Assembly (NCBI GenBank): GCA_029204225.1
Contig: CM055095.1
Span: 21,557,252 to 21,621,251, forward strand
Reading direction: 5' to 3'
DNA length: 64,000 nt
Origin: Diphasiastrum complanatum
Lineage: Eukaryota > Streptophyta > Lycopodiopsida > Lycopodiales > Lycopodiaceae
This document shows positions 1-64,000 of the stretch, piece by piece. Below the pieces are notes generated by a model that made no database searches, was not told where the DNA came from, and saw only the letters and a program-made list of their open reading frames with translations. Position 1 is the first letter of the stretch. Every line of letters begins with the position of its first letter. A program made the translations under genes and the position numbers.

Positions 1-580
1 CTATCAGTGACTAACAACAATGTATATCTCCCCTTATTTGATTGTGGTGAAGGCTTATTAAAACCAAAAGCGCCAATAGATGTAAAAGGGATCACATGAT
101 TTTGTTTGAGCTTTGTAAACAAAAATTAGCTACAATTTGGTCCATTTGCAATAATGAGACGAAAACATTACCATAAACAAAATTCAACTTCAGCTAGCAT
201 ACATGACGCATTTGTGATCAACTTCGCTTTTTTATTTGAAGACAAAAATCAACGTCCTCTCATCCAGAATACATTTATGAATTACGAAAAAAAAATATAA
301 CAATTCTCTATTCCTTAAGCATAAAGATAGTGGAAATTGGATTTCAGACGGAATTCACAACTTGACTTGACTGTGAAGTTGACCAGCGAAAAACTGATGA
401 AATAATCGGTTTTATAAGCTAAATATAGGGCCAAATTTTTTCCAACATCAATTCATAGAGCTACATAAATTCCGTCCTTTGAAGAGCTTTTTTGGATCAA
501 CTCTTCCTTGACCAGCCACTTGATATGCGACTTGTGTTCTCGTTGTCAGATGACGCAAACTGGACTTCAAAATGATTATA
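1..580. other. AT-rich DNA, no gene seen
   Basis: No coding region, RNA gene or recognisable repeat could be supported here. The reading frames are short and lack family features. Confidence 0.5.
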
Positions 581-581
581 A

Positions 582-870
582 AGTATTGGATTTATCTCCT
601 TTACTCTCCTAAATCCTACGTTAATCTATCTCCATTCATGTTGTTCCATTTTTTACTCATGTTGTCGCACAGTTGCATATTTACATGTAAAATAAGACAA
701 ACGAATAAAACGCGACTATCTACATAAATACAAGTATATTTCCACAGGTGAAAAAGGCAAAAAACATGACACTGTGTTTTTACATGTGATTTGCAGGCCA
801 AAAAGACGACACTGCCCTACAAATGCAATAGGTGCCCTTATAGAAAAGCAAAGGCACCTTGGTGCGTACA
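582..870 (+). repeat. LTR fragment, same family as the LTR near 25.4-25.75 kb
   Basis: The + strand from about 582 resembles the minus strand running down from 25,751. Shared blocks include the GGATTTAT start, a TACTCTCC..AAATCC stretch, CTCCATTCATG, GCATATTTACA and AAAAGCAAAGGCACC. At 25.75 kb the same sequence follows a copia RNase H tail and a purine tract, so this copy is probably a solo or truncated LTR. The ends are not defined and similarity fades after about 860. Confidence 0.55.
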
Positions 871-1180
871 AAGAAGAAAAGCCTATATAAATTGCTTTTG
901 CTAATGGATGATGATTTTGTTTCATTAGCATCATTCTAAATACTTATGGAGGAGCTAAACAACAATCTGTGTGCTATATTTATCTGATTCTCAAAAGGAA
1001 GCACAATTTTTGATTCATGAAAAGAATTTTTTTCAAAAACGCTACTGTGTTGCATACGTAAATCAGAACCTAATTGCACCAAACATCTAAACAAAAGTTT
1101 TCTTAGCAAAGTTCACAGAAAGGAAACTACATATTTGTGCGTATTTCTACATAAATCATAGAACAAAATTTGCAACTCAC

Positions 1181-2040
1181 AGTGGAATATTGGCCATCAT
1201 TCTAGCTGCTGGATCTCCATTTCTGAACTATCAGTTTATTTTTCTATAGCTGTTGGTTTACTCCTTTCATAGCTTCATCAAAGACTGAAAAGATTCCACC
1301 AGCCTCTTTGCTAATCTGGGCATTGCTCTGAGTGAAACCTTTCCATCTTTCGTCCAGTAGAGTGGAATAAATATCTTGTGGCCTACAATGAAACCTTTCA
1401 ACCAAGGAAATGGTCTTGAAGCCCTCCTTCACCTGAGTTTTTGACTTGGTTGGAGCAGACTGCTTAGATCCAACACCCTTAACATCCTTATCCAAAACTT
1501 TACCAACTTTTCCTTCTGATTCTTTTGAAACCTATTTTCCTGCAAGTTCCTCTTTGGTTGGCCCTCCAACAGCCATATCTGTCACATACCTTCCCACCCG
1601 CTCCAGCACAATCGGCTTTCCTTTTGCAAGAAAAGCCTCTCTTAGCCTCTGTCCTATCGGTGACTCATCAAGAATGTTGACTCTAAGCTCCGGCTCTTCA
1701 TCAACATTTTCATTCGCTTGTAGAGTAATTCCACTGTTCCTTCCACCTGTGCCAAGATATTGCCACTTCCATTCTTTGCCTCCCTTGACCAGTTCAACAC
1801 CACTTTTATCTCATATCCGAGGATAATCTTGCCCTTCCTAATGTTCACATATGCCTCTCCGGTCACACTCTCAAGATTCTTAGTAGTAATGTACGACCCT
1901 CCCTCACCGTTGAGGATCTTGACATTTTCAAGAAGCTCTCCAAGACGCTTGCGAGTCCATTCTAAACAATCTTTTTCAGCCCAATGCCAGTTGTGTACGT
2001 TGGCACCATCACTCCTATCTTGGATGATCGGATGGTGGTG
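1181..2040 (-). pseudogene. AHA1-type Hsp90 ATPase activator pseudogene (retrocopy)
   Basis: AHA1 proteins bind the Hsp90 middle domain and stimulate its ATPase in the cytosol. The minus strand encodes the N-terminal domain (GANVHNWHWAEKDCLEW, then GEAYVNVRKGKI-like GEAYVNIRKGKII), a charged linker, and the C-terminal SRPBCC-type domain (ERFHCRPQDIY, RWKGFTQSNAQISKEAGG). Damage is clear: a 1-base frameshift near 1,718-1,720 and in-frame TAG stops at 1,532-1,534, 1,244-1,246 and 1,202-1,204. Homology stops after NDGQYSTV, so the C-terminus is missing. About 280 codons run without introns, which favours a truncated processed copy. The sequence after the last homologous codon reads GTGAGT like a splice donor, so a genomic duplicate is an alternative. 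Confidence 0.85.
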
Positions 2041-2127
2041 ATGATGGACCTTCATCAAGTCAAAAGCCAAGGAGAACATCAACGTTCCAGAGGTGCAATG
2101 CAACACAAACAATTGAATGATCCTCAA

Positions 2128-2888
2128 CCATGTGAAATGAATGGCATTGTAACCGATCAGCTTGTTGTTCGTTGTGATCTTGCACAGAAGATATACTGGT
2201 AAGAATTAGGCTTCCGATCAATGATCTTTGCATACATATGCTGATTTGAATAGGATTTGCTCTTCCTTTCTATAAGAATCTGCCCAAAAAATTGAAGAAA
2301 AATGGAAGAGAGAAAGTTCCTGAAAGTTCTAGAAAGAAAGATAGGAGGTCGCATCAAATGAAACCGCAATCCATCGTATGCTTCTGTGAGGCAAGTTACG
2401 TACCTAAACAAAACCAATTGGTCCAACCTTCAAGCCTTCGCAACGATAACCAACAAATGGCTTGATTCCAAGGCAAAACACATCCAAAGATACATCAAGA
2501 GCAAAGCAGAATTAACAATAAGAAGCAGAAGAGCCGCAATCTTCACCACCACGAACCAAACCAAAGCCATAAATACAATATGCCTTTCTGAATGAAATCG
2601 ATGCATAGAAAAAAACTCACCTTTCCGCAACAAAAGGCCTTCGATCAACCACAGCAAAAGGCAAAGCGAGTGAGCAAGCAAGAGCAAGAGAGAGAGAGCG
2701 AGAGGGGGACAAATTTTTTTTGAAATGTACGTGTGCGTGCGCGCGCGTGCGCCCAACAGAAAAAAAAAAGGACTGTATGTGGTTTTTCTGACCATTTTCT
2801 TTCAAACGTTTTTTTAGCTCTTTTCTTTGCAAATGAGTGACCTTTTTTGTGAGCAGAGCGTGACATTTTCAGCAGCACACGTGGAAAA
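2128..2888. other. Non-coding stretch with purine tract and alternating GC/GT run
   Basis: No gene is supported. An AG-rich tract lies at about 2,683-2,708. Next to it, at about 2,728-2,752, is a run of alternating purine-pyrimidine bases (gtgcgtgcgcgcgcg type), a simple sequence that can form Z-DNA in vitro. Read on the minus strand it resembles a CT-rich plant 5' leader with a possible intron, but nothing ties it to a gene. Confidence 0.4.
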
Positions 2889-3605
2889 TCATCTATTATG
2901 AGAGCATCCTGCAATAGGAAATATGTTAGCAATAAAGGATGATGCAAAAGGAGGGTCAGCAACAGAAACTTCCTCATCATCTAGGATCTGAACTAATAGA
3001 AAAAGTACGAAATCACTCTGATATTCAACCAATCGACATTTCTTGTTGCAATAAGGACATAGTGAACTGCTTCTGAAAAGATCAAACAATTTGGTAAACA
3101 TTCTATCCAGTCTATGTCTGAAAGCTGGGAAGAAATGAACAAGCTCAATATAATGCATGTACTGGAGTGAACCTATGGAGAAAACAAGCTTACTAAGTAT
3201 ATCTCTGAATCTAACATAATGTTCATAAAAAATGTCAGAATTTGGTTGTGCAGTCTTGAAAACATGTAGATATGGCCTGAATAGGCTGTGGAAGTAGTCT
3301 AGGTTTTCAGTAATCCCAAATCCACTAAGAAATGAACTCAAGCCTGAATCTCGTGAGGATCCTAAGGAAGAGGCCGTGGAAGTAAAGTGAATATCGCGCT
3401 TGTGCGCCAGGAAGAACAGAAACAAAACTACTATATCAAGATGGCGCACAAGAGGGATATATACGACAGGCAATACCGAATATCGCACTTGTGTGCAAGT
3501 AGGTGTCGTTGAAAGCAAACGGACAACAATGCACGCGCACAAGGGTGACATGCTGTGAATTTCGATAACGAAAAAGGTAAAAAAATTAATCGGTTCTCGT
3601 GCCAT
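2889..3605 (-). pseudogene. P1-A: unrecognised protein, truncated copy of P1-B
   Basis: An open frame of about 238 codons. From about residue 70 it matches P1-B at 13.85-14.8 kb: both have LDRMFTKL, then a CPxxNKKCR segment, then V-(E/D)-(Y/F)-QS and a hydrophobic VFFLL-like stretch. The two paired cysteines may bind metal, but this is inference. The frame ends soon after this block, so the acidic middle and the second exon of P1-B are absent. The TATA-like element at 3,604-3,610 overlaps the first ATG, so that ATG is not the true start. The upstream codons are probably motif-rich leader. It lies divergent to H3U-A, as P1-B does to H3U-B. The family is not recognised. Confidence 0.6.
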
Positions 3606-4181
3606 TTATACTACATTTTTGCACGTGTGGTCAACGGTCAATGGACACATGTCTACTTTTGATTCAACTTCAGGCACTGGCACACCTGGACACATGTGAA
3701 ATGACACTTGGACATGTGTCGCATGTTCATTTGTTTGCTCGACAACATGTGTCGCTCTCACATTTGGTCATACGAATCCCACACGTGTAAAGTCACAAGG
3801 TGACACATGTCACTCTCTCATTTGTCCGTACAACTCCCACGTGTGATAGGACGTCCTTTCGCACGTGCAAACCGCGATATAAAATCACAAACTTCGATGA
3901 ATTTTTTTCACTTTTTTTTTCGCTCCGCATATCACACTTGTGCGCGTCCTTCACAATCCAAAATTCCACCTACAGCCTTCCGTGTGCACAAGTCCGATAC
4001 ATCTGCCTACGTGTCCCCCCCGTATCGCACTTTTGCATCTTTATTCAAAACTAATTGCTCTCTCTTATATTCAACTCCCACAGATCCGATATAACGTACA
4101 TTCTGTTCATACATATCGGTCCTCTATGAGATCTTTATCATCCTTCCCTGCTCATCCTCGCCGTCACGCACAAGTCCGCTA
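3389..4181. repeat. Iterated TATCG...CTTGTGCGC motif in both leaders of the P1-A/H3U-A pair
   Basis: A motif of 16-19 bases recurs in both orientations. Examples are about 3,389-3,407 (AATATCGCGCTTGTGCGC), 3,479-3,497 (TATCGCACTTGTGTGC), 3,928-3,945 (ATATCACACTTGTGCGC), 3,984-4,001 (reverse strand, TGTGCACAAGTCCGATAC), 4,022-4,038 (GTATCGCACTTTTGCATC) and 4,166-4,181 (degenerate, reverse). All lie downstream of the TATA elements, in the presumed transcribed leaders. The H3U-B/P1-B region carries the related form TATCGCATTCAAGCGC. Confidence 0.6.
3604..3884. promoter_or_regulatory. Divergent G-box-rich promoter of P1-A and H3U-A
   Basis: TATA-like boxes point both ways: TATAAAT on the minus strand at 3,604-3,610 (for P1-A) and TATAAAA on the plus strand at 3,878-3,884 (for H3U-A). 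Between them are many ACACGTGT/CACATGTG E/G-box-like elements, for example near 3,621, 3,646, 3,691, 3,713, 3,748, 3,782, 3,805, 3,839 and 3,861. In plants such boxes bind bZIP and bHLH factors, including ABA and light regulators. The P1 side shares the order CACACGTGCAAAA then TATA with P1-B. Confidence 0.6.
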
Positions 4182-4198
4182 TTGCATAGTACACATCC

Positions 4199-4990
4199 AT
4201 GGATAGGAGAAAGCAGACAAGGAGGGACTTCTTCTCTCCTGGCTCATCCTCAGCCCCTGCGGTTGTCATTTCACCTCCTGCTAGACCTAGAATGCGCAAC
4301 CGCAGCAGGTGGATCTCTGAGATACGCAAGTATCAGAGATCAATTGCTCTGTTGATCCCAAGAGCTCCATTCTATCGTGATGTCCGAAACATAACAAGAA
4401 ATGATCTTGGACTGCTGGTCAAATTTACACCCAATGCTCTTCAGTGCCTTTAGGAGGCTGCTGAAGACTACCTTAGCCTTTTTTTTGAAGATTCATTTTT
4501 GCTTGCCATCCATTCCAAGAGAGTCGCCATAATGCCCAAGGATTTTCAGCTCCTGATGAGAATGAGGGAGAGGTTCTGCGGGTTACACGTATCTCAACCT
4601 GCTGCTCCCAGACCAACTCCTCTAGATAGGACTGATCTTCCTACGAAGCGTCCTAGGAAGCAGACAACCCCCAAGAGAGCTCCAAAGAAAGTAAAGAGGG
4701 TAGACACCACAGATTCTGTGAGATCTGACCCGGAATCAGTTGTAGATGATGCTGTTGTTGATAATGTTGTAAATATAGCTACATCTGTTTTGGATACCCC
4801 TTTAATTACTGTAGATACTACACATCCACCTCCTCCTCCTCCTCCTCCAAATTTTTATACATATATAGATTCGGATGATTATCTTAAATTTGAGAAAGAC
4901 ATATCCGATGCTATAGATACAATTGGTACTACTTTTTATTTTAGACTAGATGAACTTGATTTTAGTAATTTTAGAGGTCTAGATTGGAGT
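4199..4990 (+). pseudogene. H3U-A, 5' part: histone H3-like domain with linker, cut by an inversion
   Basis: The frame opens MDRRKQTRRD, which echoes the H3 start MARTKQTARK. An H3 fold follows: SEIRKYQRSIALLIPRAPF (alphaN), RDVRNIT, then [31 protein letters not shown] (alpha2, loop 2, alpha3). One in-frame TAG (4,451-4,453) sits exactly where H3 has the Q of LQEAAE. Past the fold, a basic and then acidic proline-rich linker leads to a segment matching H3U-B upstream of its protease domain (NFR motif near 4,970). Homology ends at about 4,985-5,000, where copia 1 gag sequence in inverted orientation begins. The missing protease part lies at 27,910-28,870 on the minus strand. The last dozen codons of the open frame are copia read backwards. 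Confidence 0.85.
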
Positions 4991-5826
4991 ATCAAGATGG
5001 ACTCCATCCTCAACTTCCATATTGAATAATTGGAAGTAGACAATCTCTCACTTGGTTGCAACAAGTATGAACTCATTGAAGTCATGTAAAGTGGAGATAA
5101 ATAAAAGTGATGAACAAAAAATGTTGCTTCTCTCTCACTATAGGATCCAATAATGGTGTGCTACCATCGCCTATGCAAGATCTTGCAACAAACTGTGAGA
5201 TGATTCTCACTAGCTATCTCAATCTCTCCAAAACTAGATCTACTTCACATCAAATGATGGAGTATGGGCAAAGTTAGAATCAAACACTCTTAGCACATGT
5301 GAAATACACTAATAAACCAAATTTGACACAAATACAATGATATTGCATGAAACAAAATGGCTAAGATCTCAAAATCGTGCCTAGATCACATATAGATGAG
5401 ATTGGTAAGCATTCAACTGTGATTTTGGATCAAACAAGCAATCTTTTGACCAAACCAAATGTGTCCACCCAGATCTAGGTGCCCTACCTAACCCTCTTCA
5501 AAAGCTTATAACTTTTGATTGGCTCAACCAAATGGAATGAAACTGATTGCATCAGAAACTAGACAAAAATAGCTTCAAAACAAGCTATCTAGCAAGATTT
5601 TTGGATCAAACATGAAAGAGAACTCCCAAACTGAAATTGGATGTTCCTCACACGTGTCTGAGCTTTTGATTCCATACAGTACCAGGTCAGACCCAATCAA
5701 TGTCCTTTTGATCTCTTTTGATCCAAAATTGAACAAGATAGCTAGGAAAATGGGCCTTGACAATTTCTAGCTCAAGATTGATGAATAGTTTTCACTCAAA
5801 TGGATCAAAATGCATGGTAACCTTAG

Positions 5827-5843
5827 GTAGGCTCTGATACCAT
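5827..5843 (-). other. Copia 1 primer-binding site
   Basis: The minus strand reads TGGTATCAGAGCCTACC directly after the LTR end. This is the usual copia primer site complementary to the 3' end of initiator methionine tRNA. Confidence 0.9.
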
Positions 5844-6662
5844 GTTGAATTACACACGTGTGGATTGTCCACTACATGTACTTGTGATCTCCTAAGGTGT
5901 GTAGATGCACCAAGATCAAGACAAGATTGAGATTCAAGATCTATCTTTGATTCTATGGCAAAAACACACTACTACATGCATTCAATCACTTCCAACTCTC
6001 ACTCACACGTGTGGGAAGTGTTCCAAAAGTATTCTAAGTAAAAACAAGTTGCTCTCCTTGGGTAGAGAGAGAAAAACCATCATGAACTCTCGGGTAGAGA
6101 GAGAAAGCTAGAAATTCAATGACACTCAAAATCCACTCAATCTCAAAATCAATTAGATCCAAAAGGAGGAGTACAATGATACTAATAGATTCATGAGCTA
6201 CCACTATGCTTAACTATGATTGGATCACACTTTGCCACCTCTTAATCCTATTGGACCATTGATCCATGCACCTCTAAATTCTATTGGACTATATTCAAGC
6301 ACACCTCAATTTTCTATTGGACCTCACAAGGTTCCACCTCTAAATCCTATTGGACCTCTTAAGCTTCATCAAACAAAAGCATAACACTTGTCTACACTCT
6401 AATTGGCACAAGTTTGGCTCTATTTTGGCTCAATATTGGCATTACAAGTGGAAATGGATAATTTGCCATCTATGCCAAATTTGACCCTATCAACATCCTA
6501 CACCTAAATGCTTGACTATGAAATTCTATGAGACCCCTATATCAAACATTTTGATTTACTTTACAATTCTCCACACGTGGGAACATCCTCCACACATGTG
6601 AGATTCACTTACAAACTTCTATCATAAAAAATACCAAGCTAGATTTTTGCCAATTTCTCACA
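5844..6662 (-). repeat. Copia 1 5' LTR
   Basis: Minus strand TGTGAGAAATT...AATTCAACA, 819 bases. By eye it differs from the 3' LTR at 31,470-32,289 at only about a dozen positions, which implies a recent insertion. It contains several ACACGTGT elements. Confidence 0.9.
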
Positions 6663-7619
<957 letters not shown>

Positions 7620-7620
<1 letters not shown>

Positions 7621-8200
7621 TTGCCAATGTGTACCAGAGATCTGTTTCTGAAAAGTAAAAATGTAAGAGCAAAGGTCGAAATGCACCTTGGAATAAGAGA
7701 TGGTATACTGCCTTAAACAGATCCACATATTCCGAGGTCTGTTTCAACCTCCACTGATTCTCACCCATTATCAATAAATATCAATAAAAGTAGAGATTTG
7801 TTTCTAAAATGTGTGGATTTATTTTTATAAATCCTAATGTAAAATAAAATTGAATGTATTCCTACACTACAAAATGTGCATCTACAGTAAAAAATAGAAG
7901 ACAAACATTTATGTAAAAAATTATAAGCAAAGGTATATAAGCATTTATGAGCTGGTAACAATCTAGCATATAATCTGTTTATGAATTGTAAAAATGTATG
8001 AGCAGAGGTCGGAACGGACCTTGGACTAAGAGATGATATATTGTCTTAAACAGACCCACATATTCCGAGGTCTGTTCCAACCATGTGTAGATCTATTTTC
8101 ATAAATCCTAATGTAAATAAAATTGAATGTAGTCTTACACTACATAATGTGGATCTACAGCAAAAAAATAGGAGACAAACTGTTACAAAACCGTACAAGT
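7620..8200. repeat. Tandem duplication carrying a GGTCGGAA hairpin
   Basis: Two diverged copies, about 7,635-7,935 and 7,990-8,190. Each holds a palindromic segment (near 7,672-7,745 and 8,005-8,085) with arms of the type GGTCGGAACGGACC / GGTCTGTTCCAACC. This is followed by a shared block beginning ATAAATCCTAATGTAAA. A related hairpin lies at 18,680-18,765, on the other side of the four-gene cluster. Confidence 0.6.
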
Positions 8201-8396
8201 ACCTGGAACTGCTACTAGTTGTCATTAGAGAAACTTAGAGCCCGACGAGAGCCTTTGAAAAAGATGTTTTTTTATTTTTTTTTCTTATTTTTGTTGGCAT
8301 GTGGACCAATTGAAACCTTAGCTTCGGGGTTCTATGTAATGTAGAATTTTCCAAATATATATAAAATAAAAACTTTTTAAATATATTGTTGTTTCG

Positions 8397-8455
8397 TCGG
8401 ACAGCATGTGGAAATGCTATTGGTTGATGAGGCCTGCCCTTCCAGCTCATCACTG
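8397..8455 (+). promoter_or_regulatory. Conserved upstream block of D1
   Basis: TCGGACAGCATG followed about 10 bases later by a CCAAT-type TATTGGTTG and then by the inverted CTGTCCGA. The same arrangement (TCGGACAGCATG, CATTGGTTC, TGTCCGA) lies at 26,088-26,130 upstream of D2. Conservation between copies suggests a promoter element. No TATA box was identified. Confidence 0.5.
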
Positions 8456-8702
8456 TCCGAAGAGACCCAAAAATATTGAAAATGAATATGACAGATGGTT
8501 GAGAAGAGAAAATCGATGTACCATTAATGTATATGCATTGTCAAACCATGGTTAACAGGGATAACCAGAGTTAATTTGTGGTGCCAAATAGATCAGTGTT
8601 TCAAATTTTTGCCAACACTTTTTCTCAGATTCATGGCTTTTTGTCTACGCAAATTTTCAGATTCATAGTTCATTGTTTCAGATTTTTGCATGCAAATTAC
8701 GA

Positions 8703-10180
8703 ATGGCGCCATCAAGGAAGTCGTGCTCCTCAATCGACTCTGTGCTTCTATTCAACGAGACAGATAATAATGGATTATGGGTGCCAAGAAAATATTCAAA
8801 AAACTCCTGGGTTTTGATACATCCATCATCAAGAGGAGCATTTCAAAAAAGAAAAAAGGTGAAAACTATCATTTCGATCTTATTGGAAGGCCAAAATTTT
8901 GGATTTCAGAACATCATCAAGAGGAAAATCTATTTTTGAAATTCTAGTCCAACATGTATATATGCATTCAGAGATAAATGTGCAAAGATTCAACCATCAG
9001 GATCACAAAAAAAACAACTGTGAGTATTGATATTTTTGATACTTTGATTTTTGTCATTCATAAATATCTAATAGTAAACTTGCCAATCTGATCATTTTTC
9101 TCTTGCAGATTTATATCCATCCAACATAAATGAATGAGAGCCGAGTGGATCTTTAGCAAGTGTGTTAGATGTTATTCACACTGATATTGGACAGCTGCAA
9201 TATCGAGGTAGAACTGCAAAAGATCTAGCTGATAGTGGAATCTTTTTTTATGAATCAATGTACATTCCTGATACAAAAGGAAATTTTGGACAAATAGTAC
9301 CAATTCCATTACCTAGTTTTGAAAGTGATGAATGGATTGCACCAGCTGCTACAGTTTCAGAATCATTTCGTTACAAGATATATAATGATGTAAAAAATTC
9401 ATTAAAAATGAGCACGAGATCGAAAACAGGCAGATTGAGTTGGTTTATTTCCTTGAATATATTTGTGAATTTCCTTTCAAGTGTCAATATTCACAAAACC
9501 CCAACGATGTTTGTATGCAAAAATTTAGCAGATAGTTTATTATCTGAACTTATGGATAAAGGCTGGGACAAAAGATCAGATGGAGAAATAGAATACAGAA
9601 TTAAAATGTCTTCCATGTGCTTCCATTATCAAATTGAAAAACAAATGTTAAGCTTATGCTTCCATTATCAAAGATGGAAAAAAAAATAAAGGTAAATGGG
9701 TGCCACTCGATCAAGACTTGGAAGCAAGTGGACATTCAAAACGAAAAAATATTGAAATTATATAAAATGATGTCGTTTTGACATGTGTTGAGCTGGAAGA
9801 AAATTGGAGTCTAAACTACATCCGGCGGGAACTATTGCTCCTACAAGATGATGTACTTTCGGACTTCAGATTCATTTTCAATGGTAAACTCGTAAGTAAC
9901 TGTAAACACTTGATCTTTTATGAATAGTTTCAATCAAAACTTTCTAATACAATTTTGTACTAATTCTAACTAACTTTGTATTAGCTTTATGCAGGTACAT
10001 AAAAGACATGAGCTCGAGATCAAATGCAAAGATATTGACGAAACAATCCAACTTATGGAAGAACACTCAGATTCACTATCAACAAACACATGCCAATCAT
10101 CATGTCTTTTTATCATTATAGAAAAATTGCATTCCATTATTAGACTATGGACACAAGCTGATTGTAAGAATCTATTGTGA
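8703..10180 (+). pseudogene. D1: unrecognised three-exon protein, decayed
   Basis: Three exons are inferred by comparison with D2: 8,703-9,019 (donor GTGAGT), 9,109-9,891 (acceptor TCTTGCAG, donor GTAAGT) and 9,995-10,180 (acceptor TTTATGCAG). Shared segments are KNSWVL-HPSS (exon 1), LVQHVYMHS (end of exon 1), LDVIHTDIGQLQYRGR, ADSGIFFYES, IPLPSFESDEW, LSWFISLNIFV and PTMFVCKNL (exon 2). Damage includes a frameshift in exon 1, a TGA shortly after the start of exon 2 and a frameshift after about 9,680 with further stops. No known domain is recognised. Its 3' end faces that of H3U-B, 90 bases away. Confidence 0.65.
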
Positions 10181-10270
10181 TATCAATATAAAACAACCCA
10201 TAAACGGGTTGTTTACAAGTAAAATGATTGTATCTTTTTTTTTTATGTCTCTCTATTTACAAATAGATCT

Positions 10271-12379
10271 CTATTCAATCAATTTTTCTATATTTTCTAT
10301 TTCAGTATTAGGAACTGATAAAGCAACAGCTCCTTCTATAATCTCCCCCTCCTCTATTTCGGGAAGGGCCTCAATGCCTTTTAAGACAAGAGGAATATCT
10401 GCTACAAAATTGCCTTCCTCTGTATTAGGAAGGACTTTTATTTTTTTTTGATCATATAAAATAAGATCTGCATCTTGCACAACCTGAAAGGCTGTTAAGA
10501 TAGGAGCATATTCCTTTTGAGGGCCTTCGATTGCAGGTGCAATGCTTACACCGTACTGGGCAAAGGTTCTGATCAACTCTAGCCGAAATCTATATACATC
10601 ATCAAGAGTATACGACTCAAGAGTGAACTGTCATCACAAAACACGAGAATCAGCAAATTACAAACAATGATAGTAATAAAATATGAATCAGAATGAAATG
10701 AACTACAAATGAATAGAATATTGTCTTTTCAATATCTACGTCCATTAGTAAATTATACCATTCAAAAAATAACTTCGTATTGTATAGGACGAACCATGCA
10801 CAACTAAAAGCGTCATTCTGTTGTACACACTGCATATAGAGAACAAAAATTAGTAATATTATGATAGAAATTTTATTTATGTTATGACGATACATTTGAT
10901 TTAAGAAAAAAAATACATGCATATCAGAGATAAATTGAATATACCTTCAGAGATTTGATGGTTATATCTCCAATTGAAATTGCCGTTGTCGGTACTTTTC
11001 GAACGACATCATGAAGTAGAGAATCAAATCCTCTATGTGTATTTGCAGCTGAGTTTAATTTTACACATAGAAAATTTGATACTCCCTCCTTATTTATCTT
11101 TACAAATAAATGTTTAGGCTCCAATGCCGACTGCAACAACCAAGATACAAATATCGATAAATCCATATTTATGAAAAATTCCGTTCTTATTAACATAATG
11201 AGGCATGCAACAATTCAGAATAAAGCAACAAAAACAAAAGAGCAATCCCTACTTATTTTTATATGGAATCAAATAGAATTTCGCCATAGGACTGCACTCG
11301 ATAAAATAGACAGTCTTCTCAAAATTGGCTTCTTTCGCCTTTACCGCTCTTATGAAAAATGGACTAACTACAAAAACTGTACCATGAGAATCGAAACTAA
11401 TACTATTATGCAAAAATGAAACACTGGCCTCTACTATTGCATCTGAAATTTCTGAGGTCTTATCTTTAAGCTCGGCACAAAATTTAGGACCTAATCTAAA
11501 ATTTCTATGTGTATTTGGAAGAAAAAAATCAAAAAGTTTGTCGAGAAGATCAATTTTGTTAGCTAGGTAGGTCTCGTATTGATTATAATGGTCAGAATAA
11601 AAAAAAATCTGGGCTGGATCGTATGAAATTCTCACAAAAAGATTATGTACATGAGGGGTAGAAAGAGAAGTGAAAACATTATTTACAGATTTCTCTGTTA
11701 TTTTGTCTAGATCCTCTTGGGTAATCAACAATTTTGGTGATGAAACCTGCTGAGGAATTGGACGAATAATAGGAGGAGGACTGGGTGAAGATTCTCGATC
11801 TGAGTCAGATTCTCCAGTCATCTGACTCAGAGCTCAGGATGACACGGGGTCTTTTGGTAGGGATACGTCTAGGAGGAAGGGAAGCAGTTGGCCTTCGAGA
11901 TCCAGCCTTCTTGGGAACAACCTGCTTTCTCTTCCTCCTAGAGGTAGTAGGCATGTCGGTTCTATCTAGAGGCATGTTTCTGGAGGTGCTGGCATTATCT
12001 ACATGCAGACCAGAATATCTGTCTCGAAGCCTTTTGAAGATGACGAAATCCTTTGGCATGATGGTGACACGCTTACCATGCACTGCCAAAAGCAAGTATC
12101 CTCAAAAAATTGGGACAGAAAATCTTCTATAGCACCTTGCAAAGCCTGCATGGCTGTTACAGCAAAACGAACATCAAGCCCAAGTGACGGAGTGACATTT
12201 CGGACAGATCGACCGAAAGAAGCTCTAGGGATCAACAATTCAGTTGATCTCTGGAGTTTTCTGATCTTTGTAAGCCAAACCTGCTTCCTGCCACGCCTAC
12301 GGCCAGTACCAGGGGGAACACGGGAATGGGATGGCTATACAGTGGTGATGGCACGGGCGGTGGATTTAGTCCTGGCCAT
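10271..12379 (-). pseudogene. H3U-B: histone H3-like domain fused to a Ulp1/SENP-type protease
   Basis: Exon 1 (12,379-11,253) opens MARTKSTARA, almost the canonical H3 tail start: K4 is kept and the K9 position is A. Then come KIRKLQRSTELLIPRASF, ALQGAIEDFL, QFFEDTC and AVHGKRVTIMPKDF, the H3 fold. A basic then Ser/Asp/Pro-rich linker follows, and then the start of a C48 protease domain (VVSPFFIRA, KFYLIPYKN). Exon 2 (11,130-10,945) carries the catalytic HWSLN. Exon 3 (10,829 to about 10,725) carries QQNDAFSCAW with catalytic Gln and Cys. Exon 4 (10,627-10,271) carries YRFRLELI and an acidic tail. Such enzymes remove SUMO from lysines. Damage: TAG at 12,335-12,337, a 1-base loss near 12,087-12,091, frameshifts near 11,820 and in exon 2, and a lost donor after exon 3. 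Confidence 0.85.
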
Positions 12380-12464
12380 CATTCTCGGAAGAAGAAAATC
12401 AACAAAAAGAAGTTTGAAATAAACAAAAGTGGATCAAAACAAAAAAATTTGCGACAAATGGGAG

Positions 12465-13845
12465 CTTGAGATCGATACCAGCACTGAATATCGGTTTCGA
12501 GCACAAGATCTATAGAGATTATATGTAGAAAAAGATGTGCGCTCGAAAGCGATATTGCACAGCAGGCGGTATCGAACTCAAGCGCACTGTGAGAGAGCGG
12601 AAGCCTGAAGGATGAAAGAGCACGCTTGAGAGCGATATCAGGAGCTAAAAGCGAGAATTTTGCAAAAAAAAATAAAAATTTCGAGGGCTTATATATACGA
12701 AATTTTTGTACGTGTGAAAAGACGGTCGAGACACATGTCGTCAGATGATTAGACCACGTGGAATGTCCGTACTGATTATGATATACCAATTATGAGGCCA
12801 CGTGGGCTGAGACACGTGCGCGAATCCCTGATCGATGCGTGTCATTCTCGCACGTGACAGATGTCAGATCTATCCTTTTAGGTACGACGCATTTATTTTG
12901 CCAATCAAAAGTCGACACGTGTTCCTTCGTCACTTTTTCACACGTGCAAAATAATTTTTATAAATAGATCTTTTTGGGAACGAATTCTCATGCAAATTCA
13001 CGTTTGCTTTGTCGGATATCGATTTCAAGCGCGCCGCTTGCTCTCATTACAACTCGTTGGCTATTATGCGCCTGGATCCGATACTGCATCGTATGGTATC
13101 GCATTCAAGCGCATCTCGCATACCTTTTCTTTTCTGGTCATTGTTCTTGCGTTTGGATCTGATACTCCAACTTCAAAAATCTCTCTCGAGCGTTCGTTGA
13201 TTGGACGTGCTTGTCGAACCAGGGGTTTACGCCTGAGAGCGATATCTTTGTTTAAAATGTCTAATTTTGAATCCAGTTTAGTTTCTTTTTTTAATGAATT
13301 TTTGAGACACGTGTCGTCTGATGATTAGTCCACGTGAAATGTCTATACTGACAATGATGACCAAATTATAAGGACACGTGGGCTGTGACACGTGCGCGAA
13401 TCCCTTGACGACGCGTGTCCGTGATAGATGTCAGATCAATCATTCAAGGTACGATGCATTTATTTGGGCCAATCACATGTCGACACGTGTTCCTTCGCCA
13501 CTTCTCCACACGTGCAAAAAAATTTATATAAATAGGTATTTTTCGGCTCAGATTTTCACGCAAATTTATGATTTCTTTGTCGGATATCGATTTCAAGCGC
13601 GTCGCTTGCTCTCATTACGTCTCGTTGACTATTATGTGCCTGGATCCAACACTGCATCCTCCGGTATCGCATTCAAGCGCGTTTCGTATCCCTTTTCTTT
13701 CCTGCTTGTTGTACTTGCGCTTGGATCCGATACTCCAGCTTCCAATATCTCTTGCGAGCGCACGTTGCCTGGACTTGCTTGTCTGACCTGGGGTTTGCGC
13801 CTGAGAGCGATATTTGGAACTTCAGTTCTGTTATTTTTGTTTAAA
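12465..13845. promoter_or_regulatory. Divergent promoter region of H3U-B and P1-B with iterated leader motif
   Basis: On the H3U-B side TATATATAAGC lies on the minus strand at 12,688-12,698. On the P1-B side TATA elements occur twice, at about 12,955-12,968 and 13,523-13,536, because the region is duplicated. G-boxes (CACGTG) cluster at about 12,754, 12,799, 12,813, 12,850, 12,915, 12,941 and at the matching sites of the second copy. The leaders carry about a dozen copies of a TATCG-N-CAAGCGC type motif in both orientations, e.g. 12,569-12,584, 12,622-12,639, 13,015-13,032, 13,096-13,112, 13,582-13,600 and 13,662-13,680. Confidence 0.6.
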
Positions 13846-13890
13846 ATGTCAAATTTTGAATCCAATTTGGTTTCTTTTTTTAATGAATTT
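12728..13890 (+). repeat. Tandem duplication of the P1-B promoter, leader and first codons
   Basis: Copy 1 is about 12,728-13,303 and copy 2 about 13,304-13,890, a unit of about 580 bases. Both contain the G-boxes, TATA, motif-rich leader and a start codon followed by MSNFES-LVSFFNEF (ATG at 13,257 and 13,846). Copy 1 then runs directly into the start of copy 2, so its frame is cut short. The second copy leads into the P1-B body. Confidence 0.85.
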
Positions 13891-15326
13891 GGTAATACTA
13901 ATAGGTATTCTACCTTCTACAACTGAGGGCCCTGGTGTGGAGGCTGTTTCTGAGATATATCTCAGATTTAAGTCCTTGTTCAATACTCCGTTATTCAGGT
14001 CTCAGAATAAAGACATGATTCATTATCAGGACTTGGTGGCACTCGATAAGCATATCTATAAAGCTAAGCTTGATAGAATGTTTACCAAGTTACATAATGA
14101 TTTCAAGTCTGTAGATGAGTGTCCAATTCATAATAAAAAATGTAGATTTGTTGATTTTCAGTCTGCTTTTGTTTTTTTCCTTTTGTTAAATATTTCTAAC
14201 GATTTGGACTCTGTGCCCTCCACTTCTAAAGCAGCTTCTTCTAGTGGTACAAAGTCTAAAAAGTCAAAGATTGTAGATATAGAAACCTTTTTTATTGATA
14301 CGAGTGTTGATTTAGATGATTGTTCTGAATTTGATCCTACTCGAAATAGGTCTACCTTTATAGGCCCTAGAACACCCACCACCCTTTCTCCTTCTGATAA
14401 ATGTTTGATCACTTTGCCTACTTATAATATAGATAATAATTTCTTTTTGACAATGTCGGATATATTGGATCTTTTTTACTTCACTGAAGTTGAGACTCTT
14501 TGTATTTTGAGCAAAGAGCTTGATGAATTTTCGGATATTATTGATTTTGATGCTGATGATCTTCTCCTTGGTGTTGACGATGTACATAATGATAGATTTT
14601 ATTCAGGGAAAGATTGCTTGAAAATGGATGTGGAGGAAATGCGCAACAAAGAAGATGATCTGCCTTCTGAGGAGGAGTTTCTTAGAATCCAAAGTCAACT
14701 TAAATTTCCACAGCCAACTGCCTATTCACCAACAATATTGACATCGAAAGGTGGACATAATATTGATGGTGAGACAGTAATCAAAGAAGACAAAGCCGAA
14801 TGTGTAAGTTTTTGTCTCTTATCAAGTACTAGTAGATTTTTTATGTCAGATTATATACTGGAGCTTACTTTGTTTTTTATCATTTCAAAAAACAATTTTC
14901 CTTGATGATTGCGCAATTCATCGAGGAGGGCAAAAATCTTCTGCGGGAGAATTTTCAAGAGATCATGCACTCGGGCACTATCTAAAGTCCTTCAAGAATA
15001 ATGAGATAAGTGTTGCCCATTCAAAGTTTCATCAACATGGTGAAACTATGATTATGGCAATCAAGGCACTGTCTCATTTTCTTGGAGGACATAATTTTAA
15101 TAAGGTGCATAAAATAATTTTTGTAAAGAAAACTATTGCGGTTAAAATTTTAGGATATGGACCAGTGAATTCCATGTTCAGATTATCTCATTTTGCAGTG
15201 TGTGCTGCTTACGTTGATCTTAGTAAGCATGAAAACTATGAGCTATTGGATCCATACGAAAGAAAAAAATTGTTGCATGATTCTAAGTTGCAACTTTCAT
15301 TGGAAAAAATATTGGAAGCAGATTAG
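13846..15326 (+). pseudogene. P1-B: unrecognised two-exon protein, nearly intact
   Basis: The start is ATG 13,846 (MSNFESNLVSFF). One frameshift near 13,890-13,920 leads into a long open frame to a GTAAGT donor after 14,803. Exon 2 begins about 14,850-14,900 and ends at the TAG at 15,324-15,326. Features in order: LDRMFTKL, the CPIHNKKCRFVDFQS segment with two cysteines, a hydrophobic VFFLL stretch, a long acidic Ser/Asp-rich middle, then a more compact end containing HGETMIMAIKALSHFLGG and LDPYERKKLL. P1-A at 2.9-3.6 kb matches only the first part. The family is not recognised. The gene is divergent to H3U-B and converges on G4 with a gap of 60 bases. Confidence 0.6.
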
Positions 15327-15386
15327 ATACTGCTGAATTGTACTTTGTAAATATTTTTATTTAATATACAAAATTTTATTGTGTGT

Positions 15387-18070
15387 CTATAGCCTACTGG
15401 CTTGTATAAATTTGCATGCTTTTTGAAATTTTTTATAATCCGTCAATTTTGTATTATGACGAATTTGGATTCTTCTGTAAAACCATTGAAAAAGTTGCAG
15501 TATATAGCTGTTTTTTGTGCTAGTCCCGCCATGTTGTGTACTTTTATGAAATGCCGCTCTTGCTTGCCAATGAGATTTTTCCATTCCTTGCGATGACCAT
15601 ATTCTAAGACTTCCACTATTTCTTGCAAAGAATGTCGAATGATGTCGTAATATGTGCTGCATGTCATAAAAACACAATCTAAATCAGTAACAAAAGTATC
15701 TAATTTAATTGCACATATTTGTCTATGGTAGTGTAAAATCAAAATCTTACCATATAATGTGTTATATGATCAACACCCCATGCACTCTGAACTGCATCCA
15801 CAAATTCATTGGTTGTTTTCTGTATCATTTGAACATCAGTATTTGAAAATTTATTTTTTCTCAAGTATTTCACCATGTTGTCTAACTTTTTTCAAACTTC
15901 TACTTTGTGTATACGAGTAGAACCTTCTTCTTCGAAATCTTGAGTTGCTGCAATAATTTCTTTCCAAACCGTGTATTGAACCTTAAACTGTTTGCCAGAA
16001 TAATTTGATAAAAATCTTCGAGCTTTAAATCCTCCAATGCTCGGCTTGCATGGAATATTTCATGTTTTACCTGATAAATTGTCATCTTTTTTTATTTTAA
16101 CGTGGCCTTTATGTAAGCTTGCTTTGGACAACACATCCTCTCATCTGGAAATAGCTTCCTTTGCAGAGGCCTCTGGCTCGGAATTCCATGCAAACAAGAT
16201 GTGAAGATATATTATTTTTTCTATAATACGCACCTCTGCATGCAATGTACAGATATGAACATTTCGTAGAGTAATCGGTAGTACAGGTTTCCAATTAGGA
16301 TCTTCTCGATCTCTTGATATTCATGTACTCCTTGTCATGTCTTTTGCTATTTTCATGCAGTACAAACAAGGGTGTTTAGAGTTGGCGCCATGAGATACAT
16401 TGAACATACATTTTAATGTCTTTAAATCTTCTACTAGATGCCATTCAATGTTGAAAGTGCCAATTCTAGGAATATTGAGTGGAACTCCCTCCATGTGATT
16501 TTTTATGGTGGCAAGATATAAATTTTCTCTTAAATATCCATAAGAGAATGTTATGGTCTTCTTTCAGCACCTATAAAAGAATACAAAAACGTGATTAGCC
16601 TCGTAATATTAACACAGAGAAGATTTTAGATATGAAATCCATATTCAAATTATTATCCCTATTTATTATGCAAAGGAACTGCTATACCTGAAATGCTGCC
16701 AACCACCAGATATCATTTTCTGATTGAACACTGAAATTGAGGCCTTCTGAGTCCTCTGAATTTGAAAGTGCTCCATTCATGATTGTGAGACTGACTCTTT
16801 TCATTTTTTGTCCTTTTATAATTTTAGACTCATCTAACTTGAGAACAACTATCAACTTATTATTGACATTCTCATTTGTAGTACCGTAAAAATCTATGAT
16901 GAATGTTAATAACTGATTAATGTCAATAAATAAATTGTTGGAATTGTTATATGCTAGACTTTCTCCTTTCGAGCAATAGACTTCATTGATATGAGATGGA
17001 TTACCATGGAAACTTTTTAATATTTACCTGTGCAAATGCCTCCTTTATCATCTTAAACATTGTTGCATATGCTTCCCTACTGATGCTAGAAAATTCACAT
17101 GCCCCTGAAGCAATGTAGTGTCTAATATTTTTCCAACTTCATCCTTAATGTTATCAGTAACTGAAGCCTTAATCTTTTTCATTTTGTTATTATTTAACAT
17201 TGATTTCATAGATTTAGAAGTCAAGATAGAGCCTAGTGAGTTTCCAATTGAAATCTCATCGATCAAATGGTCTTCAACCACAATGCTGATCTGCATTGCA
17301 AACATAATGTTCATGAAAATCTCACTAGAAATTAGGACACTCATAGTATTCACAACAGTATATAATAAGCAAATCAACAGAAAGTTGAAATGCATAAATA
17401 ACAAAATTAGTGATTATGAATAAATCAAAAAGTTCAAGCAATTTTTAGTACCAAATAAGCTATAACTTGAATGTACGGATTCGTCTTTTTCTATGACCTC
17501 CTCTAGATGATAGATCACATATATCCTTGTTTACCAGTCTTTTCCTCTTGTTGCTTTGGACCTTTCTGTTGAGCACATCCATATCTTTAACAAGAGACAA
17601 ATATGAGATACGCATGGATTGAAATGCAATTTTTATCTCATCATTACTAGTTGTATAATGATGCAAAGAAGATTTCAACCTTTGGATCTCCTCTTTGAGC
17701 ATCTCATTTTCATCCAAACAAGTTTTTATCTTTGTAGATTTTTCTTCGCACTCCTTTGATATTTTCCTTAATTCCTCTTCCAAATAATGTATTCTTTGCA
17801 TTGAATGTGCATTCCCATAGAGCATCAAATTCTCACAGTAACCAAAGAGGCCATTTTTACCATGACACATATAGATTATTAACTGACTCACCGAATGAAA
17901 ATCTGGATGTTGCAATGAACATGGATCAATAGGATACAATGTTCGTGATGACCATAAATCTACATGTTTTAGCTTTTCCTCCCTATATCGGACCATATCA
18001 CAAGTTGACAATTTGGGTTGCTTTGAATTTCTTGTCCTGAGCGGAGCATATTCTGGTGACAGATCCACAT
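15387..18070 (-). pseudogene. G4: transposase-like gene, probable DDE/RNase H fold, decayed
   Basis: Four exons are inferred on the minus strand: about 18,070-17,460, 17,290-16,688 (acceptor TGCAATGCAG), 16,570-15,751 (donor GTAAGA) and 15,656-15,387. Exon 1 holds a coiled coil (YLEEELRKISKECEEK). Exon 2 has IRHYIASGACEF and LIVVLKLDESKI. Exon 3 has EWHLVEDLK, then a CLYC cysteine pair and later IHKVEV. Exon 4 opens HILRHHSTFF and has SSQGMEKSH followed by TQHGG. The D of KLDE, the D of VEDLK and the E of GMEKSH could form a DDE triad. This resembles large uncharacterised transposase-like proteins of other eukaryotes, but I cannot name the superfamily. There is one frameshift near 17,010, one near 17,100, and four in-frame stops in exon 3, all TGA. 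Confidence 0.55.
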
Positions 18071-18169
18071 GAAGATGATAAAGCTTTGTTATCAGTACAG
18101 TAGTATAGTAACAAACAACACAATGACAATAACAAAACTAGAGATGGCGCTAATGACTCTGTTGGAGAT

Positions 18170-18366
18170 AGAGATGGCGTAGGCTTTCTTCAGAAATGTC
18201 ACTTCTAATTTAAATTTTTGAGTGTTCCCAACTATTGGGAGGGAATATTTCAGCATTTTAAAAAATTATATCTTAACTATGGTTAAACACTAGTGAATTT
18301 TGATGTGACTAAACTAAGGTGCATTCATTTACATGGAAAGTAGTGCGGGCAGATGCGTAAAGAAGT
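18170..18366 (+). repeat. Dispersed repeat, copy 1 (second copy at 50,888-51,084)
   Basis: About 195 bases starting GAGATGGCGTAGGCTT and ending GATGCGTAAAGAAG, highly similar to 50,888-51,084 in the same orientation. A shared internal block reads ATTGGGAGGGAATATTT. No clear terminal inverted repeats. It may be a MITE or another short element. It sits about 100 bases upstream of the first recognised G4 exon. Confidence 0.75.
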
Positions 18367-18369
18367 TAG

Positions 18370-18675
18370 AAAATGATATTATAATTACTTTATAGTTATT
18401 TTTCTCTCTCCTACATGGCATTTCTTATAGGGCCCTCTTTGGGCCCATATTTTTTCTAATGGTTAGTCAACTGCTTGGATGGTGTTAGAGCCAAAAAATC
18501 AGCATACAAACCTACAAAACAATTTCATAACAAAAACTCATACAACTATTGTCTCATGGGAAAATCATAGAACTACTCATCATAATTGAAGATTCTGCTC
18601 AAAAAAACAACTAAGCTTCACAAATGTATCATAAAATTTACATATTTGTCATTGGAAAGCTCAAAAAGACATGTA
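18370..18675. other. AT-rich DNA, no gene seen
   Basis: No coding region or repeat could be supported between the dispersed repeat and the hairpin. Confidence 0.4.
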
Positions 18676-18679
18676 AAGG

Positions 18680-18765
18680 GAGGTCGGAATAGCCCTCAGA
18701 ATAGACACTAGTATACTGTTAAAACCAGCATGGTCTATTCCGACCTCCATTCCAACCCTGAAAGT
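18680..18765. repeat. Hairpin repeat related to those at 7.6-8.1 kb
   Basis: Near-perfect arms GAGGTCGGAATAG and CTATTCCGACCTC with a central TATACTGTTAAAACC. Alignment with 8,005-8,085 shows the same order (ATGTA, AGGTCGGAA, TATACTG/TATATTG, TTCCAACC) in the same orientation. The two sites bracket the four-gene cluster. Confidence 0.6.
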
Positions 18766-18769
18766 ATCT

Positions 18770-19185
18770 CTGAGATCTGCTATAGAATTTGTGCCTCAAA
18801 TGCTATGATGATGATCAGCCCAGTAACCAATAATGAAACCTGCAAAACAAAAACCAGTATTGTAGTTTGTTAAGTTTATTACCACAAAAAATAATTGTAA
18901 CAAATTAATTTTACACAAAGAACAACAAACATCCATATGGAATTCTGTGTATGCACCAAAAAACTAGATGTCTAGTTGATGAATAAGGATTTGGCATTAG
19001 AATAGCCATTGGAATAGGCGCTGATTTAACAAATCCCATAGATCCGTCATTATTTTTTGCGGACAGAAGTTGGTTCTTCGGTGAGTTCTAATTTGCAAAC
19101 CACTTTGTATTGCTAAAAATCATGATTGCACGTTCCTTTGCAATGTATGTTGTTTGGCGCCCTTTCTGATTGAAGGAATATTCTG
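18770..19185. other. Spacer before the CACTA remnant
   Basis: AT-rich, no supported gene. It may include decayed CACTA sequence upstream of the recognisable exon. Confidence 0.4.
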
Positions 19186-19224
19186 TTATTCATGACTATT
19201 GTTGCACATGTATTGTGTAGGACG

Positions 19225-19489
19225 ATGACTCACACTCACATGACTATCGAAGAATTCAACCAGATGTTGCCATGTAATCCACAAGATTCAGATGTGCAAG
19301 CACACAAGAGCCACGACTTTCCTCGCATACACCTCTCATGAACTTGCACGAAGATATGTCCCAAGGAAATACAGTACACGAGGATGTGTCATTCACAACG
19401 CATGATCACGAGGGGGACATGGATGACATGATGGATGCATTCCTCACAAACCCACCCGAGGCCACATTGACAAGGGAATAAGAGATGAT
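19225..19489 (+). pseudogene. CACTA (En/Spm) TNP2-like transposase exon, 5' part
   Basis: After an acceptor-like TTGTGTAG the plus strand reads MTHTHMTIEEFNQM, then, after a frameshift, an acidic DHEGDMDDMMDAFL. It breaks at copia 2 and resumes at 25,177 in register (target duplication ATGAT) with CGLASTPLYEG. This matches the region just before the TNP2 transposase core of CACTA elements, where PLY-G and LNLK--WSD motifs are conserved. Decayed by frameshift and stops. Confidence 0.6.
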
Positions 19490-20266
19490 TGTAGGAAAAA
19501 TAGTAATTATTCTTCCACAGAGAACACGATGCAAGTTCAAATAAATCAGACTAATATCAGTGTCTTCAATCGTGATTTTATCTAATCTATCTACTAATAG
19601 AACATTATTTATTCTGATTGAATATGTGTGCAAAAATTATACGCGGAAGTATGAGACAACTTAAGACAATTTAGACAATAAGAAACTATTGATCAAAAAT
19701 AGATTTTTTATAACTCTGAATCAGATTCATTAATATACATTTCTTGTTGTCTTATCTCGTTGTTGTGTCTCTGATTGAGTTGTTTTTCAACAAGTAGTGC
19801 AAATGTATTTATATTGCTATAGGACAGGTCTTTTGGCCTTTTATTTACTATAACAGTAGAAATTCAACCATTTATGAAGGTTGATATTCAAATAGACGCT
19901 TTGTTTCTAGGCTCAAATAAATTCTGTTCGTGAATATTTTGTGACAGTATGTCTCTTTGTCTCAGCTTCATGTTTCGTGAATTATTCGCGACACTTGTCT
20001 CTTCACGACATTTTCGTCTTTCGTGTTCGCGATAGATGACAATTGTTGAGCTTGAAGGAAGCTAGAATATTTTGCGAACTGTTCGAGATAGTTTTGCGAC
20101 TTCTAAGGCTTGAACAAGACACTGTTTCGCGAATCTTTCGTGAATCTTTTGTGTTGGTCATGAATAGAAAAGTTGTGAGTTCGCGTCCATTTCTTTCTCA
20201 TCCTTTGTCAAGTAAACTGTGGGCTTTGTTGGTAGAATCAAGATCTGTTTGATCAATTGTTCTACA
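19490..20266 (-). repeat. Copia 2 3' LTR
   Basis: 777 bases. Compared with the right LTR it holds an extra segment of about 70 bases near 20,045-20,120 and lacks a short duplication near 24,605-24,630. It contains several TTCGCGAA-like palindromes. Confidence 0.9.
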
Positions 20267-20725
20267 GCTCCCTCTCAAAGTGGTAGTTGGATTAACCCCA
20301 ATCTTATTCGCTACTTCTCGAACAAGACTTTACTTAGTGGCCTTGTAAAGATATCAGTTGTCATTTCCTTTGTGGGTATGAAGACTGTCGTCAGTATCTT
20401 CTTCTTGACTAAGTCCCAAATCACATGATACTTGATAGCTATGTGCTTTTTTTTCGAGTGAAATACAGGATTTTTCATAAGATAGATTGTTGAAGTGTTT
20501 GTTATCCATTAACAAGACATAAGGTTCAGAACTAGATTCATCAAATCCTTCCAATATCTATTTAATCCAGATCAACTCATTTGCCATCTTGGCTACTGCT
20601 ACATGTTCCACTTCACAGGAAGATTGAGCTACTGTTGTTTGCTTCTTGCTAATCCATAGTATGGCTGCACCAAATGCTAGAGTACAACCTCCTGAAATAC
20701 TTTTGCTATCATCCTTCATGGATGC

Positions 20726-21469
20726 CTAGCTTGAGTCACTGTATGATTCAATGTGAAATTCCGCTTTCTTTGAATAACACAGTCCATAGTCTTTTGTTTT
20801 CTGGAGATATTGTAGTACTCTCTTTGCCAACTTCCAATGTAACAATCCTGGGTTCTGATTATATTGGCTCAGCCTGTATACTGCAAATGCTATATCAGGT
20901 CTGGTGTTGTCTACTAGATATAACAATGATCCAATCAGCCTGCGATAGGGTGTTCTGGCCATTCGTTCTTCTTCCTCGAGGGTCTGCGGACAATCTGCCT
21001 TGTTCAATATTGTTCGAGGTATCATGGGAGTTTGCACACCTTTGCATTCGAGCATGTTGAAGTCTTCAATGATCTTTTGAGTGTATTTTTGTTGATGAAG
21101 ATACAACTTACCACCTTCAAAGTCTCTCACAATCTGCAAGCCTAGATAGGAAATTAAGTCAACATAAACAGCTAAAATGAATATTTCATTTTGGACATAT
21201 TTGATATAGACATTTGATTCAACAAATAGTGGTCTGAAGCCTGTGGAATGTAGTGCTTCGTCCTTCTTTCTATACCATTGTCTTGCTGCTTGTTTGAGAC
21301 CATAAATGCTTTTATTCATGTGACATATGTATTCTGGATATTCTTGGCTTACAAAACCAAGTGGTTGGTCCATGAATAAGTCTTCTTCTAATTCCTCATG
21401 CAAGAAAGCAATTTTCTCATCCACAATATGGATTTTCAAATCATGAGCCACTTCATACACGAATAACAA
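20726..21469 (-). pseudogene. Copia 2 reverse transcriptase fragment (RVT_2)
   Basis: Contains the typical copia segments DLKIHIVDEKIAFLHEEL, MDQPLGF, IYGLKQAARQWYRK, the AVYVDLISYLG region (the active-site YVDD is damaged) and NTRPDIAFAVYRLSQY. Flanking RT sequence continues in other frames, so it is disrupted. Confidence 0.85.
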
Positions 21470-22087
21470 ACAAATTGATGTATGTTTGACTACTGGTGAG
21501 AGAGTGTCAGTGTAGTCGATCCCATACTTCTATGAAAATCCTTTAGCAACCAACCTTGTCTTGTATCTGATGTTTTTTCCATCAGGACCTGTTTTGATCT
21601 TATAGATCCACTTGCACTTGACTGATTTTCTGCCATCAGGTATAGGTGCAAGTGTCCATACATTGTTCTTGTACATTAATGACATTTCATCCTCCATTGT
21701 CTGAATCTAGCGATCTTTATCTGGTCCATCTACATCTTCCTCGAATGTTTGAGATTTGTCAAAGAATCCACAAAATTCGATGGTCGTATTAAAAACATCC
21801 TGCCCATACATTTCTGGTGGTTTACGTTGCTATCTAATCTTCTTACAGGTGGTTTCGAGTTTGATTCTGCAGGTTTTGAGTTCAATTCTGATTCAAACTT
21901 TTCTGCTGGAATTCGAACTGGTGATTCGAGTCTGTCAGGCACTCGATCTTGACCTCCCTCTAAATCTAGTAACTCTCTTTCATCTTTTGCTTGTTGTTCT
22001 TTTGTTGTCATTGGCAGATCATAATAATTTTTGAAAATTTCATAGCCGACTAGATCACTATCTGCTATGTATTTCATCTCATCAAAT

Positions 22088-23180
22088 TCAACATCTCAAA
22101 CAATTTTTATTTTGCCAGTTTCGAGTACAAACACGATAATATGACGAATGTAACTCGAATCCTACTAGAAAAGCTTGTTTTATCTTTTCATCGAGTTTCT
22201 TTTTTAGCTTATTTGGTATGTGTCTATATACTACGCATCCAAATGTTCGAACATGTGCAAGATTTGGCTTTGACTTCCAATATATCTCATGAGGAGTTTT
22301 ATCCGGTATTCGAGATTTCAGAATACGATTCTGAAGATAATTTGATGTAGCCACTGCTTCCGCCCACAACTGTTTTGGTGCTTTTGCATGAGCCATTATA
22401 CACCTTGCAGCTTCCATTAGTGTACGATTGCTTCATTCAGCTATTCCATTGTGCTGAGGTGTGTAAGATGCAGTCTTTGTGTGCATAATATCTCGGTCAG
22501 AGCTTTGAATTCATTGGAAATGTACTTACCTCCACGATATGTGCGAATTTGCTTCAGTTTATTGCCTGTCTGCTTCTCAGCCCAACTCGTATACTCAACG
22601 AATTTCTCGAAAACTTCAAATTTGGTACGAATAAAGTATACTATAGCGAACTTGCTGAAGTCGTCAATAACGTAATGAAGTACTTTGCATCACCCAACGA
22701 CAATACTCCGAATGGTCCACAAATATTTGAATGCACAATTTCAAGTACCTTAGTTGCTTTATAAATATCCTTACTGAAAGGTGTTCTAGTCATCTCACCT
22801 TTAAGATAGGATTTGCAAGTAGTTCGAATATCTCTACTTTTGATTTCGACTCCTTGAATTCTCTGACATTTATTGGCTTGGTTCAAGGCTTCGATGTTCA
22901 TATGACATAGCCTTTTGTGCCACAGTACATCTGTTGATTCCTGAGTTTGATCGACTTGTTCAATTCTTGTTCGAATGTTCAGGTGATACAAGTTTCCTTC
23001 TCTGCTGCCTTTAGCAATCAGGTTATCAAAATCTTCCTCAAACAATCTAAAAGAGTTCTTTGTGAAGGTTACTGACATGCATGTATCAAGTATCTTAGCT
23101 ACAAATATAAGATCTTTATCAAGAGTAGGGACATAGAGAACTTCCTCCAGTTTCTTGTCTCCCTGATTCGTGTCTAGCAT
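22088..23180 (-). pseudogene. Copia 2 integrase region, interrupted
   Basis: The pre-integrase LWHKRLCHMNIEAL motif is in the frame 23,180-22,641. The C-terminal integrase part (MAHAKAPKQLWAEAV, NYLQNR, HVRTFGCVVY) is at 22,417-22,088. Stops and frameshifts separate them. Confidence 0.85.
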
Positions 23181-23506
23181 AATACACCAGTTCCATCACC
23201 CACGTGTTTAGAACCGTCTCCAAGTATAATGAATCTTGAATCGTTCATCTTCTTGTACTCAAACAAAATTTGTTTCGAGGAAACAAAATGTGAGGTGGCT
23301 CTGGAATCAAGTACTACTTCTCGAATTGAATAAGATGAACAGCATAGATTAGTACTAACATAAGCTACTGAATTCCTTGTTTCTCTGTCTTTTACTGCTC
23401 TGGAGCATTTTGCTTTGTCTTCGACATAGTTTGAATCTGAAGGTTCACTTTGATTCTACTCCTTTTTGTTTCTGGGATTCTGATAATAGTCTATTGCTGC
23501 ATGACC

Positions 23507-24295
23507 CTATTTATGACAATTAATACATTCAATCTTTGGATTTAGCCAACACTTTTCTTCTATGTGACCTGATCTTCTACATCTGTTGCAGATCTTCTTA
23601 TCACCAGAATTCTTTTGTTGTTTTCTAGATTTTTGTTCATTAGTCTTAGACTCACTCCTTTTAGACAACTCCCTCTTAAACTTAGACTTCCTAGAAGATT
23701 TATTCTTCTGAGTAAATAGAGTATTTTTTGAATCACCATTTTTGTCATAGCATTCACGAGCTTCTACTTCTTCGTTTAGTCCGTCTATTGTCTTTTGCAG
23801 TGTCATTGTCACATCTTTCGCCAATAAGGTTCAAGTTGTGTGGAATGACCTGGGTAGGGCTCGAAGAAAATAACTAAGTTATTTTTCCTTAGAAATTGTA
23901 TTTTCTACACCAGAATTTTGCAAGGAACTAAATAGATCTTTAATCTTTCGCACGAATGTGTTCAGGTCTTTGTCGTCCCACTGTAGGTAAGTTAATTGGT
24001 CTTCCAAGAACATGATTTGATTATGAGATCGAGTCTCATTCTTGGTTTGCAATTCTTTCTATAAATCCTTTGCATTTGAAATTGATGTAAGATCCAGCAT
24101 TATATTGTCATGCACTGAAGATGCAATAATTGCTATAGCTTTGTCATTTTTTAGACTCCATTCTCGAAATTCTTTGCCAAGCGTAGCTTCTGGCTTCTCC
24201 TCAATTGGTTCTACCCATTGCCATATACCTTCACCCTTCAACAAGAGTGAAGTCTTTAATTTCCAAATCAAGTAGCTTGAACCTTCTAGGTCCAA
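23507..24295 (-). pseudogene. Copia 2 gag region, interrupted
   Basis: The 24,295 start gives MDLEGSSYLIWKLKTSLLL, a gag N-terminus. A CCHC zinc knuckle (ICNRCRRSGHIEEKCW) lies near 23,570-23,610. Frames are broken between them. Confidence 0.8.
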
Positions 24296-24429
24296 GATTG
24301 TAGTAATCTTAGCTTGAATATTGGTGATCGATGATATTTTTTAGTTCTGAATAACCTCCAAATAGTGGCTTACTGATGGATGTATGAAGAATGCTGAGAG
24401 GGATTCGAAGATAACACTGTATCAGCTCT

Positions 24430-24453
24430 TAATTTCATATGCTTTGATACCAC
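24430..24453 (-). other. Copia 2 primer-binding site
   Basis: The minus strand reads TGGTATCAAAGCATATG next to the LTR, one base different from the usual initiator-Met tRNA complement in its first 12 bases. Confidence 0.8.
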
Positions 24454-25176
24454 TGTAGGAAAAATAGTAATTATTCTTCCATAGAGAACATGATGCAAGT
24501 TCAAATAAATCAAACTAATATTAGTGTCTTCAATTACGATTTTATCTGATCTATGTACTAATAGAACAGTATTTATTCTAATTGAATATGCGTGCGAAAA
24601 TTATATGCGGAAGTAAGATACTATATGCGGAAGTATGAGACAACTTAAGACAATTTAGACAATAAGAAACTATTGATCAAAAACGAATTTTTCATAGCTC
24701 TGAATCTGATTCATCAATATACATTTCTTGTTGTCTTATCTTGTTGTTGTGTCTCTGATTGAGTTATTTTTGAACGAGTAGTGCAAATGTATTTATATTG
24801 CTACAGGACAGGTCTTTTGGCCTTTTATTTACTGTAACAGTAGAAATCTAATCGTTTATGACGGTTGATATTCAAATAGACGCTCTGTTTCCAAGCTTGA
24901 ATAAATTCTGTTCGCGAACATTTCACGATAGTCTGTCTCTTTGTCTCAGCTTCATGTTTCGCGAATTGTTCGTGACACTTGTCTCTTCGCGACATTTTCT
25001 TCTTTCGCGAATTGTTCGCGACAGATGACAATTGTCTCGCGAATCTTTTGTGAATCTTTCGTGTTGGTCATGGATAGAAAAGTTACGAGTTCGCGTCCAT
25101 TTCTTTCTCATCCTTTGTCAAGTAAACTGCACACTTTGTTGGTAGAATCAAGATCTATCTAATCAATTGTTCTACA
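24454..25176 (-). repeat. Copia 2 5' LTR
   Basis: 723 bases, TGTAGG...TCTACA as read on the plus strand. It contains four or five TTCGCGAA or TCGCGA palindromes between about 24,905 and 25,045. Confidence 0.9.
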
Positions 25177-25313
25177 ATGATGTGTGGCTTGGCATCCACT
25201 CCTTTGTATGAGGGTTGAAAATTGTCAAAGTTGCGAGCTTGTTTGATACTTTTGAACTTGAAAACTAAGTACGAGTGGTCAGATGCAAGCATCACGGAGT
25301 TGTTTGGGTAAGC
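25177..25313 (+). pseudogene. CACTA TNP2-like transposase exon, 3' part
   Basis: Continues the exon broken at 19,489. It reads CGLASTPLYEG, a stop, then KLSKLRACLILLNLKTKYEW and SDASITELF, followed by a GTAAGC donor-like site. PLY-G, LNLK and WSD are hallmarks of the segment preceding the CACTA transposase domain. The rest of the transposase is not present. Confidence 0.65.
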
Positions 25314-25751
25314 TTGCTAGCTTCATGTGTGTTATAGACAAATTGATCTCATTTCATTTTATTTTTTCATGTGTTGCTAGAAACTATGTCCAGTCTCTTA
25401 GCGCAGCTGCATGGGGTGAGCGTAAAAAGGGTGCGACGTCAGTCAATGCTAAAGTGATCGTTGGAGATGACAATGCAAAAAGTGTGTCACTCTTACGAGT
25501 AGCCTTAGGATTAGATTTACATGGTGCCTTTGCTTTTAGGGCATCTTTGGCATTCTGTAAGATAGTGTCCTCTTTTCGCCTGTCACCATAACGTGTGTAT
25601 AAACACAATGTCGCGTTTCTTTCGCCTTTTCTTCGTATGTGTGAATTTGCGTGTAAATATGCAGACTGCGTGACAACGTTAGTAAATATGCAGCATGAAT
25701 GGAGGCAGATTAAAATGGGATTTAAGGAGAGTAGAGGGAATAAATCCAACA
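25314..25751 (-). repeat. LTR or LTR part of copia element 3
   Basis: On the minus strand it begins TGTTGGATTTATTCCC directly after a purine tract and RNase H tail, so it is the start of a 3' LTR. The far end is not defined. It is related to 582-870. Confidence 0.6.
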
Positions 25752-25752
25752 T

Positions 25753-25960
25753 CCCCCCTTAATCTGGATCCGTGAATGCCTTGATCTTCAGACTGAGCAA
25801 TGCACAAAATTTGTTGTGTGCATTAACACTGAGGGCTTTCGTAAAGATTTCTGCAACCATGTCCTGCATTCTGCAGTACGTTAAGCTCACCTCTCTGTCG
25901 AGAACCTTGCCCCTCATTAGAGGAGTTCTCAATATCAAAAAGACCCTTTGTAAAGATACT
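25753..25960 (-). pseudogene. Copia element 3 RNase H C-terminus with polypurine tract
   Basis: The minus strand encodes VSLTYCRMQDMVAEIFTKAL, the common copia ending (compare VADIFTKAL), then a stop and the purine tract AAGGGGGGA. Nothing further upstream of this element is recognised, so it is a 3' fragment. Confidence 0.8.
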
Positions 25961-26087
25961 TTTTTTTTTTTCTTTAGTTTCGACCGTCACCAGGCCCAAT
26001 CGAAATGCACAGATTTGAAATCTACGTAACGTAGTTCAAATTAACTAAAAAATAAAAATGCAATATAGAAAACTTTGAAACTTGTGT

Positions 26088-26135
26088 TCGGACAGCATGG
26101 ATGTATCCCATTGGTTCTTCTTCCTGTCCGACATG
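26088..26135 (+). promoter_or_regulatory. Conserved upstream block of D2
   Basis: TCGGACAGCATGG, CATTGGTTC and TGTCCGAC in the same order as upstream of D1. Confidence 0.5.
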
Positions 26136-26346
26136 TGCTAATCTGCCTGACGTCACTACCTCAAGTTAAATTTACTTGACTATGCTGGTTAGTTATAGAA
26201 ATATAGTATGTACAGTTACATAAAATATGGTATACGCAGTAACTGTGACTATGTTGGCATTCACATTAGATTAAATGTGATACGAAAAATTAAAATTAAG
26301 TACCATATCAGAGAGATGTTTGGTGCCCAAGCTTTGAAAATAGCAA

Positions 26347-27715
26347 TGGCAAGGAGACCCAGATCTACAATCGAGTCTGTGATTCTTTACAATGAGAAAG
26401 ATGAAGCTGATAACTGGAAGCCAACAAAATATACGAAGAACTCATGGGTATTGCTGCATCCATCATCAAAGGGCAATTTTCAACAAAAAAAAAGCGCAAT
26501 TGTGACTTACAAATCTTATTGAAAAGCAAAAATTTTAGGGTTTAAGACTACCCTGGGAGGTCAATCTATATCAGAAGTCTTAGTACAACATGTATATATG
26601 CATTCAAAAATCAAAGTACACGATATCAATCCTCATGATCATCAATGTAATTGTAAGTATATTAAAACATATGCACTCTATAGCAATCATAGGTGATTTT
26701 CTTTATTGATGCTCTTCAGATTATGATTTAAATACTTCAACATTGTTTTTTTCTTTCAGATTTATATCCATCATGCATAAGTGAATGGGAGCCCGCACAA
26801 TCACTTGCAGGAATATTAGATGTGATTCACTCTGATGTTGGAAAGCTGCAATACAGAGGAAGAAGTCCAAAGAAACTTGCAGACTGTGGTATCTATTTTT
26901 ATGAATCTTTATATACGTCACAAACAGATGGAGGTTTTGGCAAGCTCAAAGCAATTCCATTGCCTAGTTTTCAAAGTGATGAGTGGCCTACTCCTGACAA
27001 CATTGTTTTTGAATCCTTGAGATGCAAGCTACTCATTGATATTAGAAATGCTATGAAGATAAGCACAGGCTCAAAAATTGTTCACCTAAGTTGGTTTATC
27101 TCATTACATATATTTGTTGATTTTTTCTCGAGTGCTAGTGTTCGTAGGAGACCAACTTTATTTGTTTGCAAGGATTTATCATATGAGACTTTGTCAGATC
27201 TCATGGATCAAGGCTAGGATAGTAAAACAAATAATGACATAGAATGCAGGATTAAAAGGTCCTCAATGATCTTTCGTTATCATATCGAAAAGCAAATGCT
27301 TAGTCTCACATTTAGCTACCAGAGATACAAGAAAATTGAAGGTACATGGCTACCACTGGATCAAGACTTTGAACTAAATGGTCACACAAACCGAATGGAG
27401 ATAGGCATTATCTACAATGAGAAATGTTTGACTATGGTTGAGGTGGAAGAGCATTGGAAGTTTGATTTTATCAGAACAGAGCTCATGTTATTACAAACCA
27501 ATCTACCAACATATTTCAGATTTATCATCAACGGAAGACTCGTAAGTACTTTATGTTTATTGCCATTTCAAAATAGAACAAAACAATAGAAAATGTCATC
27601 ATTTACAATTGCACATTCACTAATATTTGTCATGTCACAGATGCGAAAAAGACAGGAGCTGATAACGTGCTGCAAAGATCTACCTACAACAATCACCATT
27701 GTGGGAGAACAATAG
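26347..27715 (+). pseudogene. D2: unrecognised three-exon protein, better preserved copy of D1
   Basis: Exons: 26,347-26,652 (donor GTAAGT), 26,760-27,541 (acceptor TTCTTTCAG, donor GTAAGT) and 27,641-27,715 (acceptor ATGTCACAG). Exon 2 is open except for TAG at 27,216-27,218 (in a DQG-D context, probably from TGG). Exon 1 has a frameshift in an A run near 26,490 and a TAA near 26,545. Conserved segments: KNSWVLLHPSSKG, LDVIHSDVGKLQYRGR, ESLYTSQTDGGFGKL, RRRPTLFVCKDL, FRYHIEKQMLSLTF, GTWLPLDQDFEL and NLPTYFRFIINGRL then KRQELITC. The last 60 residues have the alternating pattern of a small beta-rich, perhaps ubiquitin-like, fold. No family is recognised. Confidence 0.65.
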
Positions 27716-27909
27716 TTTCAAATAAACTTTAGTAGAAATCTGTGTATACACTCTTTCATTCAATAAATGAAAGCCCAAGTTGGGCATCAATACATGTATT
27801 TTGTGCTTCCAAATTCATAAAATGGAACAACATTTGATATATAAATGTATATTTTTCTATGAATTCTATACATGTATTTTTTTCTATGCTATCTATATTT
27901 GTTTTGATC

Positions 27910-28870
27910 TTAATTTAGTATAATTACATCATCCTTTGCACCATCATCAATAACGGGAGGCTGAAGCCTTGCCCTAGCCAGTATACTCAAGATGATTTCT
28001 TGTCTAAATCTGTACACTTGACTTGATGTGTACTCAGGAAGTGTAAACTGCAAAATAGAACATTCATGTATTAGTAATGGCTAAAGACATCAACAAAATA
28101 AAAAACTAATTTTGATTCCAAAATAAGAATAAATAGAATTTATTACCATAGAAATATCAACATCTTGTTGAAGGTTGAACCACTCAAAAAATAGCTTTGC
28201 ATTGTATAATGTGTACCAACCACAGCTGAATGAATCATTTTACTGGGGTGACTGAAAAATAATTCAGCACACAAGAAATCAATTATAAAACAGAATGAAT
28301 TAGAATGAAACAATTACATTAGAATACTGATTTTAAAATGCTATTAAAAAAGACAGAGTGTACCTCCAAATTGACGATCTCCCAGTCCACGGAATGGGGA
28401 ACATCTGTAGGAATATATTTACTTAGATATGGAAGATATATATCTACATCCTTATGCGTGTTTCTCGCCGAATTCATCTTGACACAAAAACCTTTAATAC
28501 TATTTTTTACAGATCTCTTAATAGAGATCAGGTTTAAACTCCAATGGTCACTGCAAAATAAGATTGAAAGTTCTTTAGCGGCAATTCTAAGAACTATTTA
28601 AATTGACAATGCCAATGTTAATGCATAAAACAACAACAAGCATTTAATATATCTTACTTGGTATGATAAGGGATGAGCAGATACTTTGTTGCTGGTGTGA
28701 ATCCACTTGTCAGACACTATGACAATGTGTCATTATTCTCCTTGAAGGCCTGAAGCAGAAAGTTACTCAGCACCAGCAACTCATTGGATGAATCTCTTGC
28801 AATGTCATATTGCAAGAGTGTCAGCCCAGACCCTATCACAGGATCACTGATAGAAGCCCGTCTGTCTTTG
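27910..28870 (-). pseudogene. H3U-A, 3' part: Ulp1/SENP-type protease domain
   Basis: The minus strand starts abruptly with LKDRRASISD (28,872), matching LKDKTSEISD in H3U-B, and runs to a GTAAGA donor (exon end 28,658). Then exon 2 28,550-28,364 (SDHWSLNLISIK, catalytic His), exon 3 28,251-28,147 (NDSFSCGWYTLYN, catalytic Cys) and exon 4 28,047-27,910 (SQVYRFRQEIILSIL). Introns match H3U-B in position and phase; exon 2 is 187 bases here and 186 in H3U-B. Stops: a TAG in exon 1 near 28,720, and a TAA at the first codon before NDSFSC, exactly where the catalytic Gln (Q-x5-C) should be. The H3 half lies at 4,199-4,990 across the inversion. Confidence 0.85.
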
Positions 28871-28877
28871 AGATGAT

Positions 28878-31343
28878 GTGATGGACATTGTACTTGGGAT
28901 TGAGGAGGAGCCTCAAGTCCTTCAAGAAGTACAAAAATACAAGAAGAGAGCTAGGATGGCTCTCCACTACATTAAGATGAATGTCTCTAATGAGATATTG
29001 AGGGAGATTGGTGATTGTTCTACATCCAAGGAAGCTTGGGATTGTCTCAAGTCCATCTATGAGGCTAAGAACACCTCTAGGCTCCTCACTCTTAGAAATC
29101 AAATATTCCAAAGTAGTCAAAAGAGTGATGAGAGTGCATCTAATTATGTTTTGAGAGTCAAGGATATTCATAGGGAGCTTGCATGTATTGGTGACTCAAT
29201 CAATCAAAGTGAGCTAGTCCAAGTCATTCTCAATGGCTTGAGAGATGAATATGACAACCTTGTCCAATCCTATGCTATTAAGGAGGAGCTACCAAGTTTG
29301 GAGGCCCTTCAAAGTGTGCTTATTTCTGAAGAATCAAGACAAGAGTACAAACTCTTGAGGATGGACAAGCTATCACTCAATCATGATGATGGCAAAGTTC
29401 TATTTTCCAAGCACAAAGAGAGGAGTAAGAAGCAACACCATCACTTCTCTAATGACAAAGCTAAAGACCAAGATGGAGAGGAGGAGGATACCTCTCATGC
29501 TTCTAATTCAAATCTCAAGAAGAAGATGATCAAGTGCTTTTATTGTGGCAAGAAAGGCCATTATGCCACCAATTGCTTCAAGAAGAAGAATCAACTCAAT
29601 CAAGCCAACATCACCAATGAGAAAGAAGACTATATTGCAAGTGATGGAGAAGGCTCTCTTATGGCATCAAGCTTCTCCTCTTCCACCTTCAACAAGGATG
29701 ACTCATGGTATATTGATAGTGGAGCATCTTCACATATGTGTGGCTCCAAGCACTTTTTTTCATCTATTATGCCTTATGGAGTCAAGAAGACCATATACTT
29801 TGCAAGTAAGCATGAGTGCAATATTGAAGGAGTAGGGATTATTCCCTTGAAGCTTGCATCTTCTAAAGATCTCTTTCTCAACAACGTTCTTTTTGTCCCA
29901 AAGCTTACAAAGAACATCTTAAGTGTTGGCCAACTTCTTGATAGTGGCTTTGATGTCAATTTCAATATTGACAATTGTGTGATTAAGAAGGATGGTGAGA
30001 TCCTTGCATATGGATCAAGATTTGAAGGCATCTACAAATTGGATCCAAGTGAGAGTGCAAACTCTCTTGATGTTTCTTATATTTCCAATATTTCAAAGGA
30101 GGAGGATTACACAAGATGCACATATCTTCTCTCTTCAAGTATTATGGTGTATGATTATCCCTTATTATTCAAAGCATATGTTGAGAAGAAATTCTCATTG
30201 AAGATCAAAGCTTTGAGGAGTATTGGAGCTCTTGAAGGAATAGCAGCATATGAAGTTTTATTCAAGATGAAGCCTAAGGTTGATCACCTTAGTGAACTTG
30301 GTAGTGCTTGCTTTGCACATATTCCCTTGGAAACAAGAAGGAAGGATGATCCAAGCTCATGGATCATGATTGGATACTCATCCATCAAGGAGGCCTTTAG
30401 TGTCTTTACACTCTCTATTTCAAATGTGATCGTGAATAGAGATGTCATATTGCACGAAGATTCAATCTTGGAAGTGGCCGAGATCAAGGCTTCTCAAGAA
30501 GCATCACAAGTTATCCTTTTTGAAGGTATTCAAGTTATGATGGGGCCAATGTGTGAGGAGGAGTTTCTTCTTCATATGATTTCAAGAAGATCTTCAAGAT
30601 GCATGGCCGAGTCTTTATGGCTCACCTTACATGGCAAAGAGGGGCATCTTTCATGTTGTATCTACTACAACACATTCATATATGCTTCTCTTCCTTTGCT
30701 TGAAATGCTATCTTGCTTCATTGAATTTTTTGGATCTCAAAGTTCAAGAAAAGCTATACTAGTTTTGTATGATGCTTATGGTATGGACATGTTTCTTGTC
30801 ATTATTGACTTAGATGTGTTTCCAATCCTTTTTGAAAGCAAGATATTGTATTGTCAAAAGTATGCTCTTGGTTCTAGTAAGAACAAGATTGAGCTTGGTA
30901 CTCACTTTTTTGAAAATCATGTTTTCACATGTTTTGAGGCAAATTGTAAACTCCTCTTGAGATTAAGTGAAGCATCCAAAGTGGACACTTACATCCTTGA
31001 GAGAGTAACTAGCCTAAAAAAGATCAAGATAGTCTTTGATATCAAGATTAGATCCATCATGGATATAGTTCATTGTATGTGGACTAGTCAAGCTAGAAAG
31101 CATAATCTTGATAATCATCATTGTTTCACATCTTATGATCTTGATCTCCATAATTCTTATGAGGCTTGGAAGCCTCAGATTTCTCTATTTATGGTGCATC
31201 CATCATGCAAGTGGAACTTTCAAGGCAAAGATCATCATCAAGCATGGAGGAAGCCCATGATAATAGTGGCATATTGGTGGAGCACTCTTCAAAGGCATTG
31301 GCAAGAGATCTCTACCAAAGAGATCTTATCATGGATATGGTGA
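28878..31343 (+). CDS. Copia 1 gag-protease-partial integrase polyprotein, 5' end displaced
   Basis: An uninterrupted frame of 821 codons. The UBN2-type gag core has CLKSIYEAKNTSRLLTLRNQ, then a CCHC zinc knuckle CFYCGKKGHYATNC, the aspartic protease motif WYIDSGASSHMC, and a remnant of integrase C-terminal sequence (FKMKPKVDHLSELG, FAHIPLE, IMIGYSS, VIVNRDVIL). The last 270 residues match no copia RT or RNase H motif that I can see. The true start is upstream of the inversion breakpoint (ATG at 5,085, minus strand), so the ATG at 28,878 is internal. Confidence 0.8.
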   Translation: MMDIVLGIEEEPQVLQEVQKYKKRARMALHYIKMNVSNEILREIGDCSTSKEAWDCLKSIYEAKNTSRLLTLRNQIFQSSQKSDESASNYVLRVKDIHRELACIGDSINQSELVQVILNGLRDEYDNLVQSYAIKEELPSLEALQSVLISEESRQEYKLLRMDKLSLNHDDGKVLFSKHKERSKKQHHHFSNDKAKDQDGEEEDTSHASNSNLKKKMIKCFYCGKKGHYATNCFKKKNQLNQANITNEKEDYIASDGEGSLMASSFSSSTFNKDDSWYIDSGASSHMCGSKHFFSSIMPYGVKKTIYFASKHECNIEGVGIIPLKLASSKDLFLNNVLFVPKLTKNILSVGQLLDSGFDVNFNIDNCVIKKDGEILAYGSRFEGIYKLDPSESANSLDVSYISNISKEEDYTRCTYLLSSSIMVYDYPLLFKAYVEKKFSLKIKALRSIGALEGIAAYEVLFKMKPKVDHLSELGSACFAHIPLETRRKDDPSSWIMIGYSSIKEAFSVFTLSISNVIVNRDVILHEDSILEVAEIKASQEASQVILFEGIQVMMGPMCEEEFLLHMISRRSSRCMAESLWLTLHGKEGHLSCCIYYNTFIYASLPLLEMLSCFIEFFGSQSSRKAILVLYDAYGMDMFLVIIDLDVFPILFESKILYCQKYALGSSKNKIELGTHFFENHVFTCFEANCKLLLRLSEASKVDTYILERVTSLKKIKIVFDIKIRSIMDIVHCMWTSQARKHNLDNHHCFTSYDLDLHNSYEAWKPQISLFMVHPSCKWNFQGKDHHQAWRKPMIIVAYWWSTLQRHWQEISTKEILSWIW

Positions 31344-31469
31344 GGGTGCTGCTATGATGGATCCCTTGGCTGATCTTCACTTCTTATGCATACCAAAGGA
31401 TCCACTCAAAAAGATTTAAAAACTTCTCAAGTGATCTAGTACCTTTCCAAGCTATTTTTTGAGGAGGAG

Positions 31470-32289
31470 TGTGAGAAATTGACAAAAATCTAGCTTGGTA
31501 TTTTTTATGATAGAAGTTTGTAAGTGAATCTCACATGTGTGGAGGATGTTCCCACGTGTGGATAATTGTAAAGTAAATCAAAATGTTTGATATAGGGGTC
31601 TCATAGAATTTCATAGTCAAGCATTTAGGTGTAGGATGTTGATAGGGTCAAATTTGGCATAGATGGCAAATTATCCATTTCCACTTGTAATGCCAATATT
31701 GAGCCAAAATAGAGCCAAACTTGTGCCAATTAGAGTGTAGACAAGTGTTATGCTTTTGTTTGATGAAGCTTAAGAGGTCCAATAGGATTTAGAGGTGGAA
31801 CCTTGTGAGGTCCAATAGAAAATTAAGGTGTGCTTGAATATAGTCCAATAGAATTTAGAGGTGCATGGATCAATGGTCCAATAGGATTAAGAGGTGGCAA
31901 AGCGTGATCCAATCGTAGTTAAGCATAGTGGTAGCTCATGAATCTATTAGTATCATTGTACTCCTCCTTTTGGATCTAATTGATTTTGAGATTGAGTGGA
32001 TTTTGAGTGTCATTGAATTTCTAGCTTTCTCTCTCTACCCGAGAGTTCATGATGGTTTTTCTCTCTCTAACCGAGGAGAGCATCTTGTTTTTACTTAGAA
32101 TACTTTTGGAACACTTCTCACACGTGTGAGTGAGAGTTGGAAGTGATTGAATGCATGTAGTAGTGTGTTTTTGCCATAGAATCAAAGATAGATCTTGAAT
32201 CTCAATCTAGTCTTGATCTTGGTGCATCTACACACCTTAGGAGATCACAAGTACATGTAGTGGACAATCCACACGTGTGAAATTCAACA
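31470..32289 (+). repeat. Copia 1 3' LTR
   Basis: TGTGAGAAATT...AATTCAACA, 820 bases, partner of 5,844-6,662. Confidence 0.92.
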
Positions 32290-33320
<1,031 letters not shown>

Positions 33321-33639
33321 TTACTAGTTCATGCTACCCTAATTCGTAGTATCTTGATTTATGTTTCATGCCTACTAGTTCATGCTACTCTGATTTGTAG
33401 GATCTTAATTTATTCATGTACGTGTGTGTGTACATGGTTCCCGTATCATTGTCCGAGCTTTTATAGGTATTGAGTCTAAGCTGCGAGGGCAATACCAACA
33501 TATAAATCAAATTTCCATCTATGAATAACCACAAACCATAACCCTAACAATATTAATGATGACACGAATCGATTGAGGATGCATTCAAGGAGATCTGCTA
33601 GAGAAACGAGAGCACCAGTCATGTACCTGACATCTCATC
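33321..33639. other. Spacer, no gene seen
   Basis: Contains more TTTATGTTTCATG...TACTAGTTCATGCTAC repeats from the neighbouring array and no supported gene. Confidence 0.4.
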
Positions 33640-34515
33640 TTCTGCTCAAGAAGAATTCTGTGGATTCGGGGGTGAACCACAAACTTACAAAGAAGCCATT
33701 GACAGTCCAGACAAGGACAAGTGGATCAAGGCCATGGAAGACAAAATGAGTTCCATGAAGCAAAACGAAGTGTGGACTCTCGAGCCACTACCACTTGACA
33801 GAAAGACTGTCAAGTGTAAGTGGATCTACAAGCATAAGTATGGACCAAACAACAATGTACTAAGATACAAAGGCAGACTAGTTGCAAAAGGTTTTTCACA
33901 GAAGTATGGCATTGACTACATAGAGACCTTTTCTTCTGTTGTGAAGCACACATCTCTACGCATATTATTTGCATACGCAGCTGCCTATGATCTGAAGATC
34001 CACATTATAGACGAGAAGACAGTTTTTCTACATGGCGAACTCAATGAAGTAGTCTACATGGACCAACCACCAGGTTTTACCTGTGAGTCACTTGTTGACT
34101 ATGCCTGCAGAATGTGCAGAAGCATCTCTGGGTGGAAATAGTCTACCAGACAGTGGTATAAGAAAAAGGATCATGCTCTCATATCCTTAGGCTTCCAGCC
34201 TTTAATGGCTGACTACAACGTTTATGTGAAAGTCATAAACGGGGAGATCATCATAGTCGATGTCTATGTAGATGACACACTAATTCTGTCATAGAGCGAC
34301 AATCTGATTGCATAGGTGATGGCAGATATTTTGAGTCACTTTGAAATATCAGACCTAGGAGAAGCAAAATGCTACTTGGGTTTACAGATCGACAGATACC
34401 TTCAAACCGAGAGATTGTATCTGCACCAGTCAAGATACATTTAGAAGATCATTGATGACTTTGACATGACAAATTGCAAGGGAGTAGATACTGACTCAGT
34501 TGGATTTAATTATAA
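33640..34515 (+). pseudogene. Copia reverse transcriptase fragment
   Basis: Typical RVT_2 sequence: WIKAMEDKMSSMKQNEVW, CKWIYKHKYGPNN, RYKGRLVAKGFSQKYGIDY, ETFSSVVK and YMDQPPGF, then after a stop TRQWYKKKD, DVYVDDTLILS (YVDD active site intact) and YLGLQIDRY. At least four in-frame stops. No LTR is adjacent. Confidence 0.85.
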
Positions 34516-34799
34516 TTAGGTATATTTCAATAATCCAATTTTTAACATATCTCAGTACTTGAAACATTTATGTATGAATATATATTTGTTGAATTTAAGT
34601 TTTCTTCATCAATTTTTAAGTGTTTAAAATGTAACTCAAATAAATTTTGCAAATTTTCTTAATTAACAACTATCAACAAATGATTTTGCTTATCAACTTT
34701 ATAAGAAGTGGTGCAAAAGACTCATGGGGTCAGATGGAGTCCATTCTTAGGGCAAAATGGAGCCGTAGTTTTTTTATTTTTATTTTTTAACCCTCGAAA
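34516..34799. other. AT-rich spacer
   Basis: No supported feature between the copia RT fragment and the palindromic cluster. Confidence 0.4.
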
Positions 34800-35045
34800 T
34801 AATCCTCGAAGCAGGGTGCCATTTTGGAAGGGATATACCAAAGGATGTCCCTTGGTATATCCCTCGGAAAAGACATGTCAAACACAGCCTTTTAGAGGGA
34901 TATACCGAGGGACCTCGATATTTCCCTCGGTATCCTTGTGCTATAAACAACGCAGAAATGAGATGAAGAAGCCTCGATTACTGAGGGATATATCAAGGAT
35001 CTCCTTCCGAGGCATACTTCATGGTGTATTCCGAGGTTTTTGATC
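34800..35045. repeat. Cluster of GGATATACC palindromes
   Basis: Hairpin-forming arms: GGGATATACCAA / TTGGTATATCCC at about 34,838-34,872 and GGGATATACCGAGGGA / TCCCTCGGTATCC at about 34,898-34,938, with further variants to 35,035. This looks like a MITE or a decayed terminal region of a transposon. Confidence 0.5.
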
Positions 35046-35084
35046 TTTTTTCAAAAAAGTAATTCTTCATAAAAGCCTTGGTAA

Positions 35085-35545
35085 TAGGGTCAAAAATCCT
35101 CCAGAATGTTGTAGTGAAGCCGACTACAGCTACAAACCAAGTCTGAAACATCTATGTATGTTCAGATGTCTCTACTATGCATAAATCCCTTCGGATTTGA
35201 GGAAGAAACTCGACCCTGTAAGCTGTAAGTACATTTTCATTGGCTACTCAAGGACTCACATACGAAGACCTACAAAATGAGTCAACACAACACATCGCAA
35301 TGTCCAACCTACGGTCCCTTGCGATAGCAAACCGAAGGAAACCGCCATGACAACGATTGTGGTTGGATGCGGTTTTAACTTCATGCTCCTGAGGTCAAGC
35401 TACATTTACAATGACTTCACATTTCCAAGCTCCCAATGCGTACGAAGGAGATCCTTCTTGTACTTCTTCACATCTTCATGATACACCAAAAACCGATTTA
35501 CGGATCAAGTACAAGGGATGTTAATGATCTTTTAATATGTAAACT
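35085..35545 (+). pseudogene. Copia fragment, integrase C-terminus to RT linker
   Basis: Reads KPSLKHL-MFRCLYYA, a stop, then IPSDLRKKLDPVSCKYIFIG and YSRTHIRRPTK, the conserved post-integrase block of copia elements (GC-AY---P---R-KLD---C--IFIGYS). Later codons are disrupted. It follows an RT fragment in reversed order, so it is rearranged. Confidence 0.7.
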
Positions 35546-36226
35546 TAGAATAATAGAATATCATCAAGCAGTTATATAAGCAACTGAACAATTAGAAGGA
35601 AATATTTGATGGGATGATCGATCAATGTATTCATAGAGATCAAACGACCAAAAGCGGTCTTCTAATAGTTGACTCCTCAGAGTTACTGATCAGTTAAGAG
35701 AGGGTAAAGAGTATTTTGAAGGATAAACTCATTAGCCTCTATAAGTAGGGTCACGCACATTGCGCTATTGTTTTGTGTTCTGATATAGTTTTTACTACAA
35801 CACCATTTTATACAGAAGCGCTATTTTTCATATCAGGTATATTTATGTTGAATGTTTGAATGTCTCTCACTCTTTCTCTCTATCATTGGAACCATTAATG
35901 AAGAACTCTATGGCTATCTCAGATGCCTATTCTTTTTGCATTCTCTGTGGTTGTCTACGACACCTACTCTGATATCTAATCAAATCAAAACTGCTCTACA
36001 TGCTTAGTTTCTAAAGTAATCCAAGATCCTTATTCATTAGTTTTCAAAAAGTATCATTGGTTTTCTTTGATTGGGTGTGACGACCTCTATTCTGCTATGG
36101 CCTATTAGACCACCCTTTGTGTGTGTGTTAGTTCGTCATCATCATCCCTAACACAATGGACCACTGAACCAATCTCAATCGATCAATAAATCCCAATGAA
36201 TCATACATCAAATTAAGCAATCAAAG

Positions 36227-36229
<3 letters not shown>
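35546..36229. other. No gene seen
   Basis: AT-rich, with short frames only. Confidence 0.4.

Positions 36230-36292
<63 letters not shown>
36230..36292. repeat. (TC)n microsatellite
   Basis: About 31 uninterrupted TC repeats. Confidence 0.95.
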
Positions 36293-36295
<3 letters not shown>

Positions 36296-36469
36296 ATTTC
36301 AAAATATCCGTGTGCCCTCTCCATGTGAAATTTTTTAAAATTGCTAATTTTTCTAAGCCAATCAAATATTTCATAGTTGTGTAACTCTTCCACATGTGGA
36401 GTCTCATGTAGAAAGATATGCAAGCACAATCCATGTTGCACGTCTGTGGCCACTCTTAAGGAAATGTAA

Positions 36470-36760
36470 TCACATATGGAAGTTCCACACAAATTTTGAA
36501 TTTGTTGGCATTGTCCTCCTATTGGTACTATGTAGATAGTTGTCATGAGGTCTTTGGCCACTTTCATGGATATATATCTATGTGTGGAGTTGTCATACAT
36601 GTATGTTGCACAAATAGATATCCACAATGTATCTATGACTTGTCCCGTGAGACTTTAATTCATATACACTCGCGCATGGAACTTCCACACGTGAATCTTT
36701 CTCACATATAAAGTTCCACACAAATTTTGAATTTGACGGCATTGTCCTCCTGTCGATTCT
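36470..36760. repeat. Direct repeat pair
   Basis: The block AGTTCCACACAAATTTTGAA followed by a GGCATTGTCCTCCT stretch occurs at about 36,480-36,523 and again at 36,712-36,754, about 232 bases apart. No coding function is seen. Confidence 0.6.
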
Positions 36761-37600
36761 TGGCTTGACGACGAAAAAAATTTCATCATGAAAATTCTTT
36801 GCATATACCCATACCAAGTGGTATTATATCCATCAGAGGTTCACCTAGCTTGTGCATGGCCCCGTTTGATACAAGTATGGACAAGTAAATGATCATATGC
36901 ATTTTTGGAGTTACCCTTGAAAGCATACACACAATATTATGATACTTCCCACATAGCATTTGATAAAGCATTGAACATCATGGCAAATTCTAGCAAAAAA
37001 AATTAAATTGGCATGTCCAACCAACCAAGTAATTTATCTTCATGGCTTGTATACCTTTGTTGATTTTTATAAAGTTGTTGAAGTACAACATAGTGATACT
37101 TACTAGACGTTTTTCCTACATGGACATAGAAATTCTTAAGTACTCTCGACATTGTCTAATATAGGGAGACTAAGTGAGTCTTGCTTAGAAGAACCTTGTT
37201 TCAATTCAAGCTTTTCATCCAAAGCATTTGCATTGGCTAGTCAAATCCCTTTATGTAGACTCAAGTGAATGGTATTGCAAGACTTAAAAGCAATGTATCA
37301 ATTGATTGCAAAGGATGCAACCTATTTTCCTTTCAATTACAATAGATTAAGTTTTGAGCAATACATGATACAATTTTGGCTTTGTTTAATTTAAGGTTGA
37401 TACTGATGTCATGATAAAATGTCAAGTCATCATATTGATAAAGAGCAAAAGTACCAAAGAAGTGAAGCAATGCTAGTGAAATCACATAATAGAGAGGCCA
37501 ATAAAATACCATAAGCAATAAGGTCATAATGGAATAACACCAAGCTACCAAGTGGACATACTCGAAGGTTCTCCATCTGCATATCTATATTTTTGATAAA
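36761..37600. other. No gene seen
   Basis: AT-rich, with no supported gene or element. Confidence 0.4.
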
Positions 37601-37601
37601 T

Positions 37602-37747
<146 letters not shown>

Positions 37748-37970
37748 CTATTGTGGAGAAATCGAGTTTTGGAGGTTTTCATTGGTCCATGTTTGCCCTA
37801 CAATGTCTTTGAAGGGCATTTGAAAGGCATTTAAAAATTTGTTAAAAAGCAGTTAAACTGAGAGGAAATTCTTTCTCTAAAACTTCTGAAGGGAAATTTC
37901 TAGAAAGAGAAAATCAAGGTATAAAATTGTGAAGGCAAGAGAGAAATCTCGATGGATGGCAGAGGGGAGA

Positions 37971-38395
37971 TGTGAGAGATTTCAACTAATTTAATCATAT
38001 TTGCTAAAGTTGTTTATTTGGCATTTGAGGCCAATTTCATATTAGACTTAGAGTTTGACTTTTCAAAGTTATATTAGCCTAAAGGCATTTGAATAAACAC
38101 TTCTGTAAAGTGGGGGAATTTATATTACACGAGTTATAGTAGAATTTTCTATTACGGAGGCAAAGCAAAGTTTGAATTTAGGTTTGGACCTACTATAAAA
38201 GGATGTAACTTGTGGGAAGAGATACAATTCTCTCTCTCTTATTTCATTCATGCTTATACATGGTTCTCTTGGGTTCTACTATCCATTGGTGCACTATACT
38301 TGTGATATTTTGCAATTTTGTGTGTAGAATGTTCATTATAAGCTGTTTTTAGATCCACACATGTGAAATATAGTAGCTTAATGTTATTACATGGA
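37971..38395 (+). repeat. Copia 4 5' LTR
   Basis: Matches 41,842-42,317, which has an additional segment of about 45 bases (around 42,015-42,060). Shared blocks include TTGGCATTTGAGGCCAATTT and GGGAAGAGATACAATTCTC. Confidence 0.8.
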
Positions 38396-38779
38396 AAATT
38401 TTAGGCAATTGCATGTAGATTCTGAAATAATCAATTTTTTGTGATTTTGTAAAAACCCTAATATTGATTGGATCTCTAGATTGTGAGGTTACTAAACCTC
38501 ATTTGAGTGTGTTTCAATTTTAGAAAGTGGCAAGAGTCATTAGATTAAGAATAGATCATAGGTTAATCAAGATTTCACTATTCTATGTGTTGATTTGCTT
38601 GGTATAGGTGCTAGAAGAAAATTGAGAAGTTTCATATCTTTGTGATTTTCTTTTGAAAACATTTGTTGTTGTTCAAAGGAGTGCTTTGTGCATTGAAACA
38701 GGTTGAAAGAGAGGATCGAGTCATTGCTACATGGCTATATGAAGTGTGGTCATGTTGGAAGCCAATGGTAGGCTTACCT

Positions 38780-40061
38780 CAAGTAACTATTCACTGTGGA
38801 AAGTGAGGATGGAATCATTCTTGAGATGAATGATGTTTTGAATATTAGTGTAGGTTTGGAGGAGAGGCCAGCAACACAATAAGATCAAATGAGGTATGAC
38901 AAGAGGGCTAAAAGGGCTCTACACATGATAAAGATGAATGCTACTAATTAGCTTCTCAAAGAAGTTGGTAAGGGCACTTCATCAAAGGATGTTTGAGATT
39001 CATGAATCCAAGTCTACTTCTAGAGTGTTGACTCTAAGAAGGCGAATCTTTTCTTGTTTGCAAAAGAATGAAGAAAGTCCAAATACTTTTATTTTGAGAG
39101 TGGAAGCATTGAATGATGAGTTGGCTTGCATTGATGAGAGCATTAAGGAAGGAGAGCTTGTTCAAGTTATTCTTAGTGATTGTTGGATGCTCATGCTAAC
39201 ATTGCTCAAAGTCTTGCTATTCAAAATACTTTGCCAAGTTTGATTGATCTTCGAGGTATCTTGATCAATGAAGAATATAGGCTTCAAGCAAGAGGTGGAT
39301 CTTCATCAGCATCTCAAGTTGGAGGAGGAGGCTATGTTCATCAAGGGCAAAATCAAAAGAAAGTGGTCTAAAGGGCAAGATCAAGGGGAGGCTTTTTCAA
39401 ATGGCAAAAAGAAAGATAGATCAAAGCTCAAGTGCTTCTATTCTGGCATCAAAGGACACTTTGCAAATGAGTGCTACAAGAAGAAGAGAGATCAAGGAGA
39501 CAAGCAAGGTAATCTTACTTTTGATGAGGATGGTTTGGATGTTCAAGATGCAAATGATGATGCTTTTGTGATGTCTTCATGTATGCTTGCTAATGATGGA
39601 GATCTAGATCCATGGTGGATTGATAGTGGAGCAATTCACACATGACTTTTCACTTAGAGTACTTCACTTCTTAGTTGGCATATGGAGATGACAAGAGGGT
39701 GATCTACACGGCCAATGATGGTGAGTGTGCAATCAAAGGGATTGGCACAATTCCTATTTCTCTCTCTACAAATAGGAATGTTCATTTAAAGAATGTTTTG
39801 TTCATACCTTCCATTACCAAGAATTTACTTAGTGTGAGTCAATTGCTTAGTAAAGGTTTCAAAGTTGAGTTTGATGGAGATGCTTGCATGATCAAAAGGA
39901 AGGATGTCTTGATTGCAAAAGGTGAAAGACAAGGGAAGTTGTTCAAACTAGATGCTTGTGTTATTGGTAACCAAGTTGGATTTGTGGCAAGTGAGCAAAT
40001 ACCTACTCAAGAGGTTTGCATAATAGGATGGGGCACCTCAACTTCAAGTCATTGGAAGTAA
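38780..40061 (+). pseudogene. Copia 4 gag and protease region, interrupted
   Basis: Gag pieces RVLTLRRRIFSCLQKNEES and LACIDESIKEGELVQVIL, a zinc-knuckle-like CFYSGIKGHFANEC (second Cys replaced by Ser), the protease motif WWIDSGA and a pre-integrase part ITKNLLSVSQLLSKGF. Stops and frameshifts occur throughout. Confidence 0.8.
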
Positions 40062-40139
40062 TGGCTAAGAAGCAAGTTGCCAAAATCTTTAAGTATCATC
40101 AATCATAGACTACCTTATGCTAGATCTTAGTCTTTTTAA

Positions 40140-41845
40140 GTTGTAGATTCGGATATTCACGAAATTACTCAAATTAGCAATAGTGGAGCTAAGATGTATG
40201 TAACTTTCACTGATGATTTTAGTAGATTTTGTTGCATCTGTCTCCTAAAGAGCAAAGATGAAGTGTATGACGCATTTGTTAAGTCCAAGAATGCAAGAGA
40301 GAACTAATTTTCTACAAGGATCAAGTGCTCACAGAGTGACAATGGTGGAGAGTACATATCTACCAAATTTAAGACTTTTTGTGATGACCATGGGATCAAG
40401 AGAGAGAATACAACATCAAGGACCCACAACAAAATGGAGTGGCTGAAAGGAAGAATAGGAATTTATGTGAAAGTGCTAAAGCCATGAGGTTAAGTTCTAA
40501 ACTTGATAAGCCATTTTGGGATCAAGCTTTGTTGTGTGCTAATTTCTTGTGCAATAGGGGGCCGAGTGCTATTTTAGATGACATGACACCTTCTGAGATG
40601 CTATTCAAGGGGAGGCCGAGGGTCAACTTTCTTAGAACTTTTGGATGCACATGCTATGTCAACATTACTCTTGATGATGGGACCAAGGAGGATTTATTTT
40701 CAAGGAAAGGTATATTTGTTGGATATAGTGAGGTGAGTAAAGCCTACAAGGTTTACATTCCTTCTACTAACAAAGTGATTGTTGGTAGAGATGTCATTTT
40801 TTATGAGGAGAACATTTCAAAAGTATCTTCAAGAATTACTGATGGTGATGTGGATGGATCTAACATTCTTGATATTGATGTAAAGGATCCTACTTTGGAT
40901 GGTGATGATGAGGGACCATCATCAAGTCAAAAGCCAAAGGGTGCAAAGATTTCATCATAGTCAATACCATGTTCTTGAGAATATCCTTTTGCCACCAACC
41001 TTGCCATGTACCCGTGGTAAAGATGGTGAGTATTCGGATAATCATTTCTCTTGCTAATCTTTATGGATGAGATCTATGGCAATTGGACATTACAAATGCA
41101 TTTTTGAGTGGTGATCTTGAGGAGGAAGTGTACATGGAGCAACCTGAGAAGGCTTTGTTATGAGTGAGTATGATCATTCACTCTATTATAGGTTTGCTGG
41201 AAATGATGTTACCATGCTAATCTATGTGGATTATATCATCTTGAGTGGTGAGACAATCAAGATGTGGAGGATGTCAAGAGTGCTCTTAAGAAGGAATTTG
41301 AGGTGCATAATCTTGGTCACTTGCAGTACACTTTAGGAATAGAAGTCATTAGGTCTTCTCAATCTACTTTCTTTTGTCAAGTCAAGTATGCTAATTCCAT
41401 AAGTGCTTATTGTATTTTCATAGGTGATGGAGCTATATCATGGATGTCAAAGAAACAAGCCACTATCTCATTGTCATATAGTGAGGCCGAGTACAAAGCA
41501 CTTACACATTGCACAAAGGAGATGGTATGGATCAAGAGGATGATCAAAGATCTTTACTTGCTGGATTTTCCAGAGAGCCCAATCATCTTTTGTGACAACC
41601 TATAAGCCCAAAAGTTGGCAACCAATCCTATCTTTCATGCTAGGAGCAAGCATATTAAGGTGGCATATCACTATGTGAGGGAGCAAGTCATGATAAAGGA
41701 GGTGGAGCTTCAACATGTTTCTTCAAAGGAATGTGTAGCTGATATCTTCACCAAAGCATTAGAAAAAGACTTGTTTATGAAGCATAGGACATCACTTGGA
41801 GTGTTATCAAAGTCCATGCTAGAACTAGTTGAAGAGGAAGTGTGA
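40140..41845 (+). pseudogene. Copia 4 integrase and RNase H region, RT largely deleted
   Basis: Integrase pieces FTDDFSRFC, NGVAERKNR-like AERKNRNLCES and FLRTFGCTCYVNI at 40,200-40,960. A short RT remnant DITNAFLSGDLEEEVYMEQP lies near 41,090. RNase H follows with ISLSYSEAEYKAL, KHIKVAYHYVREQV and CVADIFTKAL ending at 41,845, directly before the 3' LTR. Confidence 0.8.
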
Positions 41846-42317
41846 GAGATTTCAACTAGTTTAGTCATATTTGCTACATTTGTTTATTTGGCATTTGAGG
41901 CCAATTTCATATTAGACTTAGATTTTGACTTTTCAAAAATATATTAGTATAAAAGCATTCAAATAAACATTTCTAGAAAGTGTGGGAATTCATATTACAC
42001 GAGTTTTAGTAGATTCAACTTTGAGTAGTAGAGATGTTGAATCTAGTCACAATAATAGTAGGGCTTTCTATTATGGAGGAAAACCAAAATTTGAATTTAG
42101 GTTTGGACCTGTTAGAAAAGGATGTAACTCGTGGGAAGAGATACAATTCTCTCTCTCTCTTATCTCATTCATGCTTATACATGGTTCTCTTGGGTTCTAC
42201 TGTCCATTGGTGCAATATATTTGTGATATCTTGCAATTGGTGTGTAGAATGTTCATTAAAAGTTATTATCAGATCCACCTGTGTAAAATACAATAGCTTA
42301 ATGTTATTGCACGGACA
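41842..42317 (+). repeat. Copia 4 3' LTR
   Basis: Starts TGTGAGAGATTTCAAC right at the end of the RNase H frame. Confidence 0.8.
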
Positions 42318-42582
42318 ACAACTTTATTTTATGTCTCAGTTCATGTTTGATTAAGATCTATTAGAGTTTGCATTTGATTTTTAGTGTAGATGCTGATTTT
42401 TCTACATTGACAAAATGGGTGAATTGCTTGTTTTCTAACCAAAGATCATTTTGTAGGTTGGGATCTTAATAGATCTAAAAACTTTCACAAGAGATGGCAA
42501 GAGAGGAATGCGAGAGAGTGAAAAAGTTTCAATTTTTTGGGTTTTTTTGGGTATGGGAGAGAAATATCAATATAGTGAGGTA

Positions 42583-42583
42583 T

Positions 42584-42648
<65 letters not shown>
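42583..42648. repeat. (GA)n microsatellite
   Basis: About 33 GA repeats. Confidence 0.95.
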
Positions 42649-42651
<3 letters not shown>

Positions 42652-44793
42652 CTTAAATCTTGATTTCATTCATGGTGTGATGATCTTGCAATTCTGATAT
42701 TCTTTTAATAATCTTGGTTTGATGTGGTTGCACTCTCAACTTTGAGAATTTGGCAAAAATTAAATCGTAAATTCACTCTCCTCACTATTGAATCCCTTTT
42801 TATAATCGAAACTATTCACCCATGGTTTCATGCTCTCTTTGTTCAACATGAATATACTCTCTTAATAATGTCTTTTTTTGGTTTCAATATCAAATGTGGA
42901 GTTATGCACTACTTGCCAATGACGTCTTAGATGTTGGAAAATTATGATAGTATTTCTTGCCTGGAGGTTTTTGGGCTATCTATACAATCAAGTATTCATA
43001 AATAGTAAGGCTATCAAGGGGGTATCACCCTCATCAATTCTACCACCTCGACTTTAAAGTGGAGACAATTGCAATTTTTTCGAATTAATTTGCCATGATT
43101 TTGCTTTTAATCCACACTAAATACAAATATTATTTGACTCCATTCAATTTTAATCATAGGTTAGGAAGACTGATATTGCATCATACATTCCAATTTACGT
43201 AGTTGAAGACATCATGGTTCTTGGTGAGGCCTATTTTTTTTAGGCATAGTTCTCTTGGGCTAACAATGAAATCCTATCGGCCCATGCATGGTGTGATGAT
43301 GGATTGTGCTAGGGTTGGGCTTGCCCACCAAGGTTCGGTTTGATTCCATGCGCATGAGTGTTTGGACACTAAGGCCAAAGGCCTTCTTAAGGAATGTGCA
43401 AAAACACACAGTAAAATTTATTTTTATATGCAATAAAAATTGGCACCCCAGAGAAAATAGTGCATATTTCATGGAGCTACACATAATTGGTAAGTTCGTC
43501 ACAAACAAAAGATGCACAGTAGCTGAATGTTTAGGCTTCCCGCTTGATTTCTTTGAGTGGCTGGATGGTAGGTTTGAAGTCTGAGAAATTCAAATAAATT
43601 TGGTCCAATTTCAAGTCATGGCGGGAAAAGTGTAGGCACTCCATTATTTCACTCTTCACCATGCCAAAATGAAATAATAAATAGGTCTACTTCCGTCGCC
43701 ATAGCTCTGCGAACGTTGGAACTCACCATCTTCAGGAATCAGTTGAGAGAGAGACAATCCCAGCGGCAGGCTTGTATTTTAAAATTTTGAAAGCCAGACC
43801 TAATTTTGAAAGCCATACCTTCCAGTCAAGATGAAGGGTATCACTATTCACTAACTGTCAACTTGAAAGCCTAGCGAATGTTGGGCCTTTCAATTGAAAT
43901 GTGCAAACGGTTTGAAACCTTTCAGAAGATGTTTACTGACAAGGGTACGGAAGGGTTTTCGCAGCTTTGGCTCTCGGGTGAAGTCTGAGCTATTAATTCA
44001 GTTATCTAACTTTGGAAGGACAGATTCTTCATGTGACAGTTAGCAAATTATTTTGCCTTTTGTTGAAAAGAAAAGAGGCAGTTGAAGGGCATTGCAAGCC
44101 AGCTCAAGGCTGAAGCTGCCATCTACACGACTCAGGAAAACACAAAACATTTATACTCCATGCAAAGCATTGTAGCTTCCTTAGTTTGTAAAGGACAAGA
44201 TCCATGTACTAAGAAGACCGATGTTTGAGATTAATTGTTAGATGCACGTGACTGACGATTTCTAGCATTTACTATGATTTCACCAACTGTGTAGACATTC
44301 TTTGGTAGTCTGGAAGGTGCAGGGACCATGTGATGACAGAAATCTGTTAATAATTAGATTACAAGTATGAATTTACAAATAGCAAGAGAGAATCCTGACC
44401 TCAATTTCCCTCCTTATTTAGTGAAAAGGACCACAGGCCTTTCCCTCTCCGGGAGTATTGGTAGAGTCCATGTGTACATTACATTGCCCATACATGCGTG
44501 ACTGCTACTGCAAGGTTCTGCTGGCTGCCAGAATTTTTGTTACACGATTTCTTGCACCCTTTCTACTTGAGCTACTTCCGCTTACATAAATCAATCGAAA
44601 GAAGCTTCATCTGCATGGAATAATCTCTACTATCTACTCGTCCTCAAGAAGAAATCAGTCTCGGCTTCCATGCAGCTAATGCAATGCTTCATGAGCGTTA
44701 ATAGATTGCACAGTACTGCACATGGATCGATCATTGCAATTATAGCAAATGTTTAGGCTTATCAGCGTCTCTTTGGGGTAATCAGTTCACTTC
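42649..44793. other. BELL downstream region, no other gene seen
   Basis: AT-rich. The part just below 44,794 must hold the BELL 3' UTR. No second gene, tRNA or intact repeat was supported. Confidence 0.45.
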
Positions 44794-47700
44794 TCAAGCC
44801 ACAAAGTCGTGTAACATCTGCATTTCAATGTGTTTAGAATTTGGGTAGTCAATACTTTGATGATCACTAATCTGACTACCAGTGCCCTCGTAGATACTGT
44901 TGCCGTATTCATTTTTTTCGGTGCCAACAGTTTCTCTTCTGGAAATTGCTATGCTCTGACCTCCATGAAGATATGACTGTCGATTTGCCGAGAGCGATAA
45001 ATTATCACAATGCCTTAATCCAAGCGTTAATGACACCCCATTGACTGGATATAGTGACGTGAAGGCTCTGCTCAAGTTTCCATCCTCGTAAGGTGTAAGG
45101 ACTGAACCGTCATGGCACATTTGTCCTCCATTATATGGAATACTGTAAATATGTGAATCTTGCCGCGTTGCCACTTTGGTTTTATTTTCAACATCACAAC
45201 TTGTATCATTATGCATCTCATCAGATTCAGTTGTTGGTCCCTTATTTGCATTCAAAAGCAAATTGGTATGATTAGAAATTCCGATCCTGGACTTCTTCAT
45301 CTGAACTGGACTCAAACCATCGGGGTTTGAGTCTTCATATAATTGAGCCTCGTAACCATTTCCAATCTTCATGTTTTCATTTCTTGTTGAAGATATGTTT
45401 CCCGGATTAAACTCAGACGTTAAACCATCACCTTCTAGAAACATTTGAAGGTCTGAAGCTCCTTCGGATGTGATTTTATTGTCAAGAGCAGCCATGTTTG
45501 TGTAATTCTGATCTTGCCGACTCTCGGTTTTGCATGTTCTGTCGCTTGTACCAAGGTCAGTAATTCCATCACTATGAGAGTTGTCACCTTCACCATGATA
45601 TTTTCCTGGAGCTTCAATCCCCTTATCTCTAGCTTCCTCCTGATACATCTCTTCCACCATAGGCTTCCACAGGCGAACTCGAGCATTTATGAACCAATTA
45701 GAGACCTGCCAGTGTAAGAAACAGCATATAACAAAGCAAGAAATTCTGGAAGCTGAAATCCTTAACATGATCGTAAAAGCAGGAGATTGCATTTACATTG
45801 ATCACAATGACCTACATACCTGACTTCTCGTTAGTCCAGTCTGCCTTGCCAGCATTATTTTATCTGCATCTTTGGGGTACCTGTCAAGTCACATAATGTT
45901 GTGATCTAGCAATTGATAAGTGCTGCAAAAGAAAATGGAGGCAGTACATGTGTTGGAATCAGCTTGAAATGGATGAAAAAGAGTTGGGAGCTCCACTCAC
46001 GGGTGTAAGAAGTGTTCAAATAGCCAAGCTCTTAGAACAGAAACTGATCTCTCTGGTAGTCCTCTTTGTGGTCGCCAGGCATGCTGTTGTAGCATACCCA
46101 ATTGCTGGAACGACCTCTGCTGACGGAGTTGTTGATCTACGTATCGTAGACGAGATATTCCACCTCTGTTTGTTAATTGCCTACCAATCTCTTCTTCACC
46201 CAAAGCTTTACATACAAGCTGAATTTGACCACTTATTGCGTCTCGCAGGCATCGAAAATAGCGGGACATGGCCTGCAATGCCAATGCCGTATAGGGAATT
46301 GCAGCTCCGACTCCCAGAACACTATCGAAGGAGGCCACCACAGCATGCATTTGATCGCTGTAGATTCTGTATCGCCTATCTACCTGCAAAAAATTGTACC
46401 GAGCAGGGTGTTGAGTAAAGAAAAAAGAATTCACATTTATATGAGCATGACAACCATAGGAAAACTGCTCCTGAGTAATTTGCATTAAACAAAATAAGTG
46501 GCCAGTCGTTGAGGACTTCCTTTCCCCTATTTGAGGTTTGGAGCTGGTTAACTTTAATTAGCTAGACAAATGTGGAAAATGTTGCAGAAGCCATTCCTAA
46601 CGTTTCTGGGTTGAGCATATCAGTTAAAAGAAAACAATTCATCTGGGTTTTGGCTAGGAATCGTGTGGAACATTGCCTCCAGACGCTTTGGGCCCTTTTC
46701 CATTCATTGAGGCTTTCAGTGGATGAGCTCTTAGATTTTGTGGGGCTCAAAGGTCACACTGATCAAGCTAAAATTCCTCCTATTGAACTCAGAATCTATG
46801 GTCGATGGTCACTCTCAACTGTCCTTTCATGAAGAGATATTCTCAATTGTGTGCTCTTGTTTGAAGTTTGAAATTGTCATTTGTGAAACCTAACTGTAGT
46901 CTGTTTATGCCCATCCCCTGCTATTCTTTGACCTAGCTGTTCTTTCTTACACAACGTGGTCATCCACAGGAAAAATTTCTTTTGTGATAATCACTCCATA
47001 CCATATGGCAATGGTTTTGGTTTTTGACATGAAGGATCAAGATATTGCCTTTCGGCCTTCTTTGGCTTTGAAGCTGTGTATCAAAACTACTGCTGGTTGT
47101 TTATTTATTGGTCTTTAACATAGAGCTTTCTCTAAGAACTTTTTGGAATTCAGATTAGTGATCTCATATGCACTGCTTCAATCATGGTTTATTGGCTGTA
47201 TTTCAGTAGAAAGCATTTTTAAAATTTTCACTATTCAGATTGATTTTGGCAGCAAACTTACATCCATTTCTCATATTGGGCCTATGAGTGAACTCCCCAT
47301 AGTTTGTAGAGCTTTTAAGTTCCCATTTCTCTGAATAATCGCCCATCTCCCCATTGAAAAGGGCCCAGGACGTGCTGTTGGTAGCTCCTCGCAAGAAGAA
47401 AGTCACAGTGTCATGTATGAAATGTGGGAGACTTCTCCACATTCTATACAAGAGGTGTACTAAATGTTGTTTGAAACTTACCCAATCTGTACTCTTCGGA
47501 ACTATGGAGGCATACAAGAGAAAACGTCATACCACTGTAGAAAACAGCATAGTCACCTTTAGCTATTGGCATGCTTTGCACTTTCTAATAATCTCGGCGA
47601 CCTTCCCAGTGCAGTTGTGCCGATAGTAACAATGAGTCACAGCTTGAAACATTGAGCAATCTCCTTGTGATAGTTGCCTAGTTCACAATGTATAGCCTCA

Positions 47701-48580
47701 ACAAATTTGACATGTAGATTCATCCTCAGCTCTCTGAGCCCAATTAGGGCGAACCGAACTCACTCCCCTATGCACTTACCTAAATAGGGTTACACATTAA
47801 GGATTATCAATTAGCAGGCTTTGGCTGATTCAGAATGATTGTGACTGTAGTAGAACAAAAAACTGAGCTTCTGATATTTGGTCATATACCTGTTCCAGTG
47901 AGAAGAAGCTGAAAGTGGAGGAGGTAAAAAAAGGTGGCACATGATGGGCTGTAGAAAAAACAAATAGTGGCAGGAGAGAAGAAATCTGAGAGGTCTCCAT
48001 TATGTCTTCAAATTAAGACTTTTGTTCAACAAGCATGAATGCTATATCTGGAGAATCGTTGATCAAATAAATGGGCAGCAAAGGATAAAATTTACAGAAG
48101 CAACACATCTGGCATTGTAAATCACAAAATACAGATAAGAATGAACAATCAGTGAGCCAAGCCATGGATATGTCAATTGTTCAGAATTTTTTAATAGCTC
48201 TGTCAAATCGCAGCAGACAAATATTGTTGGCTGAAGCATAGATCTGGGGGTTTTGCCCAGCATACAGAGCACATAGTTTTGAACAAAATACATAAGGTTG
48301 TTCCTGAAAGTCTCATGAATAAAGCTCGGGCTAGCTTTACTAGATAGTACTTACAAACACCAGAATGTGATTTGACTTCATGTCAAAATTCACTCTCAAA
48401 GATCTCCATTGGTTTGTAACTTGAATATCACCTATTTAGAATACTAAGTAAAATTTGGGTTTTCCATTTTCATGTAACACTTTCAAGGTTTAAATTCAAC
48501 CCCCAAGCAACAAATATGAACCTAAGAGCATTGTGTCACAATATGACATACTTACAGAAATCCATGATTCCACCTTTGCC

Positions 48581-48645
<65 letters not shown>

Positions 48646-50448
48646 CTCCTGGAGCATGAATAGAAGTTTTCCCTTCTTTGTTTCACAATCTTTCCTTTCG
48701 TCTGAGCTTAAAGTGGAAAAACTCTCAGTAAAGTTAGCTGAAGACACTGTAGCTAATACTGGCCCAAGACTGGTGTGCATAGCTTCAACATGTCTTGTTT
48801 GATCTTTGAAAGAAGATCCTTGTATTGCAGCATCTGCAGAGCCAAAATCCATATCCTCATGATTTTGACCCTTCCACATTTGTGCACTTTGATATCTTGG
48901 CGAACTGTGCTTTATAATATCCTTTCTGACACTGCATACTTCATCTAGAAGCTGCTGTGCTGCTTTCAAATATTTACTGCGGGAAAGAAATGTAAATGAT
49001 GCAGACCCTACAAGTGAATCTTGCTCAAAGTGGAATTGCCTGTCGTCACCAAGATTTGTAATTTCTTGCATTTCTTCTGTATACTCTCCATTTCTAGAAG
49101 GATGAAGATTACTCAAATTACTGGTGAACTCTATGGGAAAATTTTTGACATCAATTTGAGATGTTACAGAATTTTCACCCTCAGAATGAAGATGTACATC
49201 AAATCCATTAATTTGCATGGATGGAGGCCGCTTAGATGAAAGTGAGAGATTGAGGCATTGTCCATATGCAGTTCCAGCAAGTGGGCTTTCATTATGGAAT
49301 TTATTTTCTGATCCGGCTTGAAGTAATTGCTGTTGCTGATTAGGGAAGGTTGAGAAGAAGTTTTGTCTGATCCTGCATCCAGTCTCTGGATATGTCTCCT
49401 GGTTTAAGTTCTTAGCAGTATTGGCTTGATCAGTTAAATGCTTCATGCGTTGTGTATCCACATTTAAAGGCAGGAACAACAACTCATCCCCATTCCTCAA
49501 AGTGTTATAGACATGTGTAGCCCGTGGTGACCGCATTGAGCCATCACCTAGAGACCTATCTAACCTTGAACTGGAGGGTTGAGCTGAGGAGAATGTCATT
49601 TCTACCAGATTCTGTTGAGCTTGCCCACCATTAGGTAAAGGGTTCAAAGAACTGGCATTTGGTGGGCTCAGCAAAACCATGTTACCTGTTGTTGGTACAT
49701 TAACGTACCCATCGGTTCCATTGTTCATCAAGTAGAGTTGCATTGCCTCAGGTGATACATTTGTCCCCAGCAGATTACATGATGCAATGGATCCATCCTT
49801 ACTGGAGCTTTCATGTGTACCAGACTGCAGAGCACCTAGAAGCAGAGTGGCAGCCAAAACATTTTGGGATGCTCCTGAGCTTGTATGGACAGGAACACCT
49901 TGGATTCCACCTGATCTGACAAGGTTCAAGGGACTTGAATTGTTTTGAGGAAGTTGACTGTTCACAGTTTCCCAGTTGCCACTTTTTGAGAACCAATTTT
50001 TTTGGCTAGGATAGCCTCCAGATACAAGAGATTGGCCAGAATAAACTGTACCTGCGGTGACAGGAGTTTGTGATCCAATGTCTGCAGGAGAAGAACAAAA
50101 GTAAGCATTGGTTTTTGCTGGAACTGCCAGCAACTCTGCACCCGTGGCAAAATTGTATGAATCTGACGACATCATCTGTGAGTTGTATAGTGGCAACATC
50201 GCATTTGTAGTCGTTTGGTTGGAAGCTCTCGTGTATCCTCGTAATAAGCCTGAAAAAGGCTCTTCCTGGTCTGATTGATGATTCTGTTGTGCACCTTGCT
50301 GTAATTCCCGTACTTGAATAGCCAAGCCAACGGAATGGTCACGATTATGGCCAGTATGAGGTGAAGCTGTGTGGTTTATGCCTGGTATTCTAAGTTTTTC
50401 ACGCCTGCTTTGTTGTGCTACATGTGTTTGCTGCGTCAGATGATGCAT
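44794..50448 (-). CDS. BEL1-like homeodomain (BELL/BLH) transcription factor, four coding exons
   Basis: BELL proteins are TALE homeodomain factors that pair with KNOX partners and act in the nucleus in meristem and developmental control. Exons: 50,448-48,646, 46,383-46,001, 45,880-45,820 (61 bases, the length seen in other BELL genes) and 45,705-44,794. Together they keep frame for about 1,052 residues, longer than most angiosperm members. Exon 1 has an SLSL-type CLNLSLSS and the SKY box [17 protein letters not shown]. Exon 2 has the BELL half of POX ([53 protein letters not shown]) and the homeodomain start. Exons 3-4 complete helix 3, [20 protein letters not shown]. The C-terminus has a ZIBEL-like VSLTLGL and ends MLHDFVA. 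All splice sites are GT-AG. Start chosen as the first ATG of the open exon. Confidence 0.93.
46384..48645 (-). other. BELL intron 1
   Basis: About 2.26 kb between POX halves. Donor GTAAGT at 48,640-48,645 and acceptor TTTGCAG next to 46,383. It holds a (TC)n tract immediately after the donor. No nested gene is seen. Confidence 0.85.
48586..48640 (-). repeat. (TC)n microsatellite at the BELL intron 1 donor
   Basis: In the sense direction the donor reads GTAAG followed at once by about 27 TC repeats, so the tract overlaps donor position +6 and onward. Length change here could alter splicing. Confidence 0.9.
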
Positions 50449-50760
50449 ACTGCAGTGCAGTGACTCAGAGATGCTGCTCCTGATCCTTTCTTATCTGGTC
50501 ACATTTCTTCATCTACTGCTGAGGGCAACCCAGCTTTTGATAATTTGAACTCTTTTGGTTCCAAATTATACAAGGGCAGAGCTGTTATTGTATGATTGAA
50601 ATGGAAGTTCCTTCAAAACATAACCATCGATGTTTATTTTGCTTGTATTTTATTCATCCGAGCTGCTGCTTGAATATTTGGTCAAATGCCAAATCTGAAA
50701 GATGCTAGTTGCACTGGGATGAACTGAAAAAATCACAAAGCATGAGAGTTAATGTCCATC
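50449..50760 (-). promoter_or_regulatory. BELL 5' leader region
   Basis: Upstream of the start codon with no convincing TATA box nearby. The leader probably continues or is spliced from farther upstream. The exact start of transcription cannot be seen. Confidence 0.35.
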
Positions 50761-50887
50761 TAAGAAAATAATTTAACACAAACTTCTCTCCAGAGTGTCG
50801 CAAACAAAGATTCACATACTCAACGAATTTAATCTTTTACATTCTGTACGCTGCGCTCCAAATGCCAGTGTACAGAACATTGAATAG

Positions 50888-51084
50888 AGATGGCGTAGGC
50901 TTTGTTTCTGAAATGTCACTCCTAATTCAAAATTTTGAGTGTTCCCGCCTATTGGGAGGGAATATTTTGGCATTTTAAAAATTATACTTTAATTGTGGTT
51001 AAGCACCAGTGAAATTTGATGTGACTAAAATTAGGTGAATTCATTTACATGGAAAGTAGTGCGGGTAGATGCGTAAAGAAGAAA
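50888..51084 (+). repeat. Dispersed repeat, copy 2 (first copy at 18,170-18,366)
   Basis: Starts GAGATGGCGTAGGCTT and ends GATGCGTAAAGAAG. It lies about 440 bases upstream of the BELL start codon. Confidence 0.75.
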
Positions 51085-51829
51085 GGCATCAAACAAACAT
51101 AACACCTACTGTCAGAAATTCATCCCTGTAAACTATAAGAAATCAAGCTCCATACATGCTGTGCAGTAATAAAAAATAAAATAAAAAGAGGAATTTTCAA
51201 TTTCAAGCGATTTCAACAAATAGCCAGCCTATGGAGCACAGTAGTTCGAGTCCTCACAACATACTGGATGTCGTACAGAACGCTGGCCCAAATATTTGTT
51301 CAGAATTTTGTGAAAGGTAGTAAATATTCACGAACGTTTTTAAACACATAGAAGACATGTGGAGCATCTTGTTCAGGTACATGTATACATAACTTTGCAA
51401 ATGTGGATGACAAGAACTTTGACAACATTTCCAGCACTGAAATATGATATGGTTCTGTATGATCCCTTAGGGGAGGTGCTCAGTATTAGAAGTTGCATCT
51501 TCAACTGGGTGCTTTAGGACTCGGTCACAAGGCAACTCGGGTGACATGTGGGGACTTGGAGTGCGAATTACGAGGATAGGAACAACAGCTTTTGCTAATT
51601 AGTTTCAAGATAGGCACTTTTTTTAAAGTTCTCTTTGCTCATTTAACCTAATCCCAATCTTTTGTTGACAAATATCTATCCTTGTTTTGCTTCAATAAAA
51701 TCTGATCAGCAATATCTAAGTGGAAATGTGTTAGTTAGATGAATCCAAACTCCCTTATGGTGCGACCCACCTGATACTGTTTAGACCTTGAGGCTTGAGT
51801 GCACAATTACCAATGGGGCATTCCTGCCT
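51085..51829. other. No gene seen
   Basis: AT-rich with no supported feature. Confidence 0.4.
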
Positions 51830-52515
51830 TGGACACGAGATATCTTGGATGCTCATTCAGAATGAACAATTCCTTAAAATTCTCAAAGGCGTTTTTGACT
51901 ACATGCATCTTAGGCACACATGAGTTGTTGTCTACAATGTGCTAGTAGTTTAAAATTTACCTACCAGTTCCAACTTCCAGGATGTGACATCCTGGGTCTA
52001 GGAGCACTGCTACTCCAATTCCATGATGTCATTCTAATAGTTTAAATTTCTTTTGAGGATGTGCTAAAATACACATCCTGGACCTGGGAGCACTGCTACT
52101 CCGATTCCATGATATCATCCAAGATAACCAGTTTTTGCATGTGGCCTTCGCAACTCTCTCCCCCTCTCCCTCCGCTTACCCCTGTTGTGGAATCAGAATG
52201 AACCTCCATTCACTTATGGACAAGATGTACAGTCCACAGTGAGCATATGGACCATGTACCAGTGCCAGCCTTCCCACCAGGCACTGTATACTTAGTGGAA
52301 GAGCCTCAAAACATTCTCTCTCTGTGAGGGGTACCACACAACACAATAGAATCTGATGCTTATCTATAATAAGAAACTCCTTGAAGATCCCAAAGGTTTT
52401 TTGATTACATGCAATTGTAAGCAGGAGTGACTTCTTCAATGTGTAGGGTGTGCTAAAGTGCACATCCTGGACTAGGACCTGTGCTACTCCCATTCCAAAA
52501 TGTCATCCCCAGCAA
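51830..52515. repeat. Imperfect repeats with a CACATCCTGG...GCTACTCC block
   Basis: The block ACATCCTGG followed by a GAGCACTGCTACTCC stretch and ATTCCATGATGTCAT occurs near 51,990-52,030 and 52,072-52,120, and in degraded form near 52,460-52,503. The segment before it (GAATGAACAATTCC.., TTTTTGA-TACATGCA) is also repeated near 52,350-52,420. An old tandem duplication of about 480 bases is likely. Confidence 0.55.
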
Positions 52516-53930
52516 GGTGCCCTTCCCCATTGATCTAGCTATACTTAATATGAGCATTATGAGATTAAACCATTGTGTACAGAACTAGCAAATTTAAGGA
52601 AAGTTCAATAAAGCCTTACTGTAGGTGACATGATGTTGATAAAAAAGGTATCTTGAAATAAGCCATATGATGAAATTCAGAGCAGTTGGACAAGCTATGT
52701 AGTCATGAGCAAGTTTGCATAAAGTAAATAAAATGTTCAAGGCTTTAGATTACAAATGGGTACCCAATATAGATGAGAAAAAGAATGTGGCTGGTCATAA
52801 AAATGGCAGTGTAGAAGCAACATCACCTAAGTTGGTCGTATTTAAGAGCATTTTATTATTGGATGTTTCCCATGTATTGAACAGGATGCCAGAATGATGC
52901 ATTCCGGCTGAATGAAATGTTTTCTTTCAGAGAGTATAACTATGTCTCTTGAACATATCACGATATCAATTCAGAGGATGCTGATTTCAGACAAAAGTAG
53001 ATGGCTCAGCAGTTGTAATTATAGCATTTGGATTATACTGGCAAAGAGAAGAGCGATGCTTCTAATGTTCGCAAGGGACAATGAGTAATACAGCACATTC
53101 ACAATTTGAATATGTCCTTTTTCAGTAACTTCAGGGATGCATTTATAAAGTGAACACTGACACAATGTTCACCCTGTTGATGTCTCCCACACGAACTAGT
53201 TCACACAGGGTTCCGCGTAGGGAAAGTCGAATGTTGATATGAAATCATGGATTGAATTGGGTGTCAGGAAGTTTTCACCAGTATCTATGTATAGACCATA
53301 CTCGCCTCAAATATTAATAGGTGTCTTATATGTGATATGAGGATTTGGTAGATCATTATTATTCAAGAAAGTTGTTATCTAGAACAAGAGCAGACAATCA
53401 GGGTATTTTTACATAGGAGCTATGTGATTAGCAGTCGATCACAGAGGAGAAAAAGTACAATCATTTGGATTGGTCAAGCTAGCCTGTACATCTTAATGCT
53501 GTTGACCTTTTATATCATCAATGGTCATTATGACAAAACTACACATGCAGCTTATAATAGATGTAAACAAATGGAACATTTTAGAATTATGTTCATCCTG
53601 TACCATTTAAACTGCTTGCAAAAAAGCTTTAAGTATGATGGCCATGTGGAAGGTCAGATCTTAATAGATCCACGAGAAGTTTTTATTTCCTGATTGCATC
53701 AGGCATTATAATAGTTTGAATTTGGTAAGATCAGCATATCAAATGTGAATTTTTTTTTAAGAAAAGTGACTTTAACCAAATTTTGGAAGTATAATAGTCA
53801 GCAAATCAAGAAAAATGAATGCATTCAGGAGGAAATAATGACAGATCGCTTATATAACCTGATTCAGATCTTCTATAGACCAATATGTATGGTTTTCTAA
53901 GTTCTATGAACCATGTTTAATCAAAAGTAT
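52516..53930. other. No gene seen
   Basis: AT-rich, short frames only. Confidence 0.4.
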
Positions 53931-54348
53931 TTAATTTATATATATACATGTATATATATCAAAGATGAATGGGATGGGCACGGACGCGGACGCATCCACC
54001 CGGATGAATATTTTAATATTTTAGTGTATAAATGGCTTAAAAAAAAAAGGGGGATGCATCCGAGGACGCGTCCGGGGGTCGGCGGATGCATTTGGGTCCA
54101 GACCCGGACCCACATATATATATATATATACATATATACAAGTAAAGTGTGCCCGCCGATGGCGGGAGCGTGCGTGCGTGTGTCTGTCTGGATTTGTTGG
54201 GAGCGTGCGTGCGTGTGTCTGTCTGGATTTGTTGGTATGTCTATGTATATGTGTATGTATATGTTTATGTATATATGTATGTATATGTATATGTGTATGT
54301 ATATATGGTTATGTGTGCATGTATCAGAGAGAGAGGGAGACACGTGGG

Positions 54349-54384
<36 letters not shown>

Positions 54385-54497
54385 GTGTTCAGTGAGAGCG
54401 GGGCCAACGAGAGGATGCTGGCCAGGCCAGCGTGGCCAGTGAGAGAGAGACACAGGGAGGGGGGAGATAAGACGTTGGCCAGGCTAGCCTGGCGAGC

Positions 54498-54556
<59 letters not shown>

Positions 54557-54744
54557 TCGACCGCAAGGGACCCACACACGAAGCAGTTGTGGGAGGGTTT
54601 TGACTAGTGAATCCACTGTAAGGCAACCGCAAAAGAAGCAGTTGCGGTTCAAGACGATTTTGACCAGTGTTGATTCCACCGCAAACGAAGCAGTTGCAAT
54701 CCTTGACGGTTTAGGGTTTAGGGTATGTGTGTAGATGTTTTGAC

Positions 54745-54747
<3 letters not shown>
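53931..54747. repeat. Low-complexity block: TA, TATG and GA tracts, duplicated GGGAGCGTGCGTGCG
   Basis: Holds (TA)n near 54,113-54,130, an ATGTATATGTGTATG-type tract at 54,236-54,310, a 38-base direct tandem repeat of GAGCGTGCGTGCGTGTGTCT type at about 54,163-54,236, and (GA)n tracts at 54,352-54,382 and 54,503-54,552. Three segments resembling GACCGCAA..GAAGCAGTTG recur at 54,555-54,700. TTTAGGGTTTAGGG lies near 54,711. Confidence 0.75.
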
Positions 54748-54814
<67 letters not shown>

Positions 54815-55099
54815 GCTCGAAAGTTGCCACATAGGCTTGCCATGTGTAAACCCATGTAGGCTTGGGACTTGCCACATGGAAAGCCACGTAGGACTAACGT
54901 AGGCTTGTGTAGCAGGCCACATAGGCATGTCATAGGTCTGCTATCTACCAAGCCTGTCGCAGACTACCATGTGGCAAGCCATGTAGGCCTACCCCTGGCA
55001 AGTCATGCAAGCTTGGGGTTTGCCATGTGGCAAACAACTTAGTTCTAACATAGGCTTGCGTGGCAAGCCAACCAGGCTCCGCCACATAGGCCTGAGTGG

Positions 55100-55145
<46 letters not shown>

Positions 55146-56060
55146 GGGGCTCAAAAGTTGCCACATGGCAAGCCACGTAGGCCTACCATGTGGAAAACCA
55201 TATAGGCTTGGGACTGGCCATGTGACAAGCCATGTAGGCCTACCATAGACTTGTGTGGCTTGCCACATGGCCTACCATAGGCTTGTGTAGTAGGCCACAT
55301 AGGCCTACTATCTACCAAGCCAATCATAGGTTGCCACATGACCTGCCACATGGCAAATCATGCAAGCTTGGGGTTTGCCACATGGCAAGCCATTTAGGCC
55401 TACGCTAGACTTGTGCGACAAGCCAATTGAGCTCTGCCACGTAGCCCTGAGTGGACCTAGAGAGAGAGAGAGATAGAGAGGTGGGCTCAAAAGCTGACAC
55501 GTGGCAAGCCATGCAGGGCTACCTAGGCTTGCGTGGCAGGCCACATAGGCATGGCATAGGCCTCATGTCTTCCATGCAAGCATGTTTCAAGTTGCCACAT
55601 AGGCTTGTGTGGCAAGCCAACCAGACTCTGCCACGTAGGCTTGAGTGGACCTAGAGAGAGAGAGAGGCGGGCCACGTGGAAAACCATGGAGGGTTGGTAC
55701 TTCCCATGTCGTAAGCCACGTAGGACTACAATAGGCTTGTGTAGCAAGCCACATAGGCATGTCATAGATCTCCTACCTGCCAATCTTGTCGCAGGCTGGT
55801 CACGTGGAAAGCCACGTAGGTCTACCACGTGGCAAGTCTTGCAAGCTTAGGGTTTGCCATGTGGCAAAACACGGAGGTCTAACATAGGCTTGTGTGGCAA
55901 GCCAACCAAGCTTTGCCACGTAGGCCTGAGTGAACTTAGAGAGAGAAAGAGGTGGGGCTCAAAAGCTGGCAAGTGGTAAGCTACGTAGGCCTACCATAGG
56001 CTTGTGTGGCTTGCCACATGGCCTACCATAGGCTTGTGTAGCAGGCCACAACGTCGTACT
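54748..56060. repeat. Tandem array of (GA)n plus AGCCACGTAGGC-type units
   Basis: Five units, each starting with a GA tract (about 54,748-54,810, 55,103-55,141, 55,457-55,476, 55,653-55,665, 55,939-55,952) and continuing with GGGCTCAAAAG, CCACATGGCAAGCC and GCTTGTGTGGCAAGCCA. Unit length varies from about 200 to 370 bases. Within units the 12-base theme GCCACGTAGGCC recurs many times, including G-box CACGTG in CCACGTGGC. Confidence 0.85.
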
Positions 56061-59000
56061 TGGAGTCTAGCTCTAGACTTTGAGTCTCGACTCTCTTGAC
56101 AGATTGTTACCAAAGCAAGTAGTTACGATATTAAAATTTGAGAGAGGCCAACTATTGCAGGCCTGCAGATTGAAGAAAATCTTCCACACACATTCTTCTA
56201 TAAGTGGCAAAGCCACAAAGTCAGGGCTCAGAGTCCAGACTCAGAAGTTCAGACACAGATTAATGAAAGGATTTATATAACTTGAACTATAATACCTTTT
56301 GGTTTATGCCAATGACCGTGCTTGAAAGATGCGGGCCATACCACTCAACCTAGTACTCATTGACACCTTGAACTATGAAGCAAGGTATAGACTACAGCAC
56401 CTCATGAAAGCAATCCAAATACTGCGAATGCAAATCATGATTGAATGTCTTTAAGTAGACTGAAAATCAGAACAATAGAAGGGATTGATTCCTTGATCAG
56501 AAGTTAAGTCTAGAAAAGAGATTCTTATGCCCCCAGAATCATAAAGTTTTTGTCTTGGGGGGGAATTTGGGAATTTGGTTGGAAAATGAAATAGAAAATG
56601 TGATTCATGCAGTATGTGATGAAACCATAGTTCGGCAGCATACTAAACAATGTCGTCCCATATGCCATACAGGACTTGTTTGGTATGTAATTTGGAAAAG
56701 CCCCACATTCTTCATGGACTGCACCTATTGTTTTAGTTTTCTTTTCAAAATGTTTCTAGACAGAGTAGGATTAACTTTGTTCATATTTAGGATTAATTGG
56801 CTTCTGATCCATGATGCTAAAAGATCAATGGCCATAAGACCGCCAGAATAATGCATTCCAACCTTGCTTTTCTGAGAAAAAAACAGTGCAACATATCCAG
56901 GCTATTTTGCCTTTGTAATTCTTGAAGTCTGTAAAGTATAGGGGCTGGATTTGATCAGATATTATGGTAGTCAAGATTTTGCAGAGTGAAGCACTTCCAA
57001 ATTACCTTAACACATGCGATGGATATACAAGGCTGTTGATCAGGAAAAGACGAGATTTCCCTCGATGCATACTATCAGACCAAACTGACAAGAGATCAAA
57101 ATATCACATGTAATCATTCTAAACTGGCGAACCACCTGCTGCCATGAAGATATTAGGTTGACAATCAAGGGGATAGGAAGTGACATGCTCAACTGATAAA
57201 CTTGAGCTTCTTTTGGAACTTTTGGATGAAGCAGCTGCTTCATTGAATGCCTGAAATGCTCGCTGTATGCCTGGATGTTTCCTTCTATCTTTAAGCTTTT
57301 GAAACTTTTTGAAATAGATAGTCTAAGTACTGAATCTAAGCTGAACAGCTGTGTAAACTATGCCACATTAACCTATAATCACAGATTAGTTACAGAAGCT
57401 TCTATTCACCCTGTAATGCAAAACAGAGTCGACAATCTTGAATGAAGCAGCAGCTAGCCGGTCAAGTATTGGCACCCAATATCATTGTGCAAAATATCTT
57501 GAGCTTCATACAAAATTGCAGTGGTAGAAAGCCTTCTTGTCTCCTCAAATATTTGCTAAAAAGAACCCAAAATACAAGTTTTAGTCGTTCTTTGTGTACC
57601 AAGTTCGTTGCATTCCATGAATACAGAACGATATGCCCAGCATGAAAATGCTTGGAATGGGTTTCTATGTACAAGACGTTGCACCTTATAAAAAGTCTTA
57701 GAATACGTTGTCATGAAAAATGCTTATTATACGTTTTTTATTCCAAAAATATGGAACCTGGGTTTTTGCATGCGAACTCTACGATATCTTTTGAGGGAGG
57801 TCACTGCTGGGCCAAACCCATGATTGCTGGTAGACTTCAAAACTATTCATTTCTTATTGCATTCTCACTTCTGTCTATGATTTGAAGTATGAACATGAAC
57901 ATCAGAAATCTCATGAAGCTTTTAAGTAAATGAATAAGTCAGGACATTCAATACAAAAGCTCATCATATAAAATGGTGTATAATATGTCATATTATATGA
58001 AATTTTATGATATATTAACTATACGGCATTTAAAAGTGTGATACTATGGTACTATAAAATGAGACACCCGCCCAAAAATCTTCGAAACGGGCTTTTATGC
58101 TTTGAAGTTTGAACCTTTCATCTTTTCTCTCCTATATTCTAGATATTGGTAGGAGACCTTTAATCTTGGATAGACGGAATTATCAGGCATAGATCCATGA
58201 CATACAGTATGTCGTTCTGAATGCCGTTCTGTACTCTTTTTGCACGGGACATGGGCAGACTTCCCACATTCTGGACAAAATGTGTTTATTTTCTTTGGAT
58301 AAGGCGTGACTTTTTATATTTATTTTTAATTATTTATCACGTTTTTCTGTGTAGTGAAGGTGCCATTATCCCAGCAAATCATGGTTTCTCAATCCCTCAA
58401 TTCCTATTTGAGCTTGTAAGATCTTTCATACAAATTAAGGGGTAGCCAGACCATAGAGAAATGTCACTACAAAGCTTCTGTTAAGATAAGCCTCCAAACA
58501 GAACAGCGGCCACCACTGTGAAAGCGGTAGATGTTAGGATTATGCAATTGAAATCTCTCCTTTTAATAGATGAATCTTACGTTTAACAAGGACACGTTTT
58601 GCACAAGATATAAAGCCTGGCAATCAGAGATAGTTGGGGCCAGATGTGGATCCTCTTTCATATTAGTTAGAATTCTATAGATGGCAAGGATCTCTCTCAT
58701 ACAGCAACACACTCAGTAGATAGCCACGGACATCTTATATGTAACTTACAAAGACAGAAAGTATTCAACCTTTACAACGGCCTAACATTGGAACATTTCT
58801 CAGCAGATGTACCAAAAAAACTCTATGACCCCATGAATCTGTTAATATATTCAGTGTCTTCCAAGCTACACCGCAATAAATGCATGTTTTTACTTGTGTT
58901 TCCCAGCGACTGCATAAACTGTAGACCTTAACAATCATAGCGTATCTTCTATACTGTTTACCTTTCCTATTGCATACTAGTCAAAAAGAATTCTTCAGCA

Positions 59001-62000
59001 TAATTTCTATTTCACTGCTTCCACACAAGCTCCATGCGTACACTATCATTCAAGCTGCAAAGACATTTTAAATTCTTTTGAAAGATCATTTCTGATAATT
59101 GGTGAAATAACAGCTCTCCTTTTTTTTTGCATTCTCCATTTGACGGCCTTGTGGAGTCAATAGAGAAAGAAAACAAAGGCTTACTATGTCAATTCATTTT
59201 TTACATTCTGTATGTAATTCTGCGATACTTATGATGCCCTTTCACAGTATTCTTGTTGGGTGGGTAGCAGGTAACTGTGGTTTAGAAGAAAATGAAAAAC
59301 CTTATAATTCATTGGCATTATGTGAACGAATCAAAATATTTGAACAATTTTCAAAAAGGTACTCACTCAACCTTGCCACTTGAGATGTATCTGCATCTTC
59401 CTACGTGTGTGTGCTTCCAAGTGTGCTGACGAAAGCTGTCCATTGAACCATTCCTGAAAAAGAGTAACACTCTGATTGACTTCGATAGTTCAGTTTTTTT
59501 AGATAAACATATCCTTTCGCAAGGAAAAATCTGGTGCAGACAACTTGATTAATATATACTACTACAGCTTACAGCACCACAACATATGTACCTCTATGCT
59601 ATCAAATAATTTCCATTAAAATCCCTGTAGTTGCTGAATGAGTTTGATCCATATTCTGAAGTTAAATGCTGATAACTACTTTATTTGAATCGAATGAGCA
59701 CGTTTTGACTCTTGAGTATTGTAGGTACATTCGATACAAAATCTGAATAGCCAACAATAAAACATTCTGAAGAATAGTGGAAGACATAACTTAAAATAAA
59801 GAGAACCTGGAGACTATTAAATATAGGAAGCCTCCCTAAAACGGTTGAATGATTGAGAATGCATCCAAGTTTATGTACTTTAGCTTGTAGGACGAATATC
59901 TTCAAACACTGTGACCTAGAGATGATCTCATTTAGCACAAGAAATGCAATAAATGAATTAAGCTAACGAATCAGTATAAAGATTGTTACAGACATCAAGG
60001 GAAACTTGGGTCTTGATACCGAAATAACGATTTGCCAAAAATCTCCAGAGTTCACGGACAGCAGGGCAGACTGGACCTTAAAATGGCAACATCAAGGCTC
60101 TTGAAGACAGTCAAGTCATAACGTACTCCCAACTAGGCACTTATACAAAGTGATCCAGATCTTATTTAGTTCAAAGCGATTCGCAACATCAAGTTCGAAA
60201 GCATGATTAAACATTCAAGAAACTTATCGGGAAAGTAAGATCAACATCAACCATTCAAAAACCTGAACCAATACTACTCTGTCGATTTTGTTACTCCTTA
60301 CGATAAGCTGCAGGAGTTGGTTATCCAGAATAGTGTTAAGCTTTTACTTTCTGAAAACGGGTCAGAGTGTCAGATATACGTGCAAGTTGCAACGCTACAT
60401 GAGATATATCATGTGTGGTCTGCTTCTACCAATTTATGCAGCAGAGGGACGATCATTTTCTGAGTAGACTTTCCTTGAGGAGCTGCTTCTTGCGTTGATT
60501 GTCAGCAAATCGGAAGCAAAAATCTCAACTCACGGTACACTGTAACTTTGTTACTACGGGCATGATTAGCCTTAGTTCTGGCATGTTACGTTCTTTTTCA
60601 GATGAACTTCTTTTCGACGTCAACATACGACGAGAACTTGATGTCTCTCCGATCCTTTAATAAAGTCTCTGCTCGTTTGAATCAGAGCTCGTGTCGATGC
60701 TGGTTTGTGCATGCGTTTGATAACAAGCTCATGGATCAAACTTGTCAAAAGCCATGTCCAAAAAGCTTGAAAATCACCTAGCAACAGCCAATAAGAATTT
60801 CAAAGAAATCGCTAAGATCGGTTGGCTTGACAAGAAACACACTATCTATATTTCTTGCTCAAAGTGTGCAACTGACAGACACCACTACAACTAAGAGCCT
60901 TAATCTTTGTGCTCACAGAACGTCCACCGCTAACAAATAGATTAAGGAGAAGACTACTGCCTTTTATATAGGCAACGATATACAATGTTCTCAAACTTCA
61001 GGTAGCCTTGCAAAGAGATTTCAGTTGAAACTTACACCACAAAGTAACTAGGACATGGCTATATTTCTTTCGAAGCATTTTACCTTCATCCTTGGAATAA
61101 TTGCATAACAAAGAGCAAATGGTGTGTTCCATTGAACAACTACAAGTTTGGATTCGTAGATTTGAGATACCAGGCATACGGATCTGTGCTACAATCTTAC
61201 AGCTTTCATATTATGCATCAGTTTTTCTCTTCGCTATAGTGGAGCTTGGCAGTCAGAAAGCTGTAGTTTACGCGAGCTCGTCAAAATTTTAACAATCCAC
61301 CCAATCCAACCAGTCTTATATAAGATCGGAAAGTGATTATCGTTAATATTGAATAAATGTATATTTGAAATGGATTGAGTGATACGCGTTGGGGGTCTAA
61401 GCAACATACTATCTAAAATTCGCGCCGTTTATAAAAACAGAGTGTACGGATTCTGTGATATAAGCAGCAGGCGTCAAACCATTCTAATTGACACCATTTG
61501 ATAAAGTAATAAGACATGGTGACTCTCGGGTTTCCTTAGCTTCGTAACGCCCTGCAACTCATCGCATAATTTGATCGAAGGGTCTTAGGAATCACAAATC
61601 CGAGGTAAAAAGGGGCAGATACAAAGGAATGTCAGCACAACAGGAGTTATCAGTACCTCAAGTGGACAATTGGGGCCATGTTCAGCTCGGCGCACTCGAA
61701 CTAGTAGAAGACCAGTCCCTTTGATTCCTTACAGACGCAGCAAAAGTCCATCCCCGTGTCTGAACTTCATTCACCCGGGCATAGCTTAAGTGCTTCATAC
61801 ATGTCAAAGCTAAACAATGGCTGTTTACTTTATACTGTTTACTTTACAAAGATCTCTATCTCTATCAATTTGTGCTATGTTGGAGGTGTTCGTGTCACGA
61901 GCACCTGCTTTGTAGATAATTCACCTCTCTACAACAGACAAGTCCCTTCAAACTCACTGCTATGTTTGCTGACAAGTTCACACCGTATGTCTCACATAAA

Positions 62001-62269
62001 CACCTTTTCTCATTCGATGACGAACTATTGCGCAGAGGATCAAGAACTACCTCCTGATTTGACACTGTCATGTAAGCCGGGATATTTCAAAGATTTTCTT
62101 CGCTTTGCACAGGAAACTTACAACTACACATGAGATACATGACCCCAATTACCGGCTAGCAAAAAACACACCCACAGGTCTATTTCCTAAGCAAAACAGA
62201 CTCCATTCCATGACAGACGATAGACAGGCACAGCACATGACGAGCAGCAGCAGCGGCGAGAAAAGAAAG
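56061..62269. other. Long intergenic or intronic stretch, no gene seen
   Basis: Over 6 kb of AT-rich sequence with short frames. No conserved domain, tRNA or LTR was recognised. It may be the upstream region or a 5'-UTR intron of the BELL gene. Confidence 0.4.
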
Positions 62270-62690
62270 CTACCAGCCACTAGAAGCTGGTGAACCAAAG
62301 GCGCATCGGTGATGAGAATCGCAAGAGGGGAGGTGTGAGCAGTCCGAGGGACAGCGATGGCCGCCTGCATCGTCTGGAGACGCGAGCCCACTGACACTGA
62401 CGCAGATCTGAGCCGTCGCTAGCGCCTCTCCTCCCCATGATTTGGCCTTCTCTACTGCTCCTCCTCCTCCTGCTGCCGCTGCTTCTTCTTCTTCTACAGC
62501 TGCGTGTTCGCAAACCATGATCGACTGATCGACCAAAAAATAGCAGCATCGACGAGAGCTTCTCTCTCTCTCTCTCCTCCCCCCCTCTCTCTGTCTTTCT
62601 CTTTCTTTCGTTTTCTCAGCCAAAAGAGGAAACGGCCTCCACCTTCCGTCACCTTTCCTCATATACTTAAATTTATGTAGCCCCCCCCCC
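62270..62690 (-). promoter_or_regulatory. Possible minus-strand promoter and 5' leader
   Basis: On the minus strand AAGTATATGAGG (TATA-like, near 62,660) is followed by a GA-rich leader (62,555-62,620) and a higher-GC segment with an ATG at 62,518. That ATG opens a short frame (MVCEHAAVEEEEAAAA) ending at 62,270. The composition is unlike the flanks and typical of plant first exons. It could be a distal first exon of BELL (12 kb upstream) or an unrelated transcript. Confidence 0.3.
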
Positions 62691-64000
62691 CATCACTAAT
62701 TTATCATTTCTCCAAATTAGTGCTCTTACACACAAAGTTTATTTAAATCCCTCCCCTCCCATAATATTATACAATGCCCATAATGCATTCCCAAGCACTC
62801 AAAAGAATAAATAGGTGTAATCTATGAAAGCGACCTCACATCAACCCTAAACCCCACACAACTCTCCATTTCTAGGTGAAAACACACACACACACACACA
62901 CACACAACATGGAACTGCAAGTTCTAAGTCTAATATTACGTAAAGGATATTATTTCGGATTTTTTTTTCATGGGAGAAAGACTTTGGGTAGAAAGTCAGC
63001 AACCTTTTATGAGCTTCGCTCCCCGATGGGAGGCTTAGACATTGAAAGGTATACATATGATTTTACGTGTGTGATATTTTTCCATCGAAGAAAGACTTTG
63101 GTTGAAAAGTTGGCAAATTTTGTTTTATTTTAGCTTTGATGCCAAGCGAGAATAAGGTAAGCTATCGCGATCATATGCTCAAGATGACGTGTCTCTACGT
63201 GATTTCTATTTATGAAATTGCAATGTCTTTATGTATTTATAATTATTTTCTGGCATTTGAGATATTTTTCACTTATAGGCAAAGATTGTAGCGATATCAA
63301 AGATCACCTTGTTTAGCTTTGTCGCTACGCACGAAGTTACCATGATGATGTGCAAAGGGAGTGCAAAGGGCTAACACATATTTCCTTGGCGAGTTTGAAT
63401 GTGCATATGTATCACAAAACTTGTGATATTTCAAAATAACTTGATTTTTTTCTTTTGGCGGAGGTACGTAGTTACTTTGCACTAGTATTATAATTAGTCT
63501 ATGCACAATATATACACTTTACGATATCCATGAGCAAGCCACCCAAAGTTTGGAGCATACAACTTCGAGACATTCATATTCCAAAGAGGCCGAGATTCGA
63601 GCATGCATCAAGTAGGATGAAGGAGCAAATCCTATCTAACTCGGAATTGTGGGGGCCAAAGTTAGTAATTCTCACTACAAATCTTTTAAGCATAGTAGTT
63701 GATATTGGTGGAGCATATACGTCATGTAAGGTACCAATATGTTCTTATCTTGTAAATGTTTTGAGGTTGTTTGTGTAGCCACTTTGAGATGATTGCATGC
63801 CATTGAGGTGGAATTTCACGTTAGATCATCTCTATGATAACTTCCACATAATCTAGTAGAGTCCTTGAGGAACGTATCGTATTGGGTTTCTAACAATGAC
63901 TTATGTGGTCCTTTCCTTCACTTATCTTTACTCATGGCATAAATTATGTCTTGATATTCTTGGAAGATACAATGAGAAACACATAGCGCCCCCCCCCCCC
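62691..64000. other. Terminal AT-rich region with (CA)n and poly-C runs
   Basis: (CA)n at about 62,882-62,906, a poly-C run near 62,681-62,692, and a second poly-C run at the window end (63,991-64,000). A degenerate direct repeat (GAAAGACTTTGG-T-GAAA) occurs near 62,976 and 63,090. No gene is supported. Confidence 0.45.

What the first reader, a model, noticed from the sequence alone, without database searches (positions are those of the whole stretch)
10271..12379. A histone H3 - SUMO-protease (Ulp1/SENP) fusion gene
H3U-B begins MARTKSTARA and carries the full H3 fold through KRVTIMPKDF. It then runs through a charged linker in the same exon into a C48 protease domain with HWSL, Q-x5-C and a typical C-terminal YRFR helix. 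Its relative H3U-A keeps an open frame from the H3 fold through the linker into the region homologous to the protease lead-in. I know of no described H3-Ulp1 fusion. A protein that could enter chromatin through H3 and remove SUMO would be a plausible way to oppose SUMO-linked silencing. The sequence shows the domains; the function is inference.
Basis: partly seen in the sequence, partly recalled or inferred. Interest (0 to 1): 0.92.

Follow-up and report, generated by a model that had tools for sequence, protein, structure and literature searches.

The report
Transposon-borne histone H3–SUMO-protease fusion gene
In a clubmoss genome, a repeated mobile-looking DNA element carries a gene that joins a histone H3-like protein to a SUMO-protease-like domain; the copy in this window is broken but at least one other copy is intact, so the element may make its own chromatin protein, perhaps to resist silencing.

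Summary
The H3–Ulp1 gene is real, but it is cargo of a repeated DNA element, not a single host gene. At 12379–10271 (minus strand) lie an H3 fold, a charged linker and a Ulp1-like domain over four exons. The window copy is dead: stop at codon 15, three exon frameshifts, a lost splice donor. A copy at C4:40431875 reads through all four exons (590 aa, GT/AG introns). Exon 1 keeps H3 and the protease lead-in in one frame in 103 of 111 matches, 10 of them stop-free; only 110 of 10,252 candidates were scored. The gene sits in a 10.2-kb element (8223–18461) with inverted CATTAG termini, a transposase-like gene matching no Pfam family, a divergent partner gene and a CACGTG-rich promoter. A diverged family A has the same fusion and passes Pfam's C48 cut-off; both parts are constrained between families. 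Family C carries an unfused H3. The acid of the triad is Asn, not Asp, so activity is unproven. The host is probably Diphasiastrum complanatum. Anti-silencing is my best guess, untested. My protein and paper searches showed no such fusion. Target-site duplication, superfamily and H3-versus-CENH3 ancestry stay open.

The parts
8223..18461 (.). The whole family-B element, 10,239 bases
   Evidence: Homology between copies in unrelated places stops here; a second copy with both ends at C8:27845913-27854912
8223..8243 (+). Terminal inverted repeat, outer 21 bases (CATTAGAG... inwards)
   Evidence: 16 of 21 positions match the other end by my count
18441..18461 (-). Terminal inverted repeat, other end (...CTAATG)
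   Evidence: 10 of 10 other copies fetched at this end break at the same base into different flanks
11253..12379 (-). H3U-B exon 1: H3-like N-terminus and fold, charged linker, protease lead-in; broken here
   Evidence: stop at 12337-12335, 1-nt deletion near 12092, 1-nt insertion at 11818, in-frame 3-nt insertion at 11658-11656
10945..11130 (-). H3U-B exon 2: HWSL (His codon 11126-11124) and KLNSA (Asn at the acid position)
   Evidence: 1-nt deletion near 11108
10725..10829 (-). H3U-B exon 3: QQNDAFSC (Cys codon 10802-10800); donor lost here
10271..10627 (-). H3U-B exon 4: YRFR helix and C-terminal extension, stop
12380..13845 (.). Divergent promoter region with a ~570-base duplication (12728-13199 against 13304-13767, 84% identical) and 12 CACGTG sites
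13846..15326 (+). Partner gene, divergent from H3U, function unknown, at least two exons; frame broken in this copy
   Evidence: relative of the partner gene of family A (42% over 125 aa); no Pfam family
15340..18068 (-). Transposase-like gene, several exons, limits approximate, broken in this copy
   Evidence: 13 relatives in the protein search, one of them named (Ceratopteris); no Pfam family
9138..9686 (+). Open frame of unknown kind inside the element
   Evidence: no Pfam family
4199..5029 (+). H3U-A: truncated member of family A (H3 fold with TAG at 4451-4453, linker, start of lead-in)
2892..3605 (-). Partner gene of family A, divergent from H3U-A
   Evidence: E 2e-27 against the B partner in a small set
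3606..4198 (.). Family-A divergent promoter region, 10 ACAYGTG-type sites in 593 bases

Best explanation
H3U is a cargo gene of a lineage of high-copy DNA transposons in a clubmoss, probably Diphasiastrum complanatum. It encodes in one protein a diverged histone H3 and a Ulp1/SENP-like (C48) domain joined by a charged Ser/Pro-rich linker. Shown: one gene over four exons, one fully intact copy, two diverged families with the same order of parts and constraint on both parts, inverted element termini, many copies. Inferred: the protein is made when the element is active, the H3 part takes it into chromatin or onto H3 chaperones, and the C48 part removes SUMO there, weakening SUMO-linked silencing so that the element can be expressed and move. 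The CACGTG-rich divergent promoter would be the cis part of such a system, by analogy with the motif arrays of VANDAL transposons. My odds: about 0.95 for the architecture and for its being cargo of a repeated element, about 0.42 for the whole including the mechanism.
For: Intact four-exon copy of 590 aa. 103 of 111 scored matches fused in one frame, 10 of 103 stop-free. Family A protease region over Pfam's C48 cut-off (27.8 against 20.7 bits), Histone 69 bits on the intact B copy; Ulp1 and SENP2 are the two best PDB chains for the A+B profile, though only at E 0.14 and 0.17. Q-x5-C kept in 12 of 12 aligned B copies that have exon 3 and HWSL in 11 of 13. Between A and B pN/pS bootstrap intervals lie below 1: H3 fold .33-.65, exons 2+3 .38-.61, rest of exon 1 .57-.75. 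Element termini and copy number. Motif-rich divergent promoter in A and B. Known parallels: plant MULE and CACTA elements with ULP1 domains (PMC2528002, passages), VANC anti-silencing with motif arrays (PMC5735166, passages; PMC10398659, abstract), SUMO and PIAL2 in MOM1 silencing (PMC6084981, start of abstract).
Against: No transcript or protein data. Asn instead of Asp in the triad (13 of 13 aligned B copies and L042). The intact B copy scores 12.9 bits for C48, below the cut-off. Among the 13 B copies substitutions are nearly neutral (second/third codon position ratio 0.80 in the H3 fold, 0.58 in the protease core, 0.97 in the tail, 1.09 in the linker, 2.16 in the C-terminal extension; introns 0.082), as in dead copies. 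The intact copy L015 lies in a truncated element and could be intact by luck. Family C has no Ulp1 part on its H3, so the fusion is not needed by all relatives. The only family-A copy read that far has Tyr for Cys. No target-site duplication shown.
Confidence: 0.42

Rival explanations
1. Pseudo-protease: the Ulp1-like part binds SUMO without cutting it, so the protein is an H3-tethered SUMO reader or decoy.
For: Asn at the acid position in 13 of 13 aligned B copies and in L042; Ala after the Cys in B where Ulp1 has Gly; weak C48 score of B.
Against: His, Gln and Cys are kept (12 of 12 B copies with exon 3), and His-Asn-Cys triads work in papain-type proteases (recalled); family A has Gly after that position and the better C48 score.
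Confidence: 0.25
2. Centromere-directed cargo: the H3 part comes from CENH3 and takes the protein, or the element's insertion, to centromeric chromatin.
For: CENP-A is the best PDB match (76.8 bits against 74.8 for H3.3); LIPRAPF and KDF in A and B resemble plant CENH3 (Arabidopsis and maize sequences recalled).
Against: The difference of 2 bits is no test; the tree puts the transposon H3s apart from both H3 and CENH3 on a branch of 82/85; the B fold lacks the longer loop 1 of CENH3 and A is one residue longer (my reading); copies are scattered along the chromosomes, centromeres not mapped.
Confidence: 0.12
3. A helper in transposition: the H3 part binds element DNA or histone chaperones, and the C48 part processes or de-SUMOylates the element's own proteins rather than host silencing factors.
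For: H3 genes in three related families of the element, with and without Ulp1; proteases are common in mobile elements (recalled).
Against: No cleavage sites or partners known; not testable here.
Confidence: 0.12
4. A host gene family that was merely spread by, or lies next to, repeats.
For: Copy L015 is intact although its element is truncated.
Against: The gene lies between sharp inverted termini with the same neighbours in many copies; thousands of first-look candidates.
Confidence: 0.04
5. Chance adjacency or an artefact of reading through pseudogenes or of the assembly.
For: The window copy itself is broken.
Against: Intact copy, 103 of 111 one-frame matches, second diverged family.
Confidence: 0.01

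Closest known systems
Ulp1/SENP SUMO proteases (Pfam PF02902, peptidase family C48)
   Same: HWSL, Q-x5-C and their order; family A over the Pfam cut-off; Ulp1 and SENP2 top the PDB list
   Different: Asn at the acid position, Ala after the Cys in B, an N-terminal H3; the intact B copy is below the cut-off
Plant MULE-ULP (KI-MULE) and CACTA-ULP transposons (PMC2528002, passages)
   Same: A DNA transposon of plants with a Ulp1-like domain as cargo
   Different: Here fused to an H3; no Pfam transposase family on the pieces scanned; termini CATTAG
VANDAL transposons with VANC anti-silencing proteins (PMC5735166, passages; PMC10398659, abstract)
   Same: Several genes and dense short motifs in duplicated noncoding DNA of the element
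   Different: No VANC homologue was looked for specifically; H3 and Ulp1 instead; anti-silencing not shown here
Fungal DNA transposons with TET/JBP dioxygenases (PMC12730594, abstract and passages)
   Same: Related transposon lineages carrying an enzyme of the epigenetic machinery as cargo
   Different: DNA-modifying enzyme there, histone plus protease here
Histone H3 and CENH3/CENP-A
   Same: Complete H3-type histone fold by Pfam and PDB sequence matches, RVTIMPKD
   Different: Diverged, Lys 9 of the tail replaced, long C-terminal extension with a protease-like domain, carried by an element

Membership tests
Histone H3 | Histone fold of the H3 type | tested here: met
   Pfam Histone 69 bits, cut-off 26.4, on the intact B copy; best PDB chains are CENP-A and H3
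Histone H3 | H3 helices in a confident structural model | tested here: inconclusive
   AlphaFold on exon 1 gave the expected helix order but mean pLDDT 31
Histone H3 | Assembly with H4 into nucleosomes | not testable with these tools
   Needs biochemistry
CENH3 | Groups with CENH3 in a tree | tested here: inconclusive
   transposon H3s apart from H3 and CENH3 together, 82/85; CENH3 rows recalled; host CENH3 not found
CENH3 | Longer loop 1 than H3 | tested here: not met
   By eye: family B has H3 length, A one residue more
Ulp1/SENP (C48) | Pfam PF02902 at its cut-off | tested here: inconclusive
   Family A 27.8 bits (met); intact B copy 12.9 (not met); composite B 19.9 (just below 20.7)
Ulp1/SENP (C48) | Catalytic His, Gln, Cys | tested here: met
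   HWSL in 11 of 13 B copies, Q-x5-C in 12 of 12 with exon 3; in the one A copy read, Cys is Tyr
Ulp1/SENP (C48) | Catalytic Asp | tested here: not met
   Asn in 13 of 13 aligned B copies and in L042
Ulp1/SENP (C48) | SUMO cleavage | not testable with these tools
   Needs an assay
TIR DNA transposon | Terminal inverted repeats at sharp boundaries in many copies | tested here: met
TIR DNA transposon | Target-site duplication | tested here: inconclusive
   Window GT/GT, C8 copy TC/AG, C21 copy no match
TIR DNA transposon | Recognised DDE transposase | tested here: inconclusive
   No Pfam family on the pieces; model of one piece pLDDT 53
MULE-ULP or CACTA-ULP | Mutator or Tnp2-type transposase | tested here: not met
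   Neither Pfam family matched on the pieces scanned; pieces, not a whole transposase
VANDAL/VANC | VANC protein homologue | not tested
   Only general Pfam scans were run, without hits on the partner gene

The most novel reading that the evidence does not exclude
A so far undescribed lineage of clubmoss DNA transposons encodes its own histone H3 variants, stand-alone in one family and fused to a SUMO protease in two others, and uses them to build nucleosomes on its own copies that the host cannot keep SUMO-silenced: transposon-encoded chromatin, spread over the genome as a very large set of element-borne H3 genes.
Probability: 0.25. Interest if true: 0.96.

Novelty: new variant of a known kind. 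Interest (0 to 1): 0.86.

Why it matters
Transposons that carry Ulp1 domains or DNA-demethylation enzymes are known, but my searches showed none that carries a histone, or a histone fused to a SUMO protease. If the protein is made, it gives a mobile element a direct handle on nucleosomes and offers a natural effector with which to test the role of SUMO in plant silencing. It also warns annotators: of 12 sub-canonical histone matches that I read in this genome, 11 belong to the element types A to C and none is a canonical histone gene.

Tried and rejected
Viral origin: no relative of exon 1 in viral contigs (125 pattern matches, none confirmed). Retro-copy: rejected, introns are kept. Host CENH3: searched with a recalled Arabidopsis CENH3; the 13 best rows are the canonical H3 genes, and the rest of the 150 rows were not read one by one; so the H3/CENH3 question stays open. 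Wider distribution: exon 1 against 5.8 billion proteins gave 33 hits; none lists PF02902 and none covers more than 48% of the query; I read 10 of the 33. The H3 fold alone gave 7,247 hits, 120 listed, none telling; I read 5 of them. A transposase piece gave 13 relatives of 25 candidates, one named, from the fern Ceratopteris. AlphaFold on a transposase piece (pLDDT 53) and on exon 1 (pLDDT 31) was not used further; no fold search was run. Papers: the listings showed no transposon with a histone gene; several listings were capped at 6 to 12 of many papers, and the library lacks most subscription journals. Scans for PF02902 in the genome and with the transposase piece did not complete and were dropped.

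Full report
What is in the window. On the minus strand, 12379–10271, there is a gene that begins MARTKSTARA, continues through an H3-like fold to MPKDF, a charged Ser/Pro-rich linker and a protease lead-in, and then, after introns, HWSL, KLNSA, QQNDAFSC and a YRFR helix. The copy is dead: TAG at codon 15, a 1-nt deletion near 12092, a 1-nt insertion at 11818, a 1-nt deletion near 11108 and a lost splice donor after exon 3. That H3 runs into the protease in the same exon holds only for the lead-in; the catalytic motifs lie in exons 2 and 3.

The genome. The window's genome is held: 1.74 Gb in 5,176 contigs. A Diphasiastrum complanatum protein (P0099, O6H91_20G051900) is listed with a contig of 48,528,792 bases; contig C20 here has 48,523,593. 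I infer D. complanatum in another assembly, or a close relative: P0099 matched C20 at only 93% over its last 61 residues. That this species has 23 chromosomes is recalled.

A repeated, fused gene. The lead-in and neighbouring exon-1 part (190 aa) matched 150 scored places of 5,598 first-look candidates. All of exon 1 of the best copy gave 111 matches from 110 scored of 10,252 candidates; 103 of 111 run in one frame from query residue 36 or earlier to 323 or later, and 10 of these 103 have no stop; some lie on unplaced contigs that look like duplicates of chromosome places. Scoring takes the best candidates, so this shows that fused copies are common, not what share of all copies they are. I aligned 13 B copies, the window and 12 others chosen for open frames: HWSL stands in 11 of 13 (one HCSL, one HWTL); Asn at the acid position in 13 of 13; exon 3 is present in 12 of 13, with Q-x5-C in 12 of 12. 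One, L015 (C4:40431875 onwards), is intact over all four exons, 590 aa, with GT/AG at the three introns. In a count over 23 loci (two repeat others, one is family A, one lacks the end of the exon), 6 loci, that is 5 places, have a stop-free B-type frame over exon 1. The element around L015 is truncated, so the intact gene there may be luck.

Domains. On the intact copy Pfam gives Histone 69 bits (5.5e-19) but C48 only 12.9 bits (0.097, cut-off 20.7); a typed composite gave 81.5 and 19.9 bits; the protease region of family A gives C48 27.8 bits (2.7e-6). Pfam also lists CENP-T_C below its cut-off on the histone part. A five-row profile of A and B protease regions ranks yeast Ulp1 (E 0.14) and SENP2 (0.17) first among PDB chains: weak, but of the expected fold, with His and Cys aligned. 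For the H3 part the best PDB matches are CENP-A (76.8 bits) and H3.3 (74.8 bits), which does not decide between them.

The element. Homology between copies in unrelated places stops at 8223 and 18461. Both ends read CATTAG…GCCC inwards, an imperfect inverted repeat (16 of the outer 21 positions by my count). Ten of ten other copies fetched at the 18461 end break at the same base into different flanks. The 40 copies scored for that end are 99–100% identical to the window's, the 40 for the other end 94–100%; each list includes the window and its near-duplicate on C1131; first-look candidates are 1,513 and 1,518. A second copy with both ends lies at C8:27845913–27854912; two other attempts to find the second end of a copy (C14, C2) failed. 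The target-site duplication is unresolved: GT/GT in the window, TC/AG on C8, no match in C21. Between the ends lie, on the plus strand, an open frame of unknown kind and the partner gene, and, on the minus strand, H3U and a transposase-like gene. The latter has 13 relatives in the protein search, one named (Ceratopteris), and no Pfam family. I call it transposase by its place and by a pattern read by eye (D; GDLK; CxxC; QGMEKSH); its fold could not be confirmed.

Families. Family A, in the window as a truncated H3U-A with a divergent partner gene (42% identical to the B partner over 125 aa), has the whole order of parts in L042, with a stop after DHWSL and Tyr at the Cys position there. Between A and B synonymous sites are near saturation while amino-acid sites are not: H3 fold pN .304, pS .665; exons 2+3 .354.806; rest of exon 1 .460.727; bootstrap intervals of pN/pS .33–.65.38–.61.57–.75. 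So both ends of the fusion and the link between them were maintained for a long time. Among the 13 B copies, by contrast, changes are nearly neutral (second/third codon position: H3 fold 0.80, protease core 0.58, tail 0.97, linker 1.09, lead-in 0.87, C-terminal extension 2.16; introns 0.082), as expected of element copies after insertion. Family C (8 of the 10 loci fetched, chosen for long frames) has a proline-rich N-terminus, an H3 fold and then, in 7 of 8, a stop straight after it; in L046 the frame runs on for about 20 residues. No Ulp1 motif was seen in these frames. Its loci also show a relative of the B partner's second exon (7 of 8, tblastn E 8.5e-4 to 7e-8) and of the transposase end (4 of 8, E 1.2e-4 to 4e-5), in a small database that flatters E-values. 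L049 is a fourth, diverged type, not tied to an element. In the Pfam histone scan (150 candidates scored of 6,325) 13 rows at 164–165 bits are the canonical H3 class (five read as H3); the other listed rows lie at 82–110 bits. Of those I read 14: two are H3.3 exons, nine family C, one A, one B, one L049. The tree of 18 rows joins A and B (99/97) and leaves H3 against CENH3 open; 8 of 15 inner branches are weak.

Promoter. The 1,467 bases from 12380 to 13846 hold 12 CACGTG; a first-order Markov control gives 0.29 on average, at most 3 in 500 draws. Family A's 593 bases hold 10 ACAYGTG-type sites against 0.66, at most 5 (for CACGTG alone 4 against 0.41, at most 4, so not beyond the control). Nine of ten B copies have 4–12 CACGTG in the 1,467 bases upstream of the ATG; the tenth, L015, is cut off there. 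In the window most of the region is duplicated at 84% identity. VANC proteins act on dense motifs, often in tandem repeats, of their own elements (PMC5735166, passages; PMC10398659, abstract), hence the comparison.

How it most likely works. Shown: gene, order of parts, element, families, constraint. Inferred: expression, entry into chromatin, action on SUMO, anti-silencing. SUMO and the ligase-like PIAL2 take part in MOM1 silencing in Arabidopsis (PMC6084981, start of abstract), which makes a chromatin-bound SUMO protease plausible cargo; plant transposons with Ulp1 domains are known (PMC2528002, passages), and fungal ones with TET/JBP enzymes (PMC12730594, abstract and passages). The Asn in the triad keeps a SUMO-binding pseudo-protease a serious rival.

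Novelty. Transposons with cargo against silencing are a known kind; a histone as cargo, and a histone–protease fusion, I did not find in the protein search or in the paper listings. The protein search finds only relatives that share exact five-residue words, and the paper library is partial.

Noticed in passing
L037, L038, L039, L040, L041, L043, L044, L046: Family C: a high-copy H3-like gene with a long proline-rich N-terminus and no Ulp1 part, next to relatives of the B partner gene and transposase.
   Followed up: partly
L049 (C13:7457900-7458600): A further diverged H3-like open frame (QPKFMEEIKKYQKSTRLLLLRAPF...), unlike A, B and C.
   Followed up: no
window 15340-18068 (minus): Transposase-like gene with a relative in the fern Ceratopteris and in unnamed contigs but no Pfam family; perhaps an undescribed transposon superfamily.
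   Followed up: partly
window 12380-13845: Duplicated divergent promoter dense in CACGTG; a similar but shorter motif-rich region lies between the family-A genes at 3606-4198.
   Followed up: partly
window 28878-31343 (plus): Copia-type gag and pol remnants by Pfam; further copia-like frames at 20726-23180 and 40439-40960 by eye only.
   Followed up: no
window 44794-50448 (minus): Open frames that look like exons of a host BEL1-type homeodomain gene ([21 protein letters not shown]), by eye only.
   Followed up: no
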